A DNA stretch of 64,000 nt from Chrysoperla carnea. Lineage: Eukaryota > Arthropoda > Insecta > Neuroptera > Chrysopidae. Positions 1 through 64,000 of the stretch are shown here, one piece after another. A model generated the notes under the pieces. That model ran no database searches. It was not told the origin of the DNA and worked only from the letters and a program-made list of their open reading frames with translations. The position numbers and the translations under genes were made by a program. The stretch's first letter is position 1. Every line of letters begins with the position of its first letter. The DNA lies in assembly GCF_905475395.1 (NCBI RefSeq), contig NC_058340.1, forward strand, positions 61,172,181 to 61,236,180. Reading direction: 5' to 3'.

Positions 1-2737
1 CTTCCGTGGACACACCGTAGGCATTTGTGCTCAAATTTAACAATAGCGAAACATTGCCGGGTCTTCTGGCTTACATATAAATAAATATAAAATGGTTTTA
101 TTTTTAATGAAAGATTTATGTATCGCAAAAACATGTTCTTTCACTTAAAAATATAGTTTATAAGGTCGATACAAAATTTATGTGTCTTCTCCAACAAAAC
201 TTTTGTGTTAAAAGATACCGCTTTTTACAAATAAATATTCACTTTAAGCAATTAATATTATATTATGACACCTTTTTGGATTCATTCAAAAATATAACCG
301 GAAACTATCAAGTAGTTATTTTAATATTACCTACAGGTATCATTTTATTTATCGGCACCAATACATCATCCAAAACAAAAAATTTTGGAAATTCCAATAC
401 TTATTGATCAAATTCAATTATCGGCAGGAAAAATGTAATAAAATTATTGTACTTAAAACTTTTCAGGTATTTAATAATATTTTTAATTCTTTTGTATTTT
501 TCATGTAATAAATAGTTAAGGGAATTTTATGCGACAAAAGACCTTCGGTAATAGGTCTAATAAAAAAAATAGTCTCCTATCTAAAATTGAATATTAAATA
601 TTAAAATTTTTCTGATAGAAAACTTGATGTGTCTAACCCATTAATGGGCAAACGTGGCTTAGAGAAGCCACTCAGAATTCAGTTTCTAACATACGAGTAA
701 GACAGTGATACCCTAACCAGTGTCAACCAGTAATACGAGTAAGATAGAGAGACAACATTTTTTTCAACCTATCTCATTACTAGTAGAGAAACTGAGTAGG
801 TAGAAGAGTCGTATACCGGTCTCGCTTCCTCATCTATGAGCAATGCGGGCTTGCATAAAGAGATACACAATGAACTTTATGGCACGCAATAAACTTATAA
901 CAATGGTGGCTTTGACTTAAAATAACTCTCCCACACCTGGCTCTAACCCGAAAATCGTTAAAAAATGCCGTAGCCAGATTTTTATCTAGCGGTAACATTT
1001 CAATCAATTCTTAAAATATTCTGATTTCACAATCTGGTTAACTTTCAGCGTGGCTAATAAGTTTTTTATATTTTTTTAGAAATAAATAATACGGTTCTTT
1101 TCGTCGCTGTTTTTATCACATTTCAGAGTGTGGCCGGCGTTTTTCAAGGACGTGATGCCAAATTCGATGAAAATAGTCGATAAATGTCACCGTTGTTATT
1201 AAATTCAATTTTCGAATAATTTATTTTGTTTTTGAAGGGATTTTACGAATTAATTGTTCTGAATCTAATGTCTTAATAAACAAAAAGTTTATTGCTCCGA
1301 CTCACAAGGCAAAAGCCACTATTTGTTTTTATTCCCTATTGAATATTAGTAATTATAAAATACTTTTTTTATAAAAAATAAATTGTTCTATATTGAATAT
1401 TATTAATAATTAAAAAATTTTTTTTAATTTGCAATAAATTTTTTCAAATCATATTTTAAATAATTTCCAGTCTGTTAATTACTTTTGTAGTATGCATTTG
1501 TAAGTAATTATAAAAAATAATTGATTTCATGCATCATGTTACACCTATTTAGTTTAATTACGATTATATTAACAGTTAAATGCAGTGATCGCTAGAGGGT
1601 AAATGTGGAGCAATATTAGAAATTAAATATTAACTTTACCAAGATTTCAATAACAATATGTGTACATGTCATTGGAAATTAAATTTCGATTTGGCGTGAT
1701 TAGCTTAGCGTCTTTAGCAAGATTATCTTCCAATAAAAATAGTTTAAAAAATAAAATACTTTATTTTATTTCAAATAATAGACTAGACATAAAGAAACAA
1801 TTTCAGTAGTTGAAACTGAAGCAATGTATATTTTTAGTTATATTTCTATTTTGTAAACACATAAACAGGAAAAAATAATTGTTTAAGATTTAATTTCATA
1901 TAAATCATCCACATTTAATATTTAAATATGCAAAGTTAAAAAAAAAAAAATAAACATTAAAAAACATAATAAATATATTTTGTAATATCATGTACGTCAT
2001 GGATTTAAAACCAATAAAAAATTTGCAATTTTACTTCGTTTTTTTTAATTTTTTATCAGTCGTAGGTAAATTGATCGAATTTTAACAGTTCATTAAATAT
2101 AGTAGAGAATAGGCGGAAACTGAATTCCACGGAAATTCCTGTAAGTGGGGCGTTCTCTTTGACACGGTTTGGTAACTTTTTGATCGCGCGCACCAGCTTC
2201 ACTTTGACGGATATCCGTTTTTTTTGTTATTTTAATAGGAAGATAATTTATTAATAAATGTAAAAATCGTTTTGTCCGATACTTAATAAAAAGGGATGTC
2301 CGTTGTCCGAACTTGCGATAATACCCTATTCTTGAGACCAATGTGAAATCAGTTTGATAAAACAATTTTACGTAACTCAAAACTAATTTTGTTCGATCTA
2401 ACAAAAACAATTTTTTTTAAATATGCATTTCCTACAATCATCGCATCGTTTATTGTCTTGCAATTTATTATCGTTATCTAATATCAAATGGTATCTAAAT
2501 ATAGTAAAGTAAGCATTTTTATTAAAATCAATTTTATGATTACTAAGAAACATTTACTCTCAAGGTAAAGTTTACTTAAATTATTGGTATAATAAAAAAA
2601 TTTTTCTGTTTAATCAGAAAACTCGCTTTATTTAAATTCGTATACAAATATAGGTGCATTTATTTATAAAATGGAAAAATACCAATGGGTTAATCCAAAT
2701 AGTTATTGGATTGAAAATCCATGGAATTTTTGAAGGG
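1..2737. other. Intergenic, no gene seen
   Basis: AT-rich DNA with short homopolymer runs. No open frame here shows a recognisable domain or a convincing exon. A 105-codon minus-strand frame around 2093-2410 looks like chance. Confidence 0.6.
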
Positions 2738-3033
2738 GTATAGGTAAGGTTAGGTTATATTGGCTGACCACGAAGGACACACTTAGATTATAGAGCCCAT
2801 TGCGATACCATACATGTGCTTAATTACCACCTTTCCGCTGATAATTTAATTTCATCAGCTCCTCAATTTCAGAGGCTAAGTGCACCTCCTTTATGCATAT
2901 ACCATGCACTACACCAGCCCATCAAAACTATTAATTAAATTAATTTTGTTGCGACGGCGGGAATCGAACCCGCAACCCTAAGCATACCGCGGAAGGAATT
3001 GTTTACGCCTTAACCAACTGAGCTAATAGGGTG
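2738..3033 (-). repeat. tRNA-derived SINE, near full length
   Basis: Read on the minus strand, this begins with a tRNA-like head at about 2950-3033. It has an A box (TAGCTCAGTTGGTTAAGGCG) and a B box (GGGTTCGATTCCCGCC), the internal RNA polymerase III promoter. A body of about 200 bp follows, ending in CCTAACCT near 2740. Head, body and tail match a second, 5'-truncated copy at 38273-38490 (plus). The anticodon arm is not tRNA-like, so this is a SINE and not a tRNA gene. The 3' end resembles that of the LINE fragment at 50850-51345, which suggests LINE-driven mobilisation. Confidence 0.8.
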
Positions 3034-3249
3034 ACTTGAAGGGGGATAGTTGCAGATCAAATTTTAGAATCGAAAATTTAAGATTAAAAAAAATTCTTCC
3101 CATAGAGGAAGTTCTTGAAATATGTCCCAAAATCCTTATCGAAATTTTCAACATATTTTTACGTTTTGTAGATGAGTGTGTACGCATGGGTGCGCTTTTG
3201 TTCGTCGACTTTTCGTTTATTATTTTTCGAATATGTTAGGTATTAGCGA

Positions 3250-4840
3250 TTTGCACCAATCGTTGCGTAATGACATCAAGATATACCTACTAGAAAAGAT
3301 TGAAAAAAGCAGCTCATAAAAATTGGGGGAGGATACTATTTAAGTTGTAGAAAATAAGTTTAACAATAATCAAAAAATATTTGACCATATTGTAGCACGA
3401 TACCTATCTTTATAACAAAAACTTAAATTTTGTTGCAGTCGTGCTCATTATACAGTAAACTTTCAAACTGATGTTTGGAACAAAGTTATCAACCTAGCCA
3501 CAGACGTATCAACATGGTTGTCAATATTAAATCACTCCCACAAAAATCAAAACTTTTAAATTCAACATAGCCGACAACATTAATTTATTACTATCAACCC
3601 ATCCACAGACGCACAACTTGGTTGTCAATATGTCATATTGTCAACCAAGTTGAAGGTGTTTGGAGCGTTTTACGTAGGCTAGAAAACGTTAACGATATTT
3701 CAAAGAAATCTCTTATGTACCTACACAATCTAGTGCCTAGTGCCTACTACTGTCAAATTAATATATCCGGCGCTAAATAAATCAAACAATAACTTATAAA
3801 ATCTTAAAAATAAATATAATAAAAAATCGAATACAATCAACGCACTAACTTCCTAGTGTATGAATTTGTTTCTATGTATAGTGATTATCTTCTGAATACT
3901 TCCTAACAGAAATTCTTTTCTTATCATTTTGTCAGTTAAAAGTTACCTCAAGATAAAACAAATGGTATATGAGCTAATACAATCAAATTCTAAATATATA
4001 AAGAGGATATTAGATTAAATTTGCGGTTAATTAAAACATTAATTTACCCCAAATAACTCAATTTAAAAAAAAAAAAAAGTTTATATAATTATAAATAATC
4101 TTCATTTTTATTATATTATAATCTATGCACAGGTAAAGGCAATTAAATCGTTTCATTCTAATATTGCTTCATCACTTAAACCAGAGCTGTTACTGGTGTA
4201 TGATGTCTTGTAAAATGTAAATGATGTCTAGCATTGATGTAATGATTCTGATTTAAGAACTCGGACTTCATCCAGAGTCGCATTAAACTAGCTACAGAGC
4301 ATACTTGAAACTCGTGAGTAGTTTTCTTTTGTTGAGTCTACTAAATTTTCTCTCTACGGCTTTTTTTCGAAATTTCTAAGTTTTCAATTGCGATGAAAAC
4401 GTCATATTTAAACTACCAATCTGAAAATACGCCGCATGGAATTTTTCGTCCGATAGCTTAAATATGACGTTATCATACTCATTTGAAAACGCACCACTTT
4501 CGAGATAAGTCGTGGAGAGAAAGTTTGATAGGTTCGCCAAAAGAAAGCCACTCACGAAGCTTCAAGTATATTATTAAATAAATACTTCGAAATATATAAA
4601 CATAATACATTGTTAATTAAATGGTAAAATCTTAAATAAGAGACCCTACTTGGTACTATAAAATAAACTAGGTAGGTAAGGCCGAAATATGCCGTTTAAG
4701 AGTTATTAAATCTTTTAAAAAATATTCGACCTTTTTTTGTACTTTCTTGTAATTTCAAAAAGGTATACCAAAAAGATATAAAATTATAAAACATTTGTAA
4801 AAAGATTGAATAACACTTAAACCTAAATGGCCAATTTCGG
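3250..4840. other. Intergenic, no gene seen
   Basis: No supported coding sequence. A loose inverted repeat around 4360-4530 (TTTGA.ACGTCATATTTAA near 4400 against its complement near 4455) may be an old MITE. It is too diverged to delimit. Confidence 0.5.
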
Positions 4841-4842
4841 TC

Positions 4843-5292
4843 TTTTTATATCATGTATATAAGAAATATATATGGCATATTAAGTTTAGTCCCAAGTTTG
4901 TAACGCTTAAAAATATTGATGCCAAGAAAAAATTTTGATATAGATGTTCATAGAATCACCTAATTAGTCCATTTCGGTTGTCCGTTCGTCTGTCAACACG
5001 ATAACTCAAACAAGAAAAAAGATATCCAGCTGAAATTTTTACAGAGCACTCAGGACGTAAAAAGTGAGGTTAAAAAATAAACAACTTTTGTTTGAAACAT
5101 TTTTTTGTAAACATCACTGTTCACTCACGAGGGCTCACATTAGATGCAAATTTTATAGTATGTATTAATAATGGATTATCAATTATGTATGTGTGACATG
5201 TATATGTGTAATGTGATAGAGTAATCAACACTGTCTATGCATGGTATTTCAACAATTAACTCAGTCAATTGTTTATTTTTACTTGTTTTATA
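4843..5292 (+). repeat. Interspersed repeat family R1, copy 1
   Basis: About 450 bp shared with 32004-32535, and rearranged with 36775-37290. Shared landmarks are a CATGTATATA.GAAATATA start, a CACCTAATTAGTCCATTTC block, a tetranucleotide-rich GTCCGTCC segment followed by ACACGATAACTCAAA, and an end at TATTTCAACAATTAACTCAG. No coding capacity is visible. It is a non-autonomous mobile element of unknown class. Confidence 0.75.
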
Positions 5293-5734
5293 AATTATTA
5301 TATACATAAAAAATAAATCGCATGTAGAATTTCCTGAAACGCATATAGAACCACATGAATATTAGAAACTTTTTTGTTGATTTATCTATATCTCACTAAA
5401 CATACCTGCATTATACATGTTTAGTAAAAATATAACAGCGCATGTTATTCAACCGAATAAAAACGATAATAAATTACCATCTATTTGCTTTATTAATTAT
5501 TTTTAATAACATTTACTCTTAAATTAAAAAAAAGAAGAATATTATCCATTCCATCAATTTAAATTTTTTGTATAAAACAATATTGGCATTGGATATTGTT
5601 ACAATAATAAAACGTGACTTATCAACATTTAATTTGCTAAAATTAAAATTTTTTTTGAAAAATAAAAATTTTTTATTTACTTACAACAAATCATGCAATT
5701 TTCACGAAGCGAATTGATAGTGGTGATAGAAATC

Positions 5735-6174
5735 ACCGTATTCGGACGGTTGAGATAAGATAATCAATACATTGTATAAAAAAAAGTCGCTACCGTCTGA
5801 CTGTCCCTAATCTCTATGTATGCTTAGATCTTTTAAACTACTAATTTTGATGTGGTTTTTTTCTAAAAGGTAGAGTGATTCAAGAGGGTTGAAAGGGATG
5901 TACTTCAAAAATTTAAAAAGTTGTGCATGAATTCAGCTCAAATATTAGCGAGATATACAACCAGCTTCAAAGATTATTTTAATCTATTTTTAATCTTCGG
6001 GGGGGGGGGTGGAAGGGTGGAGCGAGAAAGTGGGGATGAATAATCGAATTTTTTCAAATATACTACGTGGGGTATCAAATGAAAGGGCATGACGTGTACA
6101 TTACACGTAAAGGGGTATGGGAGAGGGGGTGAGAGTAGGTATGTTGTTCAGCAAAGCGGGTAGTTCACAGCTAG
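5735..6174 (+). repeat. Possible Helitron-like fragment
   Basis: The segment contains a G-rich run near 6000 and the phrase GTGGGGTATCAAATGAAAGGGC, which I associate with arthropod interspersed repeats. It ends in CTAG followed by T (6171-6175), the usual Helitron 3' terminus. The 5' boundary is a guess and no hairpin was verified. Confidence 0.3.
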
Positions 6175-6970
6175 TATGTAATAATCCAGAATTTACCTTG
6201 ACTAAAACAATCCATAAACTTGAAGTTCATCGAATTAATTGAAATGAATTGGCAATTTTCTACTTTCTAAAAGTTTTTACCAAATGCAAACATGAAAGTG
6301 GATAGATATCAAAGTTTGTGAATGGTCAAAATAAGAAAAACGGTCTAGATAAAGTAAAACCTGATTTTACATACATTATTTACGTGCAAATTTCTCGTAA
6401 TTTTATTGAAAATAGACATACTTTGCAGCTACTATCAAAGACAGAAGGAATATCAAAGAATTGAGGAGATGTGTACAAAAGTTCTTGTTCTATAAAGTTA
6501 AGGCGTGGATGGATGATCATCTTAGCTATAAAATATTTTATTTTTTTAGTTCCTAGCCCTTAGATGAAATGTTAATATTGTTAAAAATTTGATGATACAT
6601 ACAAATCGTATCAATTAAGAATAACGATTTTACTTTCGTCGCATGCTTCGATAGGATGGATGTAGATTTATCCACAAGATACATGTAGATTTATCAGTAA
6701 CATATTACAAACATGCAATATAAATTTATTTATCAGCATTCTAAAATGTAGATTTATCAACCAGATTATGTAACAAAAAAAAAAAATTATTTTTTAAGCT
6801 GATAATAATAAAAATTAGTCTGCAATATCTTCATAATAATGACGCTATTTATCAAGTCATTATCACAATCACAAGATTACCTTTAAAATAAAAGGTAAAC
6901 ATGAGTATAAGTTTATTTATCCAATTTATCTTAGTCAATAAATAGCTATTGAAAATAATTAAAATATTAA

Positions 6971-7110
6971 TAGGGTATTATCGTTAGTCAAAAATAGATC
7001 ATGAAATTTGAAAAAAGTTAAAATTTAATTAAAAATATACTTAAATATTTTGATTTCGAGTCATAAAAGCACATTTTTCTTTTAAAATATTAAAATTAAA
7101 AATCGTAATT
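6971..7110 (+). repeat. Interspersed repeat family R2, truncated copy
   Basis: Starts ATAGGGTATTATCGTTAGTC and matches 56224-56420 and 63787-64000 in the same orientation. A block reading ATTTCGAGTCATAAAAGCAC is almost unchanged in all three. The match breaks off near 7110, while the other two copies continue through a TATCACGTGAC segment, so this copy is truncated at its right side. Confidence 0.8.
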
Positions 7111-7675
7111 TTATTTATGTAAATTATTAGTTATTATGTACCTTCGTTTTTTAGTTATGTAAAATGCATGCTTATACGCAGTGCTGGATTTATACTATTT
7201 CAGAAGGATTCCATGATTCCGAGGATAAAAATAAAATTTTCTCTACGTTATTGAAAATACTTTGTAGAGTATGATCATGTTAGAAACATCTTCAAATTAA
7301 AATGAATAATTAAAAAAGTTAAATTAATAAATTTTTTCAAAAATGATTAATCTAAGATTAATTATTCATTTTATTTTCATTTAGCACATGTAAATCCATT
7401 TCGAATTGATTCATGGACACTTTAACAGAAGTTTTTCACTATAGCAATACTTTATTTTCTTCGTACAAGCAGTGGCGGATTAAGTATTTTGCCGCCCTAG
7501 GCCCTGTCTGATTAGCCGCCCTTTTTAAAAGATGAAATTTTATTTTTTTGAATCCGTTTATATTATTTAGATATAATATTTATTTCATAAAAATACAATT
7601 GTTGAACAATACAAATAAATATTAACTACATAAACAACAGTCAGTTTTTTTAAAATATAATGTATAACTTAATTT

Positions 7676-8934
7676 TTAAATATCTTCTTTCTTGCTTTCG
7701 TCAAGAATATCAACTATGTCGTTGTAATCAATTTCTTGAACAAGTTGAGCTTCAATTGACAGTAGTGCTAAAGCATTGAGTCTCTCTTGGCCCATACTTG
7801 CGCGTAAATACGTTTTTACTCTTTTCAAGGTGGAAAAAGATCTTTCTCCTGAACAGTTTGTAGCCGGAATACTCAAAAAATACGTAGAGCAATGTCTACA
7901 TTTGGATAAACATCTTGAAGATTTTGAGAATGCAAAAAATTGTATATTCCTTGCGCGGAACGAATATCTTTCGTCCATTACAGAATCTTTGAGTTGACAG
8001 TGCAAATGAATACATTCATTCGCGAAAGTCTCTTCCAAGTCATCAGGATACTTAGTAACTAATTCATCTGCCCAAATTTTTAATTCATTGGTATCTATCT
8101 TAATATATATATTTCTTGTGAGCGTGTGTATGTAATTGAACTCCTCCTAGACGGCTGGACCGATTTTGATGAAATTTTTTGTGTGTGTTCGTGGAGATTC
8201 GAGAATGGTTTAGATTTACAATTTGGTCCAGTAAAACTGTTTTTGAGGGCTCCGTACCAAAAAAATGAAATTTCATTAAATGGTGGGAGCGCATATAAAT
8301 CATATCACATTATGTATACTATGTGTACTATGTATTTTTAATAGTATTCAGGTATTGTCAATAGGCATTTATTAGAGCCATATGCGAGCGCAGCGAGCTC
8401 TACTATCAAAGGTCAGGCCAAAGGTCGAAGGTCAGGCCACTCCAATAAATAGGAGTTAAATTGGGGTTTAGCGGGATGGGTTTAGCGGACAGGCTAAACG
8501 CAGTATAGGTATTCATGAATTGGAGTTACGTTTTTACGGGACAACGTCCATCGGGGCCGCTAGTTTCATATAAATTGTCAAAAAAATTAAATTTTTCGTA
8601 GAGATTATGATAAGCACTTTTACGTCCTGTCAATTGTACACTTAAAGTATCTAAAATTGGATAGTAAACGTTGGTTCGAAAATTTTCTTCTCCAGATAAA
8701 GCAGTTCTTTCATTTTCCCGTGACTCGTCAGCCTGAAGTTTTCGGGTTTTTTTACGACGGCTGTCATAGTGGTAATAATTTTGAACTCCAGATAGTTCTT
8801 TGGCTTTTTTTTCATAGTCAGAAAATTGTTTATCTCTCATATCTTGTAGAAATAATGCCAAAGAACTATATATTTTTATCACAGATGATAAATCAGCTTG
8901 AGAATCCTGAAGCTTCTTACTTAAAATTCGAATA
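7676..8934 (-). pseudogene. hAT transposase, C-terminal portion, split by insertion
   Basis: The two open segments are 8564-8934 and 7676-8097. If the 8098-8563 insertion is skipped, reading is continuous across the junction (..NLYE then IDTNELKIW..). The downstream part carries the hAT dimerisation signature SGERSFSTLKRVKTYLR followed by RLNALALLSIE, and it stops at 7676. The upstream part ends at an in-frame stop near 8938 with no N-terminal zinc finger or catalytic region, so the protein was already truncated before the insertion. Hypothetical products of each half would be inactive. Confidence 0.85.
8098..8563 (+). mobile_element. Helitron-like non-autonomous insertion inside the hAT
   Basis: Begins TCTTAATATATATATTTCTTG after an A and ends in CTAG before a T, fitting Helitron insertion between A and T without target duplication. 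The 5' third has a phrase common in insect Helitrons (GGACCGATTTTGATGAAAT). Near the 3' end, ACGGGACAACGTCC can form the expected hairpin just upstream of CTAG. Removing it restores the interrupted transposase frame exactly, which fixes both boundaries. At 466 bp there is no room for Rep/helicase. Confidence 0.8.
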
Positions 8935-9062
8935 GATCCTTAAAATGTATTGTCGTTACATTATATCAGATTTAAAATTTTGACATTCTGAAAAATTTGC
9001 CGCCCCCCAAATTGTGCCGCCCTAGACACGGGCCTAGGCGGTAATCCATCACTGGGTACAAG

Positions 9063-11019
9063 AATGTTTAAGAATTATTATTTGCAGCATTTAATAAAAT
9101 GTTGAAATGTTCAATTTATTTTGTTAATTCATTTATTCCAATTCATTTTTCCAACTTCCTGTTATTCTGATTAAAAATTCGAGAATACATTAAAATCCGT
9201 GCAAATAGTCTTAGTTAGGCATGTAAGGTTGCTGTTTTAAGTAAGGATAACGTTGAATAAAGTTGGCACCCGTAATTTTTGACCATGGATTCGTTTTTTT
9301 AAAACATTTAAAATAGATACATTTGAAAGCTTTAGTTATTCACACGTAAAATTTGAATTACAGTTTTTACAAGCTTTTATTAAGTTTCACCGGTTTCTTA
9401 AAAAGTAGAAAATACTTTTTTTAATCAGTCCCTCATGCATGGCTATTCGTAAAAGCTTGAGGCGCTTCGAATCATCCTTGTTATTTTAAATTGAGGAAGT
9501 CCAGGAACTACACAATGGTTTCAGGAAACTTGTTTTCTCAGTCTGGGAAATAAAAGCTCATTGCAATCAGTAGAAACATGAGACTGCAAGAACTTTATGT
9601 TCTTTAAAATTTAAGGCCAGGAATCTTAAATTAATAATTAAGCTCACCAATAAGTTACTAATTTAGATTTCGCCCCGTGCATGAGTTTTATTTCAGGATT
9701 TTCCATGATAATGACACTCTACTATATTAATATAATTGAATGGGTGGACAATTAGTCTATGGTTTGTATACATGATTTACATAATACTATTTTCTAGCAA
9801 ATTTTAAATTTATATATAAAAATATTATTCATGTAAGTTCGTCTTTTATTTTCACAATTTCTAACGTAACAAGTTTACTTAATTGTTATTATTCAATAAT
9901 TTTTATGTGACAATTACTATACCAATTAAATAAAAACAATTGAAAAATAGTCATATTTTAAACAAAAGCGTGTGTTTTATGTGCAAATTTCATAAGAGAG
10001 AAGCGCTGCCATTGATTCAGTTGTTTCTTCCACCTACTTTGCACGCAACGATTATATAGGTTGTTAATTTATTTAGAGAATGCGGTTACAATAAACAATT
10101 GTGGAACAGGGCATTATTCTTGTTGCACTTTCACCAACAACCTGACAATAATCTATTTAATATTTATACATTCTAATTAATTACAGGTATACGGTTTTCC
10201 ATTAAGAGCGTCGGAACTTAAAACTTATTGTTACAGAGTTGTATATGAGGTATCATTTACTTTTTTTAATTGAATTACTGCCATTCTGTACGATATATAA
10301 TAAATAACATCCAAATGACAACCTCAGCTTCGCTGAGCAGGCATGTCCTTGATAATATTTATTTGGTTTTATCACGTAATGTTTTCTTGCAAAATTCATT
10401 TGAAAAATTGAAAATTAGGGAAATATAGGTATAATATCGGAGAGACTGGCTCAAGAGGGAATCTAGCAGTCTTGGATCAGTTGATCATATTCCAACGAAT
10501 TAAGGGTACTTTATTGTGATAACCAATTCGGGAGACATAAGAAGAAAAATGAAAACGTGCTTGAGAAAGCACTAAGAAGAAGTAGAAAGTGTTTCAAAGA
10601 CAAAAAAGGTAAACTGACAATTCCCTAGATCTCGAATTCTTATTGTGAGACAGTATCATCCCTACAAACTCCTTCAATTAATCGAATTTCTGACTCTTTG
10701 CATGTTTTAAATGAGATTTCTAATCTTGCGCAATAAGAGGAAATGTTCAGCATCCGTTGTTTAACTTCAGTTTAAAGTTTGGCTACTCTTAATGGAAAAC
10801 CTTTAATTATTTAAAAATAATTATATTAAAACTAAGTTTACGTAAACTCTAAAGTAACAATTATTGTTTATAAATAAATATAAAAAATTTCATAATTATA
10901 AAAACATTATTCTTTTTAATTTATACGACAAAATTTTCCTAGACTTGTTCTTGGAAAACCACGTTTTATACAATGTGTATTAAAATGTATGGAAACCATA
11001 TGGGGCTACTCTAAGTAAA
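9063..11019. other. Intergenic, no gene seen
   Basis: AT-rich DNA without recognisable coding exons or delimited repeats. Confidence 0.5.
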
Positions 11020-11512
11020 TAAAGGACCCCAGATACAATACATTAATTTTTGCTGTCGGTTAAAATTTTTGGAAAACTATGATTAAGGTAGTTTTAGTCT
11101 TGCTGATCAAAAATTTTTTTGGTCTCTACACTCAAAAACCCACCTCTTCCGAACTACGGCTCTTCAAAAATTATGCCTACATGAAATATTGATTTTTGTT
11201 TTTGGTTAAAACTTTTTGAAAACTATGGATTAGGGTAGTTTTCATGTTGCTGATCCAAAGATTTTATAGACTCAACTCTCAAAAACCCATCCCTTCCGAG
11301 TAACGGCCCTTCAAAGGTTATGCCCTACATGAGTTATTGATTTTTGCTTTCGTTAAAAAAATTTAAAAAAACTATGGATTAAGGTAGTACCTTTAAAGGG
11401 CCGTTGGTAAGAAAGGAAGGGTTTTTTAGAAAGGACTGAGCCCATAAGAACTTTTGATCAGAATTTTAACCAAAACCAAAAATCAATGAATTGTGTCCGG
11501 GGTCCTTTTTAT
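11020..11512. repeat. TIR element with internal tandem repeat
   Basis: The ends are inverted copies: AAAGGACCCCAGATACAATACATT at 11022 against the complement of AATGAATTGTGTCCGGGGTCCTTT near 11512. Inside is a tandem array of about 147 bp with units starting near 11042, 11188 and 11336. Each contains ATT.ATTTTTG then GGTTAAAA, and the first two full units contain CTCAAAAACCCA with a CTTCCGA sequence. The last part is inverted toward the right end. There is no coding capacity, so this is probably a MITE. Confidence 0.7.
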
Positions 11513-11964
11513 AAATTTTAATATATTTACAAGTACTGCGCCGGAGTGGTAATATAATTGTAGGAGTTTATCAAAAAAAAAATTTATTTTTTCTATTTTA
11601 GAAATGTTAGACAGAAATGTATAACAAATACTAAGTGTAGCACGTTTAAAATGGCACTGCAATTTTACCAAACACTCTACCATAAATTCAATGCTTTACG
11701 TAATTATCAAATTGCAAAATATATTAAATTTTAGAATGATTCTAAATTAGTATGAGCAAACTTGGACTGGCTTGTAGTTTTGAAACTGAAAGTATTGTAT
11801 TCAACCGGCATTTTAGAAACAAATATGGTAAAGATAATAAAAATGAGTTGTGTTTCGTCCCTAATTCAACATAGAGTTGTCTTCTCCCCCATTCATCATA
11901 GAGTTGTGCTTCGTCCCTAAAAACAGGCTAAAAAAATCATATATAAGTGAGTATTTCACTTTCT

Positions 11965-12060
11965 TTTTATTTATAGGCAATTTTATTACAGATATGATAT
12001 ACGAGTTACATAATGAACAAAATTAAATCCTAATATTATTTCTCTAGCCTATTTTTCCTA
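11965..12060 (+). repeat. Short repeat shared with 26470-26575
   Basis: About 100 bp beginning GGCAATTTTATTACAGATATG is nearly the same as a segment at about 26485-26575, in the same orientation. Both sit in AT-rich intergenic or downstream DNA. The element class is unknown. Confidence 0.6.
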
Positions 12061-13106
12061 AGCATCACATTTTTGGATCAATTTTTCATTATTTGGAATA
12101 TAAAAAGGACAGGCTTAATGCTCATATATCTGTCCTATAGGAATTGATCGTAGGACAAATAACCGTAATAAGGATCTTAATGAAATAGGCGATGCTTTCT
12201 AATAAGACTTTTTCAGAAAAAAAAAAACCTTTTTCACATGCATTGTTTATTCTTGATAAGCACTATTATTAGTTTAGTGTTAATATTAATCTATTCCCTG
12301 AAGTTATATTCCGGGAAAAATAATTCCCAAAAATTTTTATTGATTTCTAGCTTTTTAAAGTTGGGCTATTATGGTCAAGTTCACAAAAACATACTCATAT
12401 ATTCGTGTAGCATTTTTGAGAAGTCATGTTACGTACATAATACTTAGACGTATTGTGTATACATATTACTCAATTGCATATGAAATGTATAAGCTGTTTT
12501 TTAAATCATATTTTTAAAAATAAAAAAATTAAATTAAATTTTAATTTCTAAATTTTTTGTTTTATTAAATATTAGTTTTTAGAGTCTGCCTAAAACCGGT
12601 TGTTAATATATGAAGCATATCTTTTTAACACGCTTCTATTAGCTTGGTATTTATCCAAGTATTAAAGGATGTATGATAATGTTTGATTTAAAGGCTCAAA
12701 ATTTTTAATAGACAGGCTTTTACTAAAAGAATATGTGGATAAAATTTCAGCATAGGTGTCCGTGCAAATTTTTAAGAAAATTCATTGAAAATCGATATAA
12801 ATTGTATAGGCTCTTATGGAGGAATCTCAAAAAATAACATTTTTTTGACATACTCCCCCCCTCCTTCTTGGGGTTTTTCGCCATTCGATGACCTAACACT
12901 GCAATTTTCTGTAAATATTCAATTTGGACCAGCGGGGTGAATTACCCTAGGAGGGGAGAATATATCGAAATTCTGACTTCAGAATACTATATGCGTTTCT
13001 GGCCCATTTTGTTGCATATTTTCAAGATTTTGAAAATAGCAATGGCCAAACTTTCTAGCGGCAAGAAGTTAGATGTAGCTTTTGATATATGGACCTTCCT
13101 GAATAT

Positions 13107-13110
<4 letters not shown>

Positions 13111-13152
<42 letters not shown>
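13111..13152 (+). repeat. Poly(A) tract, 42 bp
   Basis: An uninterrupted run of A. It could be the tail of a retroposed sequence, but I could not identify a source upstream. The lysine-rich frame passing through it (12937-13209) is not a gene. Confidence 0.8.
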
Positions 13153-13154
<2 letters not shown>

Positions 13155-13276
13155 GGCCCGATTGGTTGAGGTACATAAAAATTCTTCATTTTATTCTTTT
13201 CTGATCTAAAATGATTCGTCTACTGTGTTTGTTTAAAAGTTAAATTATATAATATTTATTATAAATAACAACTTAC

Positions 13277-13429
13277 ATTTTGATAAGAATATTTCTGTTG
13301 ACACGAAAATTGACATTCAGTTTGTCGAAAAAACTGTTTTAATTCGAAATCATCACTCACATAATCACCATTTATAACAGTATTTAAAATTAAAACTAAC
13401 ACAATAATCATAGAATATTTAAAACACAT
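13277..13429 (-). CDS. Candidate first coding exon of a small secreted protein
   Basis: On the minus strand an ATG at 13429 opens a 51-codon frame that ends exactly at a consensus donor (AAT then GTAAGT), phase 0. The encoded start is MCFKYSMIIVLVLILNTVIN, a short n-region plus hydrophobic core typical of a signal peptide. About 30 polar residues follow, with two cysteines spaced C-x3-C (ECQFSC). The following exon was not found below 13277, so the gene model is incomplete and the family is unknown. The signal peptide plus a clean donor is better than chance, but nothing confirms expression. Confidence 0.4.
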
Positions 13430-13560
13430 TTTCAATTTATTTTTTTACAAATTAAATAAACAATTTTTATCATTAATTTAAAAACAACATCACACTATCA
13501 ACAATTAATAAATTCTTAATAACAAACACCACATATTGTTGTTAACTTGATGATTGTTGC

Positions 13561-13600
13561 TATAAAAGAGTGTGAACAAAACACACAGTTGTTCAGTTAC
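13561..13600 (+). promoter_or_regulatory. TATA box and Inr-like pair
   Basis: TATAAAAG at 13561 is followed about 32-34 bp later by TCAGTT (13593), the arthropod initiator consensus. It points rightward, away from the candidate exon at 13277-13429. No coding exon is recognisable downstream on the plus strand, so it may serve a noncoding leader or be fortuitous. Confidence 0.3.
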
Positions 13601-14489
13601 ACAGTGTAGACACTTGAATGTTAAATGTTAAATAAAAATTAAAAAAATACACGTGAATTAAATTTAATATTGATAACGCACAATTATTATTGTGTTAGGT
13701 CGAGAGTACAAGAATGACTAAATCAATATTTGACTGTGAAAATATTCAATATCAATAATAAATGTCTACCTCTAGACATGTTTATGATAAAACCATTTTT
13801 AATAAAAATAAAATGGGTATTATTGGAATTATTAAAATATTATTTATTTGTACCCACTAGACTGAGTGGACCACACTCTCACACCATTACTAAGTAAGTG
13901 TTTGAAAGATAAGATAAAAAGAATTTATTGCCAGATTATAATATTACAATTAAGTATTACAAATATTCGTAGATGTTCCAATGTTCTATTACCATCTCTT
14001 ATTGCTATCTTTGGTATATTCCAAGTTTTGTTTTACGTATTAATTTTAACAATTTTTATGTTTTTTTTTACAATGTATTCTTAAGGATAGATTTAAGTAA
14101 GTGTTGTTGTTAACAATAAATAAGTAGTTGTTGTTGATAGTAACAATTAAGTATAGTATCTAAGTAAGTAGTACCTTATTAAATAACTCAAGTTAGACAG
14201 AAGACTATGCGTACTTTTCAGGTGCAAATGTACAAGGTTGCCAACAATTAATTTATTATTATGATTACGTAAATAAATTATATTTTTGTGTATAAATTTT
14301 TTAAACACAATAATCTAATATAGATGATCATCGGGTTTGATTATACACAAATTTAGGAGCGATTTTTTCTCGCTTAATAATAATAATAAGACAAAAGAAG
14401 GGTATCGCAAATGGGTACCTAGCACCTAGACCAAGATTCCTCTGTGACCTACTTGAGAACGACCTGCCACCAAGACGAGGCGTCTTCGG

Positions 14490-15085
14490 GTAGGATGCGC
14501 TATTAGAATCAGATGAAGCTAAGAGATTCTGTCGAGCCCAGACACCACACAGACAGCCCACATCTTCTCCGTCGGGTTCTCCCAGGATAGATGGATCCAA
14601 GGTTTCGGACCCGAACTTTCAGAATCTAACGCCCTGCAGATTTCTACAGGTGTAAATAACATGTATGGAAGTTTCGTCATCCTCCATATAGGCGCTACAA
14701 GTGGGATCATTAGAGATCCCCATATTGTGAAGGTAATAGTTCAATCGACAGTGACCTGTCAATAGTCCCCCCACCCTTCTCAACTGTGCTCTAGTAAGTT
14801 TCAGTTGAGCACAGTCGAATGGCCTGGCTGTAGTTATACACAGTTTGGCCTGTCGCATGCCCAGCGAAATTTCCCAGTAAGCAAGATGGGCTTGTCGTAG
14901 TCATTCTTTGATTCGGCAAATTACAGAGCATCTTGCTATGGGAATGACAGGCTCAGGTGAAAGGGGCGTTTGAGACGACTCCTCTCGTGCCAACGAGTCT
15001 GCTGGTTCATTTCATTTAACGCCAGAGTGACCTGGAACCCAGATCAGCCTGACTGTGTTGTTCAGTGCCAGGTGATTCAGCTCCT
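14490..15085 (-). pseudogene. Non-LTR retrotransposon remnant: RNase H end and CCHC-like tail
   Basis: On the minus strand the order is an RNase H segment (LIWVPGHSGV then NEPADSLAR), a linker (AHLAYWEISL), LTGHCRLNYYLHNMG, and a cysteine/histidine knuckle (C-x..-H-x4-C in SIHVIYTC). This is the C-terminal order of jockey/R1-type ORF2 proteins. There are at least three in-frame stops: one replaces the glycine codon of the GNE motif, one lies before the linker, and one follows the knuckle. It is a dead copy. Upstream reverse transcriptase was not found. Confidence 0.85.
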
Positions 15086-15089
15086 CCTC

Positions 15090-18000
15090 CAAAAAAGAAT
15101 TGAATTATTCAAATTTCACCCTAAGTCAAACACAGTAAGTGTCGGTAAAAATTTGACTATATACAAAAATGACCCGAATCTTGCTTGGATACAATCAAGA
15201 ATGGAAAAATTTTGGTTTTTTTTAAAATAATTTTAGAATCTTTCTTTCCTACAAAACGAAAAAAACAAATTTTATAGTTTTCTCAAATTTTCAGCGCAAA
15301 ATTGCTGCAAATTTATTGATTACGAAAATTTTTTTAATGAATTTTTTATGTACATTTTGAAGTTTTTGACAGGGTTTACTACTGAAAAACTTGTTAGGAT
15401 ATTAATAGTATCGAAAAATGATAGCTGTATACAAATAACAAATTTCAAAAAAGTCTGAAAAAATTGAAATGTAAGAAACAAAATTTTTATATTTTATGCC
15501 AAAAGAAACTGAATTTGATATAAAAATAAGAATTTATATTTAAATAAAATTAAATTGACTTTTATTTTTTTTATTTTTCGATATCTTTATATCGTGACAA
15601 GTTATTCAGCTTCGAGACCCAATATTTAAACTACAATATTGGTTTCCTATCAAAAGGCGTTTAGTAAGTGAAAGCGTATACGCCTTTTAAAGTTGTGGGA
15701 TGCTCATACCATAGATTATCGAAATATTTAAATGTAATAAATTTGATTTTGAAAAATTGTGACAAATATTTTATTGTATTTTTTTGTAAAAACGATTATA
15801 ATAACAAAATTAAACTAAAATTTGTATCCACATAAATAACTGTTAATAAACCCACGTTAAAAGACAAAAGTACACTTTTCCAAAAAAGGTAAATAGCTAT
15901 ATATTCCTGCATCAGATAGAGAATGCAAGAAGAAGAGAGTGTGGTGTTTTTGGATCTGATAAAATAAATACTTACAAGATATATTTTTGCATATAATATT
16001 GTTACAGACAGACAATCTTTATATTTTTACATTATAGATGATAATAAAAAATTGCTGGCAAACAAAATAGAACCTAATTTAAAAAAATTATAAAAGGATA
16101 TGGTTGGCGTAATTTCAAAACGTGATTGTTCACAAGGAAATTGAAAAAATTATTTTTTGAGTAATTGGAACTGTGTTCCTTATTGCACTTTATTGTTTTG
16201 ATTTGTTTGCTAATTGGGAGGTAAGACCAAAAATGTGCATAAAAAAAATCGACACAAAAACCTACCATTTTCTTCTTGGTCACCTAGGATACTTAAACTT
16301 TTTCAATCGATTCCGCTTGCCATGAATTTTGAGAAAATGCAAAAATGTTTTTATAATTTGTCAATTTGTATTTTTTGTCAAAATTTTATGTTTTATCATT
16401 TAAAAAGATTGAGTTGAGAAAGTTATAAGAAGTTAAAGATAACAGAGATAATTTAAAGTAAGTACAATAAAATTGTCATAACAAATATTCTGATCAAACC
16501 AAATGTAGGTAATGTTCGCACATATTTGGTTGACTACTAAAACTGAAGTATGTCTTTTTAAACTAATACTACAATTATTTCATACAGTAAAAACTAAAAG
16601 TAGTTATAAAATAAAATTCTGAAAATAATCCAACAAGTATTTGATTTCGAAAACTAATACCTTTCAGAAAAATATCGTATAAATAAAAAAAATAAGCGCT
16701 ATGTTTATAATGTACCAAGGTACGAAAGGAATATAGTTTCTTACCGGGTGCTCATGACACCTATCGTTCTTTTTTTTAGGTAGGTTCAATTTTTTCATTT
16801 TGTACTTTTAGTGATTTTAAGAGCTTTCGATATAGTTTTAAGATGTTTGTTTTTAAATGTTAATCCTTTGTACGATTTAATGCCATTAAAAGTCTATACT
16901 CTTTCAAACTATTCCGTTCCCAAATTTTGTATCCCCTTACCCATATTTATGAATGTTATATTTAATATTTAAGCAAGACTAACCTGGAAGTACTAAAGTT
17001 GTTAAAAATTTTCAATTAAAAATAATTTTAGGCCCTAAATTGTTTTATTCCTTCTCCTTTTTTATAAGGATGCAATTTTTTCTAAAGAAATGGAATCTGT
17101 GTAATTTTTTCTTGCATCATACTCAACCTCGACTAGTACCTGTTTTAATATTAAAATTTTTGTAAAATAAATTGTTATTTTTTTGTTTTAAAATTTTTTA
17201 TAAAATTTTTTTTATAAAGCATAGCCTCGTCGTTGATCGTTCAAACTTTGTTTATGATAATTTTGTAGATAATATAATTTTAACCATATCATAAATACAA
17301 TACTTTTATTATCTTTTTATTAACATATTATTTTATTTAATGTTAAAAAGGCTTGAAAAGACGTTTTATGCAGATTGATATTTTCAGTCAAATTTGTTTG
17401 CATTTTGTTTTTTCAGGCACTTTCAATTCAGGCAATTCTGAATCATATTAGTTTAAAAATGGCCTAATTTCATGGTGATCGGATCTAATGACTGCGATAT
17501 AGTGCGAGGATATGGAAATCTTCATTTTGATAACATTCTCAAGTTTTCTACACATTTTTGTCTCAAAAATATATTCAAAATTATAAAATATAGGAAATTG
17601 CAAATGTGGCAGAGTTGGCGTTTGAGATCCTTATTTTATGACATTCTATAGCCCGTGATGCATTCACACTTAAGCAGGAGACGGACTTAATTAACAAAAG
17701 CTAAAATGTTTTTGTTTGTGGAAGCTTTTTTTTGATAACGGCCGCCTGGACTCCTTAAACGGTAAATGGAGCGCTGATTCTAGCCAAAAATGCAGTTTGT
17801 TCGATTCGGCTTATTGCCAATGCAAAAAATTTTGTTTTAATGATTTTTTCGTTCACGATTATTCATGAATAAAAGGTGACACCGATCTTAGATTTGCGCC
17901 AATCATAATAATATCATGATGTATTGAAAAGACTGGTAAAAGCAGGTGAAGAACTTTGGGAGTGTTTTGGGAATGGGAATAGAAAAAAAATAAATCTTGA

Positions 18001-18127
18001 AATTTTTCTATTAATATTAAGAAACTAGAAATTTTGCTAATTAGTAAAGTTGTGTAGAAAATGAAAGTGAAACGGTTGAAAAATTTCGTTAAAAATATTT
18101 TTCCGAAAAATTTTCCAATCAAACGTT
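15090..18127. other. Intergenic, no gene seen
   Basis: AT-rich sequence. Short frames at 16074-16417 lack domains and codon structure. A slightly GC-richer patch at 17640-17830 may be part of an old element but matches nothing I recognise. Confidence 0.5.
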
Positions 18128-18692
18128 TTAAGGTTGTACGAGGGCAATTTTGGATAAAAGGCTTGATTTTTTTTTATATGAAGGTGAACTTAATCTAAAT
18201 CAATTCGGAAAATATTAGAAGGGGTTGCCCGATTATTTAAATAAAGAAATGACTTCAAAATTAGGCCTATTTAACATTGGTCTTATGGGAAAACGGTAGA
18301 TGAATGATATATTCTCATAGATTTTTCCAAAACTTGTCGGTGGAAATTAAAAAAAACTATTTAAATTAAAGTTAAAATCTTAATAAATTAAGGATGTATA
18401 AGCACGGTAGTGAGGACAAAAATTAAAAAAAGATATATTTTCAATTTTGATATGAATTATAACTTGACAATATAAGACGAAAAGTAAGAATAAAATTTTG
18501 CGATTACTGGAGTAATTTTCAAAACATCGAAAATTGAAAAGTTTGTTTAATTTATTTAGCTTTTAATATTTCGAAAACCAAGGCAGAAATCGAAAAATTG
18601 TATTCTTATTTTTCGTCTAGATTCATGAAGTTATAACAAAATGCATCATCAAAGTTCAACCCTAATTTGCCTTGGCGCTCGTAATACCTTAA
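18128..18692 (+). mobile_element. MITE family M1, copy 1
   Basis: A 565-bp element with terminal inverted repeats TTAAGGTTGTACGAG (left) and TTAAGGTATTACGAGCGCC (reverse complement of the right end). The body is non-coding. A second copy of about 630 bp lies inverted at 24615-25244, and a partial third copy lies at about 38110-38272. I could not identify a convincing target duplication, so the superfamily is open. Confidence 0.75.
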
Positions 18693-18699
18693 GTGTCAA

Positions 18700-20215
18700 A
18701 AAAAATATATTTAGTGAGTCCTTTATATGACCATGGTAGACTCTTTTAAAAGGTCAACTTTAAAATTTCTAATGAAAATCACTATTTTTACTATTGATTC
18801 TTATAAGATATCAGAAGAGAAAAGACCCGTTAGTTTTGAGACAGTCAATATACTTATGTAATTAATTATACAAATTATGTAAGTAAACTAATATATGCCT
18901 GATTAATACGTGTAGTATACAATGATTGACTTCTGTTTTATACAATGATTGATTATATACACGTGTGTCAACATTTAAGAGATTAAATTTGCTATTATGT
19001 AAACGTATTCATTCTTTTCACAATTTCTAGTTATATTTTCTCCGAAAATATAGACTTATGCATTATATCGAAGGTCAATGGGAAGAGTGGCGGGTGTATT
19101 ATAAATCCGTTTTATCACTCCTAGAACACAATGAAAGCTAGAGCAGGGATGGCGAACCAGTGGCACGCAACACAATATTTATACCCATTACAAAGTTAAG
19201 TTTGCTTATGCATGGCCGAATAGTCAATTTCGTTGACACAATCGTATTTTAAAGTTGTACCCTGATGTGACTGCATTTGAAAAACTTAATTTGTCCCAAT
19301 TCTTAGTTATAAATTGAAGAATTTGAAATGCATTGATTTCTAGTTCAATATGGATTCAGAGATGAAAATAATACAGGTTATACAGAAGATAGTTACTCTT
19401 GTCCATAATGCACTAAATTACAGGAGTTATTTTTTAATTTAAATAGATTCAGTATCACGTATTGAATGTAAATGCACAAAATCTTTACAAAAATAGGCAG
19501 GGGAAGTGCTTCCATTTTGGTCGTACACTTTAGACCAAAAATGATTGTAGATAATTAAATTACCTACCTTTTTTGTACAGCAATTTTTTTTTGTATCACT
19601 AGCCGTTTATGACTTATACGACTATGACGATTTATTTTTTGATTATTTGACCGATATCTCTTCTAATATCTATTTGTTTAATTGGTAGAAGTGGTACTTT
19701 CATACGAACAACTCGTGCTTTTGTGTCAACTTCACCACTCAACCCCGTATGGTTGTTGTATCACATTCGTGGCACCATTCGCCATATATGATCACGCGCT
19801 GAGGTTGAGACAATCTCTATCGGTTGGTATTAAGAATTTTTTTTTGCAGTATTGCAATAATTTAAGAAATACTTACCTCTGAAGATAATTTAATACCTAC
19901 CTCTTTTTCAGAGTTATTTTGTAAGTGTTGGAATTATTAAAATGAAACGTTGACACAAACCAAATGAATCGATCTGCTGATATGTACTACTTCATTGATA
20001 GAAATTAATTTACTCGGTTGAATTAAATATTTTTATGAATGAAAGTTTAATTTATTTATGCATGAACATTCTTCTTATCAATAACAATGACAAAAAATAT
20101 ATATAGTTTCAAAAGTTCAAATAGTTGACCTTCTAATAAATTAGTAAAACATTGTATGATTTCATAACCCCGTTTGATAACAATTTATATGTAAAAAATA
20201 CTGTCTGAAGTCATA
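18700..20215. other. Intergenic downstream of the odorant receptor
   Basis: No exons recognised. CAGGGATGGCGAACCAGTGGCACGC near 19144 resembles a hAT-type terminus, but no partner end with a target duplication was identified. Confidence 0.45.
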
Positions 20216-20219
20216 TTAT

Positions 20220-20600
20220 GTCACGAGCACGTTATACGTACAAGTAAAATTTACAAAATTGAAAAAACCCCTGACAAATTTTTCAAGTACGGAACCCTAA
20301 ACTCGCAGTTGAAACATACCTAACAACACTCTCCATTAAATTACCTTTTTCTTTAAAACCTTTTCCAAACTGAGCCGATTTTGAAGAGAATCGCCAATTT
20401 TTTTGTTTTTTCGTGTACGGTCCCTAAACTTTCACTTGAAACATAGCTAAGAGCACTCCCCATTAAATTACCTTTCCAACGAAACAAAAAATCCAGAATC
20501 GGTTCTTCCGTTTAGGCGCTACGATTCTACAGACAGACAGACATCCCCACATAGCAGTCAAACTTATATCACCAGTTTTTGTAGTTCGGGGGGTTGAAAA
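20220..20600 (-). repeat. Interspersed repeat family R3, copy 1
   Basis: On the minus strand this has CTGTCTGTCTGT, then a GTAGCG segment, then AACCGATT-like and GGTAATTTAATGGGGAGTG blocks. The same order occurs on the plus strand at about 54820-55090. Within this copy the CCATTAAATTACC module occurs twice, an internal duplication. No coding capacity. Confidence 0.65.
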
Positions 20601-21635
20601 TGTTTTCTTTATACTTGATTACAATCTTTAAGTATTTTAAAATCATTGAAATAAAACAAATGCGAAGTAAAATTTACTTAAAATATTCGATATCGAAAAA
20701 ATGAAAATAACCAAAAAATTTTTTTTTAATCTGTCAATGAATCATCCTTTTATACGTCTCTTGAGAAAAATTCATATCGATTCTCTTTCATTTCGGTTTA
20801 TGAGAAATCAACTATCAAAGTCAGTGTTTTCACCAAAAATAGTTTTTCATCTTTATGCACAGTTCTTAATTTTTGTATGATTTTAAAGCTTAAAAGTTGA
20901 AGAATATTGATAAAAGTATTTTATGTAAATGAGAAGATTTTACTAGCATAATTTTTCATTATTTGAAAAGTATGAACGTCTAGACAATCTAAAAAGTTTT
21001 CTAAACATTCTAATTCACTGCCTTTTGCACTGTGATAGTTACATCAATGATACAAGTTATTTGAATCATGCATGTATACTCTTTATAACCTTCATGCATG
21101 TATATATGATATAAAAAGTTTTATAAATTACATAAATTTTCTTTTATAAAATTTTTATTAAAAACTATTTCATGTTTTGAAATAGTTATAACAAAATTTT
21201 TATTATATAGGCTTGTCCATCAGTTGGTGTTATTTCCACATTGGAAAAAACCAAACAATCATGGAAAATATTGAAAATTTACTTTCAAATTAATTAAATG
21301 AAAACTAATTAATTAATTGACACTAATATATAAATATCAATAAAATAAATTCGACTTGACTTTTAAATCGTACCATTAACGATTTAATCCACTAATTAAT
21401 CTATTTCCCTATACTAGACTAATAACACTATGCAATGCTCCAATGATTCCTTCTAGTACCCAAAATATTTAGTCTTCTGTTAAAAACTAGTCAGCGTTTG
21501 AAAAAAAAAAAGATTATTTTATGGCAAATCTGGTTATCTGGTAATTTAAACTATTTTGGGTAAGCTTTTAGCCTTCAACAGTATTTGAGGCACGAAATTA
21601 AATTAGGTACATATAAAGAAAATTCAACGTCTCAC

Positions 21636-24600
21636 TTATCCATACAATTGACGTAAAATCGTTAAATAAGTATATGATGCTTTTAAAATCTGAAAAAAAT
21701 TTCAATCTTATTTATTTCTTTATTAGTAAGAAGTCTGACAAATAAAAGTGATAAAAATAAGTTTATTTGGCAAGCGATTTTAGCTTCCTGTTGTAAAGAT
21801 TTTTTTATTTTAGGTCATTTGTGGTATTATTCCCCTTACATATGTAAACACTTGAAATTGATATTAAATCTGGATTCGGCTACCCAAAAAACGCCTGTAT
21901 ACAAATTTTCAGCACTTTTTATAAATTTTTAGAAAGTGTGCTCACGGGCTCATTTAAAAAAATAAATTATAATCGGAGTTGTGAATCAATTTTCCAGATC
22001 TCGGTTTTAGCCTTCCTGACTCGGGTAAACAACCTTTTCTCTTTCATGTCACATATAAGCTACGACGTCGTCAGTTTCAGCAATGTAAGAGTATTAAATA
22101 AAAGATAAACCTAATTATAATTTTAATAAAAACTTAGCTTTAAATTTTATGATAAATCAAATTAGCGTCGTTTTGTCTGTAATTGTTACCACATCATGCC
22201 TGTTAGACGAGGTTGTGGTGAAGCACCGCACTCCATTTGGTATGTATTTATGTCAAAATATATTAAATGATTTTTAAAAACAATTAAACCACTTTAAAAA
22301 ACAAGTTCGGATGTTTTGTTATTCAGTGATCAAATAAAGGTAGAAACACACGACTATACAATTTGTACGAGATGATAGCATCTTTAAATGGGTTTGTATA
22401 TTGAATAAAGTCAATATTGAATAAAGGTATTATAAACGCTACCCATAAGATTTATGTGGAGGTCATAGATGTTTCGAGGACACCTTTGATCAAGCTAAGA
22501 ATCTTGGTGGCATAGATTACGATTTTTGGCCTCCCTCCCTCCCAGCTGTATTTAAATTTGGTTCTTCCACAGAACTGTCATATTTTGGTAGAAAAAGAGC
22601 GCCAAAAGCTAAAGAATGATCGAAATTTAGCGCCCCAAAAACATACAAAACAATGAGTAATAGAGATTTAAAAAAAAATTAAATATACTTACTCCAATGT
22701 ATGTAGCCAATGACATTTCATTAAATGGTCCAGCTCGAAATATTAAAGGCCGTTGAGATCGCATCATTATCATAACTAATAACTGTCGTGATTTAGTGTC
22801 AAAAGTATACCATTTACAGTCCCAAATGCTGACACTTACTTTTAAACTCTAAAATTCGAGGAAAAAAAAATTAAAGTATTATCATAAACTGTGGACTGAA
22901 TTTAAACGATCCTCGCATCTACTTAAACACAATTAAACACACAAAATTTCATCAAAATCGGTTCATCCGTTTAGGAGGAGTTGAAATACAAACACACGCG
23001 ATGACGCGAGTTCTATGATTTTATTTCACCTAAAAAAGGCTGTTCAACGTACCAAAAGAAGTTTTCACTTCAAAAATGCAAAAAAATGTCGAGTACATAG
23101 ATGCGTATCTTAGACAGACATTAATTTGGACCTGGTCTTTCAAATTCAATGAAAATCTCATTCTGCTCTATAAGTGGAAAGAGATAGAAGATCACTTTAG
23201 ATCAGAAAGTTGTTCCATATCCAAGGAATAACATTTTGTGGCTGAAACAATTTTTGTGAAGACCGAATGACAGAAATTGAATGTCCGGAAAATGAAAAAT
23301 GTTTTTTTTGTTTTTTTTTTTTTCATTTAATTTTTGAAATAAAAAATAAATCGAGAATAATGATAAAACTATTTTTGAAAAATGCCTTATTTTCTTTCTT
23401 AATCTTAATTGGTTAACTTCTTCAATTATGTTTGTTCATTTTATCACATTAAATCTATACCAAAACAAAATGAACTACCAGTAATATAAATTAAAATAGC
23501 GTCACGTATTCCTCAATTGACCTCGTTTTTTTAAATGCAATAAATAAATTTCAAAAAAAAAAAAAAAAATTAATTAGTTTTTTGAAAAATTTTTCTGCTT
23601 GTTTGAAAGCAGTAAACAATATGTCTTCTTTTGTTATTTTGACCGTCTTTTTTATTATCTATACTAAAAACCAGAACCCCAAAGTTATTCTGGAATTACA
23701 CTAACTTTTCGATTAAATGAAGTCTAATTGTTTAAATTATTCTAATTCAAGGATTTTCCAACAAATTCCATTCGCCAAAAAATCCAGTTGAAATCTGACT
23801 TGAACTGCAAAAAATGGTTTTTCGTAACTCAGTAAATATTTCTAAGTGCAGAGACAGTTACAACTTAGAGAAAATTAGACGTGAATCAATATAAAGTTAT
23901 TTTTTTTCGATATATATCATATAGGTTTCGAAATATCGAAGCTTGATGATTTAGAGGAAAAATCCCTATTTAGAAGAAATACACTACTTATACAGGACAA
24001 AAATCACATTCAATGAGAATTTGGGGAACAAAAGTCATATTGAACGTATCATTGGGAAAAGAAGGTCTATTTATCATAATTTTCTTTGCAGAAAAATATT
24101 TGTCATGTTTTTAACTTATGAATATTAGTTTTCCAAATCAATCAATCCTAAGAAAATTATCTAAAACGCAAACTTTATAAGTCAAAGTCAAAAAATGTAG
24201 CACTGTAAGAAGTTTTAAAAATTCCTTTGCTTACAAAGTACAAACAAGAATGAAAATATGTACACGATTTAAAGATTATCCTAAGAAGAATTATCCTCGA
24301 TTTTAGGGGAACGCCGTTAATCTCTATTATCATCTCTGCTGAAACTCATTGCTGAAACAACAATGAGTGACTGTGTATTGTCCAAGAGTTAACTAGTAAT
24401 GACGATACATCTTCACAAAACATCTCATCATGAAATTGCACGAATTAAATCTTTATAAGGTTAACCGTTATATCTGCTGGGTCAGTTTTGTTTTCGTTTC
24501 CCTTACCTATATCTTATTAAAGTACTTCCAAAGAAGTTCAATACAAATTGTGTAGTCATACTTGTGATTTGTGCAATTCTAAATTGTTTTTTGTGCAGCT

Positions 24601-27600
24601 CTAAAAATTGGGGCTAAGGTAGTACGAGCGCCAAGGCAAGACAAGTTTAGACTTGTGTTTGAAATTATTTGTACCTTATTTTCAACTTTAATGATGGATT
24701 TTTATATAACTTCATGAAATAGATGTAGAAAATTAAAAATAAAAATTTTCCATATCTGCCAAGTTTTCGAAATATCGAAAGCTAAATAATTAAACTAAAT
24801 TTTCAATTTTCAATATTTTGGAAATTACTTCAAATATTGAAATTATAAAATTTAGTCTTACTTTTCGTCTTATATTGCCAAGTTATACCATAATTCTTCA
24901 TCAAAATTGAAAATACTTATTTTTTAAATTTCTGTCCCCACTACCGTGCTCATGCATCCTTAATTAGTCGGGCACAACGGTTTTTGTTTTTAGTTTTCAA
25001 TAATTTATTAAGGTTTTAACTTTAATTTAATTTTTTTTTTAATTTGCACCGACTAGTTATGGAGAAATCTATGAAAAAGTTGTACCATAAAACCAATGTT
25101 AAATAGGCCTTCTTTTTGAAGTCATTTATTTATTTTAATAATCGGGCAACCCCCATTAAAATTTTATAAATTGATTTAGATTTATTCCAACTTTATATAA
25201 AAAAACAAGTTTTTTATTTAAAATTGCCTTGGTGCTAGCATTAATAATTATAATAGAGCATAATAATTTTTTGGAGTTCTAGAAGCTTTAATGTATGTAA
25301 CTTTAAAAATATTGCTTACTTCAAGTATAACTTCATTCGCAAACCAATAAAACAAAAATAATTCGATTAGGGATGCAGTTAAATATTCGATATAGACAAA
25401 TAGCTTAAATGTGATACCATCCTGAAAATAGAATAATTTAAATAAAAATTAATTTGTTAATATTTAATTAATAATAACAAAAGATTTGATATTTACAATC
25501 ATTGTAGCTTGAAATCCAATTGCGCAAAGCATTACTGAACATACTAAAAATTCTAAAAACATCACTGGATTTATCCAATTTCGAAGATCTGAGACAAATC
25601 TAGAAATAATTGTAATCACTAAAAATGCATATAAATAAGTATATACCTATTAATTTTGTGTAAATTATAAGAATATAATTAGCGAAACAAATGAGAGTTG
25701 ACCTCGCTCGAAACTAATGTAAAAAAAAATTCTGCCAAATTGGGTAATAAAAAGACTAGGTATATGGAATTCTTTATGTCTTTCTGATCAAGGTTTCACG
25801 AGGATACAAGAAAATCTAAAAACACGTTCAAGTTACATCCCTGTGAAATCCAAAAAGCCTTTAAAAAAAGTTAGTATTCTAATGATATTAGTTCTTTTTA
25901 ACTTAAAAAATATTAAACTTCTAAAAGTAAAATTTGTAGATAATATCGATAATAAAATTGTACAGAAATTTGAATAGTTTTACCATCATAAAAAAAAAAA
26001 TACAAGAATTACCTAAGAAAAAAATTCTCAAATTATATAATTTCAATTTCTATAGCAGGGAAAATGAATAACTCACAAATATGGGTTCCCATTTTTTTCC
26101 TAGGCCTCAAATTTTGGCACCTGATTGAGTTATTTTCGGGTTAAAATGTTTCCAACTTTCCATCAAGAATATTCTTTAACCATAAAATTCTCAAAATAAT
26201 AACTTTTTTATTAAAAAACAAATAATTTTGGTCCAAAATATTTCCCTGTAAGAATCATTACACTTGTATACCTTAAAAATCGTTTGACATCTTCCCTATA
26301 GTATCCTCACAGTTCTTCCCTAAAGTATCCTCAACTTCCGTTTTTGAAATACAGGAGTGGAAACTTTTTAAAAAATTATCCCTTTATAATTTTCATTTCC
26401 AAAAAATTATTTTATATTTTAAAAATCCTGCATTATACATAATTACACGTATTCGTTACTAAAAACAGTTACTTTTTTATTTCTAGGCAATTTTATTACA
26501 GATATGATATACAAATTACATACTGACCAAAAATTAAATTTTAATATTATTTCTATAGCCTGTTTTATAATATTAAGCGATAAATTTTGGTGAGTTTATT
26601 TTTTGTTTTAAAGTGAGAGTTGAATCAAGGAATTTGATTAAGGTATAACGAAGATTGCACGTATCCAGGAAAAAAGGAGGCTAGAGAAATGTATAAGACA
26701 GTATGTAATGCCTATGCACAAATATGCAGAGAAGACATTCGAAATTGCATGATTATAGGAGATGAATAAACAAACAAAACAATTAAACAAACAATACTGT
26801 CACTTTCACATGAAATACTTTTTCCATAGTAAGAATTAAGAAATATTTTAATATGTTAATAATATAATTAAGTTGTTGTAATTGCAAGAAAGGTGCCTTA
26901 ATGATTTTACTTTTAATATTTATTTATCATGAAGGTAGGTAATAAACAGGTGTTTTCTAAGTAAAAATTTAAAGAAGTGTTTAGCGTTAACCGATTTAGA
27001 CGTACACTCGTGTTGTCGGATCCTAGAAGTGAAACATTTTTATGAGAATCGAAATTTAAGAGGCGACTGTATTTTTTAAATTTTTAATTTTGAATAATTT
27101 CAATGAGGGGTTTTTGCTTTTCAGAATTCAAAATTAACTTAAAAAATTAAAATTTCATAAGGTACCGTAAAATTATCGTGAAATTATCATTCAGGTATAA
27201 GTGTTCAAAATTACTATAAATTACTTCGAGCAAAAAGGTACTGCAGTGCCTTGCAACAACAAATAAAATTTTGGTCATAAATGTTTTCTCTATAGCATCT
27301 TTGTTGTTTGTCACGTCTCGTCTTAGGGCTAGATTTGGGTAGAGACTAGGCCTCAAAATCTCCAAAATCTGTCTTCTGCATTAAAAAGCCTTCAGAAATA
27401 AGTGAGTTATTTATAATTAAGACAAGAAATTTCGGAAAAATTTAAAGTTCTATAAATTTTTTTATAGATTTCAAAAGAGACGTATTTGAATTAAATGAAA
27501 TTGAAAAGTCCGATGCACAATGGATGAAAATGTCCTTGTTCGATCTGTATTAGATTGAGGCCTAAACCGATCTACTAGGACTAAACCTATCTTTGTCCAG

Positions 27601-29739
27601 AATAATGGGTTAAAACTCTAATCCAGACGCAGCTCTAATCTGAGATTGCTAGGATACCTTCAAAAGTCATTTTTAGCCACCTCTTCCGAAAATTTTGATT
27701 CACGTTTACTTCGAAATATAACGATTAAATATTTGTTTTGTTTCAAATTTGATCACCAAATTAAATTAATACAAAACTTAAACTGCTTGATAAGTGGCTT
27801 ATAGGTGTAGCCATTCATTAAAAAGCGATCAAATCGATTTTACGGATTTTAAAAAAAAATCATTAATTGTCGTCATTTATGTATTTTCAAAACTGAAGAC
27901 TGATTATAAAACACTTTAAATCAAATAAATCATCATTGATAAATTAAATGGGGTGAAGGATCTTTAGCTTAGAATTTCCAAGCAATTGTAAGTAGATGAA
28001 ATTTTAAACTGTCAAATATCTGTAACAACTTACTTAATAATGCCATTATGATGATAAATACAATTTGAAATTTCCACAGACATATCATAATTATATCCAT
28101 CTATAGAGTTTGTAATAGTTCTCTTACTCGGGCCCAAAACACTTAATTTTTGTTGTAAAATTTGTAATTGTCCCGTACAAAATAATAACAATGCAAAAAT
28201 AAACGTATCACCAGCTCCTAAAGAAGCTGCCGCAATAACAAATATAATCACTTGCATTACTAATACCATTTCATAGATTGGCGATTGATTGCTATCAAAA
28301 GGTAACCATGCATTTAATAACATTGGTTTTTTGATAATATTTGTATCTGTACCATTTTCAAATTTTATAAAAAATGGACCTAGAACAATCATTATTCAAC
28401 AAATTATATCTCATGAAAATTTTAGGTACACAACAAGTTAAATTTACAAAATTTAAAAAGTAGGAGTTATCCTAGATATCCTAGTGTGTGATCCATGGTA
28501 CATTACTTGTTTAGGTGTTGCTACTTACCAGATAAATAGAATTCAGCATGTGGTGCACAAATCAATCCCGTAGTTGTAATCACATCCAAAAAAGCAAACC
28601 CTAACGTGGCATATTTAACACGTTTATGATGTTCATAAAATAATTGTTTACTTTCTTTCGTACCATTATCCAAAATACTCTGTTCCGTTTCAATGATAAT
28701 TGTTATCATTTTGTAAAATTTCTCTTTCATAAATAATATTAAAAATACTTTTGCTAATGCAACCACATAACATAATGATATACTGGCATTTACAGTTAAT
28801 TCCTAAATACAAACAATAGATGAAAGTATTAGTCCTGGAAATCTGGTTATAAGTAGTGCAAAAGCAAGTCAAAGTTGTTGTTGCGTGGATCGATCGAAAA
28901 ATTAGGAAATAAAAAAGAAAATTAAAAAATCCGGCAATTACATGAAAACTATAAATTGAAACCTGACGTCGCGTCATTTTGCACATTTTGAATTTTTTTT
29001 ATATGACTTTCTGGTATAAAAATTGGTTGATATTTACTAAATTTTACTTTAATTATACTTTTTTCATGCTGTTATATAAGCTGATAAGCGCGACAAAAAC
29101 TTTTAACCGTTTTTCGCGAATAACTCAAAAGCCGTACAACTAATAGAAAAAATTCGACACAATAAAGTTTATAAAATAGCAAAGCGATTAGATTGGTTTA
29201 TCCTTTCAACAACTTGGATATGAAACCTCAACTGCTTGTATTCCATTAAAATGATATAATTTTAAACTTAAAAAAACTTGTATATAAGGTATCATGAAAA
29301 GAGTATTTTATACCAATTTGTATGATAATTTTGTTAAAAAAGTTCAATAATAATTTAGATGCATTGGCCAACTTTGCTATTTAAATGATGATTTGTCCAA
29401 AATTAATTTGATCGCGGTGTCCAGCAAAGTTGCGGATCACAACCGCAACATAACACAAATTGCTATAAAAAAAAATTTTTGTGATATCTCATACACTGTT
29501 TAAATTTATATCATTTTAAATGAAAAACCCTTGAAGAATACCTCTAAATTTTTCTGATCATAATACATTTGTATAAATTGTGTTAACAAACATATAATCA
29601 CACTATAATATATAATATAACCGTAATAATATTGACAATTATTTATTAATTGATATTTTGTTGTAATTGGGTACATGCCCATTAATTGTAAATATCTTAA
29701 CATTGAATACAATGATGTATTTTTTATGTTTAATGGCAT
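21636..29739 (-). CDS. Insect odorant receptor, complete seven-exon model (410 aa)
   Basis: Seven-transmembrane ligand-gated receptor of the insect Or family, which acts with Orco in olfactory neuron dendrites. Minus-strand exons are 29739-29542, 28802-28529, 28379-28034, 25599-25497, 25421-25320, 22848-22693 and 21689-21636. All have AG/GT sites. Exon-end phases are 0,1,2,0,0,0 and they join without a frame break. The start MPLNIKNTSL leads into YLQLMGMYP, a typical Or N-terminus. Hydrophobic segments are near residues 38-57, 71-90, 120-140, 185-220, 283-307 and 312-338. LCAIGFQATM is in exon 4, and MMRSQRPLIF (about 370-379) then RAGPFNEMSL in exon 6. The end, ILKASYTYLTILRQLYG plus stop, is the usual last short exon. 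The length equals the family norm and no lesions were seen. The ligand is unknown. The exon 1 donor (after NLE, GTATTC) is the weakest junction. Confidence 0.88.
22900..23030 (-). repeat. Helitron-like 5' region fragment in receptor intron/3' flank
   Basis: The reverse complement carries CGATTTTGATGAAATTTTGTG preceded by a GTTTGTATTTC.ACTCCTCCTAAACGGATGAAC stretch. This is the same layout as the 5' third of the insertion at 8098-8563. It lies just upstream of the acceptor of receptor exon 6, within intron 5. Confidence 0.5.
24615..25244 (-). mobile_element. MITE family M1, copy 2 (inverted)
   Basis: About 630 bp, starting TAAGGTAGTACGAGCGCC and ending in the inverted form TTGGTGCTAGCATTAA. 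The interior is the reverse complement of 18128-18692, including the block around GTTAAATAGGCC. It sits in intron 5 of the odorant receptor, about 75 bp beyond the exon 5 donor, with no effect on the splice site. Confidence 0.75.
26485..26575 (+). repeat. Short repeat shared with 11965-12060
   Basis: Second copy of the GGCAATTTTATTACAGATATG segment. It lies in intron 3 of the odorant receptor. Confidence 0.6.
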
Positions 29740-29917
29740 TTTTTTGTTTATGATTTTTGATTTCGTCTTAAAAATGAATGTTATTTAAATGAAAATGGTA
29801 TTCGACAATTAAAAATGTTTTACTGGTTTGTTTACAATTTATATAACTTGTGAAATGTTTTTTTTTTATACAGATAAAATTCAACAATTTAACATCATGA
29901 TTTATTCATGTTAGTTA

Positions 29918-30429
29918 TAGTGGCGGATTTACACATTTGCCGTCAGCAGGTCATTCAATTTTTGCTACCGCTACTCAGGGCCCGATCTATCTATTTAGCC
30001 GCTCTTTACACTCATACCACATACGGGGTGTCTTTTTTAAGTTGCCATATGCTTGAAACTCGATGAATGAATGCTTTTTTGTTTTAAACATTTTTTGTAA
30101 ACCGAATAGTTTAGACAGAAAAATGTTACACAAACAAAAAATGTTACATTTTAATCAAAAAGCTTTCTAATTTAAAGTCTCCATCTATCGATTACCAGTT
30201 ATAGTAGAATGAGCTTGAAAACCTAGGTCAAGTATAATGTGTGCGTAAGATCTGTGCCTACACACCCAACATTTTTGGTTCGAAGCATTTTGATCGACAA
30301 AAGTTATTTTTCGAGTTTCAAGCATAAATTTCAAACACAGAATAAAGTCTAGTAATAATTAATAAAAATAATGTATCAAAATTGCTAATAATATTTTAAC
30401 AATTCATATTCACAAAAATATCGCCACTG
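29918..30429. mobile_element. hAT-type MITE, about 510 bp
   Basis: The left end is TAGTGGCGGATTTACAC and the right end, reverse-complemented, is CAGTGGCGATATTTTTG. Possible 8-bp flanks are atgttagt/atgttatt. The interior near the left end reads as decayed GCCGCC motifs like those of 7470-9054 and 57783-58364, so all three probably used one transposase type. No coding sequence. Confidence 0.55.
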
Positions 30430-30839
30430 ATGTTATTATTATAATAAAAAAAAAAAAAGTATAATTACGTTCATTTAAATTTCTTTTATATAGACAATTC
30501 TTATTACATTATAGCTATAATATTGCCTATAACTATTATGATCTGAAATATTCTAAATAGTCTACATATGTATACAGAGTGAATCATAAAGAATACACAA
30601 ACAATACAGTAAAACTGTATTCGACCATATATCCATAATGAAGTGAAATTTCTGTTATTGTGTTTGTCTGCTTTTTTTTAAGGTTTTATAAAGGTAAGTT
30701 TGGTATATTTCAACCGTGGCTATAGATAATTCGCATATGTAACAATAACGCGCAAGTAAATTTGATTAAATAAGTTTTCTGGAGAGACAAAAAATGTATA
30801 TTAATTTTGAAATTCTTCAGAAATGAGGAACAAATCCAT

Positions 30840-31175
30840 TAATGGATATCTATTACGTGTAGTTATGATGTAGGTCCGCGCCGACAGGTAATTTTAGGTG
30901 GAAATAAATCGAAAGTTAATAAAACTTAGGGATGTTGTTCAGAGATGGTTAATTAATATTTTTTCAAGTTTTCAACCTCGAGGACCCTGTGCTAAAAGAG
31001 GATGGGGGGGTGGATCTCTGCTAAATTTTTGACCTTCCTCCGGGTTTTCCTCAAAAACTTTTTTCCTACGGCAATAGCATTCCTTAACTTTTTTGCGGAG
31101 CGTTATATTTCGGATATTTTTTCGAATTTGCTTAATTAAAACATTACCTCCATATAACTACGTATGTGGAGGTAA
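30840..31175. other. Intergenic with a short hairpin
   Basis: ACCTCCATATAACTACGTAT then GTGGAGGT (31145-31172) forms an almost perfect stem. ACGTGTAGTTATGATGTAGG at 30854 is a diverged inverted partner, so this may be a roughly 320-bp TIR element. Too diverged to class. Confidence 0.35.
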
Positions 31176-32003
31176 AAACAAATTGCATGATATCTAGTTT
31201 AAAAAGTTAAAAAGTATATTTTAAATTCAATTACTAATTCATATTGTTTTCATAATATAATTGAAAAGTAATTAAGAAAATTTATTTTTCAATATCCTTG
31301 TAGGTAATTAAAAACAATTTATTATTTATTTAAATACATTAAAATAATGACCTGATATAATAATGGATCATGCTAAAAAAAATACTTAACAAAAAAAAAA
31401 AAAAAAAAAATTATAACAAAATATTACTAATTATATCGATCAATAAAAATTCCACTTTTTAAGGTCAGTTATGTTATTTGATTATTTACAATTCTACCAG
31501 CTCGACCAGTGCAGAATTCTGCATTCCGGTACCCGTAGATAATCAATAGCTCCGCGATCTTAGCACCTCATGTGCGGAATTTCGATTGACCAATTATACC
31601 ATCTGAAAGGTCAGAAATTGGTCATAAAAGGTCAGTTGGTCTCATTAATTGGTCAGCATCAGAAAATTTTTTATTAAAGATTAAAGTTTTTCAAGGTCAA
31701 TTAATAAGTTTAGCACCTCATTCGCAGAAAAAATAAAAAACTCCACCTATGCGCGATCGGGAAGCACTCGCTGATAATTGGTCAGCTAATATAAATAATT
31801 GGTCAGTTTAATTTAATATTTAAAAAAATTAAAAAAGTTGTCTCTGTCGTAACGCGCATGCTTTGAGCCGGATGGTTTTATCAGGGCAGTGAGTACTTAC
31901 GCACAGCTCTTCACTATAAACCAGACAGAGCAGGGGAAATATTTTTTTTATAATTTTTTACTTTTAAAAAAATGAATTTTTCCTTTTATTTAAATTTTTC
32001 ACT

Positions 32004-32535
32004 CTTTTTATACCATGTATATATGAAATATACATAGTATATTAAGTTTAACCATAGTTGTAACGCTTAAAAATAATGATGTTAGTATAAAAATTTTGTC
32101 ATAGGTGTTCGTAAATCACCTAATTAGTCCATTTCCGGTTGTCCGTCCGTCCATCCGTCCGTCTGTGGACACGATAACTCAAAAACGAAAAAAGATATCG
32201 AGCTCAAGTGAGGTAAAAAGTGAGGTCAAGTTCGTAAATGAGCATCATAGGTGAATTGGGTCTTGGTTTACAAGATGGGTCCGTAGGACCCACTTGTAAA
32301 CCGTTAGAGATAGAACAAAAGTTTAAATGTAAAATTTTTTTTCATAAACATCACTGTTTACTCGTGAGGGCGCCAATTAGGCGGAAATTTTATAATAGGT
32401 ACTATACTTGATTATCAGTTATGTATGTGTCACATGTTTGTATGTGTAATGTGATAAATAAATCAACACTGACTATGCATGGTATTTCAACAATTAACTC
32501 AGTCAATTGTTTGTTTTCACTTGTATTATATATAT
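32004..32535 (+). repeat. Interspersed repeat family R1, copy 2
   Basis: Same landmarks and order as 4843-5292. It carries a (GTCC)n-like stretch at 32139-32163 followed by ACACGATAACTCAAAA. It also carries a near-palindromic GGGTC..GACCC segment around 32258-32300 (ATGGGTCCGTAGGACCCAC) that copy 1 lacks. It is nested within the foldback-like element 31548-33933. Confidence 0.75.
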
Positions 32536-33203
32536 TTGTACATATGTCACCTATACAAAATTTGAATGAATAATAATAATGGTTATTTTATATAGTAGAA
32601 AATCAATTTTCGGGATAACGTTTTCAAATTAATATAAATAAATAAATATCGTTATATATTTTAAATTTTGTTTTATTTTATTCTATCCCATTTTTCCTTT
32701 CAGAACAAAATTATTAATTAACTAATTAATTTTTTTTTAGTAAAGGTACAAACAAATTTTTATAAAATATAGGTGAGATAAAGAAGTTGGATTGTAAATA
32801 CGTAATATTCTTTTTGGATTTTCATTTTATTTTTGTGTGGTATTTGGTTTGTAAAAAAAAGTTGATGCAAAAAAATTTTTTTAAGATGAAATTAATGATA
32901 TGGAATTATGTGTAAGTAATTCGTAAATAGTTTTTATGTATTTTGATTTCATTTAAATAAAGTTGAAAACTCAAACCCTGTTTTTATTTTATTTTTCCCC
33001 ATCTCTCTGTAGCTATACAATATTATTTCAGTTAAAAATAGGTAAGTATTTCGAACTTCACGATAGGTAAGTATTTCAAACTTCGTTTGCCATTTTTTTT
33101 TGTAATAATACTACTCAAAATTTTCCGAAAATGAGTTTTACTTTTTGTTATAATTTAAGAAAGTCGAAAATATCAATATAATTATTTATTAATACGAATA
33201 ACA

Positions 33204-33276
33204 GAGCCCTAATGGTATAATGGTTAGCGTATCTGACTTCGAATAAATAGTCCCTTGGTTCGAAACTAGGTGAGGA
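33204..33276 (+). pseudogene. Degenerate tRNA-like sequence, Arg(TCG)-like loop
   Basis: TAATGGTATAATGGTTAGCG resembles a D arm with A box, CTGACTTCGAA an anticodon loop with TCG, and TTGGTTCGAAACTAGG a T arm with B box. The 3' half of the anticodon stem (TAAATAG) does not pair with ATCTGA, and the acceptor stem is poor. It is a tRNA pseudogene or an old tRNA-derived retroposon head, not a working tRNA. Confidence 0.5.
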
Positions 33277-33430
33277 CAAATATTAAAAAAAAGTTCATTA
33301 AATCTTTTAAGCAAAATCTGATTTTTATTTTCATTTTTTTTCAAATTTCCACCACAGCATGTTTGCCTAGTAAATGATGAAAAAATTAGTTTTTTTTCGT
33401 TCAAAAACTTCAATTTTTTTCACATTTCTA

Positions 33431-33662
33431 CTAGGAGAACATCAAGGACGGACGGAATAAGTAGTACCTGATAGCAAGGTAATTGTTGTCACCTCGTAAG
33501 TCAGAAAGTTAGTGGTCTGCACACCCGTGTTTGGTGAGTGTGACCTCTAGTGGACAGACCAATAACTTTCTGCCAAAATAAAATTTTAGACTTTCGGGGT
33601 GAAAACACTTACTCACCTTTCTCCTTATCAGGAACTACTAATTCCCACTTATGTTCTCCTAG
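33431..33662. mobile_element. Small TA-flanked MITE nested in the foldback element
   Basis: 232 bp with inverted ends CTAGGAGAACAT and flanking TA on both sides. A second inner inverted pair is CAGAAAGTTAGTGGTCTG against CAGACCAATAACTTTCTG. The TA target fits Tc1/mariner-type MITEs. No coding sequence. Confidence 0.65.
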
Positions 33663-34624
33663 TACAAATGTTGAAAAAATTGAAAATTTTTTCGAAATTA
33701 TATTATTTTTTGAATATAAAATTAAACTGACCAATTATTTATATTAGCTGACCAATTATCAGCGAATGCTTCCCGATCGCGCATAGGTGGAGTTTTTTCA
33801 ATCTTTAATAAAAAATTTTCTGATGCTGACCAATTAATGAGACCAACTGACCTTTTATGACCAATTTCTGACCTTTCAGATGGTATAATTGTCAATCGAA
33901 ATTCCGCACATGAGGTGCTAAGATCGCGGAGCTATAATCAATCCATGGTCGTTGCTTAAATTAGTATTAGGAGAAAATGTTTTAAAAAGAATTCAATTTG
34001 AAATATATATGTTAGTTAAGAATACGTATTGTTTAGGTATCTCGTTTAAATCACTGTATATTTTTAAGTGCGCATCCAAAGCGGGTCTATCACCGACTTA
34101 TGACATTTTCTCCCGCAAAAAAAAAGCAAACTTTTTAAAGAATTTAATTATAACCCACAAACTTGTTAATTAATTATCAGGAAGGTATAATCAGTAAATA
34201 TTAAATAAACAATCACGTAAATCAACGTACATTTTATCAAAGAACCTAAGACCTTAGACCTTAAGGAACATAATTTACCTGCATAACGTACCTTGGGTTA
34301 TTGTAGTAATTAGCCACTAAGGCACTCTTAATTAAAATAAACATTGTGTTAATTAATTAAGTATTCATGGAATTTGACATAAATGTAAAAACACGAATAC
34401 ATTACATTGTAATATACGAATGTTAATGAGAATGGAAAAATAATTTTATTTATGCATTACCCACAATTTGTATAATAGCCAGGACCATACGCACGGGAGG
34501 GATTTTGGGGGTCAAAACCCCTCTTATTGAGAATCTGTTCAAATAAATTTTGAATTAGCAACATAGTTCTATAAATGCACCGATTTATGAGTGCGTTCAG
34601 TACATTCGGTACATTCTTTGAGTC

Positions 34625-35220
34625 GGGTACTTCATACAGAAAACCTGGATCTTGACAAAGCTATCGAACTGACTGAACATAATTTGATTGAAAGAAAAGA
34701 AAACGCTGGAGAAGAGTTCAGGAAAATTTTTAAAACCATGAGCGATATCTACGATAAATAAACAGACTGATTCAGTTGAATTATAGATCGATTTTTTGAT
34801 CGAATCATCACAAAATTTTCTCAAATTTTGCTTGTCTCTTTCTCAACAACAAAATTACTTGAAAACTTTTGCTCGTACTTTTTAACTAGAATATTCAATT
34901 TTACACCATGATTCGCGTGACATCTGGGTCGACAAAGTTCAACTTTGGCGAAAACGCATTGTCGGACGAAGTGCCGAATATTCACTCGAAGCACTCGATA
35001 TTTGCAACAAAGATACGTTTTCTCATATCTATCAAATGCTTCACTCTGGCAGTTTTGCTTGTGACAACAGCAACGCTTCTTTTCAATCTTGCGTCGTCTC
35101 AAAGCATACCGTCGGTTTAGCCCTCGTTCCATATACACCGCGTAACACCGAATAGCAAATAGACATATCCAAATTTCAAATCGATAGAGTTAATGGTATA
35201 ATCGCAGTGCTTGAAATTCA
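34625..35220 (+). pseudogene. hAT-family transposase fossil
   Basis: Plus-strand segments in shifting frames: LDLDKAIELTEHNLIERKEN and FRKIFKTMSDIYDK, then WRKRIVGRSAEYSLEALDIC followed by NKDTFSHIYQML, then VTTAT followed (after a frameshift) by QRFFSILRRLKAYRR. That order and spacing is the middle and C-terminal region of hAT transposases of the zinc-finger MYM-like type. Several frameshifts and stops mean it is dead. Its ends were not found, and it is a different lineage from the transposase at 7676-8934. It lies just upstream of lipocalin A. Confidence 0.75.
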
Positions 35221-35682
35221 ATTGTTACTTTAACCATTCTTATCTGGAAAACTGCTTTTCTTTATAAATTTTTTTTTCCACTAATGAATATCGAAGAAGA
35301 TTTTTAAAATAATTACAAAGTCTCCCAACAATCAAGGAATGATTTCACGCCAATTAACTATTTGAAGTACTTGCCAATTAACTATTAGAAGTTAAAAATG
35401 TGAATATCTGAATACGGGCGAATTTTAACACAAGTAACACACTTTCCTAACGGGTTTTCGCTCATCGAATGCTAATTGGAATTTATTATCGTAATCTATG
35501 CATAAATAATAACGACAATTTTTGAAATATTTGTTTAAATACTGTGAAGTTTTTAGTATTTAATTTTAATTATTAAGTATATTTTCAAATATAATTATTA
35601 AGTTTATAATTTATATATTAAGTATTTATTCATATGTACCTACATAATTTCAAAAAAGTCTTTTGTAATTTTTGTTATTATT

Positions 35683-37842
35683 ATGAATTCAATAAAAGTA
35701 TTAAAAATACTTCTCCAGTTTATTTCTTCTATAGCTGTAATAAATGGAAATTTAATTACATTAGATGGAGAATGTCCATTTGCTGATCTTAAGCCAACAC
35801 CAATTGCAGTTGTTCCAGTTGTAAGTTTTTCTTTATACACAAGTCTTAAATTAAACTGGATGGGGAATCTGATCTAGACCTCATCAGACATTTCTATTCA
35901 GACACGGTTACTTCGAAATACAGCCAAATGGAAATTTTTGTTTTTAAATCTGAACGCCATTTATGTCAATACAAAGCTGAAAGTTACTTATAACTTAAAT
36001 TTAAAACTCATTCAAAAAAGGGCCCAGAGTTTGATACATTGGTTTTTCTTAAGTCTTTCATACCTTAAAATATGTAAAACTCCTGACGACTAGACTTTTA
36101 TAAATTGTATATGTATCTCTGCGTCACAAAATCTGTACAGAGCAAATGTAAAAATGATGCCATACTTTTTTTCTCTAAAATATATTGATATACATGTAAT
36201 ATATACATATCATAACTATTTTTAACAAACCTTTGAATTTTACCTTAGAAACCTTAGAATTTTTACTGAATTAATAAAAAGGGATAATCATAATCAACTA
36301 GTGTAGATTTTGTGACGTACGTTATGTAGAATATACATAAACCTTATTAAATTACAGTACACCATAAAATGCTTTACTTTTTCATAAATTTTTCTATTTA
36401 ATCCCAGCAATCGAACTCTTCCTGGTTTTTAATGATCCCGGATTAGTGAGACTCTATTGTATACTATTTTTTGTAGCTAAAAGGAAAATTCAATGCAATC
36501 GCTGAAACAGCCCAAGGTGGTATCAATCGAACTGATATTGCTGTGACTTTGAAACAAGTTGAATCGGACACAGTTAAAATTACAGATAGATTTCTATCGA
36601 CAGAAACTGATGAATGTATGGAATTTTTGATTTATATCACAGCTACAGACCAATTAGGAGTCTATAAAGCACAATATCAAGGTAAGCCATCACATTTTGT
36701 TTATTATTCTTCGACTTAGCTTTAATTTAAAACTCACTCGCCGTTTTACCTAAGGTAGTCACTCTTAGGTAACACGGCTGTGGTGTCACACATACATATA
36801 TCTGATATTCCCATATAACACATACTATAATATTTCAACCTATTTTACACCCTCACGGGTAAACAGTGATGTTTACGAAAAATGTTTCAAACAAAAGTTG
36901 TTAATTTTTTTACAAGGAACATTTTTTACATTTTGTTCTATCTCTAATGGTTTACAATATGAGTCCCACGGACCCAAGACCCAATAGACCCAATACTTTT
37001 AATGTCCTGAGCACGCTATAAAAATTTCAGCTCAATATATTTTTTCGGTTTTGAGCTATCGTGTTGTCGGGGACTAATTAGGTGATTTAATAAACACCTA
37101 TGTCAAAATTTTGTTTGTAGCGTCCATATTTTTAAACGTTACAAACTTAGGACTAAACTTAATATACCTTGATATATTTCATATATACATGGTATAATAA
37201 TGCAAGTATTGACATTCAACACTTTCTATACTGGGTATTTCAACAGTTAATTCAGTCAATTGTAAATGTTTTCACTTGTTAAAATTCGTTTCCAGGCCAA
37301 GGTAAAGTAACGTATCCATACACCATTAATTATTAAGCAATTCCAATTATATCTCGAAGTAAATGTGAATGAAAATTGCTTCTTTGAAGGGACCCCTTTT
37401 CGAACTAAATTCTAGCGCAAAAAGCTTAATAATAATAATTTGGATTTTTTTTAGTTGCTCCCGATACGAACTTCGTAGAATATACAGCATACTTTTTAGC
37501 ACTTGATATATTAACTTTGAGAGCTCTTGCTATTATATGTCACAATTTACCCGATTCAAAATATCAAGGTTAGTATTAGTTAGCCTAGAAAATTAATTGC
37601 ACCTAATAATTATAAAAAATATTTTTTTTATAGTTGAAATTGCAGTACTATCAGCATTAACATCAAAATACGACGAAATAACACAGAAACAAGTTAAAAA
37701 AGTATTAGAGGATAATAATATAGGGTATTTAAATGAATATCTTGTCGAAATTGAAAGAAATGATAAATGTGGTTTTTCGCCATCGGAAATAATTGATTCA
37801 TTATTACCATCTAAAGATGCTTTGTTACCCGGTAAATCATAG
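35683..37842 (+). CDS. Lipocalin-like secreted protein A (221 aa)
   Basis: Exons are 35683-35820, 36477-36681, 37455-37568 and 37634-37842, with phases 0,1,1 and GT..AG throughout. Residues 1 to about 22 form a signal peptide (hydrophobic core ILLQFISSIAVIN). The mature protein has four cysteines in the lipocalin arrangement (GECPF, TDECMEF, IICHN, NDKCGF), alternating beta-like strands, and a C-terminal helix pattern. The sequence EIAVLSALTSKYDEITQKQV then KKVLEDNNI corresponds to the lipocalin C-terminal helix and strand. The classical GxW motif is not evident, so membership rests on pattern and on paralog C. It probably binds a small hydrophobic ligand extracellularly, which is inference from the fold. 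Intron 2 carries a rearranged R1 repeat. The tail after the last cysteine is about 22 residues longer than in B. Confidence 0.82.
36775..37290. repeat. Interspersed repeat family R1, rearranged copy in lipocalin A intron 2
   Basis: The body (about 36775-37200) is the reverse complement of copies 4843-5292 and 32004-32535. The terminal block TATTTCAACAGTTAATTCAG (37236 onward) lies in the same orientation as theirs. So the body has been inverted relative to its right end. Confidence 0.65.
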
Positions 37843-37881
37843 TTCCACATTCTACTCATTTCTTTCTGAAATTAATTTAAA

Positions 37882-37887
37882 AATAAA
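37882..37887 (+). terminator. Poly(A) signal of lipocalin A
   Basis: AATAAA 40 bp after the TAG stop. Confidence 0.65.
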
Positions 37888-38109
37888 ATTTTATTCAATC
37901 AATATTACCCATTTTTTATTGTTTATAAAAATTATTTTGAAAAAACAATTGTTTTTTCCTTATATCTTCTACCCTTTGTTCCACTATCCTATGAAATATC
38001 GGGCTTTTACCATTATCCTGATAAGCAGATAAATATTTTAAATATAAATTCCAATGGCTGTTATAGAGATACTATTCTAATAAAATTAAGGATTCTGAAT
38101 CAGTTAATT

Positions 38110-38272
38110 ATTTGGCTATCGATATTTCAAAAACCAAGACAGATATCGAAAAATTGTATTCTCATTTCTCATCTACATTCATGAAATTATAACAAAATTC
38201 ATTATCAAATTTGAAAATAAGGTAGAAATTATTTCAACTCTAAATCTAAACTTGCCTTGGTGCTCGTATGCT
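38110..38272 (+). repeat. MITE family M1, partial copy
   Basis: Matches the right part of 18128-18692 (TTTCAAAAACCAAGAC then GAAAAATTGTATTCTCATTT, ending CTTGCCTTGGTGCTCGTA). It abuts the SINE at 38273, which probably inserted at its right end. Confidence 0.65.
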
Positions 38273-38490
38273 AGGGTAGCGGGTTCGATTCCCGCCGTCA
38301 CAACAAAAAATAAATTTAATGAATGGTTGAGATGAGCTAGTATATACATGGAGGAGGTGTACTTAGCCTCTTATAAATAATTGAAGAGATGATAAATAAA
38401 ATTATCAGGGGAAAAAGTGTAAAACAAAGAGAGGACCCCACGGATCTTTCATGGACAGTCAATAACCAAACCTAGCCTAACCTAAAACGC
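38273..38490 (+). repeat. tRNA-derived SINE, 5'-truncated
   Basis: Begins inside the tRNA-like head at the B box (GCGGGTTCGATTCCCGCCGT), followed by a body with GAGGTGTACTTAGCCTCT and a tail ending CCTAGCCTAACCTAA. The full-length relative is at 2738-3033 (minus). 5' truncation is the usual product of reverse transcription from a target. Confidence 0.8.
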
Positions 38491-38751
38491 TTAATCATAT
38501 AAAGTAAAAATTATCTTTGACCCCAATTAGTATTTTAAACTAAATATTATACTTTTATTATTTCTTACTAATTTTATAGTAACTTAAACATTGACATAAT
38601 AAAATCAATAGTTTTTGGTCCATTTCTAAATACATGAAATCTACTCGACTATCTATATAGCCTAAGCAGTGAGGGAAATCAACAAATCGGCCTAGTACTC
38701 ACTGCGGCAGGGTTATTAAGAATGCTCAAAACAAATAGAATAACTTTTTAA

Positions 38752-39105
38752 TTGTTAATTTTACTGCCCCTTCGAAGTTTCAGCGCATCTGAAAAACCAA
38801 CAATTAAAGGCATGGACCAGCTACGAGGGAGGGCTGATATTAGAGTCATCGTAGAGTTACTCACAGGGCATGATAACCTGAACAAGTTCCAACATCAGAT
38901 TGGAAAAAGACAATCTCTCGCGTGTGACAGATGCGGAGAAAATTCAGAAGAAACATCGATCCACTTTCTCTGTTACTGCCCGGCGCTCATACAGCAGCGA
39001 AGGAAATGGTTTGGTCCGGCCATAGTCGAACCAGAAGAAATTAGGAAACTCAGCGCTAGACAAATCCTGGGTTTCAGTCCATCAGTTAGTTATAATAGCC
39101 ACTGA
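38752..39105 (+). pseudogene. Non-LTR retrotransposon ORF2 C-terminal end
   Basis: The frame reads QLRGRADIRVIVELLTGHDN followed by CDRCGENSEETSIHFLCYCP, a C-x2-C-x..-H-x4-C knuckle. It ends ILGFSPSVSYNSH plus stop. This is the last domain of R1/jockey-like ORF2 after RNase H. It is 5'-truncated with no reverse transcriptase upstream, and the knuckle frame itself is open. It differs from the copies at 14490-15085 and 50850-51247. It lies between lipocalins A and B. Confidence 0.8.
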
Positions 39106-39465
39106 AAAGCGTAGCGGGGATAGAGTACAAGGGTCTATTTGGCTAGGTGCTCTGAACCATTGCTGCGAGGCGCGATGCTCGAGATTCTGGTAAAAAATAC
39201 TGACCTAAATTTTTTAAACAACCGCTAAAATTATGTCAAACAGTAGTAAATCGATGTTTAAATTTCTTCCACCGCCTAGACAAATATAAAATTATAGAAA
39301 AGTAATTCTAAGTATGCGTACGTTAATTAGTAACCTTAATGCTACAGTATAACTATACCGTGTAGCATATAAAATTGTTGGAGTTTTTTTATTTAATATA
39401 TCCACTCGATTTGTTTAAATTAACGTAGAATGTTGCAGTAGTCTTATCACGATTCAAATTATAAA

Positions 39466-40934
39466 ATGGAATTAAACGGATTACAACCAATTATTGTTGC
39501 ATTAATATACCTTGTAACAATAATAAATGCAGATATAGTTCTCTTGAATGGTAATTGTCCATTTGACGATCTCAAAGCGTCTTCTGAAGCCAATGTCTCA
39601 AACGTAAGTACCTAAATATTTTTCTAAAATATTCCAACATAATATATAATTAGTTTATTTTATAGTTTGGAGGACAAATCAATGTACTCGCTGAAACATT
39701 TGAAGAAAAACGAGATCGATCTGATACAACTAGCTTTTTTGAAGTGGTAAAGCCAAATGTTATTAAAGATACCAGTAAATGTCGATCTAGAGAAACTGGT
39801 GAATGCATGAAATTTAATATTTTCCTTAAAGCTACTAGCACAGTTGGAGTTTATGATACTTATTATGAAGGTACTTAAAATTTTTTAAAGAAATTATATA
39901 TAAATATTATCGAAGATAATAAATGAGAACTCTAGGATATTTCGAAATAAATTTCGATTTTTGCCCCAATTTCCTAGATCAGTTTTTGTATTTTATAAAT
40001 TCGTATTTCGATCGACTACCATGTAGCCATCATCAGTAAGAATTAGCTAGCCGTGAAAAATCGAAATTTATTTTAAAGAATTTATAGTTTAGCTTTAGGG
40101 AATACAAATACTGGAGAGTAAAGCCCCAATATTATATAAGTATATATTATCCTATTTTGGGGGATAAAGTTTTTGAAATCTGCATGTTTTGAAATGAATT
40201 TTACACACAATAGGGTACACGAATGTGAGAAGAAATTTTTCTCCCTCAGTTTTAAGAAGAGGAAATGACCACAAAATTTGTTTTTTAATCCCTTCTTGCT
40301 CTTTAGATTCAGTGCAGGCGATTGATTCTAGTTCAGAAAAACTTATAGATTGATATCCCGGATGTTGTCAGAAACCTTTTAACTGTTTCTGTAGAGGAGG
40401 GGGAGGAGTGGGGATACATGAAATTGGACCAATAGGATTTCTGGCAACATCCGGAATATTAATCTACACACTTTTATGAACGAGAATCAATTGATAAAAT
40501 GCCGCCCCAATATTTTGTACACTCAACTCTAAAAGCATATGTAAACACTGAAAGCCCTAAATTTATGCTTGGTTGACACACGGCTAACTTTTTCTTTTAT
40601 TTTACAGAAGCTCCAAATAGTGATTCTTACGTAGAATTTCGTACATACTTCTTATATTTTGATAAAGGTCAATTGGGTGTTTCGTTCATGTGCCGTGATT
40701 TGGAAGAAAAAACATACGCAGGTTCTATTTTTTTCGAAATTTTGTCATTTTGTTTATTTCAATGTTAACAGTTTTTTACTTTTTGTTGTAGCTGAGCTAA
40801 AAATTTTGTCTGGAAGTACAAAAAAATATGATAATAAAATCAAACGTAAAGTAAAGAAAATATTAAATTCGAATAACATAAGCTACTTGGAACCGTATTT
40901 GGATACGACTAATTTCGATAATCCATGCCAGTAA
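39466..40934 (+). CDS. Lipocalin-like secreted protein B (199 aa)
   Basis: Exons are 39466-39603, 39666-39870, 40608-40721 and 40792-40934. The first three are exactly as long as those of lipocalin A (138, 205 and 114 bp), with the same phases 0,1,1. The signal peptide core is IIVALIYLVTIINA. The mature start IVLLNGNCPFDDLK parallels ITLDGECPFADLK in A. Cysteines are at NCPF, SKCRS, GECMKF, FMCRD and the final NPCQ, so it has one more than A in exon 2. The C-terminal motif is KKYDNKIKRKVKKILNSNNI. Introns 1 and 3 are very short (62 and 70 bp). Same inferred role as A: an extracellular carrier of a small ligand. Confidence 0.82.
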
Positions 40935-41095
40935 ACTCAGTTATTTTTTCATATGATGTGCACCATATAACCCAAAAAAAATCCTTGCTTATCTTTTATA
41001 AAAATTTGAAGAAGTCGAAACTGATAATTTTTTACTAGGTATTATATTACCACATAGTACAATTTGATAGAAAAAATGCAAAGAATGAAATTAAC

Positions 41096-41101
41096 AATAA
41101 A
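41096..41101 (+). terminator. Poly(A) signal of lipocalin B
   Basis: AATAAA about 160 bp after the stop. A second AATAAA-like hexamer follows nearby. Confidence 0.45.
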
Positions 41102-41159
41102 TAATTTAAATAAATGCAAAGAATTAAACTAATTGACGTAAATGTAAATATTATAAGTA

Positions 41160-42480
41160 GATAAGCTAGGAATGTTATCAAGGTTCGCCATACTTTTGCC
41201 TTATAGGGGGAAGGTGTCCTATAATGATCCCCCTAGAAAAAATGTAATTTATGGCCAAACTATTCGAGATATGTATAACGTCGAAATATTTTTGGGTTCT
41301 TTATTCAAATTACAATAATGGCATGCCAATTTCTTTTGATTTGTTCAAATTTTTACAACTATTTAATATTTCTCAAAAAGGATCGTTTTGACCGACCTTA
41401 TAAGAATAGATAGATAAAATGATTCCATTGTAGTTTTTACCAAACAGTTCACATAAAATATTAATTGTTCTTTTATATTGCACCAACGATTAGTATGAAA
41501 ACAAAAACCGCTGCTAAAATCATCCAAATCAACACATTCAAGACCCGTCACATGATGAGGGATCATTTTACCTATTATAATTTTACACACAAAATGGGGA
41601 TCATTTTAACGTGTATAAAGGGGATCATTTTACCGATAACGACATATTTTAATATCGTCATAAAAACTGACCTTGGAATTATACGTATACCAAAATGTGT
41701 TAGAATATTATTAAAAGTCAACAGAAGCCAATAATAGTGAAACAACCAGCCGGCGAAAACTATCACAAACAATTTTACGTGGAAATTTGGCTTACCATAA
41801 AACCATATACCATAAGCATTAAAATTAATATTTTTACTACGAAACACAAAATAGCTTATACATCGCACTAAATTTTTGTTCAACGATTAATATGATCACG
41901 AGGAAGCAACCTATGGATAAATGTAATTCGCTTCAAATACCCGTGCAGAGTTAGTATCCAGCAACGACCAGGGATGAGATACCAGGATGTGTGTCATTCA
42001 TATTCTCACCTGTACAGCACAAAACTGACGTCATGGTACTTAAACTTACTTTTACATAAAGCAGCATCTTTTACAACATAGATTCCTGGTGAATTATTTC
42101 ACCCGAAAAATTTCAGCATGTGGTCTATATATTTAACTGTGGAAGGATTCAATCAATAATTAAACATAATACTTGAAACTGAAAATTTTTATTATTTCGG
42201 TAGAACACTTCATAACAATATTTCAAATATTTATTTAAAAAAAAATACAAATTATTCTAGTTTAGACATGTAATTTATAACTCAATGACGTCTCCAAGGG
42301 GGACAGGGAGGAACAACTGCTCTAAAGATTCGTAAACAAGTGTCATTTATTTTGCGATTTGTATTCTCGCTTGAAAGATATCTCGAATTTGGTTCTTGGT
42401 AGTTAAAATTTTTATTTTCTACATTTAACAACTTTAAATTTTACATATCTACCATTCTGCTGTCCTTTACGGAAGCCTGA
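41160..42480. other. Intergenic, weak repeats only
   Basis: Three GGGATCATTTTA phrases lie at about 41558-41636, and a GGGATGAGATACCAGG patch near 41970. No gene or element could be delimited. Confidence 0.4.
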
Positions 42481-42584
42481 ATGGTTCATGATCAATTTAT
42501 GAGAAAGTGGCGGTACACTAGCTTATTTTTTAAATGTGTACCACCCACAAGTATAAAACCAACTTTCAAAAAGTGCACTTGTGA

Positions 42585-43142
42585 CTTGTGGTTATGGAAA
42601 CAAACCTTTTTGAAAATGTCAGTCGGTGATAACTATTATTTAATTAGCCATTACCGGAACCAAAGAATTGCCGAAATTGTCTGGAATTATTAATAATTGT
42701 ATATCCGGATTTAATGATAATATGATAATGTTTATAATTTGTATTATGTAGTTAAAAAATGTGTTTATGTATTTAAAAAATATAATGCTTTAGCCTTTTT
42801 CCTAAGAAAATTAAAAAAAGATCCGCTAGATGGCAGGAAATCAAAATAAAGGAAATCAAAATATTCTTATCTCCCTAGTTCTGCCATCTAGCGAATCTTT
42901 TTTTAATCTTCTTACGGAAAAGGCTAATTAAAGCATTACTTTTTTAAATAATACTAAAAAAAATTTTTAACTAACTACATAATAAAAATCATAAACATTA
43001 TCATGTTATCATTAAATCCGGATATACAATTATTAATAATTCCAGACAGTTTCGGCAATTCTTTGGCTTCGGTAATGGCTAATTAAAGAATAGTTATCGC
43101 CGACTGACATTTTCAAAAAGGTTTGTCTCCATAACCACAAGT
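42585..43142. repeat. 558-bp near-perfect palindrome (foldback)
   Basis: Two arms of about 255 bp are inverted copies, by eye more than 90% identical, with a short spacer near 42840-42885. The outer ends are ACTTGTGGTTATGG and its complement CCATAACCACAAGT. The inner arms meet at AGATCCGCTAGATGGCAG and CTGCCATCTAGCGAATCT. The differences between arms are mostly substitutions. No coding frame spans it. It is a foldback-type MITE or an inverted duplication, and a transcript would fold into a long hairpin. Confidence 0.85.
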
Positions 43143-43149
43143 TATGTTT

Positions 43150-46100
43150 TTGTTCTGGTTTCAGTTACTTATTTATTAAATTAAAAAAATTTAATTGAAT
43201 ATTAATTCATGTTATTTTAGAATATTGTTTTTATTATTTATTGTTAAAATAAAAGAAACAAAAAATTAATTATCCATTTAAAAAACATGATTGTATCTGT
43301 ATCTACACACAACTAATACGAAAATTAAAAAAATTAAAACACAGGTACAACTAGTGACTAGTAAAAATTGGTATCGGCATATATTGGTATTGGTATATAT
43401 TTAATTTTAGAAAATTATTTTTATATCTTATTTTAGTATTGCTGATAAAAAAGCACTGAAAAACCTTGGCTTACTGTTGCATTCTTCACTTGGTACATTT
43501 TATGAAATTATAGAAAACGTAAAAACAAAATAGATTAATATTTAACCCGAAAAAATTTGTCGAGGCTCCGTTAAAACAATTTTACACGAAATATTATATA
43601 TTTATGAAGTGCAACTATTCGATTTTTCTCAATTTATTTAATTATACTTTCTTTCTTTTTTTTGTTTAATCCTGATATTTTTATTGCTGATTCTATAGGA
43701 AAGTTCATTTTTAGTAATTTATTAATTAATATTTATATATACATACAGAGCGTTCTGCTATTGATTGCAGAAGAAGCTCATAACGACGAAGGAAAAATTT
43801 ATTTTCCACTTTTGGATCTGAAATTAATATATCTTTATCGAATCACAGTTCAATAAAATTTTGAATGAAACCAATAAAACACTACTTAAAAGAGAGGGTG
43901 TGTTTTATCATAGTGGAAGGTGTCTCTAAACGCAAAATTATTACAAAAAAACTCTATTTGGCTACTTATGTTATCATAAAAACTAACCCATTAAAACCTA
44001 CACTGCTTTTCTTTGTAAATTAAGTGTTGTACGCAACTTATCGTGCGATATCACATACCGTAAGCATTAATTTAGCAAAACGGACCAGTCTGTTTTGATT
44101 TATGCTCAGATACATATACTTCGAGACAAACCAAAGTATATATGTTGTGTGTTGACGTTGTAAAGTGAGACAATGTTTAAGATTTTGTGTTCTGTATTAC
44201 ACAATTTATTTCCCCTATCCCGGACCTATCATAATATATACTTTGATACCTCCCACATCTAGTTGTATTGATGAATCATATTTTTGTTTTCTTTATAAAT
44301 AATAAAAACAAAAATTTTTTTTAGTATTCACTACCCAATGCAATCAATTTACAATCAATTATTGTTTTATGATAGTCTCTCTATATTCTAAATTGACACC
44401 TACTAATTTGATGAATTTGATAGGTCTGTGAATTCATAAATCATTCTATTTTCCCATAGTCACATCTTCCGCATCAGGCCTCAAATGGAAATTTGGTATA
44501 GAGCTTTTCCATTCGTCTTGACAAGCTTAATTTAGTGGTACAATTTTCTGCTATCAATAACAGAACATCCTATAAATATATTTATCATCTTTTGTTATTT
44601 TCTACGCTACACGCTCGTTAAGTAGACTTTAAATACAACTATATGTAATTTGGGTACTATTTTTTTACCTTACTAAGACAAGTAAGGATTTAAAAATGTT
44701 GTACGTACAAGTATACGTTTTTTATTAATGATTAATAACAAAATGGAATTATTAATTTCAAAAAAAAAATTCCTAATGCACAGAAGAAGCTTTAAGAGTT
44801 TGTTTGGTAAGCACTGTTGCGCAAAAAGATAACGCGTTTGGTTGTGAGCTAAACCATCACAAAAATGCAACGGATACGATCTGCATTATCGGAATTCGAA
44901 ACGGTAATTTAAGTTTATGGTGGTCCGTAGTTGCCGTACAAATTTTACTGGACTTTAAATATACTTTTGATGAATTATTCTTTCATTTATATGTGAATTT
45001 GTGGCAAAAAAAAACTAATGCAAGTTTAACCTTAGTTTCTATAGTAATTAGAACTCAAGTCACGATATTCCAGATCATTTACCTTAGAAATTAGACAAAT
45101 ATTTGTTAAGAAATTGCCTGAAATCGTTCCAGGTACTCCTTGGATGGGGTTTTGTACGATATCCCAGAATTTATGCATCCAATCATCAAATAAACTCAAT
45201 TTTTGTATTTATGAGTCAAATTTGCAAATTATTCTGTTAATTCCAAAATTTTGAAAACCCTTAAAAAAGTGGTAGAGCAATAGGATGGGTAAAATAGCAT
45301 GAGATCTAAAACATAAGATCTGCCATCATTGCCACTGACTACTAGTTGCTAGTAGTATCTATTTAATTATTTTTTAAAGATTTCGATTTATAGTTCAAGT
45401 AATTTAGTGCCCAAATTACATACACCTTTTAAATACTATACATCTATTAATTATAGATAATTTTGTAAAATATAATATATAATTTATAATATATAAAACA
45501 TTTAATTAAAAATTAACATTTTTTAAATATATATAAAACTCACACAGGATTACAAAAAACGGTAAACAAATAAAGCGCCATTTACTTAATTATAAATATT
45601 TATATTAATTATATTACTTGCAATTTAAGAAGTTTGTATCGACCTACAGTCTTATTTGGAAACGATTGTGTTAGGTTTGTAAAATTTTCATTTTTTTTAA
45701 ATGAAATTTGGTTTTTAGGTAAGTTATCAGAATGATGATTGTTTCAAATAAAATAAAATAATTAATAATTAAAACTGATGCAATGTAAAGGCTGTTGTTG
45801 TTTTTACAAGTTACAAAATTTTAATCGAAATTATGCTCATAAAAGTAGTATTAATCGCCATGATATTGAATTCATTGGAAAACTAATTTAAATTCATTTA
45901 TATTTAAATACGATATTGTATTTTCGTTCTTTTAATCCAGCAGCTAGGAGTCTATACCGGCAATTTCATGGCAAATATTGAATTTTAAGTGATCTGGCAC
46001 CGCCATATCGACAGATTTTTACTTTTGATGCCGAAAAATTAATTGCTAAGCACCTCTAGAAAATTATCTCCAAATATGAGCTCTTAATATAAATAGGAAG

Positions 46101-47360
46101 GTCCTTCTCATTAAAGTTTTCCATTTTTATCTCAGTTTCAAATGAAAAAATTCAAATATTGCAATTACTTTCAAAATATCGTGCGTTCAACTTTCGCCGC
46201 CTTTTAGATCAAACATAATTTAATTATCAAATCTCTTGCTCCATTTCAAAACAATCTTAAATATTTTTTACTGATAACTAACCTATTTTTCTCTACAACT
46301 ATTTTATTGTTTTATTAAATACTGATTGATGACAGTTTTATTTATTTCAGTAGTCTTGAAAATTGGGCTCAAAAATATTCATATAACTGTTAGAAAGCGT
46401 CATCAAATTGATTTTGAATTATTTACTACATATTAAGGAGGTTACGTCTAAGTCACTGTGAATGGAAATTAAGTTTTTCTAAGACTTTCTGATTTTTAAT
46501 TCTCAAGATTCAAAAGGTTTTTTCTATCTTTTTTTTCTTTGGGTACTCTACATATGTAAAAATGATCGATGTTGACCTCGATGACTACCTCAGCAAGGAC
46601 ATAGTAAAATCAAGTTCATTTTTTAAAGAACAGAGTTTCCAATTTAACAACGGGCGAATATCTCTCATGAAAGTGAATATTTAAAACCAAATTTTTCTCA
46701 CCATGCCTAGAGCCTTTCTGAAATAATTATCTTAGGCATTTTTCTGTAGAGTATACAATAAATTTTCTCGCTTTATATTTCGAAATTTCGATACGAATTG
46801 ATGATTTATTATTCGATTCGTATCTCTCAGAATTTTTAATTCACTAGATCTTTTTGTTTTGTGGTCTATTTATCATCATGACATTATAATTAACCTTTCG
46901 CTTTGTAGAAAAATAATGCATAAATTATTATCGTTATTGAGAAAACAAGTGTCTTGCTGCAATACTACTTTCTGAGAGGTTCAAACTTTTTTCCCCGGTA
47001 ATTTCTCCGACTTTCTTAACGTTAATTTATGCTAAACTTATTAACTTGAAATGTGTCGTTGACAACTGAGGAAGTTATGCTCATTTCAATTTGTTTTAAA
47101 GAGAAAAATTGTAAAATTAACAAAGAATTTTAAACCTTGCTAGTCAAACTTTAGGAACCGTTGCTGACTAGAACAATGAGTTGACACTTTCAATACTGAT
47201 GACCTTTTTCGTAACAAATATTATAATCTTTGGCTTAACATTTGATTTCTATTAAAAAATAAAAATAAATTTTAGTGAATAATTTTGAATCAATGGGATA
47301 AAACGAACTCGTATTTCGCTGACAGGAAAGCAAACTAAAAATAATTTCGGTATTAACAAA
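43150..47360. other. Intergenic between lipocalin B and Ric
   Basis: No supported gene. A possible short terminal exon at 43749-43856 (frame ending with TAA, AATAAA overlapping) has no recognisable upstream exons. The frame at 44804-45094 lacks an ATG and any domain. Confidence 0.45.
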
Positions 47361-47366
47361 ATACAT

Positions 47367-49405
47367 TCACGGTGAATATTGATGGTGCCGTTTACGTTTA
47401 AATACTAACGTAAAAATACTACGTAATCGCCACCAACGGCTATGTTTACCGCTCGGATGATGTTTACCATCAACACAATTGGCACCATTAGTGTTCATTT
47501 TTTGACGTTCCTTTAAACGTATCTCACGTACTAACGTATGAAATGCTTCATCAACATAATGGCGTAATGCGGCTGATGTCTCATAGAATGGACATCCAAA
47601 TTGTCTCGCTAATGCTTTACCCTCTTCCAATGAAACTTTACGTTGCGGTTGTAAATCAAATTTATTACCAACTAAAACTAATGGTATATCTTCACCAGCA
47701 CGTACACGTGCTATTAACTTCCTATATTCCAATGCCTCTTGAAAACTATGACGATCTGTTACTGAATAACATATTAAAAACCCTTCGCCACATCGCATAT
47801 ATTGGTCCCGCATTGCAGTAAATTCGACCTGTAATATAAATTACAAACGCTATAATATTTGTATAATTGGCAATAAATTGACAAAACTAGAACATTGTTT
47901 TCGGAGTATACTTCAATGGTAATAGACCTAGCTAGAACGAAAAAGTCTAGTCTATAGAAAGAACAAATCTAGCCTATTTTGGCAATTTTTATTTACACTT
48001 AATTGAAAAATAATGAGTCTAGCAAATTTTGAGGACACGCAAGAAAATTGAGACTCTTATCTGAATAAAACTTTAATTGACAGCTTCTTTAATGAAAATG
48101 GTAGTTTGATGATTGAAAAAATTTAAGTGTCAACTCTCATCAGGGTTTCATATTCATGAAAATCGTGTTTTCGAAAAACCCGTTTTTGTCTTCCGTATAA
48201 CCGGTTTTTCGAAAAAAATTTTAAATCAATTTCCTAAACTCCGAGTTTTTCCAAAATATGTTTACTTAAAAGCTACTATTTTTCTCCGAATTATTTAATT
48301 TTATTTAAATTTTAAACTCTTTGCATATTCAAGAAAATTAAAATACAATTTATAAATAGTTTGAAATATGAATATTATAAATAATTTGCAAAGTGACTTA
48401 AATTTAAAAGAAAGATACTTTTGACTATGAACTATGACTAAAAATGAATTAAAAATAATATCCATCCAAACGACAACTTAAAATAGTTTAAATACTTAAA
48501 AATATCCATAATTGATCCCGTCATTAGGGATGAAGTTGGCTGGCGCCATTAACCTACCTATGGAAGAAACTTATATTAATTTTTAGTTGATATCATTTGA
48601 GAAATTCAATCAAAATTATCGGTTACATATTTTCTTAGTAACATTTCGTCAAATTAAAAAAAAGAAGGGTAGTTTACCAAAAATAAAAATAGTGATTCCA
48701 AATTTTTGGCTACCCTGTACATTTTTAAGAAGTTTTAAATATACCTACATACTTTTCATAATAAGCAAAACTTCTTATAAAGAATGATTTTTTTTCTTAA
48801 AATACAAAATAAGAAAATTTACAAGTATATACCTCTATCCGGGGACACACTGTATATATTTTCTTTTTCGTTCAAAATTTAACATAATAAAATTACTCAC
48901 CTGACCAGCAGTGTCTAGAATATCTAAAAGAGCAGGTTCTCCATCAATAACCGCTTGTTGTTGGTAAGAATCCTCTGAAGAATAAAAATGAATATTTTGA
49001 AAATTAGTTACGTGGAAATCATTTAATGAAAAATAAACATACTGAAACATTTAACATTTCAAATTTAAAAAGAAATAATACTTACCAATTGTTGGATCAT
49101 GATAATCTAAAAAACTGTGACTCACAAACTGCAATGTAACAGCTGTAAATTACAAAAACACCAATAATACGAAAATTTAAATTTTGCTTTGTGATTTCAA
49201 AATTACCCGATTTGCCAACACCTCCGTCACCGAGCACAACAATTTTATAAACACGTAATCCACCACGTGTTGTTTGACTTGTAGTTACGGTACCAGGTTT
49301 ATCTACCTCAAATTCTGTACTAATTCCAGATTCTTGTCTTGAAAATTTACCTTTTTTCTTGTTTGGTACAGTAGCTGTACCGGAGCATGTTGCTTCTCCG
49401 GCCAT
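47367..49405 (-). CDS. Ric: Ric, calmodulin-binding Ras-family GTPase (263 aa)
   Basis: Ras-like GTPase of the Ric/Rit group, a plasma-membrane signalling switch. Exons are 49405-49207, 49142-49086, 48974-48901 and 47828-47367, with end phases 1,1,0. G1 is GDGGVGKS (59-66), effector DYHDPTIEDSYQ, G3 DTAGQ (106-110), G4 NKFD (165-168) and G5 ETSA (193-196). The C-terminus (238-263) is basic-hydrophobic, [18 protein letters not shown], with no CAAX box. In the family this tail gives calmodulin and lipid binding. Fly Ric is of nearly the same length as far as I recall. An N-terminal extension of about 50 residues precedes the G domain. The start at 49405 is the first ATG in frame, since the upstream frame opens only with TTG. 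It lies antisense between lipocalins B and C. No lesions seen. Confidence 0.93.
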
Positions 49406-49911
49406 TATACCAACACAAGGTAATACACGACGAAACTTACACAAAATATTTACAAAGTAATATTTTCATCAAAATATTTACATTCAAATTGAAATTAATT
49501 AATATATTTTTATGTTGTCTTATCAATTGATCAACACCATACCACTCCTCTGTTTCATTTTGACATTTGACAACAAATAACAGCTTGTATGCCATCTGTA
49601 AGAGACTTTTTGAAGTTGAATGTTGAATTGTTGAATAATTACACAGGTCTGCGACTAAAAAACTGCATAGGATTTTTTTACATTTTCTTATAGATTTTGA
49701 CCTCCCAAAAACAGGAAAAATATTCAAAATAATCTATCACATAGGTTTTTATAGATATTAGTAACAACATAAACTAGTCTTAAAGTAGTATTATTGCACA
49801 ATGAAAATAAATTAGCTTCGCTTCCAATGGGGTATTCTGTGCATATGGAAGAAAACTAATTGTAATAATTTGGCCATTATTCTGGAAAGAATCAAATATC
49901 AGGACCATTAA

Positions 49912-50130
49912 TGGATGGCTTGTGGGGACTTTTGGGTCAGAAAGCAGCTGACGATGCTATTGGGTCAGCAGGCAGGCTATACTATATACCCTTGCTTCTT
50001 ATGCTTATGGGATAGTAGTACCAGAAAACAGTATTGGACTAAAAGTGATTGGCCACCCCGAGAAACTTCAAAACCTGGAGAGAAAAATGTTATCAATACT
50101 ACTTTGGTGCCGCCAGAAAAAGTTTTGAAA
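49912..50130 (+). pseudogene. Transposon-associated protein relic (CFLCLWDS motif)
   Basis: The frame reads CGDFWVRKQLTMLLGQQAGY followed by PCFLCLWDSSTRKQYWTK and DWPPRE, then LVPPEKVL. I recognise this from a protein family repeated many times in arthropod genomes, with the pattern CGD..V...LLG.Q.GYT.YPCFLC.WDSR..K.H and W. It behaves like a transposon-encoded protein of uncertain class. Only about 70 residues remain and the frame closes soon after, so it is a fragment. Confidence 0.6.
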
Positions 50131-50849
50131 AAAAAAAATTTTTATTTTTGTACATATTTAAATTGTCTCATTCTCATATTTAAATTGCCCATGTGAAAAC
50201 TCTTGCTAATTAGCTACGTTCGTGAAGATATTTATAAACTGTAACATTTCTGATAATTATTGAAAACAAAAACAATGAATCAAAAATTTTTCTAAAATTA
50301 ATTAATCGTGCTTTATCGCACTCAAATAAATAAGTCAAGTAAATTAGTAAGAGTACTGTTAATTTTATACGTGCAAAAATTGATCAACAATTATAGGTAT
50401 ACACTATATACCTATGATAATCAATTTTACTAATAGGGTAAAGAAAGTATGATTCGGTAGGTGTTACATAATGCAGGGAGGTAGAAATAGCTCAAGTCAG
50501 TTATTGAGCTGATTTGCCGCTAGTCATATCTTAACAGCTACAAAAATGAGCAATTTTTTAGTTCCAGATAGTTATAGCATCATACATAAAATTTCGCATT
50601 TTACATTAAGAACAATCTCTATTTACGGAAGAGAAAGCTTTTTATACGGAAGAGAAATCTCGCAGTAGATGACAGTACTTCTATATTATTTGACCGGGAA
50701 ACACTCAGAGTGACTAGAATATATAGTAATTATAGTCAGACTTGTGGTTGAAATTCAAAAGAGGCGAGAATTGTAAAGCAATTTTTACACTAAATTTTCG
50801 TTTTTAAGCAATTTGATATTTGCGAACTGCAAGTTGCTCCTCAAAGAGG

Positions 50850-51345
50850 ATATCTTAAAAAGAGCCAATTTTAGATGGAAGGAGGAACGTACTTGTGGTA
50901 CTAGAAGACAGATATGGTCTGAGTACAATCGCAGGCGTTCCGAAGATCTTATATCACTTCCAAGGGCCTCTGTTCGCAAAGTTGTTGCGGCTATTACAGG
51001 ACACTGGTTGGGCGGCAGGCATGCTGAACGTCTGGGCCTGGCAGTGTATCACGACTACTGCAGGAGCTGTCACAGTGGTGAGGAGGAGTAGACAATGTCT
51101 CATCTTCTCTGTCACTGCCCAGCTCTTGTCATGAGGAGATGGACTTACTTGAGCCAGCCTCTCTTTGACGACCTCTCCGACCTGGAGTCCGTCGACGTCA
51201 AAGCTCTTCTGCTGTTCTTAAACAGCTCCAAATGGTTCATGGAGTAGTGCTCGGGGATGGGTCAACCCTTTTTCACAACGGACCCTATGGTTTAAGTGTG
51301 TCCCACCCCAGGACAGCCACTCTAACCTAACCTAACCTAACCTAA
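50850..51345 (+). pseudogene. Non-LTR retrotransposon 3' end with CCTAA-repeat tail
   Basis: One frame reads LISLPRASVRKVVAAITGHW followed by RHAERLGLAVYHDYCRSC, a stop at 51089-51091 in place of a sense codon, then TMSHLLCHCPALVMRRW and a terminal stop after NSSKWFME near 51247. The C-x2-C...H-x4-C knuckle marks the ORF2 C-terminus. About 75 bp of 3' UTR lead to TAACCTAACCTAACCTAACC (51322-51345) in place of poly(A). It is 5'-truncated. The last 50 bp of UTR resemble the 3' end of the SINE at 2738-3033. Confidence 0.85.
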
Positions 51346-51399
51346 GCAATTTGATCAATTTGAACACTGGAGAAATTCTATATAGCAAGTATGTTAGTA

Positions 51400-52050
51400 C
51401 CTTCCTAACAATGTATTCTTGGAATTTTTGATGAATAAATCCGCCTACGTTCTTATTGAAGAACGATAAAGATCTTGAAACTAAAGGGCAAAAAAGAAGG
51501 CCTTTATTAATAGATTTTTGTCTACGGGCGCAAAATTTTTTAATCTGCCTCTGCTTACACTGTGGCCAGCCTTTCGATACCGGTACTTTTTCGTCGTTAT
51601 TTCAAGAGCATAATTCAAAATCAATATTTTTATATTCATATATCGAAACATCTAATATCGATATTTTAACATATCGATGTATCGTTGTTTTTTCTATTCA
51701 AATGAACAGACTGACTGCATTGTGCCATTTCATTATTTCTGTTAAAATCGTTCGTCCTATAAAACCACTATGGAAAAGAATGTCTTAGAATGTTGTGTAT
51801 TGATTTGACTAGTGTTTGATCTCTAAATTTACGCAAAATAAATCAGACACCGTACTCCGGCTTATTTTATTATGAACATAGTCGAGTTGCTTAAAGTTTG
51901 TAAAGGATATTTTGCATTTAGACTGTGATTAATTTGACCTAACTTTAAATCAAAGTAAAGTTTTACACATAATTTGCTTTCCCCAGTATTCATAAGTATT
52001 ATTTTTAGATTTAGATTAGCTTAAATAAACATAATATTTATCGGTTTGAC
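51400..52050. other. Upstream flank of lipocalin C
   Basis: No gene recognised. The 110-codon frame at 51456-51788 has no domain or signal. Confidence 0.5.
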
Positions 52051-52059
52051 TTATGGTCG

Positions 52060-52067
52060 TATAAATA
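52060..52067 (+). promoter_or_regulatory. Candidate TATA box of lipocalin C
   Basis: TATAAATA lies 83 bp before the final-frame ATG at 52150. This leaves room for a start site near 52090 and a roughly 60-base leader. The start site is not proven. Confidence 0.45.
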
Positions 52068-52149
52068 AGACATCACGTCTCATTTTCTTACTTAAAAAGT
52101 CTTTTTTAAGTAAAGTGTGAACTTTATATGAAGAACAAATAAATATATA

Positions 52150-54307
52150 ATGAATTATTTATTGAGTACATTTCTATTTTTATCAATTACCTTTATTCCT
52201 TTAACATACGCCGTAGTTTTTAATGGCAAATGTAATTATGATAGTTTAAATTATTTAAAAAATGTAACCATCGATAATGTAAGTAATTTAAAACAATTTT
52301 TTAAAAATATTTATAGTAAATTCTAATTCGATTTTAAAAATCTAAACAAATTTTTAAATTCTGAATCGAGCAATTTCTCAAAGTAAAGTTATTGGTTTTT
52401 AATTCATTAAAAGGATTTTCGATACTCGGACTCACAGCATCTAGCAAGTTATATATTTTTATACATTTACACATGTATTGATATTCGCTGATTTTTTAGG
52501 ATGTTGATGTTTATACTTTAAATAACAATACAGATATGAAATTATGAAAAGAAAATGATGCAAATATGCAATTCAAGTATATGCAATTCATGCATTTCTT
52601 GCTAAAAATATAAGCAAATTTGATCATTTTTAGACATTTTTATACTACATTTAACACATTTTTGTAAAACAAATTGCCTATATTAAAAACTTTTTGGTTG
52701 ATAGAACTCCTCTGTGAATATAAATTCAGGTTTTTAGTAGCATTTTTTGGTTTTATTATTTTCTTTTCATAATTTCATTATTGTATGTAGTTTAAGATTT
52801 TTTAGATTAGTATCATTCTATTCTCAAATAATGTGACTATACGCCAGCAAAATCATACAAAAAAAAAAAACTAAAATCGCAAAACGCGATGTACTTAAAG
52901 CTACTTTTTTAGTATCTTATTTGGACCCCTTAGTGGAGTGTAAAACTTTGTTTTGCAAGCAAAAAACATGTTGCGCTGCCTGCGTTATCTTTGAAAAACT
53001 ACACAATTTACGGATTTTGCAGTTCAATTCAAAAACTATGAGCTTTTGACATCAGTTTGAAAGTATATTAAATTTGAAACAATTGAAGCCAACCCACAGC
53101 TCCGTATGTCAAATAGTTTTTGAGATATGATGTTTGAAAAATTTAAATGGTTTTCAGAAATGTTAAAATTTTGAATTTTGCATATGGTAAACTATTAGAG
53201 ATAGAAAGATAAACAACTTTTGTTTGAAACAATTTGTCGTAATCATCATTGTTTTCTCATGAGGGAGCAAAATTTTGTTGTCTATTTTCTCTAAAAATAT
53301 GAAAGATAGAGAAATGAAAATTTATAGCTTCAACTAGTGAGCCTTATGAAAACTTTTTGACATAAACGAAAAAAAAGTTTTCTAAAAAATACTTTGATCA
53401 GATGGATGGCGTCTGGAAGGAGATGTAACTACGTTTTGCAAGCAGCTTTACATCGCGTTTTGCGATTTTATTGTAAAATTTAACTGGCATACTAGAAAAA
53501 ACATCGAATTTTCAAAAATAATGTTTTTACAGCTTTTAGTGTATGATGGTAATAAAACAATTTCACAATATTATGTAATTGCCACCTATGGTTCTGGATA
53601 CCAGGATAAAATGTGTGTAACAGAACAGTTGGTGAAAATCAACTCCACATATATACAAGGTGCTCGTCAATATTTGATACGTGGTGATAAAACATTACAA
53701 ACACAACGTGCACTACATACTATTGAAAAGACTAAAAAACCTGGATTTTTTACAATTAGACGACAAGGTAAATAATATTAGGATGGTATCTACAGAAGGT
53801 TGAAAAAGTGGAAGGAGGGACAAAAATCATCTTAATTGATAATGTAGAATATTCTTTATACATCCAGAACTTAACGCACCAAGTTTTTTCGAAATACAAC
53901 CTGGACTTTTCGCAATTTTCCAGATTGCGTTTTTCTACTTTAATTTACTGGTTTTTTTTTTTAAAAATTTAAAGTTTCCATTTTTTTTTAGAATATGAAG
54001 GACACCCTTACTACACTTATGATGCCTTTATATTATCCAAGGATAAGCACATCTTGTTATTCTATTTATGTCGAGATTTATCGAATGGAAAACGAGATGG
54101 TATGTAAAATAAATCATAATAACTTTATAATAGAACTTTAATTTCAAAAATCTTTACTTTTTAGTGACTGTATTTGCATTTTCATCAACTCAAAGTGGTA
54201 TAACAAATGTGGATTATGAAGAGCTACAACAAAAACTGAAACGAAGTAATATCAATATGAATTTTATTCAATTTGTTGAAAATGGTGTCACCGTATGTCA
54301 AATATAA
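52150..54307 (+). CDS. Lipocalin-like secreted protein C (204 aa)
   Basis: Exons are 52150-52278, 53533-53767, 53992-54099 and 54165-54307, with phases 0,1,1, the layout of A and B. The signal peptide core is LLSTFLFLSITFIPLTYA. C is the most canonical member. YYVIATYGSGYQDKMCVTEQ (exon 2) matches the lipocalin first strand, where W is replaced by Y and the cysteine follows the Y-x-I-A-x-Y motif. GFFTIRRQ is a middle strand, ILLFYLCRDLSNGKRD the strand before the C-terminal helix, and the protein ends VTVCQI. Four cysteines fit the two usual disulfides. The long intron 1 (1254 bp) holds fragments related to R1 and a segment copied at 57585-58520. Role as for A. Confidence 0.85.
53160..53280 (-). 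repeat. Repeat R1-related fragment in lipocalin C intron 1
   Basis: GGTAAACTATTAGAGATAGA followed by AACTTTTGTTTGAAACA and TCATGAGGG corresponds to the middle of family R1 (compare 32300-32370). Only about 120 bp remain. Confidence 0.5.
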
Positions 54308-54360
54308 TTATTTCTATTATACCATGTTGGAAAATTATGTGTAAATATTATTTTTTGGTA

Positions 54361-54366
54361 AATAAA
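54361..54366 (+). terminator. Poly(A) signal of lipocalin C
   Basis: AATAAA 54 bp after the stop. Confidence 0.7.
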
Positions 54367-54819
54367 CTTTAAGTTGATTTCAAACTTACAGAAAATATTC
54401 CCTAGATTCGATACAATAAGATACCACTAAGTGAATTATTTGAAAACTTTGGTATACTTTAATGTTTTATGCAAAGGCACATTAATTGTTTCTTTGATTT
54501 CCAAGTATATTCTTCTTAAATCTAATGATAGTGAACCTTATTAGGGGAGTCTACCGTAATAAGGAAAAATAAGAAGTAATTATTTTTAAATCTCATTTTC
54601 AATTAGCGTTATAATTTTGAAAATATTTTATACCAATAGAAGCAGTAAATACCTACCATACACTTTTGTGAGGTAATTACGGGATATGTTTTTTTTAAAT
54701 TGTATAATTGACTCCCGGAATATCGAGTAGGGTTTTTGCTTATGAATGTAATTCCGGGAGGATCACATTGTAAAAGGAGAAAATGTAAATTTGACTTCTA
54801 TTTCCAACCCCTGAACTAA

Positions 54820-55260
54820 GAAAAGGGTATTAAAGTTTAACCGCTATGTGTGTGTGTCTTTCTGTCTGTCTGTGGCATCGTAGCGACTAAACGGATGAAC
54901 CGATTTTGATTTTTTTTTGTGTTTGAAAGGTAATTTAATGGGGAGTGTTCTTAGCTATATTTCAAGTGCGAGTATAAGGTTCTGTACCTGGAACAACTAA
55001 AAAATATACCATGATCCTCAAAGTCGGTTCAGTTTGGAGCACGGTCTGAGGAAAAAGGTAATTAAATCTTAAATATGATTCAAGTGCGAACCTAAAAATG
55101 GGTTTGCCAGATACCATTTTTTTTGTTCATCCTGTCGCTGTACCTTTTTTGTTTTTAGAAAATTTTTACAATAATAAATTAAAATTTTTGATATCTGCTT
55201 GTGATTCGCATCATACGAAAGCGTTCTGAAGTGGTAATTCTTAATTAAAAAAAAAAAGTT
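54820..55260 (+). repeat. Interspersed repeat family R3, copy 2
   Basis: Contains TTTCTGTCTGTCTGTGGCAT, then GCGACTAAACGGATGAACCG, then GGTAATTTAATGGGGAGTG. It is the reverse complement of the module order at 20220-20600. Non-coding. Confidence 0.65.
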
Positions 55261-56223
55261 TAATTTTTTATACTGATATATTAATTTGTGAGAAAAATCA
55301 CACTAAAATCAGTATAATAAGTACAGAACGGGGCGAAAACTCGTTTTTTAAACTGCTTTGTATCGAAAACAGTTCACTTGTCAACTAGGCAGAAAATATT
55401 TTCGTATATTCTATTGAGGCCATTTGAAAATCCACGGGAAAATCATTTGTTCAAAATTTTCAGCACTCGTGCGCTGCTCCGTACTGCTACTATAATCAAT
55501 TATCAAAAATTAGGAGATCGTTATGGATAATGAGAATGAATTATTTTGGCGGGAATTATAAATGATGTAAATAAATAAGCAGTGATGTCATTAAGAATCA
55601 TATGTATGTTTATTTATTATTAGTGATGATTCAAACTTGTTATGACTTGTTTTTAGTTTTTTCAATAGATTCAAGCTGTCTGACAATAATTATTCATTTA
55701 AATTTTAAAGTTTACTCTTAATAATAATTGAAGCGGGTGGTGTTACATAGAGCAATGACTAATTAATAGAATTTGAATTTTGAATACGTTATTCCTCGAT
55801 ATTCCAAACTTAAACAAAATATTCATAGAACCACAACATTTTAACATGTAATCAGTAGCGGATTAGGTCATATAGCAAGAGTATCTTATGGAAAATGGAA
55901 CTGGCTATGCATGAATCTAGCGTAAAAAATTTTTCGATGAGGGTTAAAAAATAGTGGTGGAATATTCGTTGACTAAAAACAGAAAAGGAGGAAAGTAAAC
56001 AATGCAAACAAGTTTTTTCTAAGGGCCCACCATAAACGATAAAGTGTCGACGGTAAATCCACGACGAAAAAAATACGACTCCTGGGCTGGCTTTATTCGA
56101 TAATGCATTAATATATTTTTTAAAATCATCTGTAAAGCTATAAAAATAGTCTCATCTTAATGTTATTCTTATTAGTATCACATAACTCCTACACGTTCCC
56201 ACATCTACAAAAATTTACCAATA

Positions 56224-56480
56224 GGGTATTATCGTTAGTCAAAAATGAAATTTGAAAAAAGTTAAAATTTATGTAAATAAAAATATACTTAAATATTCTG
56301 ATTTCGAGTCATAAAAGCACATTTTTCTTTTAAAATATTAAAATTAAAAATCGTAATTTTTAAACTGTGTATCACGTGACCTAAAACGCGGGTAAGCCCT
56401 GCTGTGATGACATAGCGGTATGAATCATAGACCATCAGTTAGTTCAGTGTAGACAGCTGGGTATAATATATCCACAGATA
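56224..56480 (+). repeat. Interspersed repeat family R2, long copy
   Basis: ATAGGGTATTATCGTTAGTC start, ATTTCGAGTCATAAAAGCAC block, then TATCACGTGACCTAAAACGC and CTGTGATGACATAGCGGTAT. It matches 63787-64000 almost base for base over about 210 bp. Confidence 0.85.
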
Positions 56481-57584
56481 ATAAGTATTTCTATTTATTA
56501 TAATCAGATGTCTATGAAAACAGGGTTTCACGGCAATAGTTGCAGTACTCAGATACAAACTATGGCGACGAAATTTCAGAAAATCTTATTTCTTTGTTCA
56601 TTCGAAATTACTTATTTTTAATAACGTTAATTTAATTCACTCGAAATATGACAGAGATCCTTAGACTTAACACTTTAAAAGAGAGAGGAAGGGGTAGTTA
56701 AGAAGTTTTTCGTTTACAGAGCTTGATACGTTCGGGATATTTATTTACAAGTTTAAAGATGTGTATTTATCTATTCTCCCAATGTTCAAACTCTTAAGAG
56801 AGGTCAATATTGGCATTCGTTTAGGAAGAACTTGGCTCTGAAAGAATTATCGTTTCGACAAAACAAATAGAATGTGTGAAATCTCAATGAATCAAGTCAT
56901 TCAATTTTGTAGCAAATAGATATGTTGAATGCACTGACCTGAGATCTAATTACATACCTTTAAGATTCTTGCACAAACTGCAACGACAATTTTCAAACTG
57001 TTTGTATAAACTTCCAGATTTGTAAAAATTTTAATTGACAACTCTTAGTAAAGATAAATAATTTTTTTAATTTCCCGCCAATTTTTTTTCATTTTCATGC
57101 CTACACATGGGATAAGTAAGGTCAATGTGACATCATTTTATGAATAACAAATCACGATTATAGTAAACAAGTTGAAACGAGTAGTCGAGTACTCACAATA
57201 ACAAGCGTAATAATAAAACTAGTCGGTGAGAGGTATGCAAAATTTGAGGAGAACAATATACCCTATATATTTAGTCTTTGTGTTTTGGGGCTGTTTTGCC
57301 TTTTAGCAAAATGTGGGATTTGCGTTTCAAAGCAAGTTGAATTCAAAAATGCACTATATTTCTATCCGGCCACCGCCGTACGAAATTTAATTCTAGAATT
57401 TTTTTTTGTCGAAAAAAAAAGAAAGGCTTAAGACTTAAAAGGGTGAATTAGAATCGAAAACTACTTGTTACAAAACTTTAATATTTATGAAAAGTATAAT
57501 GTTCCTCTTTCTTTGTCCTCTTTCTGATCCAAATTTTATATTAGAACGAGTAAATTAGCAATTTATTATTGGTTAATTTTCGTT

Positions 57585-58520
57585 AAATTCTGAAACGAAC
57601 AGTTTCTCAACGAAAAGTTGTGGTTTTTTAAAAGGATTTTCAGTGCCTGTACTCTCCCAGCATCTGGCAAACTACTTATATGTGTATTGATTTTCGCTGA
57701 TTTTTTTGGATTTTAATGTTTATATTTTAAATACCGAATACAAAAGTGAATTTATGGAAAGAAAATGATACAAATATGTAGCCAGGGCCGGATTTAAACT
57801 TCTGCCGCCCTTGGGCACTGAAAAAAATGTCGCCCCTAATATTTGTTTTTGTTCTTAGAGTTATACATTTTGCATTCAGCTTGACTCATAATTATATTAT
57901 AATAATTTTTTTTACAGGCAAACACGCCTAACTTTGAATTGCGAATTGGTCGATTAAATCTTCACAATCTAAACGTTGAGGTACCTACGTCCGAGCCGAT
58001 GCATAGAATAGCTAAGCTATTGGTCTATTTGCAAAAATAACTCAAAAACATTATTAATTTTTCAAAAAAAAAAAACCAAATTTAAATTTTATGATTAAAG
58101 CAAATTAAAAAATCAAATATTACCATTTCAAATCTTCTTGGAAATGAAATAATTTAATTATTTCGATTTGACAAATATTGTATGAGTCGAATTTCTTGAA
58201 TTATCTATTAAATGATGTATGATTAATTAAAAGAATAATAATTTCTATTGAGAAATTTTGATGACAACAAAAATTTTTTTTTCAACTTTTCAAATTTTGC
58301 CGCCCTAGAAAATTTGCCGCCCTGGGCACTAGCCCCGACTGCCCCTAGTGTAAATCCACCGCTGTATGTAGCTCAAATATTATTGCAACTTGCTATTAGT
58401 TTCTATCAATTTGAGAAAATGTACTATTGTTAGTTTACTTTTGACATATTTATGAAAAAATTGCCTATATTTAAAAACTATTTGAATTGAGAAAATTCCC
58501 TGCATATTCAAAATATGGTC
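57585..58520 (+). repeat. Partial duplicate of lipocalin C intron 1, split by a MITE
   Basis: 57585-57782 matches about 52355-52570 and 58373-58520 matches about 52600-52720, in the same orientation. Shared landmarks are AATTTCTCAA-like, AAAAGGATTTTC, CAGCATCT, TTCGCTGATTTTTT, GAAAATGAT.CAAATATG and AAATTGCCTATAT. The two blocks flank the MITE at 57783-58364. No lipocalin exon was found near it, so it may be a duplicated intron piece or a repeat shared by both places. Confidence 0.65.
57783..58364. mobile_element. hAT MITE with perfect 8-bp TSD
   Basis: The left end is CAGGGCCGGATTTAAACTTC and the right end, reverse-complemented, is CAGCGGTGGATTTACAC. The identical 8-mer tatgtagc flanks both sides (57775-57782 and 58365-58372). 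GCCGCCC and GGGCACT motifs occur near both ends, as in 7470-9054. At 582 bp it has no transposase remnant. Confidence 0.88.
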
Positions 58521-58524
58521 TTTT

Positions 58525-61500
58525 TGAAGGTTTAACTGGCCTTTATGTGGTTAAAATAATGCTTGAACAATATTACAAGGGGTCAAAATTTCATATCAAT
58601 CCAAATCTTGAATTACCTGGAATTAGTTAGCCACAGTTTTACATCTCTGGAAGATGGTAAAAGTGAATAAAGGCACATCTTTACCAGGCACCATACGCTG
58701 GTATTTACTTCAAAAATCTGCCTGAATAGTCTTGGAGAAAATTACATGATCGAATTTTGTAAACTCAATACCTGTTTCACACTAACACGAAATGATGATA
58801 TTTTTAAACATTAATCAGTTCAACCTCCATAAATTTTATGATTTTTGTAATATCTTCAACTGCATGTAATATCTTCAACTAAAGTTATTGAGTGACTATT
58901 TTACCTCAAAAAGCTGTTAGGCTAGATTAATTTATATTGGGTCATAGGACAATTTCATGTTTTATAATTATGTAAAACTGAAAAGTTTTATAAGCAAAAT
59001 TTACAAAAACGGAAAACTTCGGTTTTTTCGAGGGTGATTTGATTTGATTCTAATCCAGCATTTATTCAGCATACAATATGAAGATACACAGATCTGCAAA
59101 AATTATTTTTTTTGCTGCTGAATGGAATATTACTAAAACTTGTTTAAAACAGCCAACAGTCGGAAATTAGATTAATTGAAGGGTACTGGCTCATAAGAAG
59201 GCTTCGAGTTTTCCTTAAAATTTTAAGATGACCTTTTTTGTCTTTAAATCATTTTCTTTATCTTCTTGATGCTCCCACGAATACATTTTATCTTTCCATT
59301 TTCTGTTTCTCGCATAGATTTTTACAAACTATAAATCAGGTATCGTTAATTTGTGGGGATATGGATCAACTGACAAATTCCAAGTCTTCGAGATTCCATT
59401 TTGAGTTAGCATCTCCTCTTTTATCTTCCTTCTGCATCTATTCTTTTATCCTGTGAAGTTTTTTAGTTGCACATCTGTGAATTATTATTTATTAATGTTG
59501 TATACGGAAGTCGTTTGATTATTTATTTTATTTTTCTTCTTTGTATTTCATAAATACCTAAATTACTAATAAAATAATATTTACTTGTTGTAACAAGTTT
59601 AAATGACGGTTAATTTTTCGCGCTACAAACAATATTTTTTTGCTGTGATTTAAAAATTAAGATTATCTCCTTAAATTGCTGAAATGCTTGTTAAATGAAT
59701 CATGTGGTTTTAATACCGTAACAGATATATCGATTTAAACACGTCATCGGTTAGTTATCGAGTATCCTAAGTTTATTACAGTGCACAATATTGAATATAC
59801 CTGTGTCTATTATAGTAAGGGGTGGTTTAGTATAGTTCTTTCCTTGCATCTTGACTCTTGTCTCTCAGCGTTGCTATAAAATTAATCTCCCATAATATTT
59901 AATTCATTTTAGAAGAAATAAAAAAATTCGTCGCCGAGCTCACAAAAAGTTCTTATAAATGTGTACCTTGAGTTTTTAGTTCACAGATTTTTGAGGTAAG
60001 CAAGGTCAAAGTTAAAAAAACAGAAGAAGTAAAATAATATAAATTATGTGTCTGGCGAAAAAAAAAAATTTTCATGTGAATAAATTTCTAAAAAATTTAT
60101 TTCATTTCGCTTAAATTTTTTTCTAAATCATTTCAATTTGGAGCCAAGTCTACTGTTTCTTTATGAATCAATATTCATTAAAACGTCCATAGCTTGTAGA
60201 TAATGTAGATAATAGGTAGATAGATGAATCACCATGAAATAAGTTAGACACTTACCTTTAAGTAAATTATGACATGAACTGCCCTTAAAATTATATTTTT
60301 TACATAATATATCCCAGCATGCAATATTATAATGTCGCTGGGTTAATCTTAATTATCCCAAAATTATAAAAACCTACATTTAGTTTCTTTGAAGTTTTGA
60401 GACAACAATTGATGATTCATCTTAATATCATAAAAAAACTTAATTTGACCATATTTTGAAAATTATAAAAATGTTAGGTGAAGTATTAACAAAGACTGCA
60501 ACCGGTAATCTGATATTGCTGGTGATAGGAAATACGAATGTAAAATTTAGCGCCATACTTCACGTTGCCAAATAGGATGCCACTCGCTATTAGGATGGCG
60601 GATTAAGGACGCAATTAAAGTGACAAAATGAAAATTCGGTTGTTTGAATGGGCTAGTGCATATCTAACTGAGATCGATCGACTTTTTTATCAAATCAAAC
60701 TGAATTTTTTTTCGTAGATTGATTGTATACCTACCTCTAAAAGAATAACATAATTTACGACGTGAAACCGGCCAAGTCGTTCAAAGGTTACATGACTACA
60801 TCATGCAGACCCACCAACGTTTATTATATTAAAATAATTATTGTTAAAAATTAGGTATTAATCCAACAGCATCGGAAAAAATTGTATAATAAAAATTATC
60901 AACTTTATGTTAAAAATTAATTTACGATTTTCTATATTCATGCATAGTACCAAGTACAATTAACATTTAGTTTGTCTGGGAGTAAGCAATTAGGATGAAT
61001 ATACACATGCTATACTCAGTTATAGGCAAAACTAGTAAGGCTGTAATATACATTCTGAGATGGTGACAATAGTTAGATTGTTTAGTTCAAGAATAGCTCT
61101 CACGGTATGTTTTTGGGGTGGTGAAATCGATATTTTAAGGTTATCAAGCCAATTTCTGATCTAGTTTTGTGTTATTTACAATTCCATGTCAAAATGGAAT
61201 ATTTCTCCCCTCCGAGAGGAAATCAACGAACCTGACCATTTTGACCCTCGTTGCATTTCAGGAAACGATATCGCATGCAACATGATGTCGATTACAACTG
61301 ATTTGATGTAATCTAAATTGTAAATATTTTTCTTATGGTCTAGTTTTAGAAAAGCCTTGTATTATTAATGATACACCTTTGTCTAATCACTTAACAAACA
61401 TGTGTATACTCAGCCTTATATACTTTAAAACTACTTTTAATAAAACTTAACTTAGTAAATTTCACACCTACTATTCAGAAATAATTATTATAACTATTCT

Positions 61501-63785
61501 AATTTTTAAATTATCTATTTTAAATATCCAATTTCTTTATAATTAGTTACTCAAACACATTTTATGTACAGACAGAGCTATCATATTAGATATATGAGGT
61601 CAAAATACTGTATCCTTAAAGATGGAGAAATAGTAGACGTAATTTATAGACGATCATTAATTGTACGGATTATCCACGTAGTAAGCGTAACAAATTAGTA
61701 AGTGAAACGGGTCACACGCGTTGGAGGACACCCGATATCCATAACCCAGCGAATTAAACTCTAGGCACAGTAAGCAGGTGCCTAGGATCCGTATCGGATA
61801 AGGGCCTCGTCAAAAGAGAAAAACAAATTCGTAGGAGGAGGCGTCTCAAGAGGGCGACAAATCGATTTATCAAGAGTACAATTTCACAACATAGCCCTTG
61901 TTGTGAAACGTATTTCCAAGGTTGTTGGAACGTATTCCCAAGGCGATTAAAAGAACTTATTACAAGCTTTATTCGCTACAGAATTATTCTTCGAAATGAG
62001 TTAGATAAAAACAATATTGGTCCGTAACAAAAATAATACACTCTGTAACAAGTTCTTAATTAATAATCATAATTATGGTGAAGCCGTAAATCTGTATAAA
62101 ATTTTATGTCTATAAAGTTACCTATAAAAAGGTTCCAATTAAAATCGGTAGATAGTCTTCCTTAGTAGATTGTCCAATAGCTTATTGTGCGGAAGGACAC
62201 ACCTTGTATATTTTTGATCATGGTGAATTCCTTATCTCTAAAAATGTAGGAATTGTAAGGAAAGGGATAAATGTCAAAGAAAGAAACAATAAGCTTATAT
62301 TTTGACTATTTTATTTTAATTAAAAACTAATTTAATTTACAGCAAAAAAAAAGAAATAACAATTTAAAATTAGGAATAATATTAATAATTACATTTTATT
62401 AACCTAAAGACCAACTACGAGATCCGAGACTAGAATAGAAGAAGTATGATTTTAATATTAATTTTTTAATACAATTATATATTAATTAGTTAAACAATTT
62501 AATTAATATTATTAAGTTAAAAATTAAAATATAATTTTAGATATTTGGTAAATTATGTTTTAGTCTATACAACATATATTTTAACTCAAATTACATGGTC
62601 ATAAAAACATTACTAAACGGCGCCAAATTTGAATATAATAATTGCATACATTAATTTTTGAAATAAGTAAATTGGTATATAGAATAGGGAATATTCATCT
62701 ATTTTTTTATTTTTTTAATTCATTGTTTACACCGTTATAATAAAGTAAAAAATATAAATACTGTTTAAAAATGCTGTATTTAAGTGTAAAAAAAATATTT
62801 TAAATACATTATAATTTTGAGATTTTTAAACGCAGTTTTTTGGCGCTCTCTGTTGATGATGCATAGGTACGTGATCTGTCAATTGGTGACAGTTCAATGT
62901 ATAATTTACACTTTAAAAACACGAATTTACAACACAGAATTTACACTCGTTATTATTAAGTTTTCTAATAAAAAGCCGTAGAATAATATAATTTAATGAA
63001 ATACCATATAAAATGTAAGTAATTAATATCATATAGTATGTTAACAAATTTGACAAGTCCGTACTTTGATGTCACGTCCGTATAAAAATTTGAATTTCCG
63101 TTTTAGAAATTTTTAAATGCCCTCACTGAATTTGAACTTTTATTAATTAATTTTAAGTAATTAAAAAGATATTAATTACTAAAATAATGGTTTAGTTGAA
63201 ATGTCCAGTCATTAAAGTTACGGAAGAAAAATATTTGAACCAAATTTAAATTTCATGAATATTCCCTATTTAGGCTTCTAGACCAGATTACCCCCTTAAG
63301 TATTGATTTGAAAATTAAATTGATTGTTTATAATTAAATCTCAATTACTGTTGTTTCAATATTCTGATACAGACTAAGCGGAAGTTCTATGCGACTTACT
63401 ATTTGAGAATCTATATCATGTTCTGAAATATAGAATTATAAAGGATTTCCGGTATGTATTAAAAAAGATATTCAAACCATGAGAATCCAAATGTGTTACA
63501 AATAAAAAAATATACACAAAGAACATTTTTTAACCATTAAATCAATAGGTGTAGAAAACTATGGGTAATTATGTGTTAAATGATTTTAAAGTGTTTCCGT
63601 AAATAATTTAAACTCAACAATATTGATTTAAGATTTATGATCATGTAAATTAGCGTCTCATTTTTAATTACAGAAATATGAATCAACCAATAGAAAAGTC
63701 CATCATTCTAAAATATACTAAATTTTATTACAAAATAATTTTTATTTTTTCTTTCAAAATAATGTTTTAAACTTATTGGTATACA
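58525..63785. other. Intergenic, no gene seen
   Basis: AT-rich. A GC-richer patch at about 61590-61930 and another at about 60480-60640 resemble nothing I know and have no long frame. The 72-codon frame at 59238-59456 has no domain or splice context. Confidence 0.5.
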
Positions 63786-63786
63786 A

Positions 63787-64000
63787 TAGGGTATTATCGT
63801 TAATCAAAAATAAATTATGAAATTTGAAAAAAGTTAAAATTTATGTAAAAATTTACTTAAATATTCTGATTTCGAGTCATAAAAGCACATTTTTCTTTTA
63901 AAATATTAAAATTAAAAATCGTTATTTTTAAACTGTATATCACGTGACTTAAAACGCGGATAAGCTCTGCTGTGATGTCATATCGGTATGAGCCATATAC
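63787..64000 (+). repeat. Interspersed repeat family R2, copy cut by the window edge
   Basis: Third copy of the ATAGGGTATTATCGTTA family, colinear with 56224-56440 up to the last base of the window. Confidence 0.85.

Follow-up and report, generated by a model that had tools for sequence, protein, structure and literature searches.

A family of lipocalin-like genes without the GxW motif in the lacewing Chrysoperla carnea

The window analysed here, a 64,000-nt stretch of Chrysoperla carnea DNA (NC_058340.1), contains three lipocalin-like genes, A, B and C (Table 1). Their organization, with four coding exons each on one strand and intron phases 0/1/1, was reproduced as it had originally been predicted, with GT..AG at all nine introns, and the equal lengths of the first three exons in A and B (138, 205 and 114 nt) were confirmed. 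When the three proteins are aligned, their splice junctions fall in common columns (46, 125 and 164). The region has a GC content of about 30%, and by simple arithmetic about 8% of random codons are expected to be stops; the roughly 200 open codons of each gene are therefore far from chance.

Table 1. Coding exons of genes A, B and C and the intervening Ras-family gene, in positions of the 64,000-nt window
Feature	Position	Strand	Remarks
Gene A exon 1, 138 nt	35683..35820	+	Hydrophobic signal-type N-terminus, C31; phase 0 end
Gene A exon 2, 205 nt	36477..36681	+	Predicted strands A-E, C93 in predicted strand D; phase 1 end
Gene A exon 3, 114 nt	37455..37568	+	Predicted strands F-G, C143; phase 1 end
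Gene A exon 4, 209 nt with stop	37634..37842	+	Predicted strand H and helix, C198
Gene B exon 1, 138 nt	39466..39603	+	Phase 0 end
Gene B exon 2, 205 nt	39666..39870	+	C93 in predicted strand D; phase 1 end
Gene B exon 3, 114 nt	40608..40721	+	Phase 1 end
Gene B exon 4, 143 nt with stop	40792..40934	+	
Ras-family GTPase gene, unrelated to the lipocalin-like family	47367..49465	-	Extent from two ORFs
Gene C exon 1, 129 nt	52150..52278	+	Phase 0 end
Gene C exon 2, 235 nt	53533..53767	+	Strand-B cysteine C71; phase 1 end
Gene C exon 3, 108 nt	53992..54099	+	Phase 1 end
Gene C exon 4, 143 nt with stop	54165..54307	+	

The N-termini of all three products are of the hydrophobic signal type, as judged by eye, and secretion is predicted. 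From residue 22 on, the mature proteins measure 20.3-22.1 kDa, the size of secreted lipocalins (about 20 kDa); gene A carries a 23-residue tail beyond C198. An AATAAA signal lies 40 nt 3´ of the stop in A and 54 nt 3´ of it in C, which also has a TATA-like element (TATAAAT at 52060). A and B share 35-36% identity over about 190 residues, and the likeness of these two thus extends beyond their cysteines. The codon-position test on this pair was uninformative (differences of 0.49/0.34/0.49 at positions 1/2/3). A structural model of B exon 2, aligned with exons 2 of A and C, contained five strands at very low confidence for this one exon (pLDDT 49.8). Within the window, tblastn gave no match below E 0.7 beyond those of A, B and C among themselves, and Rfam gave none at gathering scores. 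It may be that the NCBI annotation of the genome, mentioned in a passage of PMC10116181, already lists the genes.

The three genes are paralogous, but their description as a tandem family of three covers only a part of what is found. B and C are separated by 11.2 kb that include a Ras-family gene on the opposite strand; one of its ORFs (47367-47840) matches Pfam Ras (E=1.6e-29), while a Pfam scan of the other (49097-49465) gave no match. Moreover, a genome search revealed 16 further members elsewhere, 12 of them in a single array on chromosome 1, so that the family comprises at least 19 genes, which are spread over several chromosomes. Gene A is closest to a gene of that array, with 67% identity compared with 35% to B, and relatives on chromosome 1 align across its exon 1. 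By sequence, gene A groups with the chromosome-1 array and C is a solitary outlier. Between A and its chromosome-1 relative cl_g1, dS is 0.86 and dN 0.21, and the resulting dN/dS of 0.24 supports the coding status of A and constraint on it; among 12 selected pairs, all but one had a ratio below 1. The array gene cl_g3 has no last intron, the loss falling exactly at the predicted junction with the frame intact. Since the gene finder used for the 16 relatives imposed phases 0/1/1, these genes provide no independent phase count. A weak match to exon 4 of B was also seen at C4:18272139-18272279 (E 0.013).

The common cysteine frame proposed for A, B and C holds for three of the four cysteines, which align; the second is placed in predicted strand D in A and B, compared with strand B in C. 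Across the family, 18 of the 19 genes have this cysteine in predicted strand D, and C alone has it at the arthropod strand-B site. The GxW motif was found within the first 90 residues of none of the 19 genes, and the family is therefore counted among the outlier rather than the kernel lipocalins. At the corresponding place, several members carry G-K-F, G-K-Y or a similar triplet, with G-K-F in exon 2 of gene A. T-D-Y is the lipocalin motif of the F-G loop; in an alignment read by eye, it is present in the ordinary lipocalins aligned and absent from A, B and C.

For comparison, four ordinary lipocalins from this genome were used, all of which exceed the Pfam lipocalin cut-offs; they were found with one query and their number is a lower bound. 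Intron sites were measured directly in the genome. In three of the four, a phase-0 intron lies two residues 5´ of the GxW codons, in the same column as the first intron of A, B and C in all three alignment modes. The last intron has a phase-1 counterpart one column from the A/B/C site in two of the four. The middle intron is matched, again in two of the four, by one of phase 1 located in the loop that precedes strand F, although this placement depends on the alignment (in L033, the distance is 8 columns in two of the three modes). The introns of A, B and C thus occupy lipocalin sites and phases. A possible likeness to the introns of mammalian lipocalin genes forms no part of this comparison.

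It is mainly the sharing of introns with ordinary lipocalins of the genome, together with profile-profile comparison, that upholds the lipocalin-like assignment of the original prediction. The profile of A, B and C scored 53.7 against eight known lipocalins (probability 94.5%), and none of 200 shuffles scored as high (maximum 20.2). A and B alone scored 34.6 and C alone 29.8, each above all 200 shuffles. In the lipocalin HMM search that had been suggested as a check, Pfam gave no lipocalin match for A, B and C or for 13 family members scanned singly. Our own eight-lipocalin profile was matched by all 19 genes with 95.2% and by the 18 genes without C with 92.5%, with 0 of 100 shuffles as high in either case. 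The match is collinear across 130-142 columns, and controls (the reversed family and three other proteins of the window) score 8-14. Other profiles gave weaker results: 13 members reached only 63% against four ApoD/bilin-binding sequences in a separate comparison, and the scores of C alone were 15.3 (0.4%) with a profile of three lipocalins and 21.1 (3.2%) with one of nine. Single-protein PDB searches returned no lipocalin (no match for A, one antibody for B, four unrelated proteins for C). In the PDB profile search with 13 members at E<=10, the OBP/MUP group of lipocalins supplied 10 of the 11 listed chains, including seven MUP variants, with E-values that are not significant singly (best 0.071). 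A six-frame genome search with PF00061 gave no match, but it missed the four ordinary lipocalins equally and is hence uninformative.

The family shares its domain order with ordinary lipocalins of insects (NLaz/ApoD-like, bilin-binding protein, insecticyanin), the four of this genome included, as well as the first, third and C-terminal cysteines and the intron sites and phases; C shares the strand-B cysteine too. It differs from them in the absence of GxW and of a Pfam match and, except in C, in the position of the second cysteine (predicted strand D, not strand B). The loss of GxW and the strand-D cysteine would be in line with Pfam missing the family. Strand D is the place of the cysteine used by vertebrate MUP and beta-lactoglobulin. 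The best PDB profile matches are vertebrate OBP 1F, Equ c 1 and MUP, and the strand-D cysteine and its surrounding run align with Equ c 1 and MUP; unlike the lacewing family, however, MUP and Equ c 1 keep GxW. The likeness to vertebrate OBP/MUP may be convergent.

Among arthropods, passages of PMC2254393 and PMC3695081 describe histamine-binding-type lipocalins of ticks as accepted outliers despite the loss of the signatures, a loss that the lacewing family shares, with exon-intron structure serving as evidence. In the same passages, a tick structure keeps the disulfide from strand B to the C-terminus, called conserved in arthropod lipocalins, whereas the strand-B position is occupied in C only among the 19 lacewing genes. 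No tick lipocalin was among the matches listed in the PDB searches, single-protein or profile. Parts of an arthropod survey (PMC8214410) report, for Bombyx, Helicoverpa, Rhodnius and other arthropods, sets that range from 3 to 49 genes among the species charted, with wide divergence and clusters arising by duplication (in Bombyx 9 of 12 lipocalin genes, in Helicoverpa 5 of 8), a pattern resembling that of the lacewing family. There, GxW is the "most strict requirement" for lipocalins, a rule by which a family such as this one could be missed; the words Neuroptera and lacewing occur 0 times in the survey text. Judging from titles and abstract openings, the two papers with both Chrysoperla and lipocalin concern a spider mite, and the one lacewing paper among the 12 of 22 matches listed has the word lipocalin 0 times.

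The best explanation, to which we give a probability of about 0.85, is that the products of A, B and C are secreted outlier lipocalins, which would hold a small, probably hydrophobic ligand extracellularly; barrel, disulfides, secretion and ligand carriage are predictions. The signal-type N-terminus would send the small proteins out of the cell, and the predicted barrel, closed by two disulfides, would hold the ligand. The expected partner of the C-terminal cysteine would be the one in predicted strand D in 18 of the 19 members and that in strand B in C. Their most likely role is that of a set of duplicated carriers that would bind different small molecules, which may be semiochemicals, gland secretion or pigment. 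The roles in saliva, pigmentation or odour binding mentioned originally are likewise putative.

A possible but unlikely alternative is that the proteins derive from lipocalins and no longer carry ligands, binding other proteins in the manner of salivary or immune lipocalins, for example in secretions that the predatory larva injects or applies. The loss of GxW, the divergence and the gene arrays would suit such a function, by inference from the kind of family, and passages of PMC12758981 describe a rich larval venom in C. carnea that includes tandem-array families; against it, weakly, the word lipocalin occurs 0 times in the main texts of this venom paper and PMC11319779. It is improbable that a non-lipocalin family of secreted beta proteins with four cysteines acquired its lipocalin likeness by convergence: the missing Pfam match and GxW and the fruitless single-sequence PDB searches would agree with this, but the collinear match that no shuffle equalled, the listed PDB profile matches, nearly all lipocalins, and the introns common to lipocalins of the same genome argue for kinship.

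Quite improbable, too, is that some members are genes in decay or faulty models, C being the foremost candidate. C occupies a long, unsure branch in the tree, and a genome search with it at E<=1 returned its own four exons only, so that its model rests on frame, splice sites and profile match. Nevertheless, its frame is intact over four exons with canonical splice sites and the TATA-like and AATAAA signals, its junction columns are those of A and B, and it matches the profile of the other 18 members with 94.9%.

Within the preferred reading of secreted ligand carriers, a further and rather doubtful suggestion is that the family evolved as the green lacewings' own counterpart of the mammalian urinary and odorant-binding lipocalin clusters: an array of outlier lipocalins that would have dropped GxW, shifted the second disulfide out of strand B and into strand D, independently of vertebrates, and would carry semiochemicals or the defence-gland secretion. 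With the altered cysteine position, it can be tested whether insects and vertebrates arrived separately at the same disulfide layout. As a predator, C. carnea is in wide use for biological control, and its gland transcriptomes have been published, according to parts of PMC12758981; tissue and junctions can therefore be checked at once. Families of this kind would go uncounted in surveys of insect lipocalins by Pfam or GxW; here, at least 19 genes stand beside four ordinary lipocalin loci (a lower bound). The family has diverged past the standard sequence models, and its intron positions still point to its origin.

The original prediction gave A, B and C, the three lipocalin-like genes of the window, four coding exons each with intron phases 0/1/1, and it proved right for all three, in exon coordinates and lengths as well as in splice sites and phases. 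The junction columns are identical for every junction in the A/B/C alignment, at an identity of 35–36% between A and B and about 20% between A and C. The products share a hydrophobic N-terminal stretch, have a mature size of 20–22 kDa and contain four (A and C) or five (B) cysteines. Elsewhere in the window, the Ras-family gene is taken by us to resemble the Rit/Ric type, and the inverted repeat looks like a small DNA transposon.

Features of the window, which lies at C4:61172181-61236180, and locations of family members on chromosomes 1 (C1) and 2 (C2)
Feature	Position	Strand	Basis or remark
hAT transposase C-terminal region	7676-8146	-	Pfam, E 4.4e-9
Insect odorant receptor exon	28030-28395	-	Pfam 7tm_6, E 1.4e-10
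Reverse-transcriptase element remnant	38752-39105	+	by eye; weak zf-RVT match, E 0.079
Inverted repeat	42584-43142		arms 171 nt, 95% complementary; spacer 217 nt
Ras-family GTPase gene	47367-49465	-	Pfam Ras; between B and C
Reverse-transcriptase element remnant	50777-51345	+	by eye; without Pfam match
TAACC repeat run	near 51320-51345		follows preceding remnant
Direct repeat, 162 nt	56271-56432 and 63839-64000		91% identical; second copy reaches window end
12-gene array	C1:130424799-130457984	all on one strand	gene building
Intron loss in cl_g3 (L010), array member	C1:130432788-130433113		exons 3 and 4 fused
Single relatives, one each	C1:472351, C1:24348576, C2:71154790, C2:71168981		gene building

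A Pfam lipocalin match is absent in A, B and C and in 13 family members; Bla g 4, an established lipocalin of the cockroach, likewise misses the PF00061 cut-off but passes that of Triabin. The lipocalin likeness of the family, missed by Pfam, is picked up by profile comparison. Against a profile of eight lipocalins, two rows of which are unverified sequences, A, B and C together score 53.7, A and B 34.6 and C alone 29.8 (reached by 0 of 200 shuffles in each case), while the 19 family genes score 57.1 (95.2%) and the 18 genes other than C 49.5 (92.5%), each reached by 0 of 100 shuffles. A second profile, which includes four lacewing lipocalins, gives the 18 genes 45.7 (89.5%), against a shuffle maximum of 21.8 and negative controls of 8–14; C alone reaches only 21.1 (3.2%). 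The first, three-protein profile gave 31.6% for A and B, 25.5% for A, B and C, and 0.4% for C. In a separate profile-comparison tool, 13 members matched four ApoD/bilin-binding sequences at 63% (E 7e-5).

When the profile of 13 members was searched against the PDB, it returned 11 chains at E ≤ 10, ten of them OBP/MUP-type lipocalins, seven of these being MUP variants, with a best E of 0.071, so that no chain is significant alone. The profile of A, B and C only placed Equ c 1 on top (E 0.65) and also retrieved two caspase chains. The predicted structure of B exon 2 with two aligned exons comprises five strands and no helix at a low mean pLDDT (49.8); this model is consistent with strands A–E and does not count as evidence.

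The argument from exon–intron structure is accepted for outlier lipocalins, including those of ticks, and the ApoD gene likewise has four coding exons (PMC2254393, PMC3695081 and PMC8530192, respectively). An NLaz query retrieved four ordinary lipocalin loci in the same genome (L031–L034), all above the Pfam lipocalin cut-offs, whose splice sites were taken from the DNA sequence. A phase-0 intron, observed on its acceptor side only in L032 and L033, lies exactly two residues ahead of the G of the kernel-lipocalin motif GxW in L032, L033 and L034. The first intron of A and B lies two residues ahead of the G in G-K-F and G-Q-I, and C carries about ten extra residues after its own. All three alignment modes place this intron of A, B and C in one column with that of the three loci.

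L031 and L032 each have a phase-1 intron that every mode sets one column away from the last intron of A/B/C. In L033 and L034, a phase-1 intron falls within the loop preceding strand F, 1–2 columns off the A/B/C middle intron in L034 and one to eight columns off in L033, depending on the mode. L031 keeps the last intron only, lacking the first and middle; L032 keeps the first and last, lacking the middle; L033 and L034 keep the first and middle, lacking the last. Together, the four loci form a short series of intron losses or gains. cl_g3 has lost its last intron, and the missing segment ends precisely where the junction is predicted, so that reading frame and sequence are preserved.

GxW is missing from all 19 family genes. 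In arthropod lipocalins, a strand-B cysteine pairs with the C-terminus (PMC2254393). C keeps this position, as do L031–L034, whereas the other 18 genes have a cysteine in predicted strand D, which in A shares its alignment column with the cysteine of MUP and beta-lactoglobulin. A disulfide is predicted for this cysteine in the 18 genes.

A secreted carrier is the default role for the lipocalin fold. For the expanded lipocalin sets of arthropods, a part in chemical communication has been suggested (PMC8214410). The word lipocalin occurs 0 times in the main texts of the C. carnea venom study PMC12758981 and of PMC11319779; these counts cover main texts and give no verdict on a venom role either way.

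The first 114 residues of A gave 28 genome matches, 20 of them within one chromosome-1 stretch, and gene building in ten genome pieces yielded 16 additional genes without internal stops. Because phases 0/1/1 and length ranges were built into the gene finder, the phases of these relatives are not independent evidence. Further genome searches, run with B and C as well as with a member on chromosome 2 and the family member cl_g11, added no sure locus. The closest relative of A is the array member cl_g1 (67%), not B; in the tree, the placement of B is unsure and C forms a long branch. C is also separated from A and B by the Ras-family gene on the opposite strand. The dN/dS ratio (NG86; 12 chosen, partly overlapping pairs) is 0.24–0.67 in 11 pairs and 1.41 in one, formed by recent copies with few changes. 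From the searches and the tree, A is the window's dispersed relative of the chromosome-1 array, B is a diverged neighbour, and C is a distant relative standing alone. Three single relatives on two chromosomes (C2:71154790, C2:71168981 and C1:24348576) are near-copies, with 86–91% protein identity and dS of 0.05–0.08, and reflect the recent dispersal of one family member.
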